A stretch of 64,000 nucleotides of DNA from Streptomyces sp. TG1A-60 (lineage in GTDB: Bacteria > Actinomycetota > Actinomycetes > Streptomycetales > Streptomycetaceae): the NCBI RefSeq assembly GCF_037201975.1, contig NZ_CP147520.1, positions 1,426,001 to 1,490,000 on the forward strand, written 5' to 3'. This document shows positions 1 to 64,000 of this stretch, one piece after another (the stretch's first letter is position 1; every line of letters starts with the position of its first letter). The position numbers and the translations under genes were made by a program. Below the pieces are notes generated by a model. That model made no database searches. It had not been told where the DNA came from and worked only from the letters and a program-made list of their open reading frames with translations.

Positions 1-341
1 AGGGCGAACAGCTCGACCTTGGCGGCCTTGTCCTCGGCGATGCTTTCGATCACCAGCTGACGGTCCGCCAGGTCGATCAGGTCGGTGGTGAAGGAGATCC
101 GGCCCACCGCGGCATCCCCCTCGGTCGCGCCGATCCGCTCCGCGCGAACCGCCCGGTCGAGGGAGGCCAGGATGCGGCTCCGCCCGGCCACGAGCGAGTC
201 CTTCGAGGAGACGGCCACCCGCACCTCGTACCCGGCCAGCGCCGACAGTTCGGCGATGCCCGAGCCCATCAGTCCGCAGCCGACGACACCGACCCGCTCC
301 ACCCGTCCGACCGCTTCCTTGCGGCGTGACGTCGGCATCAT
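1..341 (-). CDS. 3-hydroxyacyl-CoA (3-hydroxybutyryl-CoA) dehydrogenase, C-terminus beyond window
   Basis: Only the N-terminal ~113 residues are in the window; the gene runs off the left edge. The nucleotide-binding motif VGVVGCGLMGSGIAELSALA lies at about residues 17-36, and VIESIAEDKAAKVELF is the usual conserved 'IEAV.E...K' segment of the family. The enzyme would reduce acetoacetyl-type thioesters to 3-hydroxyacyl thioesters in the cytoplasm. Two adjacent ATGs (341 and 338) are possible; the upstream one gives an ATGA overlap with the preceding KASIII gene. Position after KASIII and crotonyl-CoA carboxylase/reductase genes fits a C4-unit supply operon. The acyl-CoA chain-length preference cannot be read from the sequence. 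Confidence 0.85.
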   Translation of the reverse strand, partial: MMPTSRRKEAVGRVERVGVVGCGLMGSGIAELSALAGYEVRVAVSSKDSLVAGRSRILASLDRAVRAERIGATEGDAAVGRISFTTDLIDLADRQLVIESIAEDKAAKVELFA

Positions 342-1336
342 GCGGCGGCCCCCCAGCGCAGATAGGCGGCCGCCATCGACATGCCACCGCCGAAGGTGCC
401 CAGCATGACGAGGTCGCCGGGCCGCAGGTGTCCCGCGCGGGCGGCGTCGTCCAGGGTGACCCCGGCCGAGGCGCTCCCGGTGTTCCCGTAGCGCTCCAGC
501 GTGCGGTGGGTGTGCGCGTGGGCCAGACCGCCGACCTCGACGAGTTGGGAGAGCAGCACGCCATTGGGCTGGTGCGGAACGAAGTGCCGCACCTCGCTGA
601 GCGGGATGCCCGTCCTCTCGGCCAGGCGCCGCGCGAAGGGCGGAAAGTTCTCCATCACGAAGTCCCGCACCCCCCGCCCGTCCATGCGGAAGAAGTGGTC
701 ACCCCGGGCGAGGGTCTCGGCGGATGCGGGGAGCCGGCTGCCGCCCGCGTCCACCCGGATGAGCCGCTGGGCATCACCGCGGCTGGCGAGTTCGAAGTCG
801 ACGAACCCGTACCCGTCCCCCGTCCGGCCGACGAGCGCCGCCCCGGCGCCGTCGCCGAGCAGCACCGCCGTGCGGCGGTCGGAGAAGTCCAGACACCGGG
901 AGTACACATCGGCGGCGACCACGAGGGCAAGGCTCTCCGGCCGCTGGGCGACCAGGGCACGGGCTAACGCGAGGGCGTAGACGAAGCCGCTGCACACCAC
1001 GTTGATGTCGAAGCAGGCGGCACGAGCGGCACCCAGGAGGTCCTGCACGAGACAGGCAGTGGGAGGCTGCGGTGAGTCCCCCGTCGAGGTGGAGACGATC
1101 AGATAGTCCACGTCGCCAGCCGACACACCGGCCTGATCCAGTGCCTCGGCCGCGGCGCGGGCGGCCAGATCGGACGTCGCCTCGCCGGGTGCCGCGTAGC
1201 GCCGGCTCCTGATCTGTGTCTTGCGCTCGATCCATTCGGTTTCCACTCCGACGCGTACGGCGACCTCGGCGTTGCTCACCTCCTGCTTCGGAAGATACGA
1301 ACCCGTACTCAGGATTCCTATGGGGCGGGAAAGCAT
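338..1336 (-). CDS. 3-oxoacyl-ACP synthase III (FabH-like KASIII)
   Basis: A 332-residue KASIII, the normal family length. The catalytic triad is complete: Cys115 in VVCSGF, His255 in VPHQPNG and Asn285 in RYGNTGS. The early VETEWIERKTQIRSRR block is typical of FabH-like proteins. Such enzymes make the first decarboxylative condensation of an acyl-CoA with malonyl-ACP. It lies between the CCR gene (63-bp gap) and the hydroxyacyl-CoA dehydrogenase gene (ATGA overlap). I infer it starts acetoacetyl formation for a butyryl/ethylmalonyl-CoA route. An acyltransferase role is possible but less likely with an intact Cys-His-Asn triad. Confidence 0.88.
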   Translation of the reverse strand: MLSRPIGILSTGSYLPKQEVSNAEVAVRVGVETEWIERKTQIRSRRYAAPGEATSDLAARAAAEALDQAGVSAGDVDYLIVSTSTGDSPQPPTACLVQDLLGAARAACFDINVVCSGFVYALALARALVAQRPESLALVVAADVYSRCLDFSDRRTAVLLGDGAGAALVGRTGDGYGFVDFELASRGDAQRLIRVDAGGSRLPASAETLARGDHFFRMDGRGVRDFVMENFPPFARRLAERTGIPLSEVRHFVPHQPNGVLLSQLVEVGGLAHAHTHRTLERYGNTGSASAGVTLDDAARAGHLRPGDLVMLGTFGGGMSMAAAYLRWGAAA

Positions 1337-1399
1337 GGAGGGAGGTTCTCCTTCGGACGGGATTCCGCGTTCATGTCGGGTTCCGGGTCAGGCACGACT

Positions 1400-2746
1400 T
1401 CAATTGCGGGCGGGATTCCGGTCGGGATTCCGCAACAAGTTGAGCCGCTTCTCCCCGATCCTCGCCCTCAGTTCGGGATCCGTCACGCCCAGTCCCTCGC
1501 GAGGGGCCAGGCAGAGCACTCCGACCTTTCCGACGTGCCGGTTCTGCTGCACCAGGCGTACCGCCGCGCCGGTTTCCTCGAGCGGATAAACGTCGGACAG
1601 CACCGGAAGCAGTTTCGAGAGGCTGAACAGCCGGTTACACTCCGCCATCTCCTGAAGGTTCGCGGCATGGCTGCCCACGATGCGCTTCACATTCATCCAC
1701 AGATAGCGGTTGTCGTACTGGTGCTGGTAGCCGGTGCTCGATCCGCAGGTGACGACCGTGCCGCCGCGGCGGGCCACGAACACCGAGATCCCGAAGGTAG
1801 CCCTGCCGACGAAATCGAAGACCACATGGGGATCCTCACCGGTCTCCCTGCGGATGACTTTGCCCAGCCGCTTGCCCAGTGTGATCGCGTCCTCGGGCGC
1901 GGTGTCGCCGTGCAGGCCGATCTCCGCACGGTTGACCACCACGTCGCAACCGAGGGCCCGCACCAGCCGTGCCTTCTCCTCCGAGCCGACCACGCCGACC
2001 GCGATACCGCCCGCGTTCTTGACCAGTTGGACGGCGTAGGCGCCGAGGCCGCCGGCCGCTCCCCAGATCAGGACGACGTCGCCGAGCTTGATCTGGGCCC
2101 CCCGGTGGCTGATCAGCATTCGGTAGGCGGTTCCTGCGGTCAGCAGGTTGACGGCTGCCTCCTCCCATGTCAGATGGGCCGGCTTGGGCAGGAGCTGGCT
2201 CGCCCGGACCACCGAGTAGTGCGCCAGCCCACCGAAGTTGGTCTCGAAGCCCCAGGCGCGCTGCCCGCTTCCCTGTATGCCGTCGGAGTGTGTCATCGGC
2301 TCCTGGTCGTCGACCTGTCCGGGGCTGACCACGACGTGGTCGCCCACCCGCCACCTGCGGGTGCCGGAGCCCACGCGGACGATGACGCCGGCGGCGTCGG
2401 ACCCGATGACGTGGTAGGGCTGGTCGTGCCGGGCGGCGTAGCCGCCCTCCCTGCCCCAGCGTTCCAGGAAAGTGAAGGTCGGGATCGGCTCGAACATGGC
2501 CGACCAGACGCTGTTGTAGTTGACGGAACTGGCCATCACGGCCACCAGCACCTCGTCCGGGGCCAGTTCCGGCATGGGCACCGTGCCCACGTGGAGCGAC
2601 TTCCGGACGTCCTTGTCCTCGACCCCCGTGAAGATGCCCACATCTTCCTTGCGAAGGTGGGCGGCAAGGTATTCGTCCGGGACATTCTCCCGTTGCAGTT
2701 CTTCCGGGTCCGCACCGGCCAGCACCGCCTCGGTCAGAGAAGACAT
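1400..2746 (-). CDS. ccr: Crotonyl-CoA carboxylase/reductase
   Basis: The 448-residue MDR-family protein matches CCR length. It converts crotonyl-CoA, CO2 and NADPH to (2S)-ethylmalonyl-CoA. Visible signatures are the early ADPEELQRENVPDEYLAAH block, SVNYNSVW (Asn at residue 78, the expected CO2-binding position), GFETNFGGLAHY (Phe) and the nucleotide-binding loop WGAAGGLGAYAVQL, plus IVGSHAANLQE with the conserved His. I chose the ATG at 2746 because GGAGG (2754-2758) sits just upstream; longer readings enter degenerate sequence. Genes downstream supply the 3-hydroxybutyryl-CoA precursor. Ethylmalonyl-CoA would serve as extender, yet neither AT domain in this window shows an obvious ethylmalonyl signature. 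Confidence 0.95.
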   Translation of the reverse strand: MSSLTEAVLAGADPEELQRENVPDEYLAAHLRKEDVGIFTGVEDKDVRKSLHVGTVPMPELAPDEVLVAVMASSVNYNSVWSAMFEPIPTFTFLERWGREGGYAARHDQPYHVIGSDAAGVIVRVGSGTRRWRVGDHVVVSPGQVDDQEPMTHSDGIQGSGQRAWGFETNFGGLAHYSVVRASQLLPKPAHLTWEEAAVNLLTAGTAYRMLISHRGAQIKLGDVVLIWGAAGGLGAYAVQLVKNAGGIAVGVVGSEEKARLVRALGCDVVVNRAEIGLHGDTAPEDAITLGKRLGKVIRRETGEDPHVVFDFVGRATFGISVFVARRGGTVVTCGSSTGYQHQYDNRYLWMNVKRIVGSHAANLQEMAECNRLFSLSKLLPVLSDVYPLEETGAAVRLVQQNRHVGKVGVLCLAPREGLGVTDPELRARIGEKRLNLLRNPDRNPARN

Positions 2747-2758
2747 GGGAATTCCTCC

Positions 2759-4060
2759 AATTCGACTCAGAACAGCTTCTTTCCCACGGCTTTGGCCTTG
2801 GCCTCTGTCCGCGCTCGGCGAGGCCGAAATACCTGACGACGCACTTCGCCCCGGCCATGTGGTCGTACAGGGCGTCGATGAACCCGGACGCATGCGAGGT
2901 CGGGCATCAGCGGTGGCCACCGTCTACCGGGAGGAGTGACTGGAGCCGAACGCTTCCGGGCCGGAACCGCGTCCGCGAACTGCGGCGCGATGTCCGGGAA
3001 CCGGAAGATGCGCCAGTGGGACTCCTCCTCTGGCAAGCGGTCCCGTTCCGGGTGGACACCCGGAACGGAGCTGAGGCCGACGCTGCACGGGGAGTTCGGG
3101 GAGCGGCCACGTTGTACTGCGGTGGTTTGCCGAGCATCACGTACCCCTCCGCCGGTCCGGGAACACCAGGCCCGGTCCGGATCACATCACTGGCGAGTCG
3201 CACTTCGGCGGAAATCCACTTGAAGACTGGCCGGTCGGTTCGTCGTTGGGGAGCCGGGCCGGTGGACGTCGACCGCGATGCCCCGCGCCCGAGCGTGCCG
3301 GATGAGCCGTTCGGCCGCCCGCTTGCTCTGCAGGTAGCCGTTGACCAGCTTGCCGCCCCCGAAGATCCGATGTGCCAGCGGTCCGGCGGCACCTCGGTGA
3401 CGACATCGGTGGTGTCCTTCAGCAGCCGCCACAGCCGCTCGGCTCCCGATCCGCCGCCGGGCAAGCGCCATCCCACGCCCACGATGGCCACGGCGTCGGT
3501 GTACTGAGATGCCGTGCCGAAGCCAGTCATCCCTTCGGACCGCCGGGCGAACGGTGTGCGACCACCCTCCGCGGGCTGTCCGGAACGGCCCTCGAGCACG
3601 GCTGGCCAGCACATCCCGAGCCGTTCGGCCGGGGTTCCAGGCAGATTCCAGTCGGCCTGGCCAGGCTTCGGGGCATGAGAAACCACGATGCCAGGGCTCA
3701 CCCGGCGTACGACGTCGCAGTGCTCGGCGGCCGTCTCTCAGCAGGCCTGCCGGCGGCGGTTCTGGCCGGACCAGCGTCCGGGTTCTGCTGGTGAGCACTC
3801 CGGGTGATCGCTTTGAGCCCGGGCGAGACCACGATGCCGTGCACCACCGACCGCCTTCGGCCTGTCCACCGAGTTGCCCGCGTGGCTCCGCGGCACCAGC
3901 GGCGCGAACCCCGGCCTGGGCCGCCTCTCTCACCGGCCGGGCCGGAGGGACGCGATCCGGCCGGGCCGGCACCCGCCCCTGACCACGGCGACCGACGCTG
4001 AGGGACGTCCTCAAGGAGAGCAGACCAGCCCCCGAACGCCCGCCACACTCGTGAGGCCCC
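2759..4060. other. Degenerate stretch around the PKS scar
   Basis: Apart from the KS/TR remnants at 3230-3530 no intact gene is supported here. Reading frames on both strands are arginine/proline-rich and lack family motifs. The part between 3530 and 4060 lies upstream of the ECF sigma gene and should hold its promoter; I see no clear -35/-10 pair. Confidence 0.5.
3230..3530 (-). pseudogene. PKS scar: ketosynthase N-terminus joined to thioester-reductase fragment
   Basis: From the ATG at 3530 the reading VAIVGVGWRLPGGG...VVTEVPPDRWHI is the N-terminus of a type I ketosynthase (about 50 residues). Near 3355-3370 the coding sense moves to another frame that reads KLVNGYLQSKRAAERLI and ARGIAVDVHRPGS, which matches the YxxxK region of a thioester-reductase (Rossmann) domain from the end of a PKS/NRPS. 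The thousands of bases that should separate the two are missing. This is best explained by a large internal deletion of a megasynthase. From 3230 to 2760 the strand stays coding-like in shifting frames, but I recognise no domain there. Confidence 0.7.
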
Positions 4061-4648
4061 ATGTCCAGCACCCTTACGTCAAGCACGCCCAAGGCCAGCC
4101 CCGAACCCTGCGACGCCGACGTCGTCCCTCTCCGCGACCGCCACGCCCCGCAGGTGAGCATCCTGTTGCCACGCGCTCAGGCCGGCGACCGTCAGGCCAT
4201 GAACGACCTGTTGCAGCACGTCGCCCCACTGGTCGTGCGGCACTGTCAGCGGGTCACCCGGCGGCACGGCCCGGATGCCGCGCAGGAGGCCATGCTCGCG
4301 ATCTACCGCGGCATCCGCGGACTGCGCGAGCCCAATGCCTTCTACGCCTGGGCCCGCGCGATCGCCGTACGGGAAGCCGTCCGCGCCCACCGGCGCCTGG
4401 GTGACTTCGCGGCCGAGGATCTGCCCGACCTGGTGCAGGACAACAATCCCATGGCCGCCGTCCACATCAGCGATGTCCTGGACCGGCTGCCGAACCACCA
4501 TCGCGAGGTACTCACCCTCCGCGCGGTCTACGGCCTGGACGAGCAGGAGATGGCGACGGCGCTCGCCCTCCCTCTCGGGACGGTCCGCTCCCGGCTGCAC
4601 CGGGCCCGGCAGAACTTCCACGACGCCTGGCACCGGCAGTCCGCCTGA
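4061..4648 (+). CDS. ECF-type RNA polymerase sigma factor
   Basis: A 195-residue sigma-70 family protein of ECF size. Region 2 spans about residues 35-108 (AGDRQAMNDLLQHVAPLVV through AFYAWARAIAVREAVRAHRR), and region 4 lies near 140-185 (LPNHHREVLTLRAVYGLD, then LPLGTVRSRLHRARQ as the helix-turn-helix). It would direct RNA polymerase to a small regulon. No anti-sigma gene is adjacent, and both sides are non-coding or degenerate. It sits between the PKS scar and the tryptophan-degradation operon, so it may control Region A, but no matching promoter motif could be demonstrated. Confidence 0.85.
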   Translation: MSSTLTSSTPKASPEPCDADVVPLRDRHAPQVSILLPRAQAGDRQAMNDLLQHVAPLVVRHCQRVTRRHGPDAAQEAMLAIYRGIRGLREPNAFYAWARAIAVREAVRAHRRLGDFAAEDLPDLVQDNNPMAAVHISDVLDRLPNHHREVLTLRAVYGLDEQEMATALALPLGTVRSRLHRARQNFHDAWHRQSA

Positions 4649-5101
4649 CAGCCCGGCCCACGGCGTCATGCCACACCCTCCCGCTCCGGGATCTCCGGCC
4701 CAGGACAACAGGAGGCCGAGGGCGGACTCCGGTCACGAGCGGTCCGCCGCGCGGCCTGGTGTCGCGTCTCGGTATCCGGGCACAGCGCGCGAGTCACCCC
4801 GTTGCCATCGCCTGCGCCTGCTGGTGCCGGCCGGGAGACCCGAGCGCAGCCCGGCACGGACAACTCGTCGCCGGGACCGCGCCGGACGTCGCCGTCCGAG
4901 GGTGGCTCGACGCCGACCGGACCCGGGGGGAGCCGGACCGCTTCCGCGTCCCGGGGCGGGACGCGGCTCGTGCGGGTCCCGCTCTGCTCCGGTCCTGGTC
5001 GCCAGGGCCTGCTCGCCCCGGCCGGCGCGCGGCTCGCACTGCGGGAGGCCACGTCCGCCGTGCGCAGCGCGAGGCGTGTGGTCTGCACTTGTGCCGGTCG
5101 G
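4649..5101. other. Non-coding gap between convergent sigma and kynureninase genes
   Basis: About 450 bases with only shadow reading frames on both strands. I see no convincing hairpin plus T-tract terminator and no recognisable gene fragment. Confidence 0.5.
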
Positions 5102-6370
5102 TCAGGTGACGGCGGCGCGGTGTCGGAAGCGCGGGTCCCGGTACTCCCCTCGGGTAACAGCCTCCCGCAGGTGTCGTACGGCCGTCAGCATGTCGCGATG
5201 GGAGACGTACAGGGCGTTGACGCCGAACCGCAGCAGGTCCGGAGCCCGCATGTCCCCGATGACGCCGCGGGCGGCGAGCGCGCGCACCAGCGGATACGCG
5301 TCCGGATGCCGGAGAGCCACCTGGCTGCCGCGACGGTCCGGTTCCCGGGGGGTGACCACGGTGAAACCGAGACCGTCCAGCAGGGTGTCGGCGCATTCCA
5401 TGAAGAACCCGGTCAGCGACAAGCTCTTGGCCCGGACCTGCTCCATGCCGACCCCCTCGAAGGCGGTGAGGGCCGCCTCCAGCGCGAGCAGGGAGAGGAT
5501 CGGCGGCGTGCCGATACGGGCCCGCTCCACTCCCGGGGCAGGGATGTAGTCACCGCTCAGTTCGAAGGGATCCACGTGCCCGTTCCAGCCGGTGAGCGGA
5601 TGGTCGAAGGCGGCCTGGTGGCGCCTGGCGATGTAGATGAAGGCCGGGGCGCCCGGTCCGCCGGACAGGAACTTGTAACCGCAGCCCACCGCCAGATCGA
5701 CGCCCAGCTCGTCCAGTCGGACGGGCAGCGCGCCGGCCGCGTGGCACAGATCCCACAACATCAAACCTCCGGCCTCCTGTACGGCACGGGTGATCGCAGC
5801 CATGTCGTGGAGCTCACCGGTGCGGTAGTCGACCGGGGAATAGCCGGCCACCGCCACCTCGTGTCCCCGTTCGGCCAAGCACCGCGGCAGGTCGTCCACC
5901 GCGACCCTGCGGACCTCCAGACCGAGCAGCCGGGCCACCGAGTCGGCGATGTACCCGTCGGTGGGGAAGTGGCCCGGGTCGGTCAGCAGCACCCGCCGCC
6001 CGGGACGCAGCCGCGCTGCCGCGATCAGGCCGTTGAACAGTTGGACGGTGGTGGAGTCGCCCGCCACGGTCTGCCCGGGCGCCGCGCCGAGCAGCCGTCC
6101 GATCGCCTCCCCCACCCGCAGCGGCGCCTGCCACCACTGGTGCTCGTTCCAGGAGCGGATCAGGCCCACACCCCATTGCCGGTGCACGCCATCCGCGAGC
6201 GCTCCCGGCACCGCGGCCGGCAGGGCACCGAGCGAGTTGCCGTCCAGATAGACGATTCCGTCGGGCAGGACGAAGCGTTCCCGCTGTGCTGCCAGCGGGT
6301 CCGCGGTGTCGAGTGCGGACGCCCGTGCCCTCAGTTCCTCCAGGGCGGGTGTGCACTCGGAGACGGTCAC
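5102..6370 (-). CDS. kynU: Kynureninase
   Basis: A 422-residue PLP-dependent enzyme that splits kynurenine into anthranilate and alanine. Motifs in order: YLDGNSLGALP near 41-51, GDSTTVQLFN (104-113), LMLWDLCHAAGALPV with the PLP-contacting Asp, and the Schiff-base lysine K233 in GCGYKFLSGGPGAPAF. The start is a GTG at 6370 preceded by GGAAGGAGC; it overlaps the stop of the upstream formamidase reading by 4 bp (GTGA). It is the last gene of the paaABCDE/tryptophan operon. No kynurenine 3-monooxygenase gene is present, so the expected product is anthranilate, not 3-hydroxyanthranilate. Confidence 0.93.
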   Translation of the reverse strand: MTVSECTPALEELRARASALDTADPLAAQRERFVLPDGIVYLDGNSLGALPAAVPGALADGVHRQWGVGLIRSWNEHQWWQAPLRVGEAIGRLLGAAPGQTVAGDSTTVQLFNGLIAAARLRPGRRVLLTDPGHFPTDGYIADSVARLLGLEVRRVAVDDLPRCLAERGHEVAVAGYSPVDYRTGELHDMAAITRAVQEAGGLMLWDLCHAAGALPVRLDELGVDLAVGCGYKFLSGGPGAPAFIYIARRHQAAFDHPLTGWNGHVDPFELSGDYIPAPGVERARIGTPPILSLLALEAALTAFEGVGMEQVRAKSLSLTGFFMECADTLLDGLGFTVVTPREPDRRGSQVALRHPDAYPLVRALAARGVIGDMRAPDLLRFGVNALYVSHRDMLTAVRHLREAVTRGEYRDPRFRHRAAVT

Positions 6371-7149
6371 GGGCGCTCCTTCCCGTGGCGGGCCGGCCGG
6401 GTGAAGACGGCGGTCACCTCGTGGAGGTCTGCGCGCCGGGCTCCACGAGGGTGTGGTGGCCGGCCTCCGACAGGATGACCAGCTCCTCCTCGGGGCGCAC
6501 CGCCCAGTGGTCGCAGAACTGTTCCAGCGGCGCCTCCTCGGCGGCGGCGCCGTGCGGGACCGTCATCGGCACGCCGGTCGAGTCCCTGTCCCGCAGCAGC
6601 GTGAGCGCAGTCCGGAACTCGGCGTGGTCGGGGCCGCCGAGCAGTTCCAGCGCCGCACCGTTGCTGTGGCCCTCCCGGATCACCCTGCCGAGATCGGTGA
6701 CCGGAGCCGGCGCGAGCACCGCGGGCAGCCGCCCGCGCGCAGCCGCCCACAGGGCGAGGTGGCCGCCGGCGCAGCACCCAGGAGCGGCCGGCCGGGACGG
6801 TGTCCACCGCCAGAGCGACGTCGTCGAACGCGCCCGGACAGCCTCCGTCGCCACCGGCCCGCCGGAACTCGGGCAGCACCGTGGTGAACCCGTTCGCCGC
6901 CAGGTACGCGGCGAAGCGCGTCAGACGCATCCGGTCGTACCGCCAGTGGCCACCGTGCCGCAGTAGGACCGGCGGGACCTCCGGGTCCTCGGCCGGCCAC
7001 AGGTCGTAGACCTGGCTGGAGTGCTCGCCGCAGGAAGGGTGGACCGGCGCGAGCACGGGCTTCAGGCCCAGCACTCGGCGCTCTTCCTCGGCTGCGACTG
7101 CGACTGCGACTGCGACTGCGACTGCGACTGCGGAGATCTGCCTAGACAT
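6367..7149 (-). pseudogene. kynB: Kynurenine formamidase-like alpha/beta hydrolase, frame-disrupted
   Basis: The reading begins at ATG 7149, 8 bp inside the end of the dioxygenase gene, with an odd alanine-valine repeat, then PVLLRHGGHWRYDRMRLTRF (HGGxW oxyanion motif) and ANGFTTVLPEFRRAGG. Near 6770-6800 the sense moves to a second frame, AGGHLALWAAARG and VPMTVPHGAAAEEAPLEQF through SEAGHHTLVEPGAQ. Near 6420 it returns to the first frame and ends VFTRPARHGKERP at 6367, overlapping kynU. In the second frame the nucleophile elbow reads GCCAGG, where GHSAGG is expected, so the catalytic Ser is lost. Two compensating frame changes mean either a decayed gene or sequence errors. The normal job is N-formylkynurenine hydrolysis. 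Confidence 0.72.
7093..7132. repeat. Hexanucleotide tandem repeat (TGCGAC, ~6.7 copies)
   Basis: TGCGAC is repeated six full times plus TGCG. On the minus strand it encodes alternating Ala-Val dipeptides at the N-terminus of the formamidase reading. Because the unit is 6 bp, slippage would change length without shifting frame. Confidence 0.95.
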
Positions 7150-7987
7150 GACCGCGCGCACTCCAGATCTCGGGAAACACGGGTCGGGCGGCACGTTTCT
7201 CCAGCCAGGCGACCCCCGAGGAGCCGCCGCTGCCCGCCTTGGAGCCCATCGCCCGGCGGGTGGCGAGCACATGGTCGCTACGCCAGCGTATGACCAGCTC
7301 GGCGATGTCGGTCAGGGCCTCGCCCAGGTCCAGCAGCGGGTCGTTCTGCGGGCCGGCGTAGATACGCCGCCAGACCTCCTCGACGTCCGGGTCGGCCTCG
7401 TACGGGGCGGTCACGTCGCGTTCCAGCACGTGGTCCGGGACGGGCAGGCCCCTGCGGTGCAGGTAGACCAGCGTCTCGTCGTACAGCGACCGCTCGTTCA
7501 GCAGCTCCTCCAGCTCGACGTACGCCCTGGGATCCTCCCGCTGCGGGTTCATCAGCGAACGGGACTTGTCGCCGAGCAGGAACTCCAACTGCCGGTACTT
7601 CGCCGACTGGAAGCCGGACGCCACGCCGAACGCCGCGCGGAATCCGTTGAACTGGCCCGGGGTCATCCTCGCGATCGGCCGGAGGGAGTCGTTGAGGGCG
7701 TGATGAGCGCTGATGCTGCGGCGCAGGGCGCCCATGGCGCGCTCGTGGTCGTCCTTGACCAGCGCGTCCCGGGCGGACCGCCACTCGTGGACCACCAGGG
7801 TGAACCACAGCTCCATCACCTGGGCCGTGACCAGGAACCCCATCTCGTGCGGGTCGTCGGTCAGAGGCTGCTGCAGGGAGGACAGCACCGAGGCGTGGAC
7901 GTAGTCGTCGTAGGGGGTCCTTCCCCGGAAGGTCACCACCGGATCGTCCGTCCCCGGGTCGCGGGGCCCTGACGTGGTGTCGGTCAT
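7142..7987 (-). CDS. kynA: Tryptophan 2,3-dioxygenase
   Basis: A 281-residue haem dioxygenase that opens the indole ring of tryptophan to N-formylkynurenine. Family blocks are TPYDDYVHASVLSSLQQP near the N-terminus, FLVTAQVMELWFTLVVHEW, the ARMTPGQFNGFRAAFG/SGFQSAKYRQLEFLLG core, and the C-terminal RSDHVLATRRAMGSKAGSGG, in which the His is the expected haem ligand and the GSGGSSG loop closes the active site. ATG 7987 is preceded by GAGGAG. It follows paaE by 80 bp on the same strand and is followed by the formamidase and kynureninase readings, completing a tryptophan-to-anthranilate route. Confidence 0.94.
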   Translation of the reverse strand: MTDTTSGPRDPGTDDPVVTFRGRTPYDDYVHASVLSSLQQPLTDDPHEMGFLVTAQVMELWFTLVVHEWRSARDALVKDDHERAMGALRRSISAHHALNDSLRPIARMTPGQFNGFRAAFGVASGFQSAKYRQLEFLLGDKSRSLMNPQREDPRAYVELEELLNERSLYDETLVYLHRRGLPVPDHVLERDVTAPYEADPDVEEVWRRIYAGPQNDPLLDLGEALTDIAELVIRWRSDHVLATRRAMGSKAGSGGSSGVAWLEKRAARPVFPEIWSARGHV

Positions 7988-8066
7988 CGCGTCTCCTCAA
8001 CAAGGTGCGCCGATCAGCGCGCTGGGATGCAGCAGGCAGTGGTCGTGCGGTGCCCTTCTCGTCCGC

Positions 8067-9170
8067 TCAGAGGTCGAAGTCCAGCCCCGTCTCGTCGGAC
8101 TGCGGGCGGGCACGGCAGGCAAGGGTGTATCCCGCCGCGAGTTCTCCGGGCCCCAGCACGTACTGGCGGCCGGTCGTGACTGCTCCGTGGGTCACCCTGG
8201 CGCGACAGCTTCCGCACAGACCCTCGCGGCAGGAGTACGGAATGTCCGGCCGGTCCCGCAGCAGTGCGTCCAGCGCCACCCGGTCCTGGTCCTCCATGAC
8301 GGCTACGGTCGTCCGTCCGCCGAGAGAGGCGGTGATCCGCATGGTGCGGGCGCGCGGTTCGGCCACCGGCGGTGACGGGTCCCGGGAGGCGAGGGAGAAG
8401 TGTTCGGAGCGTATCCAAGCCGGGTCGGCACCCCACTGGGTCAGGGCCTCGCGCAGCGACGTGACCATTGCCCAGGGCCCACAGAGGTAGAAGTACGCGT
8501 GGCCGTCCGGCTCGGCGCCGACCGCGCGGAGCAGTCGCGGCAGCCTCGTGGTGTCGATGTGGCCGGAGAGCATCTCGGCCTCGCGGGTCTCCCGGGTCAG
8601 CAGGTACAGGGGGAGGAACCGGTCGACGTGGGCGTCCTTGAGGTCGACGAGTTCGTCAGCGAGCAGCACCGACCGGGCCGTTCGGTTGATGTAGACCAGC
8701 GACACCCTGCACCGGGGATCGTCCTGCAGTGCCGCCGTAGCCATGCTCAACAGCGGAGTGATACCGCTGCCGGCGGCCACCATCACGTGGTGCGCCCCGG
8801 GCCGCGCCACGAGTCCGAAGCCGCCGGTCGGAGGCGCGATGTCCAGCACGTCACCGGCGGACAGCACGGTCGTGGCGTACTCCGCGAAGCCGCCGGGGCC
8901 GAGCCGCTTGACCACCAGGCGCAGTTCGCGCTGCCCGTAGGGTGACGGGCAGATCGAGTAACTGCGGCGGATCTCGGTCCCGTTCAGGAGGTGCCGGACG
9001 GTCACGTGCTGGCCGGGCCGGTGGGAGAAGGCACCGGCCAGCCGGTCCGGGAGGTCCAGAGTGAGGGCCACCGCCTCATCGGTGAGCGGCTGCACCCGCG
9101 CCACCCGCAGCCGGTGCCATCCGGTCGCGGGCCCGGTAAGCGCCACCACGCCCTGCTCGGTCGTCGTCAT
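8067..9170 (-). CDS. paaE: Phenylacetyl-CoA epoxidase-type reductase subunit PaaE
   Basis: The 367-residue protein is a ferredoxin-NADP reductase fused to a plant-type 2Fe-2S domain, the electron-supply subunit of the PaaABCDE oxygenase. Residues ~15-110 form the FAD domain (RRSYSICPSPYG contacts flavin). NADPH-binding motifs are VAAGSGITPLLSMATAAL and YLCGPWAMV. The C-terminal cluster reads CREGLCGSCRARV plus a later Cys in TLACRARP. The chosen ATG (9170) lies 9 bp after the paaD stop; the upstream in-frame reading overlaps paaD in a different frame and is not coding. Operon position at the end of paaABCD is the classical order. Confidence 0.93.
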   Translation of the reverse strand: MTTTEQGVVALTGPATGWHRLRVARVQPLTDEAVALTLDLPDRLAGAFSHRPGQHVTVRHLLNGTEIRRSYSICPSPYGQRELRLVVKRLGPGGFAEYATTVLSAGDVLDIAPPTGGFGLVARPGAHHVMVAAGSGITPLLSMATAALQDDPRCRVSLVYINRTARSVLLADELVDLKDAHVDRFLPLYLLTRETREAEMLSGHIDTTRLPRLLRAVGAEPDGHAYFYLCGPWAMVTSLREALTQWGADPAWIRSEHFSLASRDPSPPVAEPRARTMRITASLGGRTTVAVMEDQDRVALDALLRDRPDIPYSCREGLCGSCRARVTHGAVTTGRQYVLGPGELAAGYTLACRARPQSDETGLDFDL

Positions 9171-9178
9171 GGGCGCCG

Positions 9179-9676
9179 TCACACCGCCTTCATGTGGGGG
9201 AAGGACTCCCGGCAGGCGGTGCACACCAGGATCGTCTGGCATCCGGTCGACCCGAACGGGCCCAGCGGCCGGGTCGCCGCGGAACCGCAGTTCGGGCAAG
9301 GTCGGCCCAGGCCGAGCCGGACCGGCAGCGGTGCTCCTGCGGCACCGGGGGGCACGATGCCGTGTTCGGCGAGCTTGCGGCGACCCGCCCCGCTGATCCA
9401 GTCGGTGGTCCACGCGGGCGAGAGCGCCCACGTCACCCGCCCTTCGGGATGCCCGCACTCCGCCAGTACGGTCCGCAGGTCGGCCTCGATCACCGGGAGC
9501 GCCGGACAGCCGAGGTAGGTCGGCGTGACGACAACCTCCACAACACGGTCCGCGCCCTCCCGCACCGAACGGATCACTCCCAGGTCGGCCAGGGTGATCA
9601 TCGGCAGTTCCGGGTCCGGTACGGCCTCCACCCGGGCCCGGACCTGGTCGGGGTCCAACCGGACGGCCGCGCTCAC
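9179..9676 (-). CDS. paaD: Phenylacetyl-CoA epoxidase-type subunit PaaD (DUF59/MIP18 family)
   Basis: A 165-residue protein with an N-terminal MIP18/DUF59 domain (VEAVPDPELPMITLADLGVI, then TPTYLGCPALPVIE) and a C-terminal zinc-binding tail with Cys pairs in PCPNCGS and CTACRESF. In known PAA systems PaaD is needed for oxygenase maturation, probably in iron-sulphur handling. The start is a GTG at 9676 that overlaps the paaC stop (GTGA). All five paa subunits are intact, so the complex could work. Confidence 0.92.
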   Translation of the reverse strand: MSAAVRLDPDQVRARVEAVPDPELPMITLADLGVIRSVREGADRVVEVVVTPTYLGCPALPVIEADLRTVLAECGHPEGRVTWALSPAWTTDWISGAGRRKLAEHGIVPPGAAGAPLPVRLGLGRPCPNCGSAATRPLGPFGSTGCQTILVCTACRESFPHMKAV

Positions 9677-10461
9677 CAGACACCTCCGGGATACTGTCGG
9701 AAGACCGACTGGAATTCGGCCAGCAGCGGGGCGAACGCCTCGGTGTGGAGTCCCGACCGCCCGCCGGTCGCCTGCCAGGACGGCGCCGGGACGGTGAGCC
9801 CGGCCTCTGTCAGGATCCCGGTCACCTCCCGTTCCCAAGCGGCCCGGAGGCGGGCCGGGGCGACCGCCGTGCCGTCCGTGTCGAGCCGGGTCGTCAGGTC
9901 GTCGGCCTCGAACAGCTCGGCCGCATAGGGCCAGACGTGTTCCAGACCAGCCTGCATCCGCCGACGGCTCTCCTCCGTTCCCAGACCCAGCCGTACGGTC
10001 CACTGCGAGGCGTGCAGGCAGTGGTACTCCGCCTCCTTGGCCGCGCGAGAGGCAAAGGACGCCAGCCCCTCATCGGCCGATGCCGCCAGCTCCGCGTACA
10101 GCAGGCTCGTGTAGTGCGTGTACGCCAGCTGCCGGGCGATGGTGACGGCGAAGTCGCCGCCCGGCAGCTCCAGTAGCAGCGCGCTGCGGAACTCGCGCTC
10201 GGTCCTGCGGTAGGCGAAGTCGTCGTCGCTGCGGTTCGTCCCGTCCGAACGGCCACTGAAGCCCAGCAGGACCCGGGCGTGGCCGAGCAGGTCCAGTGCG
10301 ATGTTCGACAGGGCCAGATCCTCTTCGATGGTGGGGGCGTTGGTCACCCAGGCGCACAGTCGCTGACAGAGGATCAGCGCGTCGTCACCGAGCCTGAGGG
10401 CGTAGTCGGCGACGTCGTGGTTCCGCGTACCGGCGAAGCCACCGGGGAGTTCACTCGTCAT
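9673..10461 (-). CDS. paaC: Phenylacetyl-CoA epoxidase-type structural subunit PaaC
   Basis: The 262-residue ferritin-fold protein pairs with PaaA in the oxygenase core. Visible blocks include DYALRLGDDALILCQRLCAW, IALDLLGHARVLLGF, RQLAYTHYTSLLY and KEAEYHCLHASQW. PaaC is catalytically silent in studied systems and holds the PaaA subunit and CoA ester. Start ATG 10461 lies inside the 3' end of paaB (11-bp overlap), showing translational coupling. The C-terminus LLAEFQSVFRQYPGGVW is typical. Confidence 0.92.
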   Translation of the reverse strand: MTSELPGGFAGTRNHDVADYALRLGDDALILCQRLCAWVTNAPTIEEDLALSNIALDLLGHARVLLGFSGRSDGTNRSDDDFAYRRTEREFRSALLLELPGGDFAVTIARQLAYTHYTSLLYAELAASADEGLASFASRAAKEAEYHCLHASQWTVRLGLGTEESRRRMQAGLEHVWPYAAELFEADDLTTRLDTDGTAVAPARLRAAWEREVTGILTEAGLTVPAPSWQATGGRSGLHTEAFAPLLAEFQSVFRQYPGGVW

Positions 10462-10753
10462 GGTCGTCTGCCTCGTTGAGCGGCACGTACATCTGCGGAT
10501 ACCGGTAAGGCTTGTCGGCTCCGTTGCTGAAGAAGGGGTCCTTCTCGCCGGGAGAGGAGGCCCGCACCGCGTCGGAGCGCACCACCCAGATCGACACCGG
10601 GTCCCCGCGGCGGGTGTAGAGGTCCCTTGCGTTGGCGATGGCCATGTCGGCGTCCGCGCCCTGGACCGAACCGACATGCTGATGGGAGAGGCCACGGCGC
10701 GGCCTGATGAACACCTCCCAGGGCGTCTGCGCCCCGACGGCTTCGCGGCTCAT
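10451..10753 (-). CDS. paaB: Phenylacetyl-CoA epoxidase-type subunit PaaB
   Basis: A 100-residue protein with the signature [20 protein letters not shown], followed by ALDNARDLY-like [20 protein letters not shown] and [10 protein letters not shown]. PaaB bridges PaaAC subcomplexes in characterised systems. It overlaps paaA at its start (10753 versus the paaA stop at 10750, ATGA) and paaC at its end. Length and sequence are normal for the family. Confidence 0.92.
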
Positions 10754-11766
10754 TGCTCCTGCCCCTCCGTCACCCGGCGTGCCGCGTAGGCGTCGGCCGC
10801 CGCCCGCACCCAGGCGCCGTTCTCGTGGGCCGCCACGCGGTGCGCCAGCCGCTGTCGGCCGCACTGAGCGCCGGCGGCCAGGGCCGTGCGGTACACCTGC
10901 CAGTCCACCGGCGTGAAGTCGTAGTGCCCGCGCTCCTCGTTCCAGCGGATCGCCGGGTCGGGCAGAGTCACTCCGAGTCGCTCCGCCTGCGGGACGACGT
11001 TGTCCAGGAAGCGCTGCCGCAGCTCGTCGTTGCTGTGGCGTTTGATCCCCCAGGCCATCGAACGGCGGCTGACCGCGGCGCCCATTGCCGCGGCCCTCGT
11101 GTCCCCGCCGCCCTCCACCGTGTCCGGCGGGCCGAACATCAGGGCCACCGCGGGCAGCCACCACCGGTTGACGGCGTCCTGTGCCATCTCCTGCTGCTCC
11201 CGCGTGCCCCGGCACAGCGTCCAGAGCAGGTCGTATCCCTGACGGACGTGGAAGGTCTCCTCCTGGCACACCCGCTGCATGGCCCTTGCGTACGGGCCGT
11301 AGGAAGTGCGGCACAGCGGGGCCTGGTTGATCACCGCAGCGCCGTCCGTCAGCCAGGCGATCGCCCCGGTGTCGGCCCAGGTCAGGGCGGGGTGGTTGAA
11401 CGTGTCCGAGGACCGCTGGTGTCCACTGTGCAACGCGTCGAGGAGTTCGGCCCGGGTGACGCCGAGAGTCTCCGCCGCCGCGTACAGGTACAGGCCGTGT
11501 CCGGCCTCGTCCTGCACCTTGGCGAGCAGGGCGGCCTTGCGCCGGAGGGAGGGGGCCCGGGTCAGCCAGGACCCCTCCGGCTGCATCCCGATGATCTCCG
11601 AGTGCGCGTGCTGAGCGATCTGCCGGACCACCATCCGCCGGTAGCCGTCGGGCAGCCAGTCCCGGGGTTCGATGAACTCGTCGGCCGCGACGAGTTCATC
11701 GAAGTACTCGTCGCGATGCTTCCCGTCGTCCGCGGCAGCGGCCGTGGAACCTGCCTCGGTGATCAC
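10750..11766 (-). CDS. paaA: Phenylacetyl-CoA epoxidase-type catalytic subunit PaaA
   Basis: The 338-residue di-iron ferritin-fold subunit. Both ExxH metal motifs are present, [17 protein letters not shown] and [13 protein letters not shown], and [13 protein letters not shown] is a strong PaaA block. In the known pathway the complex epoxidises the aromatic ring of phenylacetyl-CoA. No phenylacetate-CoA ligase or later PAA degradation genes are present here; the operon instead continues into tryptophan dioxygenase and kynureninase. I therefore suspect an aromatic thioester such as anthraniloyl-CoA or -ACP as substrate. Translation starts at a GTG (11766) behind AGGAGG (11771-11776). Confidence 0.93.
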
Positions 11767-11955
11767 CTGGCACCTCCTCTGCCCTCTTCCCCATGGGCTT
11801 CACATACGGAGGAGTGGCGGCGCGGCGGGTTCAATCCCTCACCAGCTGTCGGAACCGCGTGAGCAACACCACAGCGGCGACAGGGATTGTCGGCACCCTC
11901 CCGCTCCTCCTTTCCGATCCGAGAGACCGCGTGGCGTTGTGAAGGGTGGACAAGC
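11767..11955. promoter_or_regulatory. Divergent promoter region between paaA and ACP gene
   Basis: The 189-bp spacer separates the leftward paa/tryptophan operon from the rightward ACP-ligase pair and must hold promoters for both. AGGAGG for paaA lies at 11771-11776. I could not define -10/-35 hexamers or a convincing operator. Confidence 0.5.
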
Positions 11956-12207
11956 ATGAGCACCATACGAGAGCTACTCACCGAACTGACTGGAACGTCG
12001 GAGTACGCCGAGAAACTCAGCGACGACACCGACCTGGCCGCCAGCGGTATCGACTCGGGGGACCTCGTTCGTCTGATCCTGCTCATCGAACAGCACACGG
12101 GAGCGGAGATCACCGCCCAGGACATGGAGAAGCTGTCCACCATCGCGGACTACGAACGGTTCCTCGCCGACCGTGCCGACTCCGCCCCGCAGCCGGGCGG
12201 TGCGTGA
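11956..12207 (+). CDS. Acyl carrier protein
   Basis: An 83-residue stand-alone carrier protein. The phosphopantetheine serine lies in LAASGIDSGDLVRLILLIEQ, slightly different from the common DSL motif (DSG). The flanking acidic helices and the C-terminal ADYERFLADRA are as in type II ACPs. It is translationally coupled (TGATG) to the adjacent acyl-AMP ligase, so that ligase probably loads it. The local substrate candidate is anthranilate or another aromatic acid from the divergent operon; that is inference. Confidence 0.85.
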   Translation: MSTIRELLTELTGTSEYAEKLSDDTDLAASGIDSGDLVRLILLIEQHTGAEITAQDMEKLSTIADYERFLADRADSAPQPGGA

Positions 12208-13715
12208 TGTGGCTGACCCAGTTGCTGCAGCGCAACCACCAGTGCTTCCCGGACCGGACGGCACTGGTGGACGCGCGCCGCTCGGTCACCTGGGCCGAGC
12301 TCCACGACAGGGTGGCCCGACTCGCCCGCGGTCTCTCCGGGCGCGGCATCCGCCGCGGCGACCGCGTGGCCGTCCTCTCGCTGGACCGCATCGAGGTGCT
12401 GGAGACGTACTTCGCGCTGGCCCGTCTGGGAGCGCTGTTCGTCCCGCTCAACCACAGCCTCACCCCCGCTGAGGTGTTCGCGATCGCGGAGTCCTGCGAT
12501 CCGGTGGCGGTGATCGGTGAGTCGGCCCTGCTGGAACGGCATCCGGACCTGCCGGTGCGGATCCGCGTGCCGGTGGACGGCGCGGAGTTCGCCGCACTGT
12601 GCGAGGCGGACGGGCCGGCCCTGTCCGACGCGCCCGTGCCAGACCATGCCGGGACCTCGGGTCTTCCCGACGTGCCGGACGACGCGCCGGCGGCGATCCT
12701 GCACACCTCGGCGACCACCGGCCGGGCCAAGGGCGTCGCCGTCGACCACGCCTCCTTCCGCGCCATCGCGCTCGGCTGGCTCGCCCAGGTGCGGCCCACG
12801 AACGACATCGTGATGGTCAACTGCTGCCCGCTGTACCACGGCAGCATGGTGGTCTCCCTCACCTACATGGCCGCGGGTGCCACCGTGGTGCTCATGCCGG
12901 GCTTCCAGCCTCAGCGGGCGCTGGCCGCGATCGAGGAGAACCGAGCCACGCACGTCTGGCTGGTGCCTCAGATGATCCGTTTCCTCATGCAGTCGAAGTC
13001 GCTGCAGAGCACGGACCTGTCCAGTCTGCGCGAGGTGCTCTACGGTGCCGCGCCGATGCCGCCGGAGGTCTACGCCGAGGCCTTCGATCGGCTCGGCTGC
13101 GGCTTCCGGCAGGTCTACGGGATGACCGAGGTGGGCGGTCCGTTCGTCACGCTCGGTCCGGACGAGCACCCCGCGCCGGGCACCACCGACGTGATCCCGG
13201 CCGGCCGGGTGATCCCCGGCATGTCTGTGAAGGCCCTGGACCCGAAGGACCAGGAGGTGTCCCCCGGCGTCATCGGGGAAATCTGTACGCGCGGCCCCGG
13301 AGTGATGCGCGGCTACTGGAACGACGAGAAGGCCACCGCCGACATCACGACGGACGGCTGGATCCGCACGGGCGATCTCGGCTTCATCGATCGCGACGGC
13401 CGGGTGCACCTGATCGACCGGAGCAAGGACCTGATCATCCGGGCAGGGCAGAACGTCTACCCCAGGGAGATCGAACAGGCACTGCGTTCCCACCCCGCGG
13501 TGCACGACGCCGCCGTGGTCGGGGTGGCGGACGCCGACTACGGCGAGGTGCCGCTGGCCTTCGTGGTGGCCGAGGACGGGACCACCCCCGACGAGGTGCA
13601 GGCCCACCTGGCCGGCCTCCTCGCCGCGTACAAGAGGCCCCGGCACATCCGGTTCATCGAAGAGGTGCCCAGGAACCCCGCAGGCAAGATCCTCAAGAAG
13701 TCACTGCCCGTCTGA
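12207..13715 (+). CDS. AMP-dependent acyl-CoA/acyl-ACP ligase
   Basis: A 502-residue ANL-superfamily enzyme that activates a carboxylic acid as acyl-AMP and transfers it to a thiol. Motifs: the P-loop ILHTSATTGRAKGVAVDH (~residues 166-183), QVYGMTEVGG, GWIRTGDLGFIDRDGRVHLI, DRSKDLIIRAGQNVYPREIE, and the catalytic lysine near the end in NPAGKILKKSL. The ATG overlaps the ACP stop by one base. The carrier partner is probably the coupled ACP. Benzoate/anthranilate-type and aliphatic ligases cannot be separated by eye, so the substrate is left open; the neighbouring anthranilate route is the best hint. Confidence 0.9.
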   Translation: MWLTQLLQRNHQCFPDRTALVDARRSVTWAELHDRVARLARGLSGRGIRRGDRVAVLSLDRIEVLETYFALARLGALFVPLNHSLTPAEVFAIAESCDPVAVIGESALLERHPDLPVRIRVPVDGAEFAALCEADGPALSDAPVPDHAGTSGLPDVPDDAPAAILHTSATTGRAKGVAVDHASFRAIALGWLAQVRPTNDIVMVNCCPLYHGSMVVSLTYMAAGATVVLMPGFQPQRALAAIEENRATHVWLVPQMIRFLMQSKSLQSTDLSSLREVLYGAAPMPPEVYAEAFDRLGCGFRQVYGMTEVGGPFVTLGPDEHPAPGTTDVIPAGRVIPGMSVKALDPKDQEVSPGVIGEICTRGPGVMRGYWNDEKATADITTDGWIRTGDLGFIDRDGRVHLIDRSKDLIIRAGQNVYPREIEQALRSHPAVHDAAVVGVADADYGEVPLAFVVAEDGTTPDEVQAHLAGLLAAYKRPRHIRFIEEVPRNPAGKILKKSLPV

Positions 13716-14040
13716 CCCGCACACCCTCTTGCGCACAGAGCCCGCACCGGGCCTCGACGCCGGGGAAACCGTCCTGGAGTTGCGCTCGTGCGAGAGGCGC
13801 AGGCGTGGTGGTCGGTCGGCCCGCGAAGCGGGCAGCCTTTGGCTGTGTTCTGTTGTACTGGCCAAGTTATTGCCGAAGTCAGCGCATGTGCTGGTGGTCT
13901 CGGTCGATGTTTCTGGTCCCGTCGTCGCAGTCCAGGCCCAAACGTCGAGGCGGTCGGCGTTGTGCCGGTCGGCCGGGGCGGGGCGAGCCCTTCCCCGCCG
14001 CGCGTCCGCGGCGGTGCGGGCCCGCTCCGCCGCGCCCTCG
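13716..14040. other. Convergent intergenic region
   Basis: Some 325 bases between the ends of the ligase and KASIII genes. It contains one short GC-rich hairpin (13819-13833), listed separately. No gene or gene fragment is recognised. Confidence 0.5.
13819..13833. terminator. Possible terminator hairpin
   Basis: GCCCGC-GAA-GCGGGC forms a perfect 6-bp stem with a 3-nt loop, followed by AGCCTTT. It lies between convergent genes, where a terminator is expected, but the T-run is weak. Confidence 0.35.
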
Positions 14041-15018
14041 TCAGGGGCAGGAGATCACCTGCGCCGCGTAGCTGAGGCCCGCGCCGAAGCCCATCAGCAG
14101 GATCGGTTCACCGGGCCGGACCTGGCCGAGGTCGATCAGCCGGGACAGCGCCAACGGCACGGAGGCCGCCGAGGTGTTGCCGGTCTCCACGATGTCCCGG
14201 GCCACGGCGGCGTTCGTGGCGCCGAGGCTCGTCGCCAGACGCTCGATCATCCGCAGGTTCGCCTGGTGCGTCACGAAGCCCTTGAGGTCGGCCGGGGTGA
14301 TCCCGGCGCGAGCGCAGGCCGCCGCCGCCACCGCGGCCAGCTCCGAGGTCACCCAGCGGTAGACGGCCTGGCCCTGCATGGTCACGCTGCCGTGTCGGTC
14401 GGGGATGGCGACCAGTCCGGCCTTGTCGCCGTCCCCGCCCCACTCCACCGGGTGAATCCCCGCCCGCTCCGCGGCGACGACGACCGCGGCACCGGCCCCG
14501 TCGGCGAAGACGGTTGCGGTGTCCACGTCTTCCTGGTCCACCCAGTCGGTCATCCGCTCGGCCCCGATGACCAGCGCGCGGCGGCTGGTGCGGGAGCGGA
14601 TGAGGCCGTCGGCTACGCCGAGGGCGTAACAGAAGCCCGCGCAGGCCGCGTTGACGTCGAAGGCCGCGATGTGCGGGACACCGAGGAGCGCCGCGACGGA
14701 CGCCGCGCCGCTCGGCATGGGCGACGGCATGGAGCAGGTGGCCAGGACCAGCAGATCGACGTCGGCGGCGGTGAGACCCGCCGCCGAGAGCGCCTTGGCC
14801 GCCGCGCCGGCCGCCATCCCCGTGACGGTCTCCTCCGCTCCGGCGAACCGCCGCTCGCGGACGCCCACCCGCCGCTCGATCCACTCGGCCGTGACGCCGA
14901 GGCCTTTCCCCAGCTCTTCGTTGCCGACGACCCGTTCCGGGCGGACGCCGGCGACGGCCGCGATCCGGGAACCGCCCGCGGCGTCGAAACCGGCCAGAGC
15001 GAATGAATTGGACAACAT
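14041..15018 (-). CDS. 3-oxoacyl-ACP synthase III (second KASIII)
   Basis: A 325-residue FabH-type enzyme with a full triad: Cys126 in NAACAGFCYAL, His251 in VTHQANLRM and Asn281 in ETGNTSAAS. The C-terminus GFGAGLSYAAQVI is also typical. ATG 15018 follows GAGGTG. It is encoded separately, facing the ACP/ligase pair. It could condense the starter made by that pair with malonyl-ACP, as in anthraniloyl-primed routes, or act in ordinary fatty-acid priming. It differs clearly from the other two KASIII proteins of the window, so these are not recent duplicates. Confidence 0.88.
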   Translation of the reverse strand: MLSNSFALAGFDAAGGSRIAAVAGVRPERVVGNEELGKGLGVTAEWIERRVGVRERRFAGAEETVTGMAAGAAAKALSAAGLTAADVDLLVLATCSMPSPMPSGAASVAALLGVPHIAAFDVNAACAGFCYALGVADGLIRSRTSRRALVIGAERMTDWVDQEDVDTATVFADGAGAAVVVAAERAGIHPVEWGGDGDKAGLVAIPDRHGSVTMQGQAVYRWVTSELAAVAAAACARAGITPADLKGFVTHQANLRMIERLATSLGATNAAVARDIVETGNTSAASVPLALSRLIDLGQVRPGEPILLMGFGAGLSYAAQVISCP

Positions 15019-15747
15019 GCGGTCACCTCAAGCTGTCTGCGGCGGGGATGGTCCGGCGGGCACCGAAAATCCGGCCCTCCGGGGGCCTTGAATGCGGGGC
15101 GGTGTTTTGCACGGAACCGTCAGTTCCCCTTGGGTGAGAGTTTTTTCCTTATCCGCATCCGGCTTCGGACACGGCCACGAACCGGAGAAGACTGAATGAA
15201 GAACCGGTTTTTACGGTGCGGATTGCGCTTCACCACCCCTGCGGAGATTCCTGCACGAGGGTCGAAGGGCGTACGTCCACCCCTCGGTGACCATCGCAAC
15301 GGTGGCCGACACAGGCGACTGGCCACGCCAACACCTGGGTCACCGAAGAGAGTTGAGTGATCGACTCATTTTGATTACAGTCAACGGGGCCGCCGGTAAA
15401 AGCTTGAACAGAACCACCGTTTCGCTTCATGGTTGATGATCTCTGGCGATCGGGTCGGTGCGTCCGGCTCCGGACTTGGGGTGGCGGCTGGTCTGCCCAG
15501 CATTCCCACGTGCCGCAGGTCTCGGCCTTCTCGGGGCGGATCGACCCATATTCGAGTGGGAATCCAGTCCAACCGGTGACCCTTCGCCATGGGAGTCCAG
15601 CGCGAGTGACGCAAGCCACAACGGCGACCGGCCGGTGCGAGTGCTGTCTAGATTCACTGTCGAGCCGAGGGGGGGATCGCGGTTGTGTACAACAAGTCGA
15701 TCCGATTCCTCCTGCGGTGACGGCTTCCTCAAGGAGTTGGAGAACGC
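15019..15747. promoter_or_regulatory. Long intergenic region upstream of KASIII and LuxR genes
   Basis: About 730 bases with no supported gene. It is less GC-rich than the surroundings around 15120-15240 and 15350-15420. It holds TGAGT-N5-ACTCA (15354-15368), TTGA-N6-TCAA (15371-15384) and, 55 bp before the LuxR start, GTTGT-GT-ACAAC (15682-15693). These inverted repeats are candidate regulator sites. It should carry the divergent promoters of the second KASIII and the LuxR-type gene. Confidence 0.4.
15682..15693. promoter_or_regulatory. Inverted repeat GTTGT-N2-ACAAC, candidate operator
   Basis: A short dyad with 5-bp arms lies 54 bp before the LuxR-type gene start. Position and symmetry suggest an operator; the protein that binds is unknown. 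Confidence 0.3.
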
Positions 15748-16065
15748 ATGCATGGGGAGAAGCTTCCGGCCGACGGAGGCGTCGACGGACGAATACGGGT
15801 CGGTGGCGGCCGCCTGGCATCGGTGGAGCGATCCGCCCTGCGGGTGCTGACCCCACGGGAGCTCGAAGTGTTCAGCGTGCTGCCGGACGGTGAGGGGAAC
15901 CGGGAGCTCGCCCGCCGGCTCGGCATCGCAGAGCGGACGGTCAAGGCCCATCTGACCAGCATCACCAGGAAGCTGGGGCTGCGGTCCCGGGTGGAGGCCG
16001 CACTCCTCGCGGCGGAGTGGTCGGACGACCTCCGGCTCGATCCGAAGGGCCTCGACAGGCCGTAG
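15748..16065 (+). CDS. Small LuxR-type transcriptional regulator
   Basis: The 105-residue protein consists of little more than a C-terminal LuxR helix-turn-helix: LTPRELEVFSVLPDGEGNRE (34-53), LARRLGIAERTVKAHLTSI and RKLGLRSRVEAALLA. There is no receiver, autoinducer or ATPase domain, so it may act constitutively or with a partner. ATG 15748 lies behind AAGGAG (15731-15736). The next gene, a PPTase, starts 10 bp downstream, so the two are probably co-transcribed. Its likely targets are the biosynthetic genes of Region A or B. Confidence 0.82.
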   Translation: MHGEKLPADGGVDGRIRVGGGRLASVERSALRVLTPRELEVFSVLPDGEGNRELARRLGIAERTVKAHLTSITRKLGLRSRVEAALLAAEWSDDLRLDPKGLDRP

Positions 16066-16075
16066 TGGCACCTTC

Positions 16076-16897
16076 ATGACTGAGTCCCTTCCGGTGGGGG
16101 CGGCGGGCGGGCCGCCCGGGCCTCATGACACCGACACGGACGATCCGCTCGACCGGGCGGACAGGATCGACGCGGTCGACGTGTGGACGCTGTGGATTCC
16201 GGACCACGCCGCGGCAGCCGCCGCGCGCGCCGCGATCCTCGACGCCGAAGAGGCGAAGCGTGCCGCCGGGTTCCAGGACCCCGCAGCACGCATGCGCTTC
16301 GTCACGTCCCACGTGGGGCTGCGCGTGCTGCTCGGCGCCCGCCTCGGGACCGCTCCACAGGACGTCGCGCTCGTCCGCGAGCGGTGCGGGATGCCCGGCT
16401 GCGAGAAGCCGCACGGGCGTCCCGCCGTCGCCGACCACCCCGGGGTGCACTTCTCGCTCTCGCACGCCGGGGACGTCGCACTCTACGCGCTGGCCGCCTC
16501 GCAGGTGGGGGCCGACATCGAGTCGCTGGAACTGGCCGGCGACGGCCTCGAACGGATGGCCCGGCGCCTGCACCCCGACGAGCGGCGCGCCCTCGACACC
16601 CTGCCTCCGACGGTGCGTCAGGAGGGGCTGCTCGGTTGCTGGGTGCGCAAGGAAGCCTTCCTCAAGGGGATCGGCACCGGACTGCCCGGCGGGGTCGGCA
16701 CCCATCACGTCGGCCTCGCAGCGGCACTGGCCCCACCCTGGGCACCGTCCGGGCCCCACGGCTGGGCCCTCCTCGACGTGCCCGCGCCCGACGGCTGCCA
16801 CGCGGCCGTCGCCCTGCGTCTCCAGAGCCCCGTGGGACGAGGACGGCTCCCCACCATGCGTACCTCCCGACTGCTGCTGGAATCGCTGCTTGAGTGA
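16076..16897 (+). CDS. Sfp-type 4'-phosphopantetheinyl transferase
   Basis: A 273-residue Sfp/AcpT-like enzyme that converts apo carrier proteins to the holo form using CoA. Motifs: HFSLSHAGDVALYALA, the magnesium-binding VGADIESLEL and WVRKEAFLKGIGTG (WxxKEAxxKGxGxG). An N-terminal extension rich in Asp/Pro precedes the first conserved helix (RMRFVTSHVGLRVLLG). It lies just after the LuxR-type regulator. The window encodes five carrier domains that need this modification: two stand-alone ACPs and three within the PKS proteins. Confidence 0.93.
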   Translation: MTESLPVGAAGGPPGPHDTDTDDPLDRADRIDAVDVWTLWIPDHAAAAAARAAILDAEEAKRAAGFQDPAARMRFVTSHVGLRVLLGARLGTAPQDVALVRERCGMPGCEKPHGRPAVADHPGVHFSLSHAGDVALYALAASQVGADIESLELAGDGLERMARRLHPDERRALDTLPPTVRQEGLLGCWVRKEAFLKGIGTGLPGGVGTHHVGLAAALAPPWAPSGPHGWALLDVPAPDGCHAAVALRLQSPVGRGRLPTMRTSRLLLESLLE

Positions 16898-17012
16898 CCG
16901 GGGCGAGGGGACGCACGGCTCACCTCCGGACGACGGCCGGCGTGGGAGACGTGGCCGAGCTGCCCGACTGAGGTGGACAGCGTGATCGGTCCGGCACCGT
17001 CGAACCGGTCGC

Positions 17013-17927
17013 CTACTGCTCCGCCGCCGACTTGACCACCTTGTTCAGCCGGTGCATCCGGGTCGCCAGGCTCATCCGGCCCTCCAGGCGGAAGGCCGGC
17101 GGCTGCCGTCCGTCCACGTCGGCGAAACCGTACTCCACCGCCAGGTCGCCGGTGCTGAGCACCTTGCCCGTGCGCTCCATCACCTCGGGGTCCGCGAGCA
17201 GGGCCGCGATCGCCCGCCCCACGTACTCCGGGGAGTGGACCACCGAAGCGGGACCGTCACCCATCGCCTCCCAGGCGGCCTCCACCCGCTCCGTACGGAC
17301 GAAGCCCGGGTGCAGGGAGAGCGCCGCGACACCCTTCTTGCGCAGGTCGGCGGCGAAACCCCGGCACATGCGGTCGGAGGCCGACTTGAAGACGTCGTAG
17401 CCGACCTGGCCGAGGTAGATGTCGCCGTCGGAGAAGCTGATGCCGACGACCAGGCCGCTCTGCTGCGGCAGCATCAGGGGGACGAGCCTGCGGGTGACGT
17501 CGTACTGCGCGCGCAGCGACGTCTCGAACAGGCCGTAGCGCCACATCGGCTGGTCCCAGAAGGGCGCGTCGAAGCGGACCTCGGAGGAGCGTTCGTAGCC
17601 TCCCCAGGCGTTGTTGACCAGCAGGTCCAACTTGCCGTGGTCGGCCTGGACGCGGGCGGCGAGCGCCTCGTTGTCCGCGGCCGCTCCGTGGTCGCAGCGC
17701 ACGGCGATGCCCTTGCCGCCGCGCTCGGTGACCTCCTCGGCAGTGCTGTCCACCGTGCCGGGCAGTCCTTCGGTGCTCGCGCCGTCCCGAGTGCTGCGGC
17801 CCGTGACGTACACGGTGGCGCCCGCGGCGCCGAGCGCGAGCGCGATGCCGCGGCCCACTCCACGGCTGGCGCCGGTGACCACGGCCACCTTGCCGCCCAG
17901 GTCCGGCGAGTTCCAGTCCTCGTTCAC
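17013..17927 (-). CDS. Short-chain dehydrogenase/reductase (classical SDR)
   Basis: A 304-residue Rossmann oxidoreductase. The cofactor motif VAVVTGASRGVGRGIALALG lies near the N-terminus, and LLVNNAWGG is the NNAG-type block. The catalytic segment reads VGISFSDGDIYLGQVGYDVFK, giving Ser and YDVFK (YxxxK). It resembles the DHRS1-like group, longer than most classical SDRs. I chose the GTG at 17927 because GGAAGGA lies ~10 bp upstream; a longer ATG start at 17972 is possible. It is the last gene of the leftward ACP-methyltransferase-oxidase-reductase operon and may reduce or oxidise an aldehyde/alcohol produced there. Confidence 0.85.
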   Translation of the reverse strand: MNEDWNSPDLGGKVAVVTGASRGVGRGIALALGAAGATVYVTGRSTRDGASTEGLPGTVDSTAEEVTERGGKGIAVRCDHGAAADNEALAARVQADHGKLDLLVNNAWGGYERSSEVRFDAPFWDQPMWRYGLFETSLRAQYDVTRRLVPLMLPQQSGLVVGISFSDGDIYLGQVGYDVFKSASDRMCRGFAADLRKKGVAALSLHPGFVRTERVEAAWEAMGDGPASVVHSPEYVGRAIAALLADPEVMERTGKVLSTGDLAVEYGFADVDGRQPPAFRLEGRMSLATRMHRLNKVVKSAAEQ

Positions 17928-17999
17928 CGCACTGTCCTTCCGTTCGTCCGGCCGCTTGGACCGGCCGTTCACTCTGACCGCGTGGTCCGGCCGTCCGGT

Positions 18000-19037
18000 C
18001 TAGCCGAGGTGTTCCGCGGCGTACTCCAGGCTCGTCAGATACGCCGTCGTGTCATCGACTTGTGGAATGCCGTAGCGCTCGCGCAGCTCGGGCATGGAGG
18101 TGGGCAGCACGCCGCCGCTGCACCGGGTGACCTCGCTGACGTCACGCAGGACGGACAGGTAGGAGCGGGTCCGCGGGGCGGTGTTCTCGATGGCGTCCGG
18201 GGCGAGTTCATCGGCGTTCACCACCGGCGGCGGTGTCAGCGAACGCCCGCGTCCGGCAGCGTGCTTGACCAGCACCCGCAGACAGGACTCGATGTCCATG
18301 GCCTCCGGGCCGTACGTCACCCAGAACTCGCCCGCCTCGTCCCCCAGTTCGATGGCGCGCAGCACTGCCTTGGACAGCAGGTCCTGTGGGACGAAGTCCA
18401 TCCGGATGCCCGGGTGCGCGGGAAGGAAGGGCGCCCTGCCGCGGCTCAGCCAGTCCGACATCAGCTGCACGATCTGGCCCTGCGAGGTCCAGCCCGTGGT
18501 GGAGTCGCCGATGAGGTTGGTGGGGCGGAAGACGGTGTGCCGCACCCCGCTGTCGCGCAGGACGTGCTCCGCCTCGCGCTTGGAGCTGATGTAGTTGCGG
18601 CAGATGTTGTCCGCGCCGAGCGCCACGGGCGCGCTGTCCGCGAGCGCGGCGACGAACGCCGTGCTCATGAAGTGGACGGTCGAGTCCGCCCGCTCGGCGA
18701 ACTCCGCGACCCGCCGGGTGCCCTCGATGTTGATCGGCCGGTAGTCCTCGGCGGGCAGACCCCACTCGGTCAGGCCCGCGGAGTGGATGACGACGTCGAC
18801 CTCGGCTGCGAGGGCGGCGTAGCTGTCCTCGTCGAGACCGAACCTCTCCGCGGTCAGGTCCAGGCGGACCGACCGCGCGTCCCCGGCCTCGGGCACCGGC
18901 GTGCTGTGGGTGGCGACGACGAACCGCGGGCCGTCCGGCTCCCGCAGGAGGGAGCGTCCGACGACCCCGGACGCGCCGGTCAGCAGGACGGTGGGGCGAG
19001 CGCCCGCGCCGTTCCCTCCGCTCACGGTGCGGCTCAT
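18000..19037 (-). CDS. Thioester-reductase-like NAD(P)-dependent SDR (extended)
   Basis: The 345-residue protein belongs to the extended SDR/NAD-binding-4 group that includes fatty acyl reductases and thioester-reductase domains. Motifs: TVLLTGASGVVGRSLLREPD near residue 16, VDVVIHSAGLTEWGLP, INIEGTRRVAEFAERADSTV, and YISSKREAE (YxxxK). With a dedicated ACP in the same operon, it plausibly performs reductive release of an acyl-ACP to aldehyde or alcohol, but an epimerase-like role is not excluded. The ATG at 19037 overlaps the oxidase stop (ATGA). Confidence 0.82.
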   Translation of the reverse strand: MSRTVSGGNGAGARPTVLLTGASGVVGRSLLREPDGPRFVVATHSTPVPEAGDARSVRLDLTAERFGLDEDSYAALAAEVDVVIHSAGLTEWGLPAEDYRPINIEGTRRVAEFAERADSTVHFMSTAFVAALADSAPVALGADNICRNYISSKREAEHVLRDSGVRHTVFRPTNLIGDSTTGWTSQGQIVQLMSDWLSRGRAPFLPAHPGIRMDFVPQDLLSKAVLRAIELGDEAGEFWVTYGPEAMDIESCLRVLVKHAAGRGRSLTPPPVVNADELAPDAIENTAPRTRSYLSVLRDVSEVTRCSGGVLPTSMPELRERYGIPQVDDTTAYLTSLEYAAEHLG

Positions 19038-20359
19038 GCGCGGGAGTCCTTCCAGTCCATCAGCCGTGCCACGGCACGGGTGCCGGCGAACAGGACCGGG
19101 TCGGGCGGGAAGGAGGCGGGCGGCTTGCGCCGCTCGTCGTCCACGAAGAGCAGCCGTGAGTAGTCCGTGTCCTTGCCGAGCGTGAGGTCGCGCAGGACCT
19201 TGCCGCCGGTGTGGGTGGCCGCGATGCCGTTGCCGCAATAGCCGTACCCGTACAGGATGTTGCCGCTGCCGAGCCTGCCGAAGTGCGGGGCGAAGTCACG
19301 GACGACATCGGCGGTCCCGCCGTACGCGTAGCTGAACTCCACGTCGCCCCACATCGGGAAGAACCGCAGGAACTCCCGGTGGATCTCCCGGTATACCTCG
19401 GGCCGGTTCATGTTCCGCTGCCGCTTGTCCCTGCCGTAGTAGTACGGAGCCGGGCCGCCGGCGAACATGATGCGGTTGTCGTGTGTGAAACGGGCGCAGG
19501 TCAGCAGGGACTTGGCCTCGACCAGGCCCTCGCGTCCCTCCCAGTTCACGCGTCCCAGCTGCGCGTCGGTGAGCGGCTCGCTCACCATCGCGTACGTCCA
19601 GATCGGGATGACCTTCCTGCGGAAGGGCGGGAAGGCGTCCATGTGAACGTTGGTGGCCAGGACGACCTTGTCGGCCTTGACCTGCCCGCCGGCTGTCACG
19701 ACCGTCGGCCGCACTCCAGGTTCCACGCGCAGGCAGGGCGAGTTGTCGTAGATCGTCACGCCCTTCTCACGCACCACGCGGGCGATGCCGCGGGAGAGTT
19801 TGAAGGGGTTCACGAGCGCGCCGCCGGTGCGCATGCTCCCGAGCACCGCGGGCGAGCCGATCACGGCCTGGGTCTCCTCGCGCGGGAGGATCTCCACCTG
19901 CGCGGCGCCCATCTGCTCGGCGAGACCGCGGTCGTGCTCCAGCCGCTTGAGCTGGGCGGCGTCGGTGGCCACCATCAGGTAGTCGTTGGCCTCGTACTCC
20001 GCGTCGACGCGGTTCTTGCGGGCGAACCTGCCGATTTCCAGGATCGACCGGCCGACCGCCTGCGACGCCTCGAGCGCGCGCTGGAGCCCGAATTCCTTGA
20101 CCAAAGCCTGGATGTCTTTGCCGATGGTTGGCGTGACGAATCCGTCGGCGCGGCCCGAGGCGCCGTAGCCGGAGTGGTTCGCCTCGACGATGCGGATGTC
20201 GAGCGCGGGCTCGGCCTCTTTGAGGAAGTAGGCGGTCCAGAGTCCCGTGAAACCGCCGCCGACGATGCAGACGTCGCAGTCGACGGATTCCCGGAGAGGG
20301 GCCCCGACGGTGACCTTTTCGGTGTCGTGCCAATAGACGACGTGCTTGTACGCATTCAA
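19034..20359 (-). CDS. FAD-dependent oxidase/dehydrogenase of the DAO family
   Basis: A 441-residue DAO-superfamily flavoenzyme. The dinucleotide motif is VCIVGGGFTGLWTAYFLKEA (about 30-49), followed by a GYGASGRADGFVTPT segment like that of gamma-glutamylputrescine oxidase-type proteins. The C-terminal GYGYCGNGIAATHTGGKVL closes the FAD site. Such enzymes oxidise C-N bonds of amines or amino acids. Sandwiched between the methyltransferase (34-bp gap) and the acyl reductase (ATGA overlap), it may act on an ACP-bound amino-acyl or acyl intermediate; the substrate is not evident from sequence. Confidence 0.85.
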   Translation of the reverse strand: MNAYKHVVYWHDTEKVTVGAPLRESVDCDVCIVGGGFTGLWTAYFLKEAEPALDIRIVEANHSGYGASGRADGFVTPTIGKDIQALVKEFGLQRALEASQAVGRSILEIGRFARKNRVDAEYEANDYLMVATDAAQLKRLEHDRGLAEQMGAAQVEILPREETQAVIGSPAVLGSMRTGGALVNPFKLSRGIARVVREKGVTIYDNSPCLRVEPGVRPTVVTAGGQVKADKVVLATNVHMDAFPPFRRKVIPIWTYAMVSEPLTDAQLGRVNWEGREGLVEAKSLLTCARFTHDNRIMFAGGPAPYYYGRDKRQRNMNRPEVYREIHREFLRFFPMWGDVEFSYAYGGTADVVRDFAPHFGRLGSGNILYGYGYCGNGIAATHTGGKVLRDLTLGKDTDYSRLLFVDDERRKPPASFPPDPVLFAGTRAVARLMDWKDSRA

Positions 20360-20393
20360 CTGAGTGCTCCTCGAGAGCCGGTGGAGCTGTCGG

Positions 20394-21260
20394 TCACACG
20401 GCTTCGAGAATGATCCTCGACAGGCCCAGATGACGGTTCTTGAAGTGGCCGACGGTGGAGCTCAGATACCGCTCGTAGTTGGCGACGTTCTCCTCGCCGG
20501 CCACCTTCACGGCCTGAACACGGTTGGCCCGCAACCGGTCGAGCCATTGCTGGCAGGTGCGGCTGTAGTGATCCGGGTCGTTGCGCAGACGGACGACATC
20601 AAAGCGCTTCTCGCTTGATTCGAGAACCTCGGAGAGCGCCGGAATCTCGGACTCCGGGAAAATGATGTCGATGATGAATAGCAGATCCCGCACGGTCTGC
20701 TTGTCCATCTGGACGTTGTTACCCTTGATGTTGGTCTGCAACGCGATCCTGCCGCCCTTGGGCAGCCAGGCGCGGCAGCGCTCGAAGAACTCGCGGTACG
20801 CGGCGACCCGCTCGGCACGGGACAGGCCGGTGCGCGCGAAGTGCTCGAAGGCGCCGATGGAGATGATCGCGTCGTAGTGCTCGGCGGGCTCGTGGTCGAG
20901 CCAGTTCTCCACCCGCACCTCGGTCCGCTCGAGCGCCAGCTCACGCAGGCGTTCCGCCTGGCTGTCGCTGAGCGTGAGGCCGACGGCCTGCTGCACGCCG
21001 TGTGTGCGGACCAGCCGTTCGAGCAGGCTTCCCCAGCCGCAGCCGACGTCGAGGACGCGGCGCGCGCCGGCCGCCCGCGCGCCCTCGATCAGGTAGTCGA
21101 GCTTGCGCTGCTGGGCGCTTTCGAGCGTGTCGCCCTCGTCCCACAGCGCACACGTGTACGTGAGGTCCGTGTCCAGCCACAGCGCGAAGAAGTCGTTGGA
21201 GACGTCGTAGTGATGCTTGATGGACTCCGCGGTGGCGCCCTGGTAGTCGATGGCCGTCAC
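20394..21260 (-). CDS. SAM-dependent methyltransferase, cyclopropane-fatty-acid-synthase family
   Basis: A 288-residue class I methyltransferase. The N-terminal IKHHYDVSNDFFALWLD followed by LTYTCALW is diagnostic of CFA synthase/mycolic-acid cyclopropane synthase-like proteins. The SAM motif is VLDVGCGWGSLLERLV, with IISIGAFEHFARTGLS after it. It lacks the N-terminal domain of E. coli Cfa, as in the mycobacterial type. It overlaps the upstream ACP gene by 4 bp, suggesting an ACP-bound acyl substrate. Possible outcomes are C-methylation or cyclopropanation of an alkene, or methylation at another carbon or nitrogen; the unsaturated chain implied by the desaturase of Region B would fit the former. 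Confidence 0.87.
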   Translation of the reverse strand: MTAIDYQGATAESIKHHYDVSNDFFALWLDTDLTYTCALWDEGDTLESAQQRKLDYLIEGARAAGARRVLDVGCGWGSLLERLVRTHGVQQAVGLTLSDSQAERLRELALERTEVRVENWLDHEPAEHYDAIISIGAFEHFARTGLSRAERVAAYREFFERCRAWLPKGGRIALQTNIKGNNVQMDKQTVRDLLFIIDIIFPESEIPALSEVLESSEKRFDVVRLRNDPDHYSRTCQQWLDRLRANRVQAVKVAGEENVANYERYLSSTVGHFKNRHLGLSRIILEAV

Positions 21261-21508
21261 GCGGCGGCGCTGCCCTGCTTGGTCTCCTCGGCGAGCTTCA
21301 CCAGGTCCGCGACCGTCTGCACGCTCGCGGCCTTGCTCTCGTCGAATTCGATGTCGAGGTCGTCCTCGATGGTGTAGACGATGTCGGCGATCTGCAGGCT
21401 CGACAGGCCCACGGAGTCAAAAGCGGTGTCCTCGTTCAGGGTGTACGAGTTCGCCTTGCTGCCGAGCTTCTTGGCAATGCGGGCACAAACTTCTTCAGCA
21501 GTGATCAC
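21257..21508 (-). CDS. Acyl carrier protein
   Basis: An 83-residue stand-alone ACP. The phosphopantetheine Ser lies in FDSVGLSSLQIADIVYTIED, i.e. GLSS in place of the common G(x)DS. The C-terminal TVADLVKLAEETK fits type II ACPs. The GTG at 21508 has only a weak AAAGG upstream. It is the first gene of the leftward operon, is coupled to the CFA-like methyltransferase, and is divergent from the large PKS operon across a 399-bp region with an 18-bp palindrome. Confidence 0.85.
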   Translation of the reverse strand: MITAEEVCARIAKKLGSKANSYTLNEDTAFDSVGLSSLQIADIVYTIEDDLDIEFDESKAASVQTVADLVKLAEETKQGSAAA

Positions 21509-21907
21509 GGGGCAGCCTTTCCGATGCACGTGATGGGATGACCGAGGTTCTGTGAGCCCGCGATCCGAACCGCTGCGCCAGGGGACCGGGAGTAATGACC
21601 TCTGGGGCGTGTGCTGAAGCCGCACGGCACACCTCGTCCGTGCGCTAGTCCTTCATCTTGCTGCGGACGGCTCCTGCACGGGAGTTGCCACGGTACCCAG
21701 ACGATCGTCGACCGACTATTGCCCTTAAGGGCAATGATCGTTCTTGGTCGGGTTGTTGCTGGCGAAAACGAGTCGGAGATGTTTTGCTTATCCCGGCTCA
21801 TCCGTCCGGGCAGCCACCACGCCGCCCAACTGGGCATCGGGAGTTGCGTACTGTGCGAGCACCCCTTCGCGGCCTCCCGAACCCGTAGAGCTCTGAGGAG
21901 ATGTGAA
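21509..21907. promoter_or_regulatory. Divergent promoter region of the Region B cluster
   Basis: A 399-bp intergenic segment separates the leftward ACP operon from the rightward ten-gene PKS operon. It contains the perfect 18-bp palindrome at 21718-21735 and, at its right end, GAGGAG (21895-21900) as ribosome site for the hydrolase-fold gene. No gene is seen. This is the natural control point for the whole cluster. Confidence 0.6.
21718..21735. promoter_or_regulatory. Perfect 18-bp palindrome, candidate operator
   Basis: ATTGCCCTTAAGGGCAAT is identical to its reverse complement. It is unusually AT-containing for this genome and lies mid-way in the divergent promoter region. The symmetry suggests a site for a dimeric regulator (TetR-, MarR- or GntR-like), none of which is encoded next to it. 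Confidence 0.6.
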
Positions 21908-22759
21908 ATGGCTGAGTTAAACCTTTCGGCTGGCACGGTGGAGTATCAGGACACCGGCGGGGAGGGGCCGGTCGTGGTCCTGCTGCACGGCGTCGCGATG
22001 GACGGCTCCCTGTGGCGGAACGTGGTGGCGTCTCTGCGTTCCGAATTCCGGTGCGTGGTACCGACGTTGCCGCTGGGTGGTCATCGCCGGCCGATGAAGC
22101 CGGACGCGGACCTGTCGATCGCGGGCGTGGCCCGGCTGGTCGCGGAGTTCCTCGACCGGCTCGACCTGCGCGAAGTCACGCTGGTGATGAGCGACTGGGG
22201 CGGTGCGCAGGCCCTGGTCTCCGAGGGCAGGGACGAGCGTATCGGGCGCCTTGTCATCACCTCGTGCGAGGCGTTCGACAACTTTCCGCCGGGCGTGCCC
22301 GGAAGCAACCTCTTCACCTCGGCAAAGCTGCCGGGCGGCATCAACTTCGCCTTCAAGCTGCTGAAGTGGAAGCCGATGCGCCGACTGCCCATGACCTGGG
22401 GCTGGATGAGCAAGCGGCCGGTCCCGCACGAGGTGATGAACGCCTGGTTCGAACCGCTGTGGACCTCCAAGGAGATCCGTCGCGACCTGCGCAAGTACGT
22501 GCTCGGGGTGCCGCCGAAGAGTGAACTGCTCGACTGGGCAGAGAAGTTGCGCGACTTCGACCGGCCCGCGCTCGTGGTGTGGGCCGCCGAGGACAAGGTG
22601 ATGCCGCCCGAGCACGGGCGCAGGCTCGCCGAGCTGCTGCCCAAGGGCCAGCTCGTCGAGATCGAAGACAGCTACACCCTCATTCCCGAGGACCAGCCGG
22701 AACAGCTCAGCGCGCACATCCGGTCCTTCCTGCTGACGGGCAAGGCCACCTCCTCGTAG
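21908..22759 (+). CDS. Alpha/beta-hydrolase fold protein, haloalkane dehalogenase/epoxide hydrolase-like
   Basis: A 283-residue alpha/beta-hydrolase fold protein. LLHGVAMDGSLWRNV gives the oxyanion HG motif, and the nucleophile elbow TLVMSDWGGAQ places an Asp (D96) where haloalkane dehalogenases and epoxide hydrolases have theirs. The usual catalytic His is missing: the C-terminal block reads DSYTLIPEDQPEQL, without His before the IPED. It may thus not be a normal hydrolase. ATG 21908 follows GAGGAG. Its fourth codon is TTA (21917-21919), so translation should depend on bldA tRNA. It is the first gene of the PKS operon. Confidence 0.8.
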   Translation: MAELNLSAGTVEYQDTGGEGPVVVLLHGVAMDGSLWRNVVASLRSEFRCVVPTLPLGGHRRPMKPDADLSIAGVARLVAEFLDRLDLREVTLVMSDWGGAQALVSEGRDERIGRLVITSCEAFDNFPPGVPGSNLFTSAKLPGGINFAFKLLKWKPMRRLPMTWGWMSKRPVPHEVMNAWFEPLWTSKEIRRDLRKYVLGVPPKSELLDWAEKLRDFDRPALVVWAAEDKVMPPEHGRRLAELLPKGQLVEIEDSYTLIPEDQPEQLSAHIRSFLLTGKATSS

Positions 22760-22898
22760 GAGGCTCCCCGGAGGAGTGCCTCCCGGCAGGAGGACGGCCT
22801 TCCACCAGAACGGACGACGGAACTCTGTGGCCGCGCATCCCGTACCCGGGAGCGGCGGTCAGGCGCGGGGGCGCCGGGAGCACGACGTGGAGGACGGC

Positions 22899-25800
22899 AT
22901 GGCTGACGCGATGGACGAGCGGACCCGGCGATCAGAGCGGGCCGAGGAGGTGCGGGCCGAGGAGGTGCGGGCCGGGGAGGTGCGGGCCGGGGAGTCCGGG
23001 CCGACCGAGAGCTTGGCGGGGCGCCTGGCCGGGCTGCCGGCCGACCGCCGCCCGGCGGCCCTGCTCGACCTGGTCCGCGAGGAGACCGCGGGCCTGGCGG
23101 GCACGGACCCTCTCGACATCGACCCGGAGACGGCCTACCGCGACTACGGCTACAACTCCCTCGCGGCCGTGGAGCTGACCAGTCGGCTGAGCCGGGCCAC
23201 CGGCCTCGAACTGCCGCTCACCCTGCTCTTCGACCACCCGACGGCGTCCGCCGTGGCGGAGCACCTGCTCGGCCTGCTCGGCTTCGCGCACCCCGAGGAC
23301 GACGCCCCGGAGGCGGAAGCGGAGGGCGCCGGCATGGGCCATGCCCACGACGACGACCCCATCGCCGTCGTGGGCATGGCCTGCCGTTACCCGGGCGGCG
23401 TGACCTCCCCCGCCGGCCTGTGGGACGTGGCGGCCGCCGGTCGCGACGTCGTCTCGGACTTCCCCCGCGACCGGGGCTGGGACCTCGACGGTCTCTTCTC
23501 CGCCGACCCCGAGCAGCCCGGCACCAGTTACACCCGCACCGGCGGATTCCTCGACCCGGTCGCCGACTTCGACGCGGAGTTCTTCGGCATCTCGCGCCGC
23601 GAGGCACTGGCTATGGACCCCCAGCAGCGGCTGCTCCTGCAGACCGTCTGGGAGTCCCTGGAGAACGCGGGCATCGACCCCGGCCGCCTGAAGAAGTCGC
23701 GGACCGGCGTGTATGTGGGCAGCAGCGGCCAGGACTACGAGATCGTGGCGCGGTCCGGCCCCGGCGAGCTGGAGGGCTACTGGGGCATCGGCGCCGCGGG
23801 CAGCGTCCTGTCGGGCCGGGTCGCCTACGCCTTCGGCTTCGAGGGCCCCGCCCTCACCGTCGACACGGCCTGTTCGTCGTCACTGGTGGGCGTGCACCTG
23901 GCGGTGCACGCCCTACGCCGGGGCGAGTGCACGCTCGCCGTGGCGGGCGGCGCCACCGTGATGGCCACGCCGAAGGTCTTCACCGAGTTCAGCAGGCAGC
24001 GCGCGCTCTCGCCGGACGGCAGGTGCCGTTCGTACGCGGAGGCCGCCGACGGCACCGGCTGGGCCGAGGGCATCGGCGTCCTCCTCCTGGAACGCCTCAG
24101 CGAGGCCCGCCGCAACAACCACCGTGTCCTCGCCCTCATCCCGGGCACGGCGGTCAACCAGGACGGCGCCAGCAACGGCCTCACCGCCCCGAACGGCGGC
24201 TCCCAGCAGCGCGTCATCACCCAGGCACTCGCCGACGCCGGTCTGCGCCCCCGCGACATCGACGCGGTCGAGGGGCACGGCACCGGCACCACACTCGGCG
24301 ACCCCATCGAGATCGACGCCCTCGCGGCCGTGTTCGGCCACGACCGCCCCGCCGGACAGCCCCTGCGGCTGGGTTCGCTGAAGTCCAACATCGGGCACAG
24401 CCAGGCCGCGGCAGGCGTCGGCGGACTGATCAAGATGATCCAGGCGCTGCGCCACGAGGTGCTGCCCAGGACCCTGCACGTCGACCGGCCCACGCCCAAG
24501 GCCGACTGGTCCGGCGGCGGCATCTCCCTGCTGACCGAGGCCACCCCGTGGCCGCGCGGCGAGCGGGTCCGCCGGGCCGGGGTGTCGGCCTTCGGTGTGG
24601 GCGGGACCAACGCGCATGTCCTGGTGGAGGAGGCGCCCACCGTGCAGGCGGGGACGCCCGCGCCCGAGGCCCGGACGCCACGGCCCGAACTCCCTTCCTC
24701 CTCCACCCCCTTGGCGACGCCTCCCGTGGTGCCGTGGGTGCTGTCCGCCAAGACGCCGGCCGCCCTGCGCGCCCAGGCCCGCCGCCTGCACACCCACCTC
24801 ACCACCGCACAACCGGACGCCACCCCCACCCAGGTCGGCGCCGCCCTCGCCCACACCCGCGCCCACTTCGACCACCGGGCCACCCTCACCGGCACCACCC
24901 GCACCGAACTCCTCGACGCGGTCGCCGCCCTCGCCCGGGGCGAGGAGGCGGAGCAGGTCACCCGGGCCCACGCCCGTACCGGAAAGACCGTCTTCGTCTT
25001 CCCCGGCCAGGGCTCCCAGTGGATCGGCATGAGCCGTGAACTTGCCGCCGCCCACCCTGTGTTCGCCGAAGAGCTCAGCGCCTGCGCCGCCGCGCTCGCG
25101 CCCTACACCGACTTCTCGCTCGACGAGGTCCTGAGCGGGGCGCCCGGCGCTCCCCCGCTGGACCGGGTGGACGTCGTGCAGCCCGCGCTGTTCGCGGTGA
25201 TGGCGGCACTCGCCGCGCTCTGGCGCCACCATGGCGTGCACCCGGACGCCGTGGTCGGGCACTCGCAGGGCGAGATAGCCGCCGCGTACGTCGCCGGGGG
25301 CCTCTCGCTCCAGGACGCCGCCCGCGTCGTGGCGCTGCGCAGCAAGGCCATCGCGGAGATGGCTGGGCGAGGCGGCATGGCGTCGGTGACGGCGTCGCCC
25401 GAGCGGCTGCTGCCGCTCCTGGAGGGCTGGGACGGGCTCATCTCCGTCGCCGCCGTCAACGGCCCCTCCTCCATGACGGTTTCGGGTGACTCCGACGCCC
25501 TGGACGGGCTGCTGGCCCGCTGCGCCGCCGAGAACATCTGGGCCCGGCGGGTCCCCGTCGACTACGCCTCGCACTCCCCCCAGGTCGAGTCGCTCAAGGA
25601 GCGTCTGGCCGAGGTCCTGTCACCGGTCGCGCCACGCTCCGGAGAGGTGCGCTTCCACTCCACGGTCACCGCGGGCGAGTTCGACACCAGCGGCCTCGAC
25701 GCCGACTACTGGTACCGAAACCTGCGCCGGACCGTCCGGTTCGAGGAGGTCGTCCGCGCGCTGCTCGACCAGGGGCACACCACGTTCGTCGAGGTGAGTC

Positions 25801-28800
25801 CGCACCCGATCCTCACCTTCGCGGTGGAGCAGACAGTGGAGCGGACAGGGGGGCGGGAAGGCGGAAGCGGCCGGACCGCCGCGACCGTCCTCGGCTCGGC
25901 CCGGCGCGAGCAGGAACAGGCACAGTTCACCGCCTCGCTCGCCGCCGCGCACGCCCACGGAATACCCGTGGACTGGGACACGGTGTTCGACCCGGCCTCC
26001 GCGCGCAACGTAGAACTCCCCACGTACTCCTTTGAGTCGACGCGCTACTGGGCGGCGCCCCGGCCCGCCGCGGGCGACGCCGGGGACGCGGGACTGCGCT
26101 CCACCGGTCACCGGCTCCTGACCGCCGGAGCCGAACTCGCCGACGGCAGCGGGTGGTTGTTCACCGGGCGCGTCTCGCGGGACACGCACGGCTGGCTGGA
26201 CGACCACGCGGTCTACGGCACGGTCCTGCTGCCGGGCACCGCCTTCGTGGACATGGCCGTCCTCGCCGCCTCGCACGTCGGCTGCGACGTGGTCGAGGAG
26301 CTGACGCTGGAGGAGCCGCTGGTACTCCCCGACGACGGCGCCGTCGACCTCCAGGCGTCGGTCGGGGCCCCGGACGCCCGGGGACGGCGGCCGGTCGCGG
26401 TCCACTCCCGGCCGGCCGACGCGGCGGGCGGCGACGACTGGACGCGGCACGCCGGCGGCTTCCTCGCGCCCTCCCCGGCGCACGGCGACGCCTCCCCCGC
26501 TCCCCTCTCGTGGCCCCCGTCGGGCGCCGACCCGCTGGACGTCGACGGCCTCTACGACCGGCTCGCCGACCGGGGCTTCGGATACGGGCCCGTCTTCCGC
26601 GGGCTGCGCGCGGCCTGGCGGCGCGACGGTGTGCTCCTCGCCGAGGTGGACGCCGCGGCGGCCGGGGGAAGTGGGGGCGCCGAGGGGTACGGGGTGCACC
26701 CGGCCCTGCTCGACGCCGCGTTCCATGCCCAGCTGACCGAACTGGCCGGTGCCGACGGAGCGTCCGGGCAGGCGTGGCTGCCGTTCACCTGGTCCGGTGT
26801 GCGCGTCGTCCGACCCGGCGCCACGCACCTGCGGGTGTCCCTCACCACGCTGGGCGAGGGCACCGTACGGATGTCCGCGGTCGACGCGGCAGGCGCCCCG
26901 GTGGTCACCGTCGACTCGGTCGTGGCCCGCCCGGTGGCCCCGGCCCGCCTGGTCGGCGCACGCGGGCCGGCCGACTCCCTCTTCCGCGTGGACTGGCAGG
27001 CGGCACCGGGCCCGGGCCCCGCCCCGGACTCCGTCTCCGGACGCTGGGCGGTCCTGGCCGAGGACGGGACGACCATGGCGAGCCCGGATGCCGTGATCGG
27101 CTCGGTCTCCGGGGCCGACTCCACCGCCCCGCCGCTCCCCACCTACCCCGGCCTCCCCCACCTCTCCGCCGAGCTCGACGCGGGCGAACCCGTGCCGGAC
27201 ACCGTCGTCGCGCTCGTGCCCGCGGCGCACGGTACGCCCACCGCGGAGGCGGCCCGCGCCCGCGCCCACCACACCCTCGCGCTGCTGCGCGGCTGGCTGG
27301 CCGACGAGCGGTTCGCCGACGCGCGTCTGGTGCTGGTCACCCGGGACGCCGTGGCCACCGCTCCCGGCTCGGCCGTCGCCCCCGACCTCGCGCCCCTGTG
27401 GGGTCTGGTGCGTACCGCGCAGTCCGAGCACCCCGGCCGCTTCACGCTCGTCGATCTGGCCGGCGACGCCTGCGACGATCCCGCGCGCGTCCTGCCCGTC
27501 GCGCTCGCCGCCGAGGAGCCCCAGGTCGCCGTACGCAATGGCGTGCTCCACATCCCCCGTGCCGTCCGCGTCCGCGGCGCCTCCGGCGGGCCGCTCCCCT
27601 TCGAACCGGACGGCACGGTCCTGATCACGGGGGGAACCAGCGGACTCGGCGCCCAGCTGGCCCGGCACCTCGCCGCCGAACGGGGCGCGCGACACCTGCT
27701 CCTGGCCAGCCGCCGCGGCCGGGACGCCGAAGGCGTGTCGGAGCTGACGGCCGAACTGGCCGGCCTCGGCGCCCAGGTCACCGTCGCGGCCTGCGACGTC
27801 ACGGACCGGTCGGCGACGGCGGCGCTCCTCGCGTCGGTCGACGCCGCGCATCCGCTGACCGCCGTCGTCCACTCCGCGGGGGCGCTCGACGACGGCCTCC
27901 TGGAGGCGCTGACGCCCGAGCGGCTGGACCGCGTGCTGGCACCCAAGGTGGACGCGGCCCTGCATCTGCACGAGCTGACCGAGTCCGTGCCGCTCGCCGC
28001 GTTCGTCCTGTTCTCCTCGGTCGCGGGCACCATCGGCGGCCCGGGACAGGGCAACTACGCGGCGGCCAACACGTTCCTCGACGCCTTCGCGCAGTGGCGG
28101 CGTGCCCAGGGGCTGCCGGCGCTCTCGCTGGCCTGGGGCCTGTGGGAGGAGGCGAGCGACATGACCCGGCACCTCGGGGACGCCGAGGTGGCCCAGCTGG
28201 GCAGGTCGGGGCTGGCGCCGCTCGCCACCGACGAGGGGCTGCGCCTGTTCGACGCGGTGCACGGCACGGAGGACGCGCTGCTGCTGCCCGCCCGGCTCGA
28301 TCTGGGCGCCCTGCGCACCCAGGCCCGCGAGGGCTCGCTGCCCGCCGTACTGCGGGCCCTGGTGCCGGCCGCGCAGGGGCCCGCGGGCCGGTCGTGCCCG
28401 GCGCTGCCCGCGCGCCTCGCGGCCGCTCCGCCCGAGGAGCGGGACGTGCTGGTGCTGGCGGCGGTCGCCGCGGAGGTCGCCGTGGTCCTCGGGTACGAGG
28501 ACGCGGGCGCGGTCGACCCGGAGCGTCCCTTCAAGGAACTGGGCCTGGACTCGCTGGGCGCGGTGCGGCTGCGCAACCGGCTGAGCCAGGTGACCGGCCT
28601 CAGCCTTCCGTCCACCCTGGTGTTCGGCCACCCGACGGTCCCCGCGCTCGCCGCGCACCTGCGCACATTGCTCGACGAGCACGGCGCCGGGGGGCAGGAG
28701 GCAGCGGCGGCGCCCGGTGTGCACACGGATCTGGACCGCCTCGCCGGGCTGCTCCCGTCGGTCGCCGACTCCGACGTGGCGGCTGTCCGCACCCGGCTGC

Positions 28801-28928
28801 GGTCCCTGCTCTCGGCGCTCGACGACAGGGGCGGCGAGGGCGCCGGCAGCCTGCGCAGGGAGCTCATCGAGGAAGCGTCCGCCGACGACCTGTTCGACCT
28901 GATCGACAACGACCTGGGATTGGGCTGA
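22899..28928 (+). CDS. Type I polyketide synthase, loading ACP plus module 1 (ACP-KS-AT-DH-KR-ACP)
   Basis: About 2,009 residues from ATG 22899, chosen because GGAGG (22889-22893) precedes it. Order: loading ACP (~23075-23290, Ser in DYGYNSLAAVEL), KS (~23350-24635; [23 protein letters not shown] all intact), AT (~24990-25860; GHSQGE and YASHS, the methylmalonyl-type signature), DH (~26100-26930; DHAVYGTVLLPG and HPALLDAAFHAQ), KR (~27590-28130; NAD site GGTSGLGAQLA, LDD B-type motif, SSVAG and GQGNYAAAN), ACP (~28440-28680, GLDSLG), then a C-terminal docking region ending in DLFDLIDNDLGLG. There is no ER, so the product is an alpha-methyl-alpha,beta-enoyl chain. The loading ACP without AT or KS-Q implies starter loading by the operon's fatty-acyl-AMP ligase. 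Confidence 0.95.
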   Translation: MADAMDERTRRSERAEEVRAEEVRAGEVRAGESGPTESLAGRLAGLPADRRPAALLDLVREETAGLAGTDPLDIDPETAYRDYGYNSLAAVELTSRLSRATGLELPLTLLFDHPTASAVAEHLLGLLGFAHPEDDAPEAEAEGAGMGHAHDDDPIAVVGMACRYPGGVTSPAGLWDVAAAGRDVVSDFPRDRGWDLDGLFSADPEQPGTSYTRTGGFLDPVADFDAEFFGISRREALAMDPQQRLLLQTVWESLENAGIDPGRLKKSRTGVYVGSSGQDYEIVARSGPGELEGYWGIGAAGSVLSGRVAYAFGFEGPALTVDTACSSSLVGVHLAVHALRRGECTLAVAGGATVMATPKVFTEFSRQRALSPDGRCRSYAEAADGTGWAEGIGVLLLERLSEARRNNHRVLALIPGTAVNQDGASNGLTAPNGGSQQRVITQALADAGLRPRDIDAVEGHGTGTTLGDPIEIDALAAVFGHDRPAGQPLRLGSLKSNIGHSQAAAGVGGLIKMIQALRHEVLPRTLHVDRPTPKADWSGGGISLLTEATPWPRGERVRRAGVSAFGVGGTNAHVLVEEAPTVQAGTPAPEARTPRPELPSSSTPLATPPVVPWVLSAKTPAALRAQARRLHTHLTTAQPDATPTQVGAALAHTRAHFDHRATLTGTTRTELLDAVAALARGEEAEQVTRAHARTGKTVFVFPGQGSQWIGMSRELAAAHPVFAEELSACAAALAPYTDFSLDEVLSGAPGAPPLDRVDVVQPALFAVMAALAALWRHHGVHPDAVVGHSQGEIAAAYVAGGLSLQDAARVVALRSKAIAEMAGRGGMASVTASPERLLPLLEGWDGLISVAAVNGPSSMTVSGDSDALDGLLARCAAENIWARRVPVDYASHSPQVESLKERLAEVLSPVAPRSGEVRFHSTVTAGEFDTSGLDADYWYRNLRRTVRFEEVVRALLDQGHTTFVEVSPHPILTFAVEQTVERTGGREGGSGRTAATVLGSARREQEQAQFTASLAAAHAHGIPVDWDTVFDPASARNVELPTYSFESTRYWAAPRPAAGDAGDAGLRSTGHRLLTAGAELADGSGWLFTGRVSRDTHGWLDDHAVYGTVLLPGTAFVDMAVLAASHVGCDVVEELTLEEPLVLPDDGAVDLQASVGAPDARGRRPVAVHSRPADAAGGDDWTRHAGGFLAPSPAHGDASPAPLSWPPSGADPLDVDGLYDRLADRGFGYGPVFRGLRAAWRRDGVLLAEVDAAAAGGSGGAEGYGVHPALLDAAFHAQLTELAGADGASGQAWLPFTWSGVRVVRPGATHLRVSLTTLGEGTVRMSAVDAAGAPVVTVDSVVARPVAPARLVGARGPADSLFRVDWQAAPGPGPAPDSVSGRWAVLAEDGTTMASPDAVIGSVSGADSTAPPLPTYPGLPHLSAELDAGEPVPDTVVALVPAAHGTPTAEAARARAHHTLALLRGWLADERFADARLVLVTRDAVATAPGSAVAPDLAPLWGLVRTAQSEHPGRFTLVDLAGDACDDPARVLPVALAAEEPQVAVRNGVLHIPRAVRVRGASGGPLPFEPDGTVLITGGTSGLGAQLARHLAAERGARHLLLASRRGRDAEGVSELTAELAGLGAQVTVAACDVTDRSATAALLASVDAAHPLTAVVHSAGALDDGLLEALTPERLDRVLAPKVDAALHLHELTESVPLAAFVLFSSVAGTIGGPGQGNYAAANTFLDAFAQWRRAQGLPALSLAWGLWEEASDMTRHLGDAEVAQLGRSGLAPLATDEGLRLFDAVHGTEDALLLPARLDLGALRTQAREGSLPAVLRALVPAAQGPAGRSCPALPARLAAAPPEERDVLVLAAVAAEVAVVLGYEDAGAVDPERPFKELGLDSLGAVRLRNRLSQVTGLSLPSTLVFGHPTVPALAAHLRTLLDEHGAGGQEAAAAPGVHTDLDRLAGLLPSVADSDVAAVRTRLRSLLSALDDRGGEGAGSLRRELIEEASADDLFDLIDNDLGLG
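22941..23000. repeat. 15-bp tandem repeat in PKS N-terminus (4 units)
   Basis: Two identical units (GCCGAGGAGGTGCGG) and two diverged ones encode AEEVR-AEEVR-AGEVR-AGESG in the linker before the loading ACP. Low-complexity charged linker; frame is kept. Confidence 0.9.
23976..24064 (+). repeat. KS tract identical to module 2 copy
   Basis: About 89 bp in the module 1 KS is identical to 29652-29740 in the module 2 KS. Further long matches follow around the EGHGTGT motif and the SNIGHSQAA motif, giving a mosaic of identical and diverged stretches. Confidence 0.8.
24726..24915 (+). repeat. KS-AT linker repeat, copy 1
   Basis: 190 bp identical, base for base, to 30366-30555 in the second PKS gene. 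It encodes the KS-to-AT linker ([20 protein letters not shown] onward). Identity at synonymous sites implies recent gene conversion. Confidence 0.95.
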
Positions 28929-28931
28929 ATC

Positions 28932-31900
28932 ATGCCGGACGACGACAGGACACTGCGGTACCTCAAGCGTGTCACCGCCGAACTGCAGTCCACCCGTGAG
29001 CGGTTGGTACAGGCCGAGCAGCGCGCGTACGAGCCGGTCGCGGTGGTGGGCATGGCCTGCCGCTATCCGGGACTCGTGACCTCCCCCGACGACCTGTGGG
29101 ACCTGGTGGCCGCCGGGCGCGACGTGGTCGCTGACTTCCCCGCGGACCGGGGCTGGGACCTGGACCGGCTCTTCCACGACGACCCGGACCATCCCGGCAC
29201 GACGTACGCCAGGGCCGGCGGGTTCCTGGAGGGGGCGACGGAGTTCGACGCGGAGTTCTTCGGCATCGGCCGCACCGAGGCCCTGGCGATGGACCCGCAG
29301 CAGCGGCTGCTCCTGCAGACCGCCTGGGAGTCCCTGGAGAACGCTGGCATCGACCCGGGCGGCCTGCGCGGCTCGCGGACGGGTGTGTTCGTGGGGACGA
29401 CGGGCCAGGACTACGCGCAGTTGGCGCGGTCGGGTCCGGACGAGCTGGAGGGCTACTGGGGCATCGGCTCGGCGGGCAGTGTGCTCTCCGGTCGCGTCTC
29501 GTACGTGCTGGGGTTCGAGGGCCCGGCCCTCACGGTCGACACGGCCTGTTCGTCGTCGCTGGTGGGCGTGCACCTGGCGGTGCAGGCACTGCGCCACGGC
29601 GAGTGTTCGCTGGCCCTGGCGGGCGGCGTGACGGTGATGTCCACACCGGGCGTCTTCACCGAGTTCAGCAGGCAGCGCGCGCTCTCGCCGGACGGCAGGT
29701 GCCGTTCGTACGCGGAGGCCGCCGACGGCACCGGCTGGGGCGAGGGGGTCGGGGTCGTCCTGCTGGAGCGCCTCAGTGAGGCCCGCCGAAACAACCACCG
29801 TGTCCTGGCGGTCATCTCGGGCTCCGCGGTCAACCAGGACGGCGCCAGCAACGGCCTCACCGCCCCGAACGGCGGCTCCCAGCAGCGCGTCATCACCCAG
29901 GCACTCGCCGACGCCGGTCTGCGCCCCCGCGACATCGACGCGGTCGAGGGGCACGGCACCGGCACCACACTCGGCGACCCCATCGAGATCGACGCCCTCG
30001 CGGCGGTCTACGGCCGCGAGCGGACCGCCGTGCACCCGCTGCGGCTGGGCTCGCTGAAGTCCAACATCGGGCACAGCCAGGCCGCCGCGGGCGTCGGCGG
30101 ACTGATCAAGATGATCCAGGCGTTGCGCCACGAGGTGCTGCCCAGGACCCTGCACGTCGACCGGCCCACGCCCAAGGCCGACTGGTCCGGCGGCGGCATC
30201 TCCCTGCTGACCGAGGCCACCCCGTGGCCGCGCGGCGAGCGGGTCCGCCGGGCCGGGGTGTCCTCGTTCGGCATCAGTGGCAGCAACGCGCACGTCGTGG
30301 TGGAGGAGGCACCGCTCGACGCGTCCCCCGACACCGGGGCGGGGCGGGAGCCGGAGACCCTGCCGGTGGTGCCGTGGGTGCTGTCCGCCAAGACGCCGGC
30401 CGCCCTGCGCGCCCAGGCCCGCCGCCTGCACACCCACCTCACCACCGCACAACCGGACGCCACCCCCACCCAGGTCGGCGCCGCCCTCGCCCACACCCGC
30501 GCCCACTTCGACCACCGGGCCACCCTCACCGGCACCACCCGCACCGAACTCCTCGCGGGGCTGGCGGCGTTCGGCGCGGGGGAACTGCCGGGCAACGCCG
30601 TCCTGGGAGTGGCGGCGCGGGCACGGAAGACCGCCTTCCTCTTCTCCGGGCAGGGGTCCCAGCAGGCCGGTACGGGCAGCGGACTCGCCGCCGCCCACCC
30701 GGTGTTCGCCGACGCCCTGGCCGCGGCCCGCGCCGAGCTCGACCGGCATCTGGAGCTGCCCCTGCGCCAGGTGATGGACGCCGCCGACGGCACCCCCGAG
30801 GCGGAGCTGCTGCACCGCACGGGCTGGACGCAGCCGGCGCTGTTCGCCCTGGAGGTGGCTCTCTACCGCCTCGTCGAGTCCTGGGGCTTCACACCGGACT
30901 TCCTGCTGGGCCACTCGATCGGCGAGCTGTCCGCCGCGCATGTCGCCGGGGTGCTGTCCCTGGCCGACGCGAGCGCCTTGGTCGCCGCGCGCGGCAGGCT
31001 CATGCAGGCCCTGCCGGAGGGCGGCGCGATGGTCGCCGTGGAGGCGACGGAGGACGAGGTCCTGCAGAGCCTGCGTGACGACGGCCGACTGGCCGTGGCC
31101 GCCGTGAACGGGCCCCGCTCGGTCGTCGTGTCCGGCGCCGCCGACCCCCTCGCGGCCTGGCAGCGAGCGTGGCAGGAGCAGGGCCGCCGCACCCGCCGAC
31201 TGCGCGTCAGCCATGCCTTCCACTCGCCTCTGATGCGGCCGATGCTCGAGGAACTCGCAGCCGTCGCGGGCGGCTTGAGCTACCACGCGCCGACCGTACC
31301 GATCGTTTCGAACGTGACGGGGACCTTCGCCGACGCGACCGACCTGGCCACGCCCGACTACTGGGTCCGCCACGCCGCGCACCCCGTCCGCTTCCACGAC
31401 GGGGTACGCCGCCTGGAAAGCGCGGGGGCGACGGCGTTCCTGGAGCTCGGGCCGAGCGGTGTACTGACCTCGATGACCCGGCACTGCCTGCGCGACCCGG
31501 GGTCCGCGGTGCTCGCTCCCGCCCTCGACGGGCGCGGGCCCGAGCCCGCCGCCCTCATGACCGCGCTCGCCGAACTGCACACGCACGGCGCGTGCGGCGA
31601 CCTCGCGGCCCTCCTTCCCCGGGACGCGGCTCGCCAGGTGCCGCTCCCGACGTACGCCTTCCAGCCGCGCCGCCACTGGATCGACGTGCCGCAGACCGTA
31701 CGGGGCACGGAGTCCGGCCCGTCGGCGGACCAGGCGGCTCCGGCACCGGCCGCGCAGGAAGAGCCGAGCCGGGACGAGCCGGAGCGGGCGGACCAGGAGC
31801 GGGACGTCCTCGGGCTGGTTCGTACCCAGGCGGCCCTCGTCCTCGGTTACGAGGACGGCGCGCGGATCGACCCGGACCTGACGCTGCTGGAGCTCGGTAT

Positions 31901-32870
31901 CGACTCGCTCGGCGCCGTCCGCTTCCAGCGGCGCCTCGCCTCGGTCACCGGCCTCGACCTTCCGGCCACCCTCCTGGTCGACCACCCCACCCCGGCGGCC
32001 CTCGCGGAGCACCTGCGGCCGCTGCTCGCCCCGAGCGCTCCGACCGACCCGGCCGACCTGCTCAGGGACCTGCACCGGCGAGGGCAACTCGGTGACGCCG
32101 TACCGCTGCTGCGGGCGGCTGCCGCGGACCGGCCCACCTTCTCCACGGCGGAACGGCCCGCGGGCCCGCCGGAGTCCGTGCTGGTCTCCGACGGACCCGC
32201 TACGCCCGCCGTGGTCTGCGTGCCGTCCTTCCTGGCCGGGTCGGGCCCGCACCAGTTCGCGCGGTTCGCCGCCGGATTCACCCACCGGCCGCGGATGTCC
32301 GCGCTCACCCTGCCCGGCCTCGGCACCTCGGCACTGCTGCCCGGCTCGTGGCGGGCAGCGGTCGACAGCCTGGCCGCCGCCGCGCTGCACACCGCGGGCG
32401 GTGCCCCGCTGGTCCTCGCGGGGCACTCCATCGGCGGCGCCCTCGCGCACGCCGCCGCGGCGTCGCTGGAGCGCACCGGGCACCGCGTCGAAGGGGTCGT
32501 GCTGATCGACACCTACGAACCCGAACCCGCCCAGCAGCAAGCGGTGTTCGCCTGGGCGATGGGCCGCATCCTCGCCCGGGACGGCGCGCCCGCCGACATC
32601 GACGCCGACGGCGTGCTGGCCATGGGCGGCTATCTGCGGCTCCTCGACGACTGGGTGGCCGACCCGCTGACGGCGCCCGCGCTGCTCCTGACAGCCGAGC
32701 GGGGGCCCGACGCGCCGGACGGCGCGGCCTGGCGGCTCTGGCAGGCCGCGGACACCGTCACGCCCGTCACCGGCGACCACTTCTCGCTCCTCGAGGAGCA
32801 CGCCGCTCACACGGCACGCACCGTCGAGGAATGGCTTCGAAAGGAACTGTCATGCAGCCCGTCGGCATAG
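28932..32870 (+). CDS. Type I polyketide synthase, final module (KS-AT-ACP-TE)
   Basis: A 1,312-residue protein starting 3 bp after the first PKS. An N-terminal coiled-coil docking helix ([20 protein letters not shown]) leads to KS (~29035-30310, DTACSSS present), AT (~30630-31530; GHSIGE with HAFHS, the malonyl-type signature), ACP (~31800-32030; [12 protein letters not shown]) and a type I thioesterase (~32200-32850; [14 protein letters not shown] and final His in [11 protein letters not shown]). There is no KR, DH or ER, so the chain leaves with a beta-keto group. With module 1 the predicted backbone is starter-CH=C(CH3)-CO-CH2-CO-. The last 19 bp overlap the next gene. Whether TE hydrolyses, cyclises or hands over to the KASIII-like and AfsA-like partners is unknown. 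Confidence 0.95.
30366..30555 (+). repeat. KS-AT linker repeat, copy 2
   Basis: Second copy of the 190-bp block at 24726-24915, in the same position between KS and AT of module 2. Both ends break off sharply into diverged sequence. Confidence 0.95.
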
Positions 32871-33868
32871 TCGACTTCGGGAGCTATCTGCCCGAGAACG
32901 TGGTGGGGCCCGAGTTCTTCCTGGACGAGAACGCCCCGGTGGACCCGCTGGCCAACACCCCGCTGTTCCGCGTGCCCCCGACCCGGCACCACGTCGCCCC
33001 CGGCGAGCGGGCAGCCGACATGATCGCCAAGGCGGCCCGGCCGGTCTTCGAGCGCCTCGGCAAGGGGCCGGCGGGCCAGGTCGACGTGCTGCTGACGAAC
33101 GTGCTGCTGCCGGACGAGCCGTTCATGGGTGTCGGCGCCCAGGCCGCGCACGCCCTCGGCATCGATCCCGAGTGGATCGTGGACCTGCACAACGGCGGCT
33201 GCGCCTCGTTCCCGTACATGCTCTCGCTGGCCCAGAAGATCATGGCCGACGGAGCGGCACACACCGCGCTGATCGCCAACGTGCAGAACACCGCGGGCCA
33301 GATGTACGCCCAGTCCGAAGTGCGCAAGCTGTCGCACGCGCCGATTCCGGGCGACGGCTGCGGCGTGGCCTACCTGGAGGCCGGCACGGGTTCGCCGCTC
33401 CTCGGGGTGCGGACCCGAAGCATCCCCGCGTACTCCGTGGACCTCGGCATCAAGACCCCGGACGGGCGCAGGTACTGGGAGCCGGGCGAGGGCCAGATGG
33501 ACATCGACTTCGACGCCGGCAAGACGACGGAGATCCTCCAGCGCGGCAACACCCTCGTGCCCGAGCTCGTCGGGAAGCTCTGCTCAGACCTCGGGGAGCA
33601 GCCGTCCGACATCGACGTGCTCGTCACCAACCAGCCGAACCGGATCTTCCTGAAGAACTGGCGCCAGGCCCTGAAACTGGACGAGGCGCGGCACTTGGAC
33701 ACCTTCGACCGCTACGGGAACCTGTACGGCGCCGCCGTGCCCGTCACCCTCGACCGGGCGGCCCGCGCCGGAGACCTGCGTGACGGCGACCTCGTGGTGA
33801 TGTCGGGGTTCGCGCACGCCGGTGACTTCGCTGCGGCTGCTGCGGTGCGCTGGAACGGCGCCTCGTGA
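32852..33868 (+). CDS. KASIII-like enzyme with Cys-Asn-Asn active site
   Basis: A 338-residue thiolase-fold protein related to KASIII. Cys117 is present in [13 protein letters not shown] and Asn290 in [10 protein letters not shown], but the position of the catalytic His reads VTNQPNRIF, with Asn260 replacing His. Loss of this His argues against ordinary decarboxylative condensation. KASIII relatives with altered triads perform acyl transfer (ester formation) or non-decarboxylative Claisen coupling. ATG 32852 lies behind AAGGA and overlaps the PKS gene; its stop overlaps the next start (GTGA). I infer transfer or coupling of the PKS-bound chain. Confidence 0.85.
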
Positions 33869-35328
33869 GCGAGCTGAACGAGCGGGCCGGGCAGTCCGTC
33901 GAGAACGACCGGCTCGCCGCGACGGAGCGGTTCGGTGAGGCAGAACGCCCCGGCGGGACCATGGAGTTCGACGTGATCGTCGTCGGCGCGCGCTGCGCCG
34001 GGGCCACGCTCGGCGCGCTCCTCGCGCGCCGCGGTCTGCGGGTCGCCGTCCTCGACCAGGCCGCAGAGATCCGCTCGACTCTCTCCTCGAACATCCTCCA
34101 GGCCGACTCCCTGGCCTTCCTGAACCGCCTCGGCGTGATGGAGCGGCTGCGCGCGGCCGGGGTCACCACCATGAGCCACGTCGACATGCGCCTGGAGGAG
34201 TTCCGTTGCCGGGCCGCGTTCCCGCAGGAGCCCGGCGACGTGGGCGGCGCGGCGTGCATCCGCCGCGAGGTCCTCGACCCGGTCCTGGTGGACGCGGCCC
34301 GCACGTCCGGCGCCGAGGTGCGGCTGGGCACCCGGGTCGTCGGGGTGATCCGGGAGGGCGGCCGCGTCACGGGGGTCCGGGCGGTGTCGGGCGGCGTCGA
34401 GGCGCGGCTACGGGCCCGCGTGGTGGTCGGCGCGGACGGGCGGAACTCGAAGGTCGCCGAGGTGTGCGGGTCCCGCATGTACCACGTGAGTCCCGGCGAA
34501 CGCAGCTACTACTGGACGTACTTCGAGGGCGCGGACACCGGTCCGCGGCCGACGTTCGTCTTCCACCGCTGGGGCGACCGGCACATGCTGGGCGGCCCCG
34601 CCGACAACGGCCTCTACATCGTGGGCGTCTCCCCGCAGCGCCACGAGCGGGAGAGCTTCCGCGCCGACCTCGACGGCTCCGTGCGCGCCCACGCGATGCG
34701 CTGCGCGCCGATCGCCGACGCCCTCTCGGGCGCCACCAGGGCGAGCAGGATCTACGGCATCCGGCGCTTCTTCGGCTACTTCCGCGAGGCGGCGGGCGCC
34801 GGCTGGGTGCTGCTCGGCGACGCCGGGCACTTCAAGGACCCGGCGGGCGGGCGCGGCATCGGCGACGCCTTCCACCAGGCGGAACGGCTCGCCGACGCGG
34901 TCGGTGACGCCATCGGGTCGGGCGTCCGGCTCGACCGCGCCGTCGCGGAGTTCGGCCGCTGGCGGGACCGCACGTACGCCGAGTACTACGGCCTGGCCGC
35001 GGATCTCGGCGTGGCCGGACCCATCGCGGGCGTCGTCCCGCGGGTCGTGCGCGGGCTGCACGCGCGCGGCAAGGTCGACGGCGTCCTGAACCTGCTGAGC
35101 CACCGGGCCTCCGTCCTGGAAGTCCTCACCCCGGCGCGGGTGCTCGGCGCCACGGGCGGGCATCTGCTGCGCGCCCCCGGCGGGCGCCGCGCCACGCTCG
35201 GCGAGCTGGGGCGGCTCGCGACCACCGAGATCCGGCGCAGGAACGCGATGCGCAAGCCCGTCTTCCAGAGCGGCCCGGCGCCGCGCCCCGTACACCAGGA
35301 CACGTCCGAACCGGAGCTGAGCCGATGA
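33865..35328 (+). CDS. FAD-dependent monooxygenase/reductase (geranylgeranyl-reductase-like fold)
   Basis: A 487-residue flavoprotein of the PHBH/geranylgeranyl-reductase superfamily. FDVIVVGARCAGATLGALLA is the FAD Rossmann motif (about residues 35-54), RVVVGADGRNSKVAE the middle motif, and WVLLGDAGHFKDPAGGRGIG the flavin-binding GD motif. The GTG start overlaps the KASIII-like stop. A ~30-residue charged N-terminal extension precedes the fold; an internal ATG near 33961 (MEFDVIVVG) is an alternative start. Oxidative tailoring (hydroxylation or epoxidation) of the polyketide is likely; the substrate is unknown. Confidence 0.85.
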   Translation: MSELNERAGQSVENDRLAATERFGEAERPGGTMEFDVIVVGARCAGATLGALLARRGLRVAVLDQAAEIRSTLSSNILQADSLAFLNRLGVMERLRAAGVTTMSHVDMRLEEFRCRAAFPQEPGDVGGAACIRREVLDPVLVDAARTSGAEVRLGTRVVGVIREGGRVTGVRAVSGGVEARLRARVVVGADGRNSKVAEVCGSRMYHVSPGERSYYWTYFEGADTGPRPTFVFHRWGDRHMLGGPADNGLYIVGVSPQRHERESFRADLDGSVRAHAMRCAPIADALSGATRASRIYGIRRFFGYFREAAGAGWVLLGDAGHFKDPAGGRGIGDAFHQAERLADAVGDAIGSGVRLDRAVAEFGRWRDRTYAEYYGLAADLGVAGPIAGVVPRVVRGLHARGKVDGVLNLLSHRASVLEVLTPARVLGATGGHLLRAPGGRRATLGELGRLATTEIRRRNAMRKPVFQSGPAPRPVHQDTSEPELSR

Positions 35329-36383
35329 CCAGCACGATCCCGCACACCACCGCGCGCGGCCAACTGCCACCCCCGGGCGTCGAACTGGCCTTCGAGCAGA
35401 CGGTGCCCCGTGCCCTCGCCCACCGCAGGCAGATCGGAGAGGTGTTCGTCACCGACTCCGCGCAGGGGTCCGACGACGATTTCCACCTCTCCTTCCAGGT
35501 CCCCCGCGCCCACAGCCTCTGGTCGGACCAACGGGCCGGTTTCCACGACCCGTTCGCGTCCGCGGAGGCCGCGCGGCAGTCCATCTTCGTGCTGCTGCAC
35601 CGCCATGTCGGGGTGCCCGTCGGGCTGCCCTTCAGCCTCCAGCGGATCACGCTGCGGGTGACGGACCCACAGGCGTACGCCCACGACGGGACGTCGGCGC
35701 TCCAGGGTTATGTGCACTACCGGGTCACCGAACGCCAGGGCAAGGGCTCCGACGTGGTGAGCATGGTCCTCCAGGGCGTCATGGAGATCGGCGGGCGCCC
35801 GGCGATGACCCTGAGCGCGGTGCTCGCCTTCATGTCGCGGGAGGACTACGACATCTTCCGGGCCTTCCAGCGGGCGCAGAAGCCGGTGGCCGACGCCCGC
35901 CTGACCCCGGCACGGCGGCTCGACGCCGGCCTGGTGGGGCGCGAGAACCCGCGGAACGTCGTCATCGGCCTGCCGGGACCGGAGGCGCGGACGGACGGCG
36001 GACCCGACGACGGGGCGTTCCGCTGCCTGCTGGCGGCCGACCCGCACCACCCCGCCTTCTTCGACCACGAGTACGACCATGTGCCGGGCCCCCTGATGGT
36101 CGAGGGCATGCGGCAGGCCGCCGTGGCCGCGGCCTGCCGGGCCGGGGCGATGGCCACCCCGCACGCCCTCACCGTCGGCTGCGAGGCGGCCTTCCTGGAC
36201 TTCGCCGAGTTCGAGGCCGACCTGGTCCACGAGGCTGAGGTCGGCGCCCCCGGCGCGGACGGCCGCGTCCCGGTGGCCGTGGTCCTGCGGCAGTTCGGCA
36301 AGCCCATCGTCGAGGGCCGCATCGACCTGCTTCCCGACGCGGCCCCGCGTCCCCGATCGACCGCGCGAGCGGACGGAGTCTGA
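35325..36383 (+). CDS. AfsA-family (A-factor biosynthesis) hot-dog protein
   Basis: A 352-residue AfsA/ScbA-like protein with two hot-dog repeats. Recognised blocks are ALAHRRQIGEVFVTD near the start and FFDHEYDHVPGPLMVEGMRQ in the second repeat. AfsA joins a beta-ketoacyl thioester to dihydroxyacetone phosphate, which then closes to a butenolide. The upstream PKS module lacks beta-carbon processing and so delivers exactly a beta-ketoacyl group. The gene lies mid-operon, not with a GBL receptor gene, so it is more likely biosynthetic tailoring than hormone signalling, although a signalling role remains possible. Start ATG 35325 overlaps the preceding stop. Confidence 0.88.
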   Translation: MTSTIPHTTARGQLPPPGVELAFEQTVPRALAHRRQIGEVFVTDSAQGSDDDFHLSFQVPRAHSLWSDQRAGFHDPFASAEAARQSIFVLLHRHVGVPVGLPFSLQRITLRVTDPQAYAHDGTSALQGYVHYRVTERQGKGSDVVSMVLQGVMEIGGRPAMTLSAVLAFMSREDYDIFRAFQRAQKPVADARLTPARRLDAGLVGRENPRNVVIGLPGPEARTDGGPDDGAFRCLLAADPHHPAFFDHEYDHVPGPLMVEGMRQAAVAAACRAGAMATPHALTVGCEAAFLDFAEFEADLVHEAEVGAPGADGRVPVAVVLRQFGKPIVEGRIDLLPDAAPRPRSTARADGV

Positions 36384-36386
36384 TCC

Positions 36387-37748
36387 ATGGCAGTTGCACA
36401 CACGGGTGAAAGCGCAGGAAACCGGCGACGCGTGGCGGTCGTGGGGGCGGGAATCTCCGGTCTCACCGCGGCGCTCCGCCTCGACCTCCTCGGGTACGAC
36501 GTCGAGCTCGTCGAGGCGGCCGAGATCCTCGGCGGCCGTTTCGGCCTCGACAAGCTCGGCGACCGGCAGGTCATGACGGGCGGGAAGAACATCGGCCGCC
36601 GCTACCACACGTTCCGCTGGTTCACCTCGGAGCTCGGCGCGGACGCGTACGACTCCTTCGGCTACAACGCGTCCCGCATCAAGGACGGCGAGATCCTCAC
36701 CCTCGACAGCGAGCGGCGAAGCCAGACCCTGAAGAACATCCGGCGGATGGGCTCGGCCCGCGACTTCGCACGGATGGCGGCGATGGCGGCGCGGATCCGA
36801 GCCGACGAGCGCAACCGCTTCCTCGGTTCGCGCTACTTCAGCGGCATCTCGCGGCGCCACGACCACGCCCCGCTCAGCTCGTTCTTCGGGCGCGAGATGA
36901 CGGACATGCTGGTGCGTCCCATGGTCATCCGCAACAACGGGGCCGAGCCCGACGAGGTCTACCCCGGCACGTTCGGCACCAACCTGGCGATGCTGATGGA
37001 CCACTATGATCAGCTGGCCGGTGGCATCCAGCCGGTCCTGGACGCGTTCGCCAAGCGGGTCCCGGTGCGGCTCGGCGCCACCGTGGAGGGCCTCGAGGTC
37101 CGCGACGGCAAGGTCACCGGACTGCGCGTCCTGGAGGGCGGGGCGCCCGCGCGGACCAGCGACTACGACGGCGTGGTGCTGGCCACCCCGGCCTACGCGA
37201 CCGCCGAGATCGTCCGCTCCGCGCGGCCCGCGCTCGCCCGGCGGCTGTCGGACGTGAACTACTTCCCGTCCACCGTGGTACTCGTCGAGTACGACCGGCC
37301 CGTCTTCGGCCACGACGTGCGCGCGCTCGCCATGGACGACGGGCCGTGCAGCAACGCCGGTTCGTACGGGATGGAGGAGCGGCACATCGTCCGCTACACC
37401 TACAGCGGGCACGAGGGGCGCCTGACCGACCTCAGCCCGGAGAACATCGACCGGCTGACCGGTGAGACCGAGGAGCGCCTGGTGAAGTACCTGGGGGCGC
37501 CGCGCGCCGAGCGCGTCAACCTTCTGGTCAAGCATTGGAAGGCGGCCTACAGCGGCTACCTCCCGCACCACGCCGACTTCCTCGCCGAGGTTCGGGAGAG
37601 CGTCGCGGGCGTGGCGGGCCTGGAGCTCGCGGGCGACTACATCCAGGGCGTGTCCATCGAGGCGTGCGCCCGCACTGGCCGTGCCGCGGCCGGCCGGCTC
37701 GCCGCGCACCTCACCTCGCCCTCGGCACCCGCCCGGGCGGCGGCATGA
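36387..37748 (+). CDS. Flavin amine oxidase/desaturase-like FAD oxidoreductase
   Basis: A 453-residue FAD enzyme of the amine-oxidase/phytoene-desaturase type. The N-terminal VAVVGAGISGLTAALRLDLL followed by ELVEAAEILGGRFG is the classic GxGxxG...E...GGR pattern, and the C-terminal LELAGDYIQGVSIEACARTG completes the flavin site. Substrates of this group include carotenoids, amines and protoporphyrinogen; here I infer dehydrogenation of the polyketide chain or lactone. It follows the AfsA-like gene by 3 bp and overlaps the next SDR gene (ATGA). Confidence 0.85.
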   Translation: MAVAHTGESAGNRRRVAVVGAGISGLTAALRLDLLGYDVELVEAAEILGGRFGLDKLGDRQVMTGGKNIGRRYHTFRWFTSELGADAYDSFGYNASRIKDGEILTLDSERRSQTLKNIRRMGSARDFARMAAMAARIRADERNRFLGSRYFSGISRRHDHAPLSSFFGREMTDMLVRPMVIRNNGAEPDEVYPGTFGTNLAMLMDHYDQLAGGIQPVLDAFAKRVPVRLGATVEGLEVRDGKVTGLRVLEGGAPARTSDYDGVVLATPAYATAEIVRSARPALARRLSDVNYFPSTVVLVEYDRPVFGHDVRALAMDDGPCSNAGSYGMEERHIVRYTYSGHEGRLTDLSPENIDRLTGETEERLVKYLGAPRAERVNLLVKHWKAAYSGYLPHHADFLAEVRESVAGVAGLELAGDYIQGVSIEACARTGRAAAGRLAAHLTSPSAPARAAA

Positions 37749-38563
37749 ACAGCCCGGCGGACTGGGCGGTGGTCACCGGCGCCTCGTCCGGCATCGGCGA
37801 GCACCTCGCCCGGGGCCTGGCCGCGCGCGGGTACGGACTGTGGCTCGTCGCCCGCTCCACCGACGCCCTCGAACTGCTCGCCAAGGAGCTGCGCGACCGG
37901 CACGGCGTGCCGGTGCGCGTGCGGACCTGCGACCTCGCGGACCCGGCCGCGCGGCGGGTGCTCGAAGAGGAACTGGCCGGGCAGCCGGTCTCCGTGCTCT
38001 GCGCCAACGCGGGCTTCCCCACCTGCGGGCCGTTCAGCGAGAACGACCCCGCCAGGGAGAGCGCCGAGGTCCAGGTCAACGTCGTCTCACTGCACGCGCT
38101 GACGCAGGCGCTGCTGCCGGGCATGCTGGCTCGGCGGCGCGGCGGGATCCTGGTGACCGGCTCGACCGCGGGCTGTCAGCCTGTGCCGACCGCGGCCACC
38201 TACTCGGCAAGCAAGGCGTTCGCCAACACCTTCGCCGAGTCGCTGCACGTCGAACTGCGCGGCACCGGGGTGAACTGCACCCTGCTCGCCCCCGGCCCCG
38301 TGCGCACCAACTTCTACGCGGTGGGCGGCATGTCACGGCTCCAGGAGCGGAGGTTCCTGGCGTGGCTGACGCCCGAGCGGGTCGCCGAGGCGGGCCTGCG
38401 CGGCCTGGCGCAGGGGCGCCGCGTGGTGATCCCGGGGCCGGTCGCCAAGGCCCAGTACCTCGCGGGCCGCCACACGCCGCGTCCCCTGCTCTTTCCCGTG
38501 CTGCGCGCGCTGGTGCTGCCCGTCTTCCGCAGCGCGCGGAGCGGCTCCCACACCCGCCCGTGA
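37745..38563 (+). CDS. Short-chain dehydrogenase/reductase
   Basis: A 272-residue classical SDR: WAVVTGASSGIGEHLARGLA cofactor motif, LCANAGFPTCG (NAG), and the catalytic SerTyrLys set in LVTGSTAGCQPVPTAATYSASK. It is of the DltE/KR-like group with a hydrophobic tail (LLFPVLRALVLPVF) that could sit against the membrane. Within the operon it could reduce a ketone of the polyketide or the enone of an AfsA-type butenolide. Coupled to the upstream flavoprotein gene by an ATGA overlap. Confidence 0.87.
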   Translation: MNSPADWAVVTGASSGIGEHLARGLAARGYGLWLVARSTDALELLAKELRDRHGVPVRVRTCDLADPAARRVLEEELAGQPVSVLCANAGFPTCGPFSENDPARESAEVQVNVVSLHALTQALLPGMLARRRGGILVTGSTAGCQPVPTAATYSASKAFANTFAESLHVELRGTGVNCTLLAPGPVRTNFYAVGGMSRLQERRFLAWLTPERVAEAGLRGLAQGRRVVIPGPVAKAQYLAGRHTPRPLLFPVLRALVLPVFRSARSGSHTRP

Positions 38564-38603
38564 GTCGGTACCCCCAACTTCCGCAAGTGAGAGGAACAGC
38601 TAC

Positions 38604-39620
38604 ATGGACGGCAGAAAGCACCGTTGGTTCATCCTCGGGGCGTCGCTGATACCGCTGGTCGCGGTGTTCGGCGCCATGGCCCTGCTGTGGAACAAGATCT
38701 TCAGCTGGTCGGACGTGGTGGTCCTGGTCATCATGTACGCGGTCTCCGGCTTCGGTATCTCGGCCGGTTACCACCGGATGCTCACCCACCGCTCGTTCGA
38801 GACGTACAAGCCCATCCGCGTCGCCCTGGCCACCGCCGGGGTGATGGCCGGACAGGGCCCGCCGCTGATCTGGGCGGCCCACCACCGCAAGCACCACCGC
38901 GTCGCCGACAAGCCCGGTGACCCGCACAGCCCCCACCTGGACTTCGAACCGGGCTTCAAGGGCACGATGGCCGGTCTCTGGCACGCCCACCTGGGCTGGC
39001 TCTTCGACGTCAACCTCACCTCCGACCCGATGCGCTACTGCCCGGACCTGGTGCGCGAGAAGCCGCTGCGCTGGCTCAGCGAGAACCTCCTGCTGGTCAC
39101 CGCCGCCAGCGTCGTGCTGCCCGGCCTCATCGCCTACGCCATCACCGGCGGCGACTGGCAGGCCGGCCTGACCGGCATGCTCTGGGGGGGCCTGGTCCGC
39201 ATCTTCCTGATCAACCACATGACCTACGCGGTCAACTCCGTCGGCCACGTCTTCGGCCGCCGCCGCTTCGAGACCACCGACCAGTCGCGCAACGTCGCCT
39301 GGCTCTCCATCCCCTCCTTCGGTGAGGCTTGGCACAACAACCACCACGCCTTCCCTCGCTCCGCCCGCCACGGCATGAAGTGGTACGAGATCGACCTCTC
39401 CGCGATCCTCATCTGGAGCCTGGAGAAGACCCACCTCGCCTGGAAGGTCGTGCGCATCGACCCCGAGCGCATGGAGATGCGCGAGGCGGGCGTCAGCCGC
39501 GTCAACGCGTTCTCCCTGGACAAGAGGGAACTCCTGGAGACCCAGCAGAACATCGCGCCCATGGCGGAGCGCCGTCGCGAGGCCCGTGAGGCCGATGCCT
39601 CGCTGGTGGACGTGGAATAG
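38604..39620 (+). CDS. Membrane fatty-acid (acyl-CoA) desaturase
   Basis: A 338-residue integral-membrane di-iron desaturase of the Delta9 acyl-CoA type. Three histidine boxes are visible: HRMLTH (57-62), HRKHH (94-98) and HNNHH in EAWHNNHHAFPRSARHG. Membrane helices flank them (LGASLIPLVAVFGAMALLW; VVVLVIMYAVSGFGI). It inserts a double bond in a long acyl chain. Being followed 35 bp later by the fatty-acyl-AMP ligase gene, it probably shapes the starter acid of the PKS. GAGAGGAA (38588-38595) serves as ribosome site. Confidence 0.92.
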   Translation: MDGRKHRWFILGASLIPLVAVFGAMALLWNKIFSWSDVVVLVIMYAVSGFGISAGYHRMLTHRSFETYKPIRVALATAGVMAGQGPPLIWAAHHRKHHRVADKPGDPHSPHLDFEPGFKGTMAGLWHAHLGWLFDVNLTSDPMRYCPDLVREKPLRWLSENLLLVTAASVVLPGLIAYAITGGDWQAGLTGMLWGGLVRIFLINHMTYAVNSVGHVFGRRRFETTDQSRNVAWLSIPSFGEAWHNNHHAFPRSARHGMKWYEIDLSAILIWSLEKTHLAWKVVRIDPERMEMREAGVSRVNAFSLDKRELLETQQNIAPMAERRREAREADASLVDVE

Positions 39621-39655
39621 CCCGGCCACCGGACGAGCAGACGGGAATCACGTAC

Positions 39656-41281
39656 ATGGAGTTATTCCACGCCCTGACCAACGGGGCTTCGCACGGCGTG
39701 CTGCACGAATGGACGGGCGAGGAGTTCGAGCACACCCCCTGGCGCGACGTCGTCAGGGACGCCCACGGCATGGCCGCCGAGCTCCGCACCCTCGGCGTCG
39801 GGCCGGGCACCCGGGTCGCCGCCATCCTCGCCAACACGCCCGACACGGTCCGCGGCCTGCTGGCGATCTGGCTGGCCGGCGGCGCGGTGGCCTCGCTGCC
39901 GCTGCCGACCCGCGGCCAGAGCCAGGAGGCGTACGGCGAGCAGCTGGTGGCGCTCTCGGCGCGGCTGGACCCGACGCTGCTCCTGGTCGACGACTGGCTG
40001 ACCGCCACGGTTCCCGCGGAGCTCAGCAAGGAACTGCCGGTCCGCGGCTGGTCGTCCCTGCGCGGCGCAGGACGCATCGAGCCGAGCCCACCGGGCCGGG
40101 ACGACGTGGCCTTCATCCAGTACTCGTCCGGGTCCACCAGCACCCCCAAGGGCTGCGCGCTGACCACCCGCGCCATCGAGCAGCAGCTGCAGATCATCCT
40201 GCACCTGACGGGCGGCCGACCCGGCGCCGACACCGTCGCCTCCTGGCTGCCGCTCTCGCACGACATGGGCATGTTCGGCTGCCTGCTGTACTCGTGGGCG
40301 TACGACTTCGACTTCGTGCTGTCGTCGCCCGACCGGTTCGGGATGGCGCCGCGTACGTGGTTCCGTGACATGTCGGAGTACGGGGCGACGATGACGGCGG
40401 GCACGAGCACCGCCGTGTACCTCGCGGCGCGGGCGCAGGGCCGCGGGGCGCTGCCCAAGGAACTGAAGCTGCGGGCTGCCGTGATCGGGGCGGAGCGCGT
40501 CGACTGGGACACGCTGGCGACGGCGACGGAGAAGTTCCGGCCGTTCGGTCTGTCCGACACCGCCTTCCAGCCCGCGTACGGCATGGCCGAGGCGACGCTC
40601 GCGGTGACCGGGAAGCCGTGGGCCCAGGCACCCAAGGCGCTCGCCTTCGACGGTCCCGCGCTCGTCGAGGGCTCGGTGATCGAGGTGGCGCCCGACCATC
40701 CGAAGGCGGCCCGGCTGGTCTCCAACGGCGTGACGCTGCCCGGGGTGTCGGTCCGGGCGGGGAGCGGCGGCGGCATCGCGGAGATCCTGGTGTCGTCGCC
40801 GAGTCTGGCCAGCGGCTACTACGCCGACCCCGGACGAACCGCCGCACGGTTCCAGGACGGCTGGCTGCGCACCGGCGACCTCGGCTTCGTGCGCGACGAC
40901 GAACTGTACGTCCTCGGCCGGGCCGACGACATGCTCTCGGTGGGCGGCCGGAAGGTCTACGCCTCCGAGATCGAGTCGGCGGTCGACTCCCTGAAGAACG
41001 TCCGCAAGGGCTGCGCCGTCGTCGTCGACGCGGGCGACTCGGGCATGTCCCGGCTCGTGCTGATGATGGAGCCCCAGGGCAACCCTCGGGACTTCCGGCC
41101 GATCGCCGAGGAGGCCGCCTCGCTGGCCCTGGAGAAGGCCGGGGTCGCGCTCGCGGAGTGCCTGTTCCTGGCGCGCGGGGTGCTCCCGAAGACGCCCAGC
41201 GGGAAGATCCAGCGCTTCCGCTGCCGCGCGCTGCTCGACGAGGGGCGGCTCGTGCCCGTGGCGCGGGTGACGCTCGCCTGA
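39656..41281 (+). CDS. Fatty-acyl-AMP ligase (FAAL-type)
   Basis: A 541-residue ANL enzyme. The ATP motif is [20 protein letters not shown] (STPKG), with [41 protein letters not shown] and the C-terminal catalytic Lys in [11 protein letters not shown]. SWLPLxHDMG and QYSSGSTxxPKG are characteristic of FAAL-type ligases that load ACPs and not CoA. It would activate a (desaturated) fatty acid and load the N-terminal ACP of the first PKS. The third codon is TTA (39662-39664), making its translation bldA-dependent. Only a weak GGGAA ribosome site is seen. Confidence 0.9.
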
Positions 41282-41416
41282 CCGGGACGAGGGGCCGGTG
41301 TGGGGCCAGGGTCCGCCACGCCCGCCCCGATCCGCCCGGTCCGCGCCACCCGACGTGCGCCGCTCGCTGCTCCTGCAGAAGGCGTACGCGGAGGGGAGGC
41401 CCGAATCCTCCTCGCA

Positions 41417-41481
41417 GGGTACGGGCGAAACGGGCGGTTCGGGCCTCCGCGGAGGCGGAACCGCCCGTATCGCCCGTACCC
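41417..41481. terminator. Large hairpin between PKS operon and rpoA
   Basis: The arm GGGTACGGGCGAAACGGGCG (continuing GTTC) pairs with its complement ending in CGCCCGTACCC at 41481, with one mismatch and a small bulge; the loop itself contains the palindrome GCCTCCGCGGAGGC. The 65-bp element is followed by TTCGT, not a T-run. It probably ends PKS-operon transcription or insulates rpoA. Only 53 bp separate it from the rpoA start, so the rpoA promoter may overlap it. Confidence 0.6.
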
Positions 41482-41534
41482 TTCGTGGTCTAGGGCGTCA
41501 CATAGCGGGCGCCGAACCACTGGAGGCAACACCC

Positions 41535-42557
41535 GTGCTGATTGCTCAGCGTCCGTCCCTGACCGAAGAGGTCGTCGACGAGTTCCGCTCCCGGTTCGTG
41601 ATCGAGCCGCTGGAGCCGGGCTTCGGCTACACCCTCGGCAACTCCCTCCGTCGTACGCTCCTCTCCTCGATCCCCGGTGCGGCGGTCACGTCCATCCGTG
41701 TCGACGGTGTCCTGCACGAGTTCACCACCGTGCCGGGCGTCAAGGAGGACGTCACCGACCTGATCCTCAACATCAAGCAGCTGGTCGTCTCCTCGGAGCA
41801 CGACGAGCCGGTCGTGATGTACCTGCGCAAGCAGGGCCCGGGCCCGGTCACCGCCGCCGACATCGCGCCCCCGGCCGGTGTCGAGGTGCACAACCCCGAC
41901 CTCGTCCTCGCCACGCTCAACGGCAAGGGCAAGCTGGAGGTGGAGCTGACCGTCGAGCGTGGCCGCGGTTACGTCTCCGCCGTGCAGAACAAGCAGGTGG
42001 GCCAGGAGATCGGCCGTATCCCGGTCGACTCCATCTACTCGCCGGTCCTGAAGGTCACGTACAAGGTCGAGGCGACGCGTGTCGAGCAGCGCACCGACTT
42101 CGACAAGCTGATCGTCGACGTCGAGACCAAGCAGGCCATGCGTCCGCGTGACGCCATGGCCTCCGCCGGCAAGACGCTCGTCGAGCTGTTCGGGCTCGCC
42201 CGCGAGCTCAACATCGACGCCGAGGGCATCGACATGGGTCCGTCCCCCACGGACGCCGCCCTCACCGCCGACCTGGTACTGCCCATCGAGGAGCTCGATC
42301 TCACCGTCCGGTCGTACAACTGCCTCAAGCGCGAGGGCGTCCACTCCGTGGGTGAGCTCGTGGCCCGCTCCGAGGCCGACCTCCTGGACATCCGCAACTT
42401 CGGTGCGAAGTCCATCGACGAGGTCAAGGCGAAGCTCGCCGGCATGGGCCTGGGCCTGAAGGACAGCCCGCCCGGATTCGACCCGTCCGCCGCGGCGGAC
42501 GCCTTCGGCGCGGACGACGACGCGGACGCGGGTTTCGTGGAGACCGAGCAATACTGA
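41535..42557 (+). CDS. rpoA: DNA-directed RNA polymerase alpha subunit (extra or relocated copy)
   Basis: A complete 340-residue alpha subunit beginning at GTG 41535, 8 bp after GGAGG (41522-41526). The N-terminal assembly domain contains [20 protein letters not shown]; the C-terminal domain contains [18 protein letters not shown] (Arg259 equals the DNA-contacting Arg of bacterial alphaCTD) and the helix-hairpin-helix [15 protein letters not shown]; the acidic tail ends FVETEQY. No frameshift or missing motif is seen. In Streptomyces rpoA normally lies between ribosomal-protein genes (rpsM, rpsK, rpsD, then rplQ); none is present here. It directly follows a biosynthetic operon and adjoins a truncated regulator gene. 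I infer a horizontally or internally duplicated copy, possibly a resistant target or a specialised polymerase subunit. Confidence 0.95.
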
Positions 42558-42583
42558 ACGCTGCGTGGCGCCGGCCATGGAGA

Positions 42584-42922
42584 CAGGGTCCAGGTGCCGT
42601 CCCAGTCGTTGTTGACGGCGCTCGTCTCCCAGATGCGGTGCCGCCCGTCGTGGAGGATTTGCGTGGCATGCGGGGTCAGACCGGAGTACATTCGGCGTCC
42701 CTGCCGCTGACGTCGCAGAAGGCCCCGGTTGACCATGCGGGTGAGGGTGGAGCGGACAGCCTGCTCGCCGACTCCGGCGCGGGCGGGGACGTCGATGATG
42801 CTGCCCGAGTACACGCACACGGGGCCTTCCGCCAGCATGTGGTTGCCGAAGAAGGCGAGCAGGAGCGACTGGGGACGCGACTGCGGACCGCCGGGGGAAC
42901 TGGGCGGATGCACGTCGTTCAC
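42584..42922 (-). pseudogene. PaaX-family transcriptional regulator, N-terminal fragment
   Basis: From about GTG 42922 the minus strand reads RPQSLLLAFFGNHMLAEGPV, GVGEQAVRSTLTRMVNRGLL and GRRMYSGLTPHATQILHDGR, the winged-helix N-terminal part of PaaX-like repressors, up to NNDWDGTWTL. Homology then stops at about 42584, only 27 bp beyond the rpoA stop, and the frame runs antisense into rpoA. The remaining two thirds of a normal PaaX protein are missing. The break coincides with the end of the rpoA copy, so the insertion or rearrangement that brought rpoA here probably cut this gene. Confidence 0.8.
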
Positions 42923-42971
42923 CTGCACCAGGTTACGGCCACCCGGTGTGTCCCCCGCGGGGAGTGCGGTG

Positions 42972-44363
42972 TCACGGCTGGTGCCGGTCGTTGGGGTGGG
43001 CCAGGTCGTAGGGGCGCGGATAGGGCGTGGGGTGATGGCGGACGTAGCGTGCCGGTGTGGAGGGGTCGGCTTCGGTGGCACGGGCGTTGAGGACGGCGGG
43101 ACCGGTGCCGTGCCAGCGGCCGGTGGTGATGCGGCCCTCCAGTGTGTGCAGGGCGGCGATCTGTTCGGCGGGGCTGAAGGTGCAGTGTCCGGCGTTCTCG
43201 ACGTAGGCCTGGCGCAGCAGGCGCGCGGAGCCGGCGGCGGAGACCGCGCGGCGCAGGGCGCTTTCGGCCTGTACCGGGATGAGCGCGTCCCCCGTGGTGT
43301 GTATGTTCATCTGCGGCTTGGTCAGCCGACCGGTGAACGAACTGGTTCTGCCCATCCGTTCCACGGCGTTCGGCTCCGCGCCGATCCGCGGGGCTCGGTT
43401 CAGGGTGGTGAGATCGGACTTCAGGGAGAGGCCGGCCTTGGCATAGAGGTCGGCGACCTCCTTGTGGAGCGGGGAGTGGTGGAGCATCGCGGCGTAGTCG
43501 ACGCCGGTGTTCCAGGACATGTTGCCGCCGACCCGGCTCTCGGCCTCGTGGCGCCAGACGAAGGCCGGGAACTGCACCAGCCCCATGACGGCCTGGTACT
43601 GGTTGGCCTGCTGGGTCTCCCGGTCGGTCGGTCCGGGGCGGGGCTGGGAGGGGTTGTTCCAGCCGGGGATGTTGTGCAGGGCGGCCGCCAGTGCGATGCG
43701 GGCCCGCCCGGTGGCGGTGCCCTGCGCCTGGGCGACGATTCCTGCCAGGGCGTTCGCCGCGTCGGTGGCGGCGGCCTGGCTCTCCAGGCCGGTCAGACGG
43801 AGGTCGGCGCCGGGGGCGAGGAGCGTCTTCAGCGCGAAGACCGGGTCCAGCGTGCTGTTCCAGTTGGCGACGCCGCCTTGGACCAGGCCGCACATGGACA
43901 GTGAGCCCGTGATGCGCTCCGCGTGGCGTTCGGCGATGGCGGTGGTCACGAGCCCGCCGTAGGAGGTGCCCCAGGCGATGGTGCGGCGGGCGGTTCCGAA
44001 GCGGACGGTGAAGGCGTCGAGGGTGGCGAGTTGGTCGGGCACCGCGTCGGCCACCGCCCAGCCGTTGCTGGCGTACGAGGAGCCGATGAGCGCGTAGCCC
44101 TGGTCCAGCAGGAGCGACTTCGTGGCGTCGTCGGGGGCGTTGCGTGCGGGGTTGGGGACTCCGGTCGGTGTGTAGCCGTGGCTGTACAGCAGGACCGTGC
44201 CGTTCCAGTGCGCGGGGATGTCCATCGTGTATGCGGCGCCGGACGGCAGGCGGCCGTCGATGTGGGCGTCGGTGTCGGCGGCGTGGGCGGCCGGGGTGAA
44301 GGGGGCGGCGAGCAGCAGGGCAGCCAGGGCGACGAGCGTACGCGTGCGGATGCGGGGCTTCAC
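42972..44363 (-). CDS. Secreted alpha/beta hydrolase
   Basis: A 463-residue exported hydrolase. A Sec signal peptide (RTRTLVALAALLLAAPFTPA, cleavage likely after AHAA) is followed by VLLYSHGYTPTG (oxyanion region), the nucleophile elbow AWGTSYGGLV (Ser), HTTGDALIPV (Asp) and VENAGHCTFS (His), a complete triad. The family resembles secreted esterase/peptidase-like proteins of actinomycetes; the substrate cannot be inferred. It is monocistronic, leftward, and unrelated in orientation to rpoA. Confidence 0.85.
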   Translation of the reverse strand: MKPRIRTRTLVALAALLLAAPFTPAAHAADTDAHIDGRLPSGAAYTMDIPAHWNGTVLLYSHGYTPTGVPNPARNAPDDATKSLLLDQGYALIGSSYASNGWAVADAVPDQLATLDAFTVRFGTARRTIAWGTSYGGLVTTAIAERHAERITGSLSMCGLVQGGVANWNSTLDPVFALKTLLAPGADLRLTGLESQAAATDAANALAGIVAQAQGTATGRARIALAAALHNIPGWNNPSQPRPGPTDRETQQANQYQAVMGLVQFPAFVWRHEAESRVGGNMSWNTGVDYAAMLHHSPLHKEVADLYAKAGLSLKSDLTTLNRAPRIGAEPNAVERMGRTSSFTGRLTKPQMNIHTTGDALIPVQAESALRRAVSAAGSARLLRQAYVENAGHCTFSPAEQIAALHTLEGRITTGRWHGTGPAVLNARATEADPSTPARYVRHHPTPYPRPYDLAHPNDRHQP

Positions 44364-44916
44364 GGGGTGACAGCTCCTTCGTGGCGGGGTGGAGAGGGAG
44401 CGGGCGGCGCGCCGTCTACCGACGAGCGCGGGGTGGCTCGATCGGAAACCCGTCGATGGGGCCGGGCCCGGAAAGGAGCGGGGCGCGGTCGGGAGGGCCG
44501 GCTCAGGGGCCGGGTGAGGGGGCGGGGAGGGGAGATGAACCGGTGCAATCTCCTTGCCGCAGAGGGACTGACATCGCGAAGGTAGGCGTGTACATTGCTG
44601 TCGTCAATATTCTGCACAACGATTTCGACGGCCGGTCGGATCGCCGCGGTCACCGGGCCGAACCGGTCGGGTCAGCGGGCTTCGTGCGGTCGGCGCCACG
44701 GGCCGCTCAGGCCCCGAGGCACTCCTCTTCGGTGATGCCGAGCGGGCATGCCTGCTCCGGGGGCGGTGTCGACAGGCAGCGATGGGGCACGTTCCTCGAC
44801 TTCCAGGCGTCACCCATTGACGGCCTCTCGAGATCGCCCTAGCGTCCCGCCCGACTCGTTTTGATTTACGCACTCATGTGCGCATCCCAGATGTTTTGTT
44901 CTCGCTAGGAGGACCC
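44364..44916. promoter_or_regulatory. Divergent region between secreted hydrolase and ABC importer
   Basis: A ~550-bp region. Near its right end it is AT-richer (TTTTGATTTACG), with the dyad CGCAC-TCAT-GTGCG at 44869-44882 just upstream of the importer genes, followed by AGGAGG (44907-44912). It also holds the 36-codon frame at 44707-44817. The remainder shows nothing recognisable. Confidence 0.45.
44707..44817 (-). CDS. Possible 36-residue Cys-containing small peptide
   Basis: An ATG at 44817 with GAGAGG six bases upstream opens a 36-codon frame ending EQACPLGITEEECLGA. It has three Cys, a Pro-rich middle and an acidic C-terminus. It lies divergent from an NMT1/SsuA-type ABC importer. It could be a small peptide gene, a Cys-rich leader, the end of a decayed gene, or chance. 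No modification enzyme is adjacent. Confidence 0.3.
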   Translation of the reverse strand: MGDAWKSRNVPHRCLSTPPPEQACPLGITEEECLGA

Positions 44917-45894
44917 ATGCAAAGGCGCACTCTCGGGCTTGCGATAGCGGTGGTGACGGTTTTCGGCGCGGCCGGATGCGGGTCTTCGGACTCGGGAAGC
45001 GGTGGTTCGTCGCCCTCGGCCGGGAGTAAGTCGACGCAGGTCAAGGTGGGCATCATCCCTATCGTCGACGTGGCGCCGCTGTACCTGGGGCAGAAGAAGG
45101 GATTCTTCAGCAGCCGTGGCATCGACCTGAAGATGGAGAGCGCGCAGGGCGGCGCCGCGATCATTCCGGGTGTGCTGAGCGACCAGTTCCAGTTCGGGTT
45201 CAGCAACACCACGTCGCTGATGATCGCTCAGTCCAAGGGTGTTCCCGTCAAGTCCGTGGTCAACGGGGCGTCCTCCAACGGCAGGGCCGGAGCCGACGTC
45301 ACCGGTGTGGGCGTCAAGAAGGACAGCCCGATCAAGTCCGCCAGGGACCTCGCCGGGCGCACCGTGGCGGTGAACACGCTGCAGAACATCGGCGACACCA
45401 CGGTCCGTGAGTCGATACGCAAGGACGGCGGCGACCCCTCCGAGGTGAAGTTCGTCGAGATGCCGTTCGACCAGATGCCCGCCGCCCTGGACGGCGGGCA
45501 GGTGGACGCCGCGTGGATGGGCGAGCCGGCGATGACGATCGCCAAGTCCCAGGGTGCCCGCGTCGTGGCGTGGCCGTTCGTCGAGACCGATCCCGAGCTC
45601 ACCGTGGCGACGTACTTCACCTCGGCCAAGCTCCTCCAGGAGAACCCCGACCTGGTGAGGAAGTTCAGTGAGGCGATGACCGAGTCGCTGAAGTACGCCT
45701 CAGAACACCCCGACGAGGCACGCCAGATCCTCACCACTTACACCAAGATCAAGGGCGATGTGCTGAAGAACCTGACGCTGCCCGGCTGGCCGGCGCAGAT
45801 CGACATGGCCTCCCTGGAGAAGCTGGCCTCCTTGGGGGAGAAGGACGGCATCTTCGGCGGCACCAAGCCGGATCTCGACGCCCTGTTCTCATGA
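44917..45894 (+). CDS. ABC transporter substrate-binding lipoprotein, NMT1/SsuA type
   Basis: A 325-residue periplasmic-binding-type lipoprotein. The signal peptide ends in the lipobox FGAAGCGSS, so it should be anchored on the outer face of the membrane. VGIIPIVDVAPLYLGQKKGF and VDAAWMGEPAMTIAKSQGAR are typical of the NMT1/SsuA/TauA family (aliphatic sulfonates, taurine, thiamine precursors). AGGAGG at 44907-44912 supports the start. It heads a four-gene importer operon. The ligand is uncertain. Confidence 0.9.
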   Translation: MQRRTLGLAIAVVTVFGAAGCGSSDSGSGGSSPSAGSKSTQVKVGIIPIVDVAPLYLGQKKGFFSSRGIDLKMESAQGGAAIIPGVLSDQFQFGFSNTTSLMIAQSKGVPVKSVVNGASSNGRAGADVTGVGVKKDSPIKSARDLAGRTVAVNTLQNIGDTTVRESIRKDGGDPSEVKFVEMPFDQMPAALDGGQVDAAWMGEPAMTIAKSQGARVVAWPFVETDPELTVATYFTSAKLLQENPDLVRKFSEAMTESLKYASEHPDEARQILTTYTKIKGDVLKNLTLPGWPAQIDMASLEKLASLGEKDGIFGGTKPDLDALFS

Positions 45895-46745
45895 CGCGGT
45901 CAGGAGCCGGTTCTGTGATGACGACGATCGCCGGGGCCGGTACCGGCTCCGGCGGCGCCCGGATCCGGGCGAGCGTGGGCGCCGCAGCCCCCTGGCTTCG
46001 GGGCCTTGCCGGTCTGGCCGGTCTGCTGGTGCTGCTGGAGGTGTTGCCGCGCACGCCGGTGGTGTCGGCCGAGTACCTTCCACCGGCCTCGGAGATCGGC
46101 CGTACCCTCTTCCACCTGCTCGCTGAGGCCTCCTTCTGGAGCGCCTTCGGCGACACCCTGACCGGCTGGGGAGTGGGCCTGGCGATCGCCGTCGCGGCAG
46201 GGGTGGTGGCCGGAATGGTCATCGGCTCCATGCCAGTGCTGCGGGCGGTGACCGCCTCCACCATCGAGTTTCTGCGGCCGATCCCGTCCGTGGCCCTGAT
46301 CCCCGTCGCGGTACTGCTCTACGGTACCGATCTGCGGTCGAAGCTGCTGCTCGTGGTGTACGCCTCCTTCTGGCAGGTGCTCATCCAGGTACTGGCCGGA
46401 ATGCACGACGTCGACCCGGTCGCGGACGACACCGCTCGCAGCTATCGACTGGGCAGATGGGGGCGGATGCGCCATGTCATGTGGCCCACCGCGCTGCCTT
46501 ACGTGATGACGGGCGTACGGCTCGGCGCCACCGTGGCACTGGTCCTCACGATCACCGCCGAACTCGTCATCGGCTCGCCCGGGCTGGGCCATGAACTCGC
46601 CGTCGCCCAGACGTCCGGCGCCGTGCCCGAGGTGTACGCACTGGTTCTCGTCACCGGGCTGCTCGGGATCGCGATCAACCTGGTGGCACGTGCGGTCGAG
46701 CGACGGGCGCTGCACTGGCACCAGTCCCTGCGCAGAGAGGGTTAG
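45891..46745 (+). CDS. ABC transporter permease (SsuC/TauC-like) 1
   Basis: The 284-residue membrane protein has about six helices and the permease EAA-like loop (DDTARSYRLGRWGRMRHVMW, then PTALPYVMTGVRLGATVAL). LRPIPSVALIPVAVLLYG is typical of the nitrate/sulfonate/taurine permease group. The start overlaps the lipoprotein stop (ATGA). It forms the transmembrane channel with the next gene's product. Confidence 0.9.
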   Translation: MTRSGAGSVMTTIAGAGTGSGGARIRASVGAAAPWLRGLAGLAGLLVLLEVLPRTPVVSAEYLPPASEIGRTLFHLLAEASFWSAFGDTLTGWGVGLAIAVAAGVVAGMVIGSMPVLRAVTASTIEFLRPIPSVALIPVAVLLYGTDLRSKLLLVVYASFWQVLIQVLAGMHDVDPVADDTARSYRLGRWGRMRHVMWPTALPYVMTGVRLGATVALVLTITAELVIGSPGLGHELAVAQTSGAVPEVYALVLVTGLLGIAINLVARAVERRALHWHQSLRREG

Positions 46746-46749
46746 AAGG

Positions 46750-47532
46750 ATGACCGTCCTCACCGTGGCCCGGCGCATGCTGCTCGTCCTGGGCCTGCCC
46801 GCGGTCCTGTTCGCGGCCTGGTGGTTCGCCAGCGCCGGCAGCACCAGCTTCTACGTCCCGCCGCTGTCCACCATCCTGAGCAGTTTCGGGGAGGTCTGGA
46901 CAGTCGACCGGCTGCTGTCGGACGTCCTGCCCAGCCTGCTCCGGCTCACCGCGGGCTATCTTCTCGCCGTGCTCATCGGGGTCGGACTGGGCCTCGTCGT
47001 GGGCATGAGCCGGGTCGTACGGGATGTCCTGGAACCGGTCCTGGAGCTCTTTCGGGCCATCCCGCCACCGGTGCTCGTACCCGTGATCATGCTCTTCGCC
47101 GGCATCGGCGACACCATGAAGGTGATCGTCATCGTCAGCGGCTGCATGTGGCCGGTCCTGCTCAACACCGTGGAGGGCGTCCGCGCCGTCGACGAGGTGC
47201 TCAGCGACACCTGCCGTTCCTACGGCGTCAGCGGCCCCTCACGACTGTGGCATCTGGTACTGCGTTCGGCGAGCCCGCAGATCGTCACCGGCATGCGCCA
47301 GGCCCTGTCGATCGGGATCATCCTGATGGTCATCAGCGAGATGCTCGCCTCCAGCAACGGACTGGGCTTCACGATCGTGCAGTTCCAGCGTTCGTTCGCG
47401 ATCCCCGAGATGTGGAGCGGCGTGCTGCTGCTCGGCCTGCTCGGGTTCGCCCTCTCGCTGCTCTTCCGACTCGTGGAGAACCGTGCCCTGGCCTGGTACC
47501 ACGGTCTGCGCCGCGCCCAGCGCAACCCCTGA
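46750..47532 (+). CDS. ABC transporter permease (SsuC/TauC-like) 2
   Basis: A 260-residue permease of the same family as its neighbour, with ELFRAIPPPVLVPVIMLFAG and the EAA-like SDTCRSYGVSGPSRLWHLVL. Two different permease genes in one operon suggest a heterodimeric channel, unlike the homodimer of classical SsuC. It follows the first permease by 4 bp. Confidence 0.9.
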   Translation: MTVLTVARRMLLVLGLPAVLFAAWWFASAGSTSFYVPPLSTILSSFGEVWTVDRLLSDVLPSLLRLTAGYLLAVLIGVGLGLVVGMSRVVRDVLEPVLELFRAIPPPVLVPVIMLFAGIGDTMKVIVIVSGCMWPVLLNTVEGVRAVDEVLSDTCRSYGVSGPSRLWHLVLRSASPQIVTGMRQALSIGIILMVISEMLASSNGLGFTIVQFQRSFAIPEMWSGVLLLGLLGFALSLLFRLVENRALAWYHGLRRAQRNP

Positions 47533-47582
47533 CCGGCCCGGCCACCGGCCGCTCTACGGACAGCTTCATGAAGGAGGCGTCG

Positions 47583-48440
47583 ATGCTCGACGTACGAAAC
47601 CTGCAGAAGACCTACACCGGCCGGCATCGCACCGTCGAGGCGCTGCGCGATGTCACCTTTCACCTGGATGCCGGTGAACTGGTGTGCCTGGTCGGCCCGT
47701 CGGGCTGCGGCAAGACCACACTGCTGAAGTGCATGGCGGGCCTGCTCGCCCCCACCGGAGGCGAGGTGCGCCTGGAGGACCGTCCCATCGCCGGGCCTCC
47801 GCCCGGCATGGCGGTGGTGTTCCAGGAGTACGGCCGCTCCCTGTTCGCCTGGATGGACGTACGCCACAACGTCGCTCTGCCGCTGCGCCGGAAGAAGCTG
47901 GGCAAGGCGCGCGAGAAGCAGCTGGTGGACCACGCGCTGGAGGTGGTCGGGCTCGCCGACGCCCACCAGGCCTACCCCTGGCAGCTCTCCGGAGGGATGC
48001 AGCAGCGGGTCGCCATCGCCCGCGCCATCGCCTTCGAGCCGAACGTACTGCTCATGGACGAGCCCTTCGCGGCGGTCGATGCCCAGACACGCGCCGAACT
48101 GGAGGACCTCGTCCGGCGCCTCTGGCGTGAGCTGGGCGTCACCGTCCTGTTCGTCACCCACGACATCGACGAAGCCGTCTACCTCGGACAGCGCACCCTC
48201 ATCCTGTCGAAGTCGCCCACGATCGTGCTGGAGGATCTGGCCATCGATCTGCCTGATGAGCGGGACCAGTTGCACACCCGCTCCAGCGCCCGCTTCGGTG
48301 AGCTGCGCGCACACGTCTACGAGCAGATCCAGCGGGCGAAGCACCGCAACGCCGCGGCGGACGGCGGCCCGGGCGGCGGCGGGCAGACGGCGGAACCGGC
48401 CCAGTCGGACGGACGCGCTCTGCAGAAGGCCGAGTCCTGA
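47583..48440 (+). CDS. ABC transporter ATP-binding protein (SsuB/TauB-like)
   Basis: A 285-residue ATPase. Walker A is LVGPSGCGKTTLL, the signature motif is LSGGMQQRVAIARAI, Walker B is VLLMDEPFAAVD, and the switch His lies in LFVTHDIDEAV. I chose ATG 47583 with AAGGAGG at 47571-47577; an in-frame ATG at 47568 would overlap that site. A Gly/Ala-rich C-terminal tail of ~30 residues is dispensable-looking. It energises the two preceding permeases. Confidence 0.92.
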   Translation: MLDVRNLQKTYTGRHRTVEALRDVTFHLDAGELVCLVGPSGCGKTTLLKCMAGLLAPTGGEVRLEDRPIAGPPPGMAVVFQEYGRSLFAWMDVRHNVALPLRRKKLGKAREKQLVDHALEVVGLADAHQAYPWQLSGGMQQRVAIARAIAFEPNVLLMDEPFAAVDAQTRAELEDLVRRLWRELGVTVLFVTHDIDEAVYLGQRTLILSKSPTIVLEDLAIDLPDERDQLHTRSSARFGELRAHVYEQIQRAKHRNAAADGGPGGGGQTAEPAQSDGRALQKAES

Positions 48441-48966
48441 ACCACCGTACGGCCGACGAATCGTTGTGCGCGGTCGGCGGTGGTCCCCGGCGCGGCTCCG
48501 TGTGGACGCCGTCCGCGCCGGAGCGTGCCACCGCCGTGCCGGCCGCACGGCGTGTCGCACGGGAACATGTACCGCGCCCGGATCCGGCGGATGTCGGCCT
48601 CGGCCTCCAGCACCTCGATACGGTGGATGAGCGTGGCGATCGTGGTCTCGTCGGTCATCGGGATCTCCTTCACCAGACGTTCGCCTCAGCCCTCGGAGTC
48701 GGGACGGTGCCGGGGTTGCTCGTGGCGGGAGACGGGACGATCGAACAGAAGGGCTGGCCGCCTCTGCACTCTGTCGCCGGGCGACTTCATCCTCTACATG
48801 CGGTGGGCGCCGGTTCCGCCTCGGCAGCGACTACCACTGGTTCCTGATGAGACTGGACCACCCTCGCGAAGATCCTCGGCCTCGGACTTCACACACCACC
48901 GCTCGGTGGTCGCCACGCCGGTGCGGCCCGCCGAGCAAGGACGCGGCCGGGCATCCGGCCGGGCGT
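48441..48966. other. Gap with gene remnant between importer and srs-like operon
   Basis: Some 525 bases that hold only the SnoaL-like fragment. The stretch 48660-48960 has plus-strand readings such as DYHWFLMRLDHPRED and RSVVATPVRPAEQ that look like decayed coding sequence, but I cannot name a family. Confidence 0.4.
48550..48658 (-). pseudogene. SnoaL-like (NTF2 fold) protein, N-terminal fragment
   Basis: ATG 48658 is well placed behind AAGGAG. The first ~36 residues (ATLIHRIEVLEAEADIRRIR, then ARYMFPCDTP) match the start of SnoaL-like/ring-hydroxylating-dioxygenase beta-type NTF2 proteins. After about 48550 the frame turns to low-complexity Arg/Gly/Pro sequence without homology. The gene has lost its body by deletion or frameshift. 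Confidence 0.6.
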
Positions 48967-49998
48967 TCACGCCAGAGCGTTCACGGCCGCGGTGAACAGG
49001 CGCGGCAGGCGTGCGGCGGTGGGCATGATGTGGGGGGCGAGCGCGGGCCGCTGGCGGGCCCTCACCAGGAGTTCGGTCAGGAGTCGGTGGCGGCGGGTCG
49101 CGTGCCTCCAGTCCGCTTCGTAGCGGCTCGGTGTGCCCCGGCGCAGGTTGGTGACCAGGGCCTCGGCGCCGGTGAGGGCGAGCGAGATGCCCTCACCCGT
49201 CAGTGCGTCGATGTATCCGGCGGCGTCACCGACGAGCAGTACCCGTCCGTGGGCGCGGGTGCGAGCTCTCTGGCGCAGCGGTCCCGAGCCTCGTACCGCG
49301 GTGACGGCTGCTTCGGGCGGGAGGCGGGCGGCCAGTTCGGGGAAGGTCTCCAGTTGGGCGGCGAAGGGGGCCCGCCGGGTCGTCAGCAGGGCTACGCCGA
49401 CGAGTCGTGGGCCGAGCGGGGTGACGTAGGCCTCTTCCCGCGCTCCCCAGTGCACCTCGACATACGGGGACCAGGGCGGCACCGCGTAGTGCCGGCGCAG
49501 CCCGTACCGGGGTACGCCGTGGGTTCTCACATCCAGGCCGAGGGAGCGTCGCACGGGTGAGTGGAGGCCGTCCGCGGCGACCAGCCACCGGGCGCGCAGC
49601 CCCGTGCCCGGAACGGTCACGCCCGCGGTGTCCTGCCGTACTTCCCCCACGCGCAGGGGCAGTACGGGCACGCCCGCGTCGAGGACTGCGTGGTGCAGGA
49701 CGTCGTGCAGGTCGGTGCGGCGCGCGCCGAGGCCGGGGCCGTGCCGGAACGCGGCCTGGACCTGGCGGGATCCTTGGATGTAGCGGATCCCGGTGACGGG
49801 GTGGCCGGGGACGTCCAGGCCGAGAGCGGTGAGGGCGCGGACCGCGCCGGGCATCAGGCCCTCACCGCACGCCTTGTCGACGGGCGCCTGGCGCGGCTCG
49901 GCGATGACGGTGTCGAGGCCGGCGCGCGCGGCGTGCAGGGCGGTGGCGAGGCCGGCCGGGCCGCCTCCGACGATCAGCAGGTCGTGGCCGCCGCTCAC
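48967..49998 (-). CDS. FAD-dependent hydroxylase/oxidoreductase, SrsC-like
   Basis: A 343-residue flavoprotein of the geranylgeranyl-reductase/aromatic hydroxylase fold. DLLIVGGGPAGLATALHAAR is the FAD motif at the N-terminus, VAADGLHSPVRRSLGLD the middle motif and GRVLLVGDAAGYIDALTGEG the flavin-ribityl motif. Directly after an ICMT-family methyltransferase and a type III PKS on the same strand, it matches the order of the phenolic-lipid srsABC operon of Streptomyces griseus, where SrsC hydroxylates the methylated resorcinol. The GTG start overlaps the methyltransferase stop. Confidence 0.85.
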   Translation of the reverse strand: MSGGHDLLIVGGGPAGLATALHAARAGLDTVIAEPRQAPVDKACGEGLMPGAVRALTALGLDVPGHPVTGIRYIQGSRQVQAAFRHGPGLGARRTDLHDVLHHAVLDAGVPVLPLRVGEVRQDTAGVTVPGTGLRARWLVAADGLHSPVRRSLGLDVRTHGVPRYGLRRHYAVPPWSPYVEVHWGAREEAYVTPLGPRLVGVALLTTRRAPFAAQLETFPELAARLPPEAAVTAVRGSGPLRQRARTRAHGRVLLVGDAAGYIDALTGEGISLALTGAEALVTNLRRGTPSRYEADWRHATRRHRLLTELLVRARQRPALAPHIMPTAARLPRLFTAAVNALA

Positions 49999-50510
49999 GC
50001 GGGTACCGCTTGGGTGAGCGCCGTGTTCTCGCAGCGGAGCCGGACCGTGAGCAGTACGGCGTTGGCGGCGGTGAACACCGTCGCGGTCAGCCACGCGGAG
50101 TGCACCAGGGGCAGGGCGGCGACCTCCACGACGACCGCGACGTAGTTGGGGTGACGCAGGAAACGGTAGGGGCCGGCACCGACCAGGCGCGCCCCGGGAA
50201 CGACGATGACCCGGGTGTTCCAGTACGGCCCGAGTGTGGTGACGCACCACCAGCGCAGGGCCTGGGCCAGTACGACGAGCGCCAGCATGGGCCACCCGAG
50301 AGCGGGCAGGAACGGGCGGTCGGTGAGCGCGGGTTCGAGCAGGCAGCACACGAGCAGGCCCGTGTGCAGCACGACCATCACCGGGTAGTGGCCACGGCCG
50401 TGCTCCACGCCGGCGCGGGCGAGGGTCCAGGCGGCGTTGCGCCGGGCGACGAGGAGTTCGGCGGCGCGTTCGGCGGCGACGGCGAGGACGAGAAGCGTGT
50501 ACCAGGGCAT
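49995..50510 (-). CDS. ICMT-family membrane methyltransferase, SrsB-like
   Basis: A 171-residue membrane protein of the isoprenylcysteine carboxyl methyltransferase family: LRWWCVTTLGPYWNTRVIVV and GAGPYRFLRHPNYVAVVVEV are the conserved blocks, with about four to five helices around them. In the srs pathway the equivalent enzyme O-methylates an alkylresorcinol. It lies 9 bp after the type III PKS gene. Confidence 0.87.
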   Translation of the reverse strand: MPWYTLLVLAVAAERAAELLVARRNAAWTLARAGVEHGRGHYPVMVVLHTGLLVCCLLEPALTDRPFLPALGWPMLALVVLAQALRWWCVTTLGPYWNTRVIVVPGARLVGAGPYRFLRHPNYVAVVVEVAALPLVHSAWLTATVFTAANAVLLTVRLRCENTALTQAVPA

Positions 50511-50519
50511 GAGAATCCC

Positions 50520-51689
50520 TCACCAGCGCAGCAGGACGAGTTCGGAACAGAAACCCGGGCCCATCGCCAGGAGCAGCCCCCACGTACCGGGCCGGGGGCG
50601 GCGGGACTCCCTGATGGTTTCCAGGATGTGCAGTACGGAGGCCGAGGACATGTTCCCCACCGTCGCGAGGGAGTGCCACGCGGAGTCCAGGGCTTCGCCG
50701 GGCAGGCCGAGGGTGTCGGTGACGGCGGAGATGACCCTGGGGCCTCCCGGATGGCACACCCAGGTGCCGATGTCGTCGGTGGTGAGGCCGTGTTCGGCCA
50801 GGAAGGCACGCAGGTGTCGGCCCAGGTTCTCCCGGACGACGCCGGGGACACCGGCATCGATCACGACGCGGAACCCACTCGCTCCGATGTCCCACCCGAG
50901 GAGTTGTTCGGTCTCCGGGTACAGGTGGCTGCGCGTGGCCACCACCGAGGGGCCGGCCGACCCCGGCCCACTGCCGGTGCCACCGCCTCGCGCGACGAGG
51001 GCTGCCGCACCATCACCGAACAGGGCGCCGGCGACGAGGTTGGCGCGGGAGTCATCACCGTGTTGGAGCGTCAGGGAGCACAGTTCGACCGTGAGCAGCA
51101 CCGCGGTGTCGTCGGGGTGCCCGCGCAGGTAGTCGTGCACCCGGGCGAGGCCGGCGGCGCCCGCCACGCAGCCCAGGCCGAAGACCGGAAGTCGCTTGAC
51201 GTCGGGCCGCAGTCCCACGCGCCCGGCCAGGCGGGCGTCGAGCGACGGGGCGGCGACGCCGGTGATGGACACGCACACCAGCAGGTCGACGTCGCCCGGT
51301 GCGAGCCCCGCCTCCTTCAGCGCGCCGGTGAGGGCTTCCTCGCCCAGGTCTAGGCCCGCCGCCAGCCAGGCGTCGTTGCGCCGCCCGAAGTCGCCGAGAC
51401 CGGCGTACCGCTCGATCGGCAGGGCGAGATGACGGGTGCGCACGCCGGCGGACGCGTGCAGGCGGCGCAGCACGGCGCGGTCCGCCCCCGACGGCAGACA
51501 CAGGTCGCCGATCGCGTCGGTGAGGTCGTCCTGGGCGTAACGGTGCGGCGGCAGCGCGGTGGAGACGGCGGCGATGATGCTCGCCGCGGCGGGCACCGTC
51601 GTCCGGCACGGTGCCGTGGCCGGAGAAGGACCAGGGGCAGGGGCCGGGCCGGAGGCAGGGGCGGGGTCGGCGATCAGGGGGACACGCAT
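50520..51689 (-). CDS. Type III polyketide synthase, SrsA-like
   Basis: A 389-residue chalcone-synthase-fold enzyme with a complete triad: Cys in VFGLGCVAGAAGLA, His in WVCHPGGPRVIS and Asn in TVGNMSSASVLH. The C-terminus LLLAMGPGFCSELVLLRW is the GPG loop. A Pro/Ala-rich N-terminal extension of ~30 residues precedes the fold. With SrsB- and SrsC-like partners it probably makes alkylresorcinol/quinone phenolic lipids from fatty acyl starters and malonyl-CoA. A UbiA gene diverges from it. Confidence 0.9.
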   Translation of the reverse strand: MRVPLIADPAPASGPAPAPGPSPATAPCRTTVPAAASIIAAVSTALPPHRYAQDDLTDAIGDLCLPSGADRAVLRRLHASAGVRTRHLALPIERYAGLGDFGRRNDAWLAAGLDLGEEALTGALKEAGLAPGDVDLLVCVSITGVAAPSLDARLAGRVGLRPDVKRLPVFGLGCVAGAAGLARVHDYLRGHPDDTAVLLTVELCSLTLQHGDDSRANLVAGALFGDGAAALVARGGGTGSGPGSAGPSVVATRSHLYPETEQLLGWDIGASGFRVVIDAGVPGVVRENLGRHLRAFLAEHGLTTDDIGTWVCHPGGPRVISAVTDTLGLPGEALDSAWHSLATVGNMSSASVLHILETIRESRRPRPGTWGLLLAMGPGFCSELVLLRW

Positions 51690-51735
51690 GTCGGTAATGC
51701 CTTCCTCGTCCGGGGTGCCCGACTACCGTGCATGC

Positions 51736-52596
51736 GTGTCTCTCCACCCGTCTGGGGTTCCCTCACGTACGACACACCGCCTCCCCGCGCTGCTGCGCTC
51801 CTGCCATGCGGAACCCGCGCTCGCCGTGACGGTGTTCGTCACCGCCCTGGCCGCGGCGGCGGGTCGCGGGGTGGCGGGGTCGGCGGCGGTGGCCTCGGCC
51901 GTGCTGGCCGGCCAGCTGTCGATCGGCTGGTGCAACGACGCGGCCGACGCGCGGCGCGACACGGCCTGCGGGCGCCGCGACAAGCCGGTCGCCACCGGTG
52001 AACTCCCGCCCCGGACGGTGGCTGTCGCGGCCGGGACGGCTCTGGGACTGTGCGTGCCGCTGTCCCTGCTGAGCGGCATCCCTGCGGGAGCGGTGCATCT
52101 GGTGGGTGTGGCGGCGGGCTGGGCCTACAACCTGCGGTGGAAGCGCACAGTGTTCTCACCGCTGCCCTATGCCGTGGGCTTCGGCTCGCTGCCGGCCTTC
52201 ATCACCCTCGGTCTGCCGTCGCCGTCCTGGCCCGCCTGGTGGGCCGTGGCAGCGGGCTCGCTGCTGGGTGTCGGGGCGCATCTGTTGAACGTCCTTCCCG
52301 ACATCGAGGACGATCTCGCGACCGGTGTGCGGGGGCTGCCGCAGCGGCTGGGCCGGCCGGCCTGCCGGTGGCTGGCCCCGTTCGTGATGCTGGCGGCCGT
52401 GGGCCTGGTCGTCGCGGGGCCGCCCGGGACGGCGGAGACAGCCGCCCGGGCGCTGGCGGGGGTCGCCGGAATCGTCACGGTCGCGGCTGCGGTTGTGCCG
52501 TCGGGGGCCCGGGACCGGTGGCCGTTCCGGGTGTCGATCGTGGTGGCCGGCATCGCTGTGGTCCAGCTCCTGCTGCGGGGCTCGGACATGGCCTGA
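51736..52596 (+). CDS. UbiA-family prenyltransferase
   Basis: A 286-residue polytopic membrane protein. The first Asp-rich motif is [20 protein letters not shown] (NDxxDxxxD) and the second lies in [20 protein letters not shown], as in UbiA enzymes that transfer isoprenyl groups to aromatics. I place the start at GTG 51736. It is divergent from the type III PKS by only 46 bp, so it may prenylate a resorcinol made next door, or serve a quinone pathway. Confidence 0.85.
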
Positions 52597-52900
52597 CGCC
52601 GGCACCCGGCCCAGGCGGTGCCTGTCAGCGCGGGGACCGCCTCCTCCACGCATCGCCGGCGAGCCCCCGGCGAACGGCCTCGTCCTCGTACTCCTTCCCA
52701 CAAGGCGGAACACCGCTCAGACGGATGGATCGTTCGGTCATTCAGCCCAGAAACCAGCCCATTCCGGGCGCGCTTCCGAATCGATGGGCCTACCTTCCGT
52801 TGGGCTGGTTGCGCACAGCCCGACGTCAGGAGCACTCAGGGCGCGGCACCCGCTCCCTCCCCCGTACCCGACCATCCGCTACTGCCGACCGAGGGAACTG
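52597..52900. promoter_or_regulatory. Intergenic region upstream of oxidase gene
   Basis: A 304-bp spacer. Near 52660-52680 a GC-rich imperfect inverted repeat (CGCCGG...CCCCGGCG) could end UbiA transcription. GAGGGA at 52891-52896 is the ribosome site for the oxidase gene. No coding remnant is seen. Confidence 0.4.
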
Positions 52901-54613
52901 ATGGCGACGCATACTGAACCGGTTGCTCCGGTTCCCGCGGTGGAGCGCCGCAGCAAGGGGCAGGTGGTCGTTTCCTGGCTGACCACGACCGATCACAAGA
53001 AGATCGGTCACCTCTACCTGATCACGTCCTTCGGGTTCTTCCTGATCGGCGGGGCGCTGGCGATGGCGGTCAGGGCGGAGCTGGCCCGGCCGGGACTGCA
53101 ACTGGTGTCCAGCGAGCAGTACAACCAGGCGTTCACGCTGCACGGCACGATCATGTTGCTGCTGTTCGCGACGCCGACCTTCGCCGGGTTCGCCAACGCG
53201 ATCATGCCGCTGCAGATCGGCTCGCCGGACGTCGCCTTCCCCCGGCTGAACATGCTCTCGTACTGGTTCTTCCTCTTCGGCGGGCTGATCGTGCTGGGTG
53301 GCCTCGTCACGCCCCAGGGCGCCGCCGACTTCGGGTGGACCGCCTACACGCCGCTCAGCCGGGAAGAACGCAGCCCGGGCATCGGTGCCGACATGTGGAT
53401 CATGGGGCTCGCGCTGGCCGGGTTCGGCACGATCCTCGGCGCGGTCAACTTCATCACCACGATCATCTGCATGCGCGCCCCCGGCATGACCGTGTTCCGG
53501 ATGCCTATCTTCACCTGGAACGTGCTGCTCACCTCGGTGCTGGTCCTGCTCGCCTTCCCCGTCCTGGCCGCCGCCCTGTTCGCACTGGAGGCGGACCGCG
53601 AGTTCGGCGCCCACGTCTTCGCACCCGAGAACGGCGGGGCCGTCCTGTGGCAGCACCTGTTCTGGTTCTTCGGCCACCCCGAGGTCTACATCGTCGCCCT
53701 GCCGTTCTTCGGCGTGGTCACCGAGATCCTGCCGGTCTTCTCCCGCAAACCGATCTTCGGATACATGGGACTGGTCGGCGCCACCATCGCCATCACCGGC
53801 CTGTCCGCGACCGTGTGGGCCCACCACATGTTCGCCACCGGCGCGGTACTGCTGCCGTTCTTCTCCTTCCTGAGCTTCCTCATCGCCGTGCCCACCGGGG
53901 TGAAGTTCTTCAACTGGATCGGCACGATGTGGAAGGGCTCGATCTCCTTCGAACCGCCGATGCTGTGGGCGGCCGGCTTCCTCGTCACCTTCCTCCTCGG
54001 CGGCCTCACCGGCGTCCTGCTCGCCTCACCGCCGATGGACTTCCACGTCACCGACAGCTACTTCGTCGTCGCCCACTTCCACTACGTGCTCTTCGGCACC
54101 ATCGTCTTCGCGATGTTCGGCGGGTTCAGCTTCTGGTGGCCGAAGATGACCGGCACCATGCTCGACCACCGCCTGGAGGAGATCCACTTCTGGACCCTGT
54201 TCACCGGCTTCCACACCACCTTCCTCGTCCAGCACTGGCTCGGCGCAGAAGGCATGCCCCGCCGCTACGCCGACTACCTGGCCGCCGACGGCTTCACCGC
54301 CCTCAACACCCTCTCCTCCATCGGCGCCTTCCTCCTCGGCCTGTCCACCCTGCCGTTCCTCTACAACGTGTGGAAGACCGCCAAGACCGGCAAGAAGATC
54401 GAGGTCGACGACCCCTGGGGCTACGGCCGGTCCCTGGAATGGGCCACCTCCTGCCCTCCCCCGCGCCACAACTTCGTCACGCTGCCACCCATCCGTTCCG
54501 AATCCCCCGCCTTCGATCTGCACCACCCCAGGCTGGCGCAGATCGAACAGCGTGAGAACGTGGGCAGGCGCGACGCCGTGGACGCCGAGAGCCACAAGGG
54601 CGAACCGCGGTGA
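52901..54613 (+). CDS. ctaD: Cytochrome c oxidase subunit I
   Basis: A 570-residue haem-copper oxidase catalytic subunit with about 12 membrane helices. Ligand motifs are visible: the haem His in [29 protein letters not shown] (CuB His and cross-linked Tyr), AHHMFATG (CuB His pair as HHMF) and [11 protein letters not shown] (haem a/a3 His). It catalyses oxygen reduction with proton pumping. Subunits II-IV are not next to it, so this is probably an orphan second ctaD copy, as many Streptomyces carry. The next small gene overlaps its stop (GTGA). Confidence 0.95.
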
Positions 54614-54984
54614 AGCGCGGCCGGCACGAGGCGCCGCTCGACGGGCGCGACGGCCTGCCGACCGACGCGATCGAGGGCTATCTCCTCGCCCGTACCCACC
54701 AGGAGCAGGCACTGCGCGAAGCCGAGGACCTCTGCGCCCGGATGCCCTGGCTGACCACCGCCCAGGCGGAGGACGTCACGCACCACTACCTCCGCCGGCG
54801 CATCGACCTGACCCGCCGGATACTGCTGTCCACGACCGAGCGGGCCGCACAGCTCCAGGAGGAGTACGAGACCCGTTACGCCCTCCTGCGGCGCTCCCTG
54901 CTCAAACGCCACGCAGCCTGCGCGTCCGCCTTCCTCGCCTGCTCCGGCGGCATCAGCACACTGATCTGCCTGCTCACCCGCTGA
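54610..54984 (+). CDS. Small membrane-tailed protein linked to ctaD
   Basis: A 124-residue protein of unknown function. The body is helical and charged ([40 protein letters not shown]), and the C-terminus has a hydrophobic segment ([20 protein letters not shown]) that could anchor it in the membrane. Translational coupling to ctaD by a GTGA overlap suggests a role with that oxidase. I know no named family. Confidence 0.7.
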
Positions 54985-55359
54985 CGGCTGCACGCCAACC
55001 GGTTGGGCGAACCCGTCGGCGACGGCCCTGACCGGCGGGCGGGCCTTCCGGTCCCCACCACCCCGGCCGTCCGGCCGCGCAGATCTCGGCCCATGAGCCC
55101 GTCGAGTCTGAGGTCGAACTCCCGGGTGCGGTGCGCGGCCCGCACGATCCGGCGGTCCACGGCGAGCGCCGGCGCCCAGGCGAACTCCGCGACCGAGTAC
55201 GGCGAGTAGGACGACACCCGCGCCACGGTCAGCCCCAGTTCCTCGGCCGCCGTCACCTCGCGGGCCGGGCCGGCGATCCGGACGACGCACGGACCGCGTC
55301 GTCGCCCGGCTTGGAAACCACGCACCGTCGACAGTCGGGAGAACGACCGGTCCATGGGG
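54985..55359. other. Intergenic region holding the dehydrogenase relic
   Basis: A 375-bp spacer between convergent genes. Besides the D-lactate dehydrogenase-like remnant at 55040-55300 I see nothing else, and no clear terminator. Confidence 0.5.
55040..55300 (-). pseudogene. D-lactate dehydrogenase/2-hydroxyacid dehydrogenase fragment
   Basis: The minus strand reads AAEELGLTVARVSSYSPYSV, RTREFDLRLDGLMGRDLRGR and TAGVVGTGR, which match the middle of D-2-hydroxyacid dehydrogenases up to the start of the NAD-binding GxGxxG. The N-terminal part and the entire catalytic remainder are missing, and the usual AEH is AEF. A gene relic between ctaD and the SWIM gene. Confidence 0.72.
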
Positions 55360-57603
55360 TCAGTCCTCGGTGGTTCCGAGGCCCGACAGCGTGCCCACCG
55401 GGTCGAGGTCCGGGGTGCCTCTCGGCCACCAGTCGTCACGGCCGGGTTCGGACTCGTAGGCGTACCAGAGGCCGTCGCGGCCGAGGCGGAGCTGGACGTG
55501 GCCGCGGGGGTGGGTGAGGTGGTTGCGCCAGGGGCGGAACGCCGGGAGGTCGGCGGCGAGCAGCAGGGGGCGGGCGCGGTCGAAGCGGCCGGCCGGCGGG
55601 TCCCAGGGCTCCTCCAGGACGGTCAGCCCTTCGAGGCCGCCCTGGCGCCAGGCGGCGACCGCGCGGGCCAGGTCGGCGGGGGTCCGGCCGGTGGCGGCGG
55701 CCAGGGAGGAGTACAGGGCGCGGGTCGCGGCGGTGAGACCGGAGCCGGGGCGGGCGGCGGCGAGCCGTACCGCGTCCTGCCACAGCGTCAGTTCGGCCAC
55801 CGGGTCGCGTCCGGTGGTGAGCAGCGCGTGCGCGCGGGCAGCGGCGTCGGTGGCCAGCTGGTCCAACGCGAACGGGTCGGGGTCGCCGGGCCCGCCCGGG
55901 TACGCCGGGGGTTGCTCCGGGTGCGGAGGCGGGGGCAACGGGGCGGGCAGCGGCGGGAGGGTGCGCGGGGCGAGGGCGTCGCGGGCCCGCACGCCCGGAA
56001 GCGGTGCGGGCTCGCGCTCCTGAGCGGCGCGTGCCGCACGGGCCGCGTTGCGCCGCGACAACGCGTCGATCAGCTCCCGCTCGCCGCGCCCCCGCAGCAG
56101 CAACAGCACGAACGGGTCCTCGTCCAGCAGTCGCGCCGTCTGATAGCAGAGCGCGGCGGCGTGCTTGCAGGGGTGCCCGAAGTCCGGGCAACCGCAACGG
56201 GGTTCGAGCTCTCCGGGGCCGGGCAGGAGCCGCACGCCTCGCGGTGCGGCGGGTCCGGGGCCACCTTCCGGTCCGGCGAGAGCCTGCGGCAACTCCTTGT
56301 CCAGCAAGGCGGCGATGTGTCCCGGCTGCTCCGCCGCCGCGTCCAGGAAGCGGTCCCACTCGCCGTCGTCGAGTGTCCGCAGGCGGACCTGTACGCGGTA
56401 CGGCCGAGGCCTGCTCCCGTGCACGTACGCCAGCACCAGCCCCGGCGTGACGGTGATCGCGTCCACGTGCCCCTTGTCGGCATACGCCCGCCCCCGCGCC
56501 AGCCGCGCCGGGTCCAACGCCTCCTTTTCCAGGGCCGTCACCCACGCGTTGCCCCACCAGCTCCCCGCGAACGCCTCCCCGGCCGAGGGACGCGGCGGGA
56601 AGGGCCGGAAGGTGCGCCGCAGCTCGCCGTCCCGGGAGGGGGCGGCCATGGTGCGGGGGACGCGGGGGGTTGCGGGGGAGTCCGGTCGGGGGCCGCCGGG
56701 GCGGTCGGCACGTGGGTGGTCGGCGCCAGGGGGCAGGGCGGTAAGTGAGTCTCGCCGGTCGACGCCGGGGGCGGACTCCGGGCCGGACACGGCCCCTGGC
56801 TCGGCTTCGGCCGGCGAAGGTTCCCGCCGCGCGGAGGTGCCGCCCGGGGCCAGGGACAGGCCAGGGTCGTCGTGCGCGGTGTGGTCGTGGACGGAGGAGT
56901 CGTGGACAGCGGCATGGGGCACGCCCTCGCCGGTGGCCGTCACACCGTCACGGGCCCGCCCGTGGTCCGTGCCCTCGGTGGGGGTCTCGTGGGGTTCCGG
57001 CCCTTCGGACGGCGACTGGAAGGCGTCGGCGAGCAGTTCGCGCAGGGCGCGAGCCCGGTTTCCCTCGTCTCGGTCTCCGAGTGCACGCCGGGCACCGCCC
57101 CGCGTACCTCGCCCCTCCCCCGGCCGGGCCGGCCGCGAACCCCGGCCCCCCTTGCCGCCCGGATCCTCGGCGTCGGTGCCCTCCGCCTCGACGCGGGCCC
57201 GGTCAGCCGCGTCACGCGCGGCACGCAATGCCTCCCGTGCGATGTCACCGGGGCGAGCCCCCGGCTTGGTGTCCTCGCCGGAACGAGCGCCGGGCTCAGC
57301 CTCCTCACCAGGCCGCGCACCGGGATCCCGTCCCGTCGTCGGCGCGGCGGCGCCCCGCTCCGCCGCCTGGCCCTCCGCCCCCGCCGCCCGGGATTCGGCG
57401 GCCTTCCTCAACGCCTCCCGCGCCACGTCACCCGGCCGAGCGGCGGCGCGCGCGGCGGCCGAGCCTCGCGGCTCCCCGGCCTCGGCCCCGTACCTCTCCC
57501 GTTCCCGCGCGGCCCGCAACGCCCGGCGGGCCGCATCTGCGGGCCGGTCACCCTTCCCGGCGGGTCCGTCCACGTGCCCCGGCGTCCCCTCTCCCCCACT
57601 CAC
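55360..57603 (-). CDS. SWIM zinc-finger protein
   Basis: A 747-residue protein. The first ~300 residues are low-complexity (Ala/Arg/Glu/Pro, with repeated DVAREALRKAAES and DIAREALRAARDA-like segments). A conserved domain follows: TFRPFPPRPSAGEAFAGSWW, ALEKEALDPARLARGRAYAD, then the SWIM motif CGCPDFGHPCKHAAAL (CxCxnCxH). GTG 57603 overlaps the stop of the SNF2 helicase gene, a pairing seen widely in actinobacteria. It probably binds DNA or protein with that ATPase. Confidence 0.9.
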   Translation of the reverse strand: MSGGEGTPGHVDGPAGKGDRPADAARRALRAARERERYGAEAGEPRGSAAARAAARPGDVAREALRKAAESRAAGAEGQAAERGAAAPTTGRDPGARPGEEAEPGARSGEDTKPGARPGDIAREALRAARDAADRARVEAEGTDAEDPGGKGGRGSRPARPGEGRGTRGGARRALGDRDEGNRARALRELLADAFQSPSEGPEPHETPTEGTDHGRARDGVTATGEGVPHAAVHDSSVHDHTAHDDPGLSLAPGGTSARREPSPAEAEPGAVSGPESAPGVDRRDSLTALPPGADHPRADRPGGPRPDSPATPRVPRTMAAPSRDGELRRTFRPFPPRPSAGEAFAGSWWGNAWVTALEKEALDPARLARGRAYADKGHVDAITVTPGLVLAYVHGSRPRPYRVQVRLRTLDDGEWDRFLDAAAEQPGHIAALLDKELPQALAGPEGGPGPAAPRGVRLLPGPGELEPRCGCPDFGHPCKHAAALCYQTARLLDEDPFVLLLLRGRGERELIDALSRRNAARAARAAQEREPAPLPGVRARDALAPRTLPPLPAPLPPPPHPEQPPAYPGGPGDPDPFALDQLATDAAARAHALLTTGRDPVAELTLWQDAVRLAAARPGSGLTAATRALYSSLAAATGRTPADLARAVAAWRQGGLEGLTVLEEPWDPPAGRFDRARPLLLAADLPAFRPWRNHLTHPRGHVQLRLGRDGLWYAYESEPGRDDWWPRGTPDLDPVGTLSGLGTTED

Positions 57604-60437
57604 GCCGGCCTCCGCAACGACACCAGGTCGGTCAGCTCGCGGTCCGTGAGTTCCGTGAGGGCGGCCTCTCCCGAGCCGAGGACGGCGTCGGAGAGGGCCC
57701 GCTTGGACTCCAGCATGACGGCGATGCGGTCCTCGACGGTGCCCTCGGTGATGAGACGGTGGACCTGGACGGGCTGGGTCTGGCCGATGCGGTAGGCACG
57801 GTCGGTGGCCTGTTCCTCGACGGCGGGGTTCCACCAGCGGTCGAAGTGGATGACGTGGCCGGCACGGGTGAGGTTCAGGCCGGTGCCCGCGGCCTTGAGG
57901 GACAGGACCAGTACCGGCGTCACCCCGCTCTGGAAACGGTCCACCATGTGTTCGCGGTCCCTCACGGGCGTACCGCCGTGCAGCAGTTCGACGGGGACGG
58001 CGCGGGCGGCGAGATGCGCGGTGATCAGACGGGCCATGCCGACGTACTGGGTGAAGACCAGCGCGGAGCCGTCCTCGGAGAGCAGGGTGTCCAACAGCTC
58101 GTCCAGGAGGGCCATTTTGCCGGAGCGGGCGGCGAGGCCGTCCCCGGCGGACGCGCCCGCCTCCTCTTTCAGATACAGCGCCGGGTGGTCGCAGATCTGC
58201 TTCAGGGCGCCCAGCAGTTTCAGGACCAGGCCCCGGCGGGCGATGCCCTGCGCCGTCTCGATGGCCAGCAGCGACTCGCGGACGACGGCCTCGTACAGCG
58301 CGGCCTGTTCGCGGGTGAGGGCGACGGGGTGGTCGGTCTCGGTCTTGGGCGGGAGTTCGGGGACGATGCCCGGGTCTGACTTCTTGCGGCGGAGCAGGAA
58401 GGGGCGGACCAGGCGGGCGAGGCGGGTCACGGCCTCCTCGTCCTCGCCGTTCTCCACGGCGCGGGCGTGGCGGGCGCGGAAGGACTTCAGGGGGCCGAGG
58501 AGCCCCGGGGTCGTCCAGTCGAGCAGGGCCCAGAGCTCGGAGAGGTTGTTCTCGACCGGGGTGCCGGTGAGGGCCACGCGCGCGGGGGTGGGGATCGTGC
58601 GCAGGGCTTTCGCCGTCGCCGCGTAGGGGTTCTTCACATGCTGGGCCTCGTCGGCGACGACCATGCCCCATTCCTGCCTGCCCAGGCGCGGGGCCGCCGA
58701 GCGCATGGTGCCGTAGGTGGTGAGGACGAAGCCGCCGTGGAGATCGTCCAGGGTGCGGTCGGGGCCGTGGAAGCGGCGTACGGGCACGCCGGGGGCGAAC
58801 CGGGCGATCTCGCGCTGCCAGTTGCCCAGCAGGGAGGCGGGGCAGACGACGAGTGTGGGGGCGGGGCGGGCCCGGCGCAGGTGCAGGGCGATGACCGTGA
58901 TCGTCTTGCCGAGGCCCATGTCGTCGGCGAGGCAGCCGCCGAGGCCGAGTGAGGTCATGAGGTCCAGCCAGGCCAGGCCCCGCAGTTGGTAGTCGCGCAG
59001 GGTGGCCGTGAGGCCCGGCGGCGGGTCGACAGGGCCGATGCCGGCCGTCAGTCGGTCGCGGAGGGCCGCCAGTGCGCCGACCGGTACCGCTTCCACCGTC
59101 TCGCCGTCGACCTCGGCGGTGCCGGTGAGGGCCACGGACAGCGCGTCCACCGGGTCGAGCAGGCCCAGTTCGCGGGCTCGGGCCTTGCGGACGAGGGCCG
59201 GGTCGACGAGGACCCACTGGTCGCGCAGACGGACGATCGGCCGGTGTGCCTCGGCGAGGGTGTCCATCTCGGCTTCGGTGAGCGGGTCGCCGTCGAGCGC
59301 CAACTGCCAGCGGAACCGCAGCAGTTCCTCGCTCTCGAAGAAGCCGGTGCCGTCCGTGGCGGAGCCCGGCGCCGGGCGTACCTCGGCGCGTGCGCTCAGG
59401 TCGTGGGCCAGGCCCCGTGGCCAGTGCACGGCGACGCCGGCCGCGCCGAGCCGGGTGGCGGCGACACCGAGCAGGTCGGACAGCTCGTCCTCGGAGAGGG
59501 CGAGGACGTCGGGCACGTCCTGCTCGGAGAGGCGGTCCAGGGGCGGCCAGACCCGGGCGGCACGTCGGACGGCGAGGGCGGCGTCCACGCGCGCGCGGGG
59601 CCCGAACGCCGGGTCCGCGTCGCCCGCCCACAGCGCCGCCGCGTCGACGACGAGCGTGGGGTCGGCGAGGCTGTGCACCTGCACGACGGCCGCGCCCGCC
59701 CGCGAGGCCCCTTCGCTGTCGTCGAAGAGCTCGTGTGCCGCCAGGTCGAGGCGCAGGGAGACGCGTACGCCCGCGTCCATACCCGCGGCGACCTCGGCCG
59801 CCCAGTCACGTGCGCCCGGCAGCCGCTGTCCGGCACTCGCCGCGAACGGTTTCCCGGAGACGTACGGCGCCGCCGGACCGCGCGGCAGTGTGTCGGCGAC
59901 CGCGTCCAGGAAGGACCGCATCAGCGGCTCCGGCTCGGGCAGCCGCAGCGGGCCCGTGCCGGGCAGCGGCACGGCGTGGCCCTCGTACGACAGTGCCGCG
60001 GCGACGGCTCTCAGGTGCGCGATGTCGTCCGGGTCGAGCGGTCCCGCCCGCCACGCGTCGTACCCCTCGGCGGTCAGTCCCGGCAGCAGCCGCCCCCGGG
60101 CGACCAGTCGCAGCGCGTGCAGCGCCGCCGCACCCCAGCAGGCCGTGGCGGGATGGGCGGCCGGTTCGCGCCGGGCACGCGTGAGCAGCGGCAGGGCTTC
60201 ACCGACCGGCAGGCACACGGCGGGGACGGTGCCCCGGCGGACGCCGGAGCCGTGTCGTCGTACGACCGTGAGGTCCTCGGTGTCTCCCGGCGGCGGCTCC
60301 CCGCCTTCGGGGTCCCAGAAGGCGAACCGGCCGTGGCGGGGCAGCGGGGCAGGCAGGAAGACGGCGGCCAGCCGGGAGGTGGGGGCCGTCCGCGCGGGGA
60401 CGGCCGTGTCGGCCTCCGGAACAACCATGACCCGCAT
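57600..60437 (-). CDS. SNF2-family DEAD/H-box helicase-like ATPase
   Basis: A 945-residue protein with a family-specific N-terminal half and a C-terminal SNF2 motor: LRDYQLRGLAWLD, Walker A ADDMGLGKTITVIALHL, VVADEAQHVKNP (DEAQ motif II), VALTGTPVENNLSELWALLD (motif III), and in the second lobe LVFTQYVGMARLITAHL and DRWWNPAVEEQATDRAYRIG with QTQPVQ (motif VI). ATG 60437 is chosen with GGGAGG upstream; a GTG at 60449 overlaps that site. It likely remodels nucleoprotein complexes, with the SWIM protein as partner. Confidence 0.93.
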   Translation of the reverse strand: MRVMVVPEADTAVPARTAPTSRLAAVFLPAPLPRHGRFAFWDPEGGEPPPGDTEDLTVVRRHGSGVRRGTVPAVCLPVGEALPLLTRARREPAAHPATACWGAAALHALRLVARGRLLPGLTAEGYDAWRAGPLDPDDIAHLRAVAAALSYEGHAVPLPGTGPLRLPEPEPLMRSFLDAVADTLPRGPAAPYVSGKPFAASAGQRLPGARDWAAEVAAGMDAGVRVSLRLDLAAHELFDDSEGASRAGAAVVQVHSLADPTLVVDAAALWAGDADPAFGPRARVDAALAVRRAARVWPPLDRLSEQDVPDVLALSEDELSDLLGVAATRLGAAGVAVHWPRGLAHDLSARAEVRPAPGSATDGTGFFESEELLRFRWQLALDGDPLTEAEMDTLAEAHRPIVRLRDQWVLVDPALVRKARARELGLLDPVDALSVALTGTAEVDGETVEAVPVGALAALRDRLTAGIGPVDPPPGLTATLRDYQLRGLAWLDLMTSLGLGGCLADDMGLGKTITVIALHLRRARPAPTLVVCPASLLGNWQREIARFAPGVPVRRFHGPDRTLDDLHGGFVLTTYGTMRSAAPRLGRQEWGMVVADEAQHVKNPYAATAKALRTIPTPARVALTGTPVENNLSELWALLDWTTPGLLGPLKSFRARHARAVENGEDEEAVTRLARLVRPFLLRRKKSDPGIVPELPPKTETDHPVALTREQAALYEAVVRESLLAIETAQGIARRGLVLKLLGALKQICDHPALYLKEEAGASAGDGLAARSGKMALLDELLDTLLSEDGSALVFTQYVGMARLITAHLAARAVPVELLHGGTPVRDREHMVDRFQSGVTPVLVLSLKAAGTGLNLTRAGHVIHFDRWWNPAVEEQATDRAYRIGQTQPVQVHRLITEGTVEDRIAVMLESKRALSDAVLGSGEAALTELTDRELTDLVSLRRPA

Positions 60438-60574
60438 ACGTCCGGTCACCTCCCGCCCCTGTGTCGGATGAGCCGCCTCCGGCTCCGATCAGCTGTCTCC
60501 GACTCTACGGGCGGGGTCCGACAATCGGCTCCGACGCCTGTGCACGGGCGGGTCCGGGCCGGTATTCTCCCTGG

Positions 60575-61156
60575 TCAGGGGACTGTCCGTGAGACCACGT
60601 ACACCATCGGATGGTCCGGGTCGGACCGGTTCACGACGATGTCATGGGTGGGCGCGGGGTTCTTCTGGTCGTTGACGAGGCCGTACCAGGGGCCGGGGCC
60701 GGTGAAGTCCCAGCCGACGATCCGCCGGTCCCGGGTGTTGATGGCGATCTCGTCGTCCTCCAGATCGTCCGTACCGACCCCGATCTGGTGGAGGAAGCGC
60801 TCCAGGCCCTCGTTGCTCGTGTAGAACTGCACGTACAGACGGCTGGTCTTCCAGTTGTTGGTCTCGTAGTACGCGACGTACTCGGAGTACGGCGGGATCG
60901 GCACCTCGTAGAGGCGCCGCTGGACCCGGGAGGGCCAGCGGGCGGTGAGGCCGGTCGCCGAGTACTTCGCCTCCTTGTCCTTGCCGCTGTCGCGGCTCTG
61001 GTTGGCGGAGATCACCAGATAGCCGGCCGGTACGCCGATGAGCAGCACGATGATCGCCAGGGTGATCGCCCGGCGGCGGATCCTGCGACGGCGGTTCTCG
61101 ACGGGCCGCTCCGGCTCCTCGGGGGAGGCGTTCCGGCGCGGCGCCGAGGGGCTCAC
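60575..61156 (-). CDS. Membrane-anchored conserved protein of unknown function
   Basis: A 193-residue protein with a basic N-terminus, one membrane helix (AITLAIIVLLIGVPAGYLVI at ~30-50) and an extracellular domain containing VPIPPYSEYVAYYETNNWK and RRIVGWDFTGPGPWYGLV. The topology suggests an outward-facing domain. It overlaps the ROK kinase gene (GTGA) and is therefore co-translated with it. I do not recognise a named family. Confidence 0.75.
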   Translation of the reverse strand: MSPSAPRRNASPEEPERPVENRRRRIRRRAITLAIIVLLIGVPAGYLVISANQSRDSGKDKEAKYSATGLTARWPSRVQRRLYEVPIPPYSEYVAYYETNNWKTSRLYVQFYTSNEGLERFLHQIGVGTDDLEDDEIAINTRDRRIVGWDFTGPGPWYGLVNDQKNPAPTHDIVVNRSDPDHPMVYVVSRTVP

Positions 61157-62298
61157 GCGGTGTCCTGGGTGGTGCGGCGGGCCTCCACGTACCGCGCGTA
61201 ACGCTCGTACCGCTCCACTCTGCGCCGGTTGGCCCGGCGGAAGCGGCGGGCGACGAGTCTGGCGAGGTCGGCGGCGCCGACCATGCCGGCCTCGGGCCCG
61301 AGCTGGGCGCGCGCGATCCGGGCCTCGGGGCGGTAGCCGCGGCCGGTGAGATGGCGGCGGAAGGCGTCCCGGGCAGGGCCGATGAGGAGGTCGTCGGCGG
61401 CCGAGACGCCGCCGCCGATGACGAAGCAGGACGGGTCGAGGGCGGCGGCCAGGTTGGCGATGCCGACGCCGAGCCACTGGCCGATGTCCTGGAGCAGTTC
61501 GACGCACATCGCGTCGCCCTCGCGGGCGAGTTCCGTGATCACCGGCCCGGTGATGTCGCCGATGTTCCCCTTGACGTGCTCGATGATCCCGTACGCCACC
61601 GGGGAGTCGGCCGCCGCGAGTTCGCGGGCCTCTCTGACCAGGGCGTTCCCCGAGCTGTACTGCTCCCAGCAGCCGCGGTTGCCGCACGGGCAGCGGTGGC
61701 CGCCGGGCACGACCTGCATATGACCGAACTCGCCCGCGACGCCGAACTTGCCGCGCTTGACCTGGCCGTCCTCCAGGATCGCGCCACCGATGCCGGTACC
61801 GAGCGTGATCATGACCAGGTGGTCCTCGTCGCGGCCGGCGCCGAAGCGCCACTCGGCCCAGGCGGCGGCGTTGGCGTCGTTGTCGACCAGGACCGGCACC
61901 GCGAGGCGGCCGGCGAGACGGTCGCGCAGCGGCTCGTTGCGCCAGGACAGGTGGGGGGCGAACAGCACGCGGTTGCGGTCCGCGTCGACCCAGCCGGCGG
62001 CCCCGATGCCGACGGCGTGCACATCGTGCCGGTCGGAGAGGTCCAGGACCAGCTCCGTGATGGTGTCCTCGACGACCCGGGGGCTCTTGGACTTGTCCGG
62101 GGTCTCCGTGCGGAGCTTCTCCAGGATGTTGCCGTCGGCGTCCACGACGCCCGCCATCACCTTCGTGCCGCCGATGTCGATGCCGACGGTCGGGACGCGG
62201 GGGGCCGTCAGGTGGGAGCGGCGCTCGCGCGTTCCCACGGTTCGCAGGACGGTGGCCCGCGCGGAGCCGCGGTGGGTGAAGTCGCGGTAGGTGCTCAT
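61153..62298 (-). CDS. ROK-family sugar kinase (glucokinase-like)
   Basis: A 381-residue ROK kinase. The ATP-binding VGIDIGGTKVMAGVVDADGN lies at ~38-57, LVDNDANAAAWAEWRFGA holds the catalytic Asp, ITLGTGIGGAI is the second phosphate loop, and the zinc motif is GGHRCPCGNRGCWEQY (CxCGxxGCxE). It has no N-terminal DNA-binding domain; the ~35-residue extension is basic but lacks a helix-turn-helix. It would phosphorylate a hexose. It lies 131 bp after a GntR regulator gene on the same strand. Confidence 0.9.
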   Translation of the reverse strand: MSTYRDFTHRGSARATVLRTVGTRERRSHLTAPRVPTVGIDIGGTKVMAGVVDADGNILEKLRTETPDKSKSPRVVEDTITELVLDLSDRHDVHAVGIGAAGWVDADRNRVLFAPHLSWRNEPLRDRLAGRLAVPVLVDNDANAAAWAEWRFGAGRDEDHLVMITLGTGIGGAILEDGQVKRGKFGVAGEFGHMQVVPGGHRCPCGNRGCWEQYSSGNALVREARELAAADSPVAYGIIEHVKGNIGDITGPVITELAREGDAMCVELLQDIGQWLGVGIANLAAALDPSCFVIGGGVSAADDLLIGPARDAFRRHLTGRGYRPEARIARAQLGPEAGMVGAADLARLVARRFRRANRRRVERYERYARYVEARRTTQDTA

Positions 62299-62429
62299 CG
62301 GGCCGATTCTGCCTTAACGCTCCGCTGGGTGCGGTGTGGGGGCCGGGGGTGCCATCGGTGTCGTTCCCGGGTGCGGGTGCGTGCGGGCTGGTCGCGCGGT
62401 TCCGCGCCTCTGAGGAGCGGGGCCCCTTT

Positions 62430-63194
62430 CTACGACCTCACCAAGAGCTGGAAGTCGAACGAGTAGCGGGATGCCCGGTAGATGTGGGTGCCGTATTCGA
62501 CTGCTCGTCCCGTGTCGTCGAAGGTCGTGCGTTGCATGGTGAGGAGGGGGGCGTTCTCCGGCTCGCTGAGGCGGTCGGCCTCGTCCGCGGTGGCCGATCT
62601 CGCGCCGATCGTCTGGCGGGCGCTGTGGAGGGTGATGCCCGCGGCGCGCATGAGGCGGTAGAGCCCGGTGGCCTCCAGTTGGGGGGAACCGAGGTCGAGG
62701 AGGTCGCTGGGGAGGTAGTTGCAGAGGTAGGCCATCGGTTCGCCGTGGGCCAGACGGAGTCGCTCGATGCGGTGGACCTCGCCGCCCTCGGCGACGGCGA
62801 GGGCGGCGGCGACCTCGGCGGAGGCGGTGACCATGGTGTTGAGGAGGACGCGGGTGGCGGGGCGCTGGCCGGCGGCCTCCAGGTCGTCGTAGAGGCTGCT
62901 GAGTTCCAGGGGGCGTTTGACCTGGCTGTGGACGACCTGGGTGCCCACGCCCCGGCGGCGTACGAGCAGCCCCTTGTCGACCAGGGACTGGATGGCCTGG
63001 CGGACGGTGGGACGGGACAGGCCCAGGCGGGCGGCCAGCTCGATCTCGTTGCCCAGCAGACTGCCCGGGGTCAGCTCGCCGCGCTCGATCGCGGCCTCCA
63101 GCTGCTGGGACAGCTGGAAGTAGAGCGGGACCGGGCTGCTGCGGTCAACGCTCAGCTGGAGCGACACGGTCGGATCCACTTCTGGTTTCGGCAC
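62430..63194 (-). CDS. GntR-family regulator with UTRA domain
   Basis: A 254-residue HutC/UTRA-type GntR protein. The winged helix (SPVPLYFQLSQQLEAAIERG; RLGLSRPTVRQAIQSLVDKG) is followed by RRRGVGTQVV and a UTRA ligand domain (PLELSSLYDDLEAAGQRPAT to YSFDFQLLVRS). Start GTG 63194 is preferred because the homology begins there. It diverges from a Gfo/Idh/MocA dehydrogenase gene across a 102-bp region with a perfect 12-bp palindrome, its probable operator. Sugar or inositol catabolism is the likely regulon. Confidence 0.9.
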   Translation of the reverse strand: MPKPEVDPTVSLQLSVDRSSPVPLYFQLSQQLEAAIERGELTPGSLLGNEIELAARLGLSRPTVRQAIQSLVDKGLLVRRRGVGTQVVHSQVKRPLELSSLYDDLEAAGQRPATRVLLNTMVTASAEVAAALAVAEGGEVHRIERLRLAHGEPMAYLCNYLPSDLLDLGSPQLEATGLYRLMRAAGITLHSARQTIGARSATADEADRLSEPENAPLLTMQRTTFDDTGRAVEYGTHIYRASRYSFDFQLLVRS

Positions 63195-63243
63195 GGGCCG
63201 AGCGTAGCCCCGGTGCTTGTCGACGGGAAGTTGCGTAGTTCGG

Positions 63244-63255
63244 TTGTCCGGACAA
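63244..63255. promoter_or_regulatory. Palindrome TTGTCCGGACAA, likely GntR operator
   Basis: A perfect 12-bp palindrome lies between the divergent GntR and dehydrogenase genes, directly ahead of a TTGACA hexamer (63260-63265). This is a classical autoregulated-repressor layout. Confidence 0.65.
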
Positions 63256-63259
63256 ACCA

Positions 63260-63289
63260 TTGACACGGCGGCTGGTGCGACCCCACTTT
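63260..63289 (+). promoter_or_regulatory. Putative promoter of the dehydrogenase gene
   Basis: TTGACA at 63260-63265 is a perfect -35 hexamer; CACTTT at 63284-63289, 18 bp away, is a weak -10. A transcript from here would be almost leaderless before ATG 63297, and the GntR palindrome abuts the -35. Confidence 0.45.
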
Positions 63290-63296
63290 GTTTCCC

Positions 63297-64000
63297 ATGC
63301 GCATCGGACTCATCGGAGCTGGTCGGATCGGTACCATCCACGCGACCACGCTCAGCCGCCACCGTGATGTCGGCTCTCTGATCATTACGGATGTCGACGC
63401 GGCACGAGCCCATGACCTGGCGGATCGCCTGGGAGAGACGGCGGCGCCGGGCGTGGACGAGATCTTCACCTGGGGTGTGGACGCCGTGGTCATAACGGCG
63501 GCGACCTCGGCCCACGGCGAACTGATCGGTCGGGCAGCACGCTCGGGGCTGCCGGTGTTCTGCGAGAAACCCATCGCCGTGGATCTGCCGGGCACCTTAA
63601 GCGCGCTGACCGAGGTCGACGCGGCCGGGACCGTGCTGCAGATGGGCTTCCAGCGGCGTTTCGACTCCGGCTACGTCACCGCGCGGGAGGCGGTGCGCTC
63701 GGGCCGGCTCGGGCGGCTGCACACCGTACGGGCGCTGACGGCCGACCAGACGCCGCCGCCCGCGGAGTACCTGCCGATCTCCGGGGGTATCTACAGGGAC
63801 TGCCTGATCCATGACTTCGACGTCGTGCGGTGGGTGACGGGGCGTGAGGTCGCCACCGTGTACGCCACCGGGTCGGACGCCGGGCACCCGATGTTCCGGG
63901 AGGCGCATGACGTCGACACGGCGGCGGTCGTGCTCACGCTGGAGGACGGGACGCTCGTCACGGCCACGGCTGCGCGGGTGAACGGGGCCGGGTACGACGT
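63297..64000 (+). CDS. Gfo/Idh/MocA-family oxidoreductase (inositol dehydrogenase-like), 3' end beyond window
   Basis: The first ~234 residues are in the window. MRIGLIGAGRIGTIHATTLS is the NAD(P)-binding Rossmann motif, AVVITAATSAHGELIGRAAR and LPVFCEKPIAVDL (EKP motif with catalytic Lys) identify the family, and GGIYRDCLIHDFDVVRWVTG holds the D...HD(F)D catalytic set. This arrangement is typical of myo-inositol 2-dehydrogenases and related sugar dehydrogenases. Divergent from the UTRA-GntR gene, and probably repressed by it. Confidence 0.92.
   Translation, partial: MRIGLIGAGRIGTIHATTLSRHRDVGSLIITDVDAARAHDLADRLGETAAPGVDEIFTWGVDAVVITAATSAHGELIGRAARSGLPVFCEKPIAVDLPGTLSALTEVDAAGTVLQMGFQRRFDSGYVTAREAVRSGRLGRLHTVRALTADQTPPPAEYLPISGGIYRDCLIHDFDVVRWVTGREVATVYATGSDAGHPMFREAHDVDTAAVVLTLEDGTLVTATAARVNGAGYD

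Follow-up and report, generated by a model that had tools for sequence, protein, structure and literature searches.

A second, apparently dispersed RNA polymerase alpha-subunit gene beside a polyketide/fatty-acid cluster in Streptomyces sp. TG1A-60

The window analysed here is a stretch of 64,000 nucleotides from Streptomyces sp. TG1A-60 (contig NZ_CP147520.1, positions 1,426,001 to 1,490,000, forward strand). It contains a complete rpoA gene, termed rpoA2 below, which follows a PKS/fatty-acid cluster and precedes the remnant of a paaX-like regulator gene. The features are as follows, numbered from the first base of the window.

22776..41281, plus strand: PKS/fatty-acid cluster preceding rpoA2, not tied to rpoA2 by the present evidence
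22776-28928, plus strand: cluster gene, PKS KS-AT-DH-KR-ACP
28932-32870, plus strand: cluster gene, PKS KS-AT-ACP-TE
ends at 33868, plus strand: cluster gene, FabH-like
33865-35328, plus strand: cluster gene, FAD oxidoreductase
35325-36383, plus strand: cluster gene, AfsA-like
36387-37748, plus strand: cluster gene, amine oxidase-like
37681-38649, plus strand: cluster gene, protein without a Pfam match
38604-39620, plus strand: cluster gene, desaturase
39656-41281, plus strand: last cluster gene, fatty acyl-AMP ligase-like
41388..42585, plus strand: rpoA2 unit, comprising leader, gene and about 28 bp (92% to the plasmid-borne copy of NZ_CP109481; megablast and leader alignment)
41416..41482, plus strand: long leader hairpin of 13+11+5 pairs (folding, z -6.7 for 41395-41534; leader alignment)
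41494..41513, plus strand: short leader hairpin GGCGTC-ACATAGCG-GGCGCC (folding and leader comparison)
41522..41526, plus strand: ribosome-binding site GGAGG, within the signature GGAGGCAACACC..GTG (leader comparison)
41535..42557, plus strand: rpoA2, accessory RNA polymerase alpha subunit, 340 aa, GTG start (ORF, TIGR02027, genome protein search, residue comparison)
42584..42900, minus strand: paaX-like regulator gene remnant (Pfam PF07848; matches to the intact loci of four relatives)

The frame at 41535-42557 (plus strand) is intact over 340 codons, and its product belongs to the RpoA family, exceeding the curated cut-off of TIGR02027 over its full length (378.1 bits in a profile search; cut-off 227.8). 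This result bears out the earlier note, which had described a complete, undamaged alpha-subunit gene. The GTG start lies 3' of GGAGG at 41522-41526 and 253 bp past the end of the last cluster gene (41281), correcting the 254 bp given before. A protein search placed rpoA at two sites in the 7.83-Mb, one-contig genome, the extra copy at C1:1467535 and a housekeeping copy at C1:3204586 (minus strand); simple relocation of rpoA is ruled out by the presence of both. The housekeeping copy, which had been anticipated elsewhere in the genome, lies beside rpsK and rplQ in the order rpsM-rpsK-rpoA-rplQ-truA, and rpsD, which was thought to stand between rpsK and rpoA, is absent from that stretch as read from translations. 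The missing rpsD is therefore no mark of displacement beside the extra copy, and the missing rpsK and rplQ are; no ribosomal-protein gene adjoins rpoA2. Thus, the claim that rpoA2 lies outside the ribosomal operon stands, and the use of rpsD as a sign of it does not.

The extra copy is no exact duplicate: on alignment it departs from the housekeeping gene at 40 of 1020 bases and in 11 of 340 residues, leaving the two proteins 97% identical. The base differences number 19 in the 705 positions of codons 1-235 and 21 in the 315 positions after them. The residue changes, with the housekeeping letter first, are L54I, I56V, L104P, M136V, A244T, A248V, E255D, I269V, A307G, T318S and G330A. Separately, the only rpoB locus of this genome (C1:3236200-3239507, minus strand; L242-L244) reads as two frames, one of 911 and one of 341 codons, so that an essential gene appears frameshifted; the likeliest cause is an assembly error, which is relevant to other frames of this genome.

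Together with a leader of its own, the rpoA2 gene makes up a solitary unit of about 1.2 kb. On its 3' side, the paaX-like homology to the loci of four relatives stops at exactly 42584 in all four, with the boundary to the rpoA2 unit uncertain by 2 bases, and the remaining part of paaX was not found within the 64-kb window. The simplest reading is that the unit, or DNA carrying rpoA2, reached its present site by rearrangement; rpoA2 would have come to lie beside the PKS cluster via insertion or rearrangement at the broken paaX gene. The truncated paaX-like gene adjoins an alpha/beta hydrolase-like frame (42972-44363, minus strand), and the matching stretch (window 42584-44363) occurs in the four relatives.

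A protein search found a second full-length rpoA in at least 18 of 121 Streptomyces genomes, this one among them, and extra rpoA pieces in three further fragmented assemblies (G032, G084 and G097). Megablast matched the rpoA2 unit to 26 plasmid records (22 of them Streptomyces), and all four records whose surroundings were compared carry full-length second copies. A scan of species genomes returned at least 119 stretches, with L083, L116, L165 and L166 lacking an encoded alpha; the remaining stretches are titled Streptomyces, Actinacidiphila, Streptantibioticus, Streptomycetaceae or Actinobacteria bacterium, and those from Actinacidiphila and Streptantibioticus are housekeeping rpoA. Sorted by flanking DNA, the 119 rpoA2 loci make about 80 groups, a number that short flanks may inflate and in which some genomes are entered twice. 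No neighbour protein is common to all 22 loci compared (the widest family occurs at 6 of 22, at differing distances) or to all 119. Nor do rpoA2 loci have a transposase, integrase or similar gene in common; the surroundings of the plasmid copies L005 and L006 do include annotated transposases, and one neighbour family at three loci resembles a transposase. Carriage by phages gained no support, since neither phage records nor viral contigs contained a match to rpoA2.

By position, rpoA2 lies within 6% of a contig end in 6 of 12 genomes, where 1.4 would be expected from a hand calculation. Genomes were counted if a single chromosome-sized contig carried the two genes and the housekeeping gene fell at 0.39-0.63 along that contig; G007 and G110, whose contigs seem rotated, were left out, as were four drafts that do not place the genes on a contig of this kind. 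Two rpoA2-type places occur together in G254 (on one contig) and as the pairs L109 and L160, L180 and L185, and L079 and L154, the species besides G254 being S. noursei A-2-1, S. mesophilus and Streptomyces sp. RB17; these genomes possibly hold three rpoA genes. Judged from these sequences, rpoA2 looks like a family of dispersed accessory alpha genes in many Streptomyces, of which the gene in the window is a member.

The leader of the window copy folds into a 67-base hairpin (z -6.7 over 41395-41534), and a hairpin likewise lies between rpsK and the housekeeping rpoA. Neither a canonical sigma-70-type promoter nor a T-tailed terminator was detected in the window leader, which carries little weight in a GC-rich genus, and Rfam matches were weak, of microRNA type, and judged to be due to chance. 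The short hairpin has a housekeeping counterpart with the loop AAATAGYG and with stem changes on both sides of pairs. In housekeeping rpoA leaders (e.g., L002 and L056-L071), this seven-pair hairpin lies just 5' of the ribosome site and is possibly a regulatory RNA element of rpoA. Of 62 housekeeping leaders, 59 have the motif 5' of the ribosome site; all seven pairs are present in 53, and one pair is GC in 30 rows and AT in 29. The motif was also found in 78 rpoA2 leaders, with six pairs in 50 and seven in 16. In these counts the best-pairing motif per leader was chosen, which favours pairing. The loop word ACATAGCG occurs in 46 of 89 rpoA2 leaders compared to none of 62 housekeeping leaders.

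GGAGGCA precedes the start in all 22 second copies first compared, where the start codon is GTG in 19 and ATG in 3 (L005, L006 and L051). Housekeeping genes start with ATG throughout and mostly have another ribosome site; GGAGGCA occurs in 17 of 62 rows, 16 of which had been retrieved by that signature. A search with the leader-and-start signature hit 66 of 392 Streptomyces genomes, and a reversed control hit none. The 68 places found comprise 58 with GTG (57 genomes, 15%) and 10 with ATG, the latter a mixture; none of the GTG places examined had housekeeping neighbours. The rpoA2 set beyond the first 22 was retrieved by this leader signature, which is there by construction; leader and ribosome site are conserved in 22 of 22 copies retrieved without it. 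As a separate observation, L071 (G069), which was taken as a housekeeping rpoA, has a leader whose ribosome site, GGAGGCAAAACCCATG, is rpoA2-like; this may be a relic of conversion in the opposite direction or of the ancestral leader.

The most likely interpretation of the gene itself is that rpoA2 yields a working alpha subunit with an altered C-terminal domain (CTD), which would enter part of the RNA polymerase pool. Residues 246-310 carry one to eight changes in all 89 different full rpoA2 genes and none in 61 different housekeeping genes. Of the 62 housekeeping rows behind the latter number (two of them identical), 29 had been retrieved as best matches to the window protein and 16 by the leader signature. 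Because of this selection bias, the 20 lowest-scoring housekeeping genes were added; 4 of these 20 divergent genes carry one or two changes each (4 of 81 in all), which softens the initial 0 of 61. I269V occurs in 75 of 89 rpoA2 genes and in none of the housekeeping genes examined. The dN/dS ratio of rpoA2 compared to housekeeping genes was 0.107 versus 0.004 in the CTD, 0.090 versus 0.045 in codons 41-230, and 0.29 versus 0.06 in the tail, as estimated from sampled sequence pairs rather than from a tree and without the 20 divergent housekeeping genes.

The residues compared with E. coli alpha are those that we take to be the assembly set of the N-terminal domain (NTD) and the DNA-binding set of the CTD. 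The equivalents of R45, L48, K86, K200, R265, N268, C269, G296, S299 and E302 are kept in 89 of 89 rpoA2 genes and those of V173, V180 and K298 in 88; the E80 equivalent is D in all 89, as in housekeeping genes. Conservative changes recur at the D259/E261 pair, presumably the sigma contact (E253D in 10 and E255D in 26 of 89 rpoA2 genes). Most CTD changes are conservative, as in I269V, A307G and E255D, and they leave the known DNA-binding residues intact; they could therefore be relaxed drift with little effect. A dosage copy, which would simply add alpha under some condition via its own leader while its CTD changes lacked function, would account for this conservatism and for the retained DNA-binding residues, as well as for the intact frame, the strong ribosome site, the separate leader and the low overall divergence. 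We regard this alternative as rather unlikely, because every rpoA2 gene examined has a changed CTD and because I269V recurs in so many of them and in no housekeeping gene examined.

Among closed non-housekeeping frames, 76 of 83 are full-length and 7 are short (5 different loci; some genomes are entered twice), and 42 more are incomplete at sequence ends. These numbers and the dN/dS ratios support the conclusion that rpoA2 frames are mostly intact under purifying selection. A non-functional passenger, by contrast, would be a duplicate that was spread by arm recombination and plasmids and that looks intact through conversion from the housekeeping gene. That idea fits the roaming sites, the gene conversion described below, the presence of a few broken copies (7 of 83) and a dN/dS above that of the housekeeping gene. 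We consider it improbable, since the CTD keeps a dN/dS of about 0.11 where conversion is weaker, 76 of the 83 closed frames are full-length, and leader and ribosome site are conserved in the 22 copies retrieved without the signature.

Phylogenetic trees gave different answers for different parts of the gene. In the whole-gene tree, rpoA2 is not one clade (p-AU 5e-6), and several copies pair with the rpoA of their own genome. For codons 40-230, a single rpoA2 clade was rejected (p 8e-27), and the nearest row was the housekeeping gene of the same genome in 14 of 18 cases, a second copy in 2 and another housekeeping gene in 2. For codons 245-340, a single rpoA2 clade was not rejected (p 0.39); the best tree does not itself unite them in one clade (6 label changes, where shuffles need 19), and the nearest row was the own housekeeping gene in 2 of 18 cases, another second copy in 10 and another housekeeping gene in 6. 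The leader tree (101 columns) splits 22 rpoA2 rows from 46 housekeeping rows by one branch with a support of 91 (not starred). The longest identical tract among 46 housekeeping genes belonged to the own genome in 17 of 18 pairs. It measured 209 bp for the window copy, compared to at most 142 bp with others, and tracts reached 616 bp in single-contig genomes and 770 bp in G099, a draft of about 1020 contigs. Within the CTD, the own housekeeping gene ranks first in 7 of 18, so this domain is not exempt from conversion. Leaders of one origin, combined with a middle part of the gene that matches the resident copy, imply repeated gene conversion. These comparisons support the view that the alpha NTD has probably been kept near the resident copy by repeated conversion with the resident rpoA, in either direction, and that the alpha CTD has been converted less.

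Recent, independent duplications of rpoA within each genome are very hard to reconcile with these results. Several pairs are sisters in the whole-gene (coding-sequence) tree, and the case of S. avermitilis was read in this way by Mukhamedyarov et al. (2011; PMC3294249). However, leader and ribosome site are common to rpoA2 of different species and not to the resident gene, and many rpoA2 copies also resemble one another over a short 3' stretch. A recent own-genome duplication was rejected on the strength of the leader tree (support 91).

The proposal that the adjoining cluster makes an RNA polymerase inhibitor against which rpoA2 protects the producer drew on a duplicated core gene standing 253 bp past a cluster, and it is now barely tenable: no rpoA lies within the roughly 20 kb around the orthologue of the last cluster gene in any of four other genomes, where some cluster genes are present; homologues (E 1e-20) of 12 proteins of the cluster and right flank are absent from the examined flanks of 118 other rpoA2 loci (median 5.9 kb upstream and 2.3 kb downstream, such that distant cluster genes would be missed); the genome has a single rpoB locus; and the CTD changes A248V, E255D, I269V and A307G are also found in rpoA2 copies elsewhere. 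The last cluster gene had matches at E 1e-100 in 10 of 392 Streptomyces genomes, including this one, and the four others cited are those with close orthologues (70-82%). One of them, G069, has its own rpoA2 3.6 Mb away. The check proposed in the earlier note, whether related clusters keep an rpoA copy, came out negative in four of four genomes, and a resistance copy tied to the cluster was rejected on the basis of these four loci and the 118 rpoA2 loci. Membership of rpoA2 in the neighbouring PKS cluster is not supported by the sequence comparisons. The companion suggestion of a specialised polymerase survives in part, in that rpoA2 appears as a genus-wide accessory alpha gene with a changed CTD, and loses its tie to this cluster.

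Our preferred reading is that rpoA2 is an accessory alpha gene that roams the genus on its own, accompanied by a leader, that its product enters part of the RNA polymerase pool, and that the altered CTD shifts responses; taken as a whole, we hold this to be probable. In such a scheme, the RpoA2 protein would be made, it would dimerise with itself or with the housekeeping alpha through an assembly surface kept matching by conversion, and it would join part of the RNA polymerase pool, where its altered CTD may shift the response to UP elements or to certain contacts with sigma or activators.

A modest hint of a polymerase function comes from a divergent gene of 73 aa with likeness to the CarD/TRCF RID domain, which lies up to about 0.65 kb upstream of rpoA2 in 19 of 119 loci (about 426-644 bp upstream in L036). 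The match of its product is borderline and partial (22.9 bits against a cut-off of 23; 21 of 57 positions). Such a gene is present in 94 of 121 genomes, mostly elsewhere, and adjoins rpoA2 in 2 of the 19 rpoA2-bearing genomes of that sample. Among the 14 loci whose flanks were compared, the match extends over about 0.6 kb, and further only in the L036-L052 pair. A close form (at least 84%) occurs in 16 of 19 rpoA2 genomes compared to 18 of 102 others; the p value of 2e-8 was obtained with 17 of 102 (G097 left out) and is uncorrected for kinship. More tentatively, the dispersed accessory alpha could give rise to mixed RNA polymerases, with the NTD kept compatible by conversion and the CTD specialising, and so to an alpha-based switch of promoter choice that is linked in some lineages to the divergent CarD-RID-like protein; we regard this extension as possible and less than even in likelihood.

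Compared to housekeeping Streptomyces RpoA, whose closest solved chain by sequence is PDB 7vpd (presumably from S. coelicolor), RpoA2 has the same length, domains, and assembly and DNA-contact residues. The rpoA2 gene differs in lying outside the ribosomal operon, in having its own leader with a different ribosome site, and in mostly starting with GTG; its CTD varies where that of housekeeping RpoA hardly does. S. avermitilis MA-4680 has been named among genomes with two rpoA genes, and the duplication was called fairly recent (Mukhamedyarov et al., 2011; PMC3294249). The second rpoA of that strain probably belongs to the rpoA2 family, which, unlike the case as described there, is genus-wide with one leader clade; conversion can mimic recency. 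According to the same paper, Francisella likewise has two alpha genes per cell, one outside the ribosomal operon, and its alphas form mainly a heterodimer of diverged subunits (PMC3294249). In contrast to the Francisella alphas so described, RpoA2 has an NTD nearly identical to that of the resident copy and a different CTD; NTD divergence of the Francisella type at the dimer and beta/beta' surfaces was not found, the listed NTD positions being kept and the NTD being near the resident copy. For rpoB(S)/rpoB(R) of Nonomuraea gerenzanensis, a duplicated beta subunit, two kinds of polymerase and substitutions in the rifamycin region have been described (PMC5431353). That system resembles rpoA2 in that an actinomycete has duplicated a core subunit of RNA polymerase, and differs in involving beta, and not an alpha with CTD changes beside a single rpoB locus; no second rpoB of the rpoB(R) kind was found in this genome, whose one rpoB locus was read in pieces. 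Among the literature matches listed, from a search that mostly excludes subscription papers, no paper on a genus-wide Streptomyces rpoA2 was found, and the passages seen of cluster-mining papers with duplicated core genes (PMC10272871, PMC8510958) contain no mention of rpoA.

The wandering of rpoA2 is a caution for target-directed cluster mining, since an additional rpoA found close to a cluster is not necessarily there for resistance. Domain-wise gene conversion masks how old a core-gene duplicate is, a point of relevance wherever rpoA serves as a phylogenetic marker. If RpoA2 does enter RNA polymerase, about one Streptomyces species in seven would have two alphas that differ mainly in the CTD and tail, which would amount to a natural experiment on the role of the CTD in organisms known for their many sigma factors.
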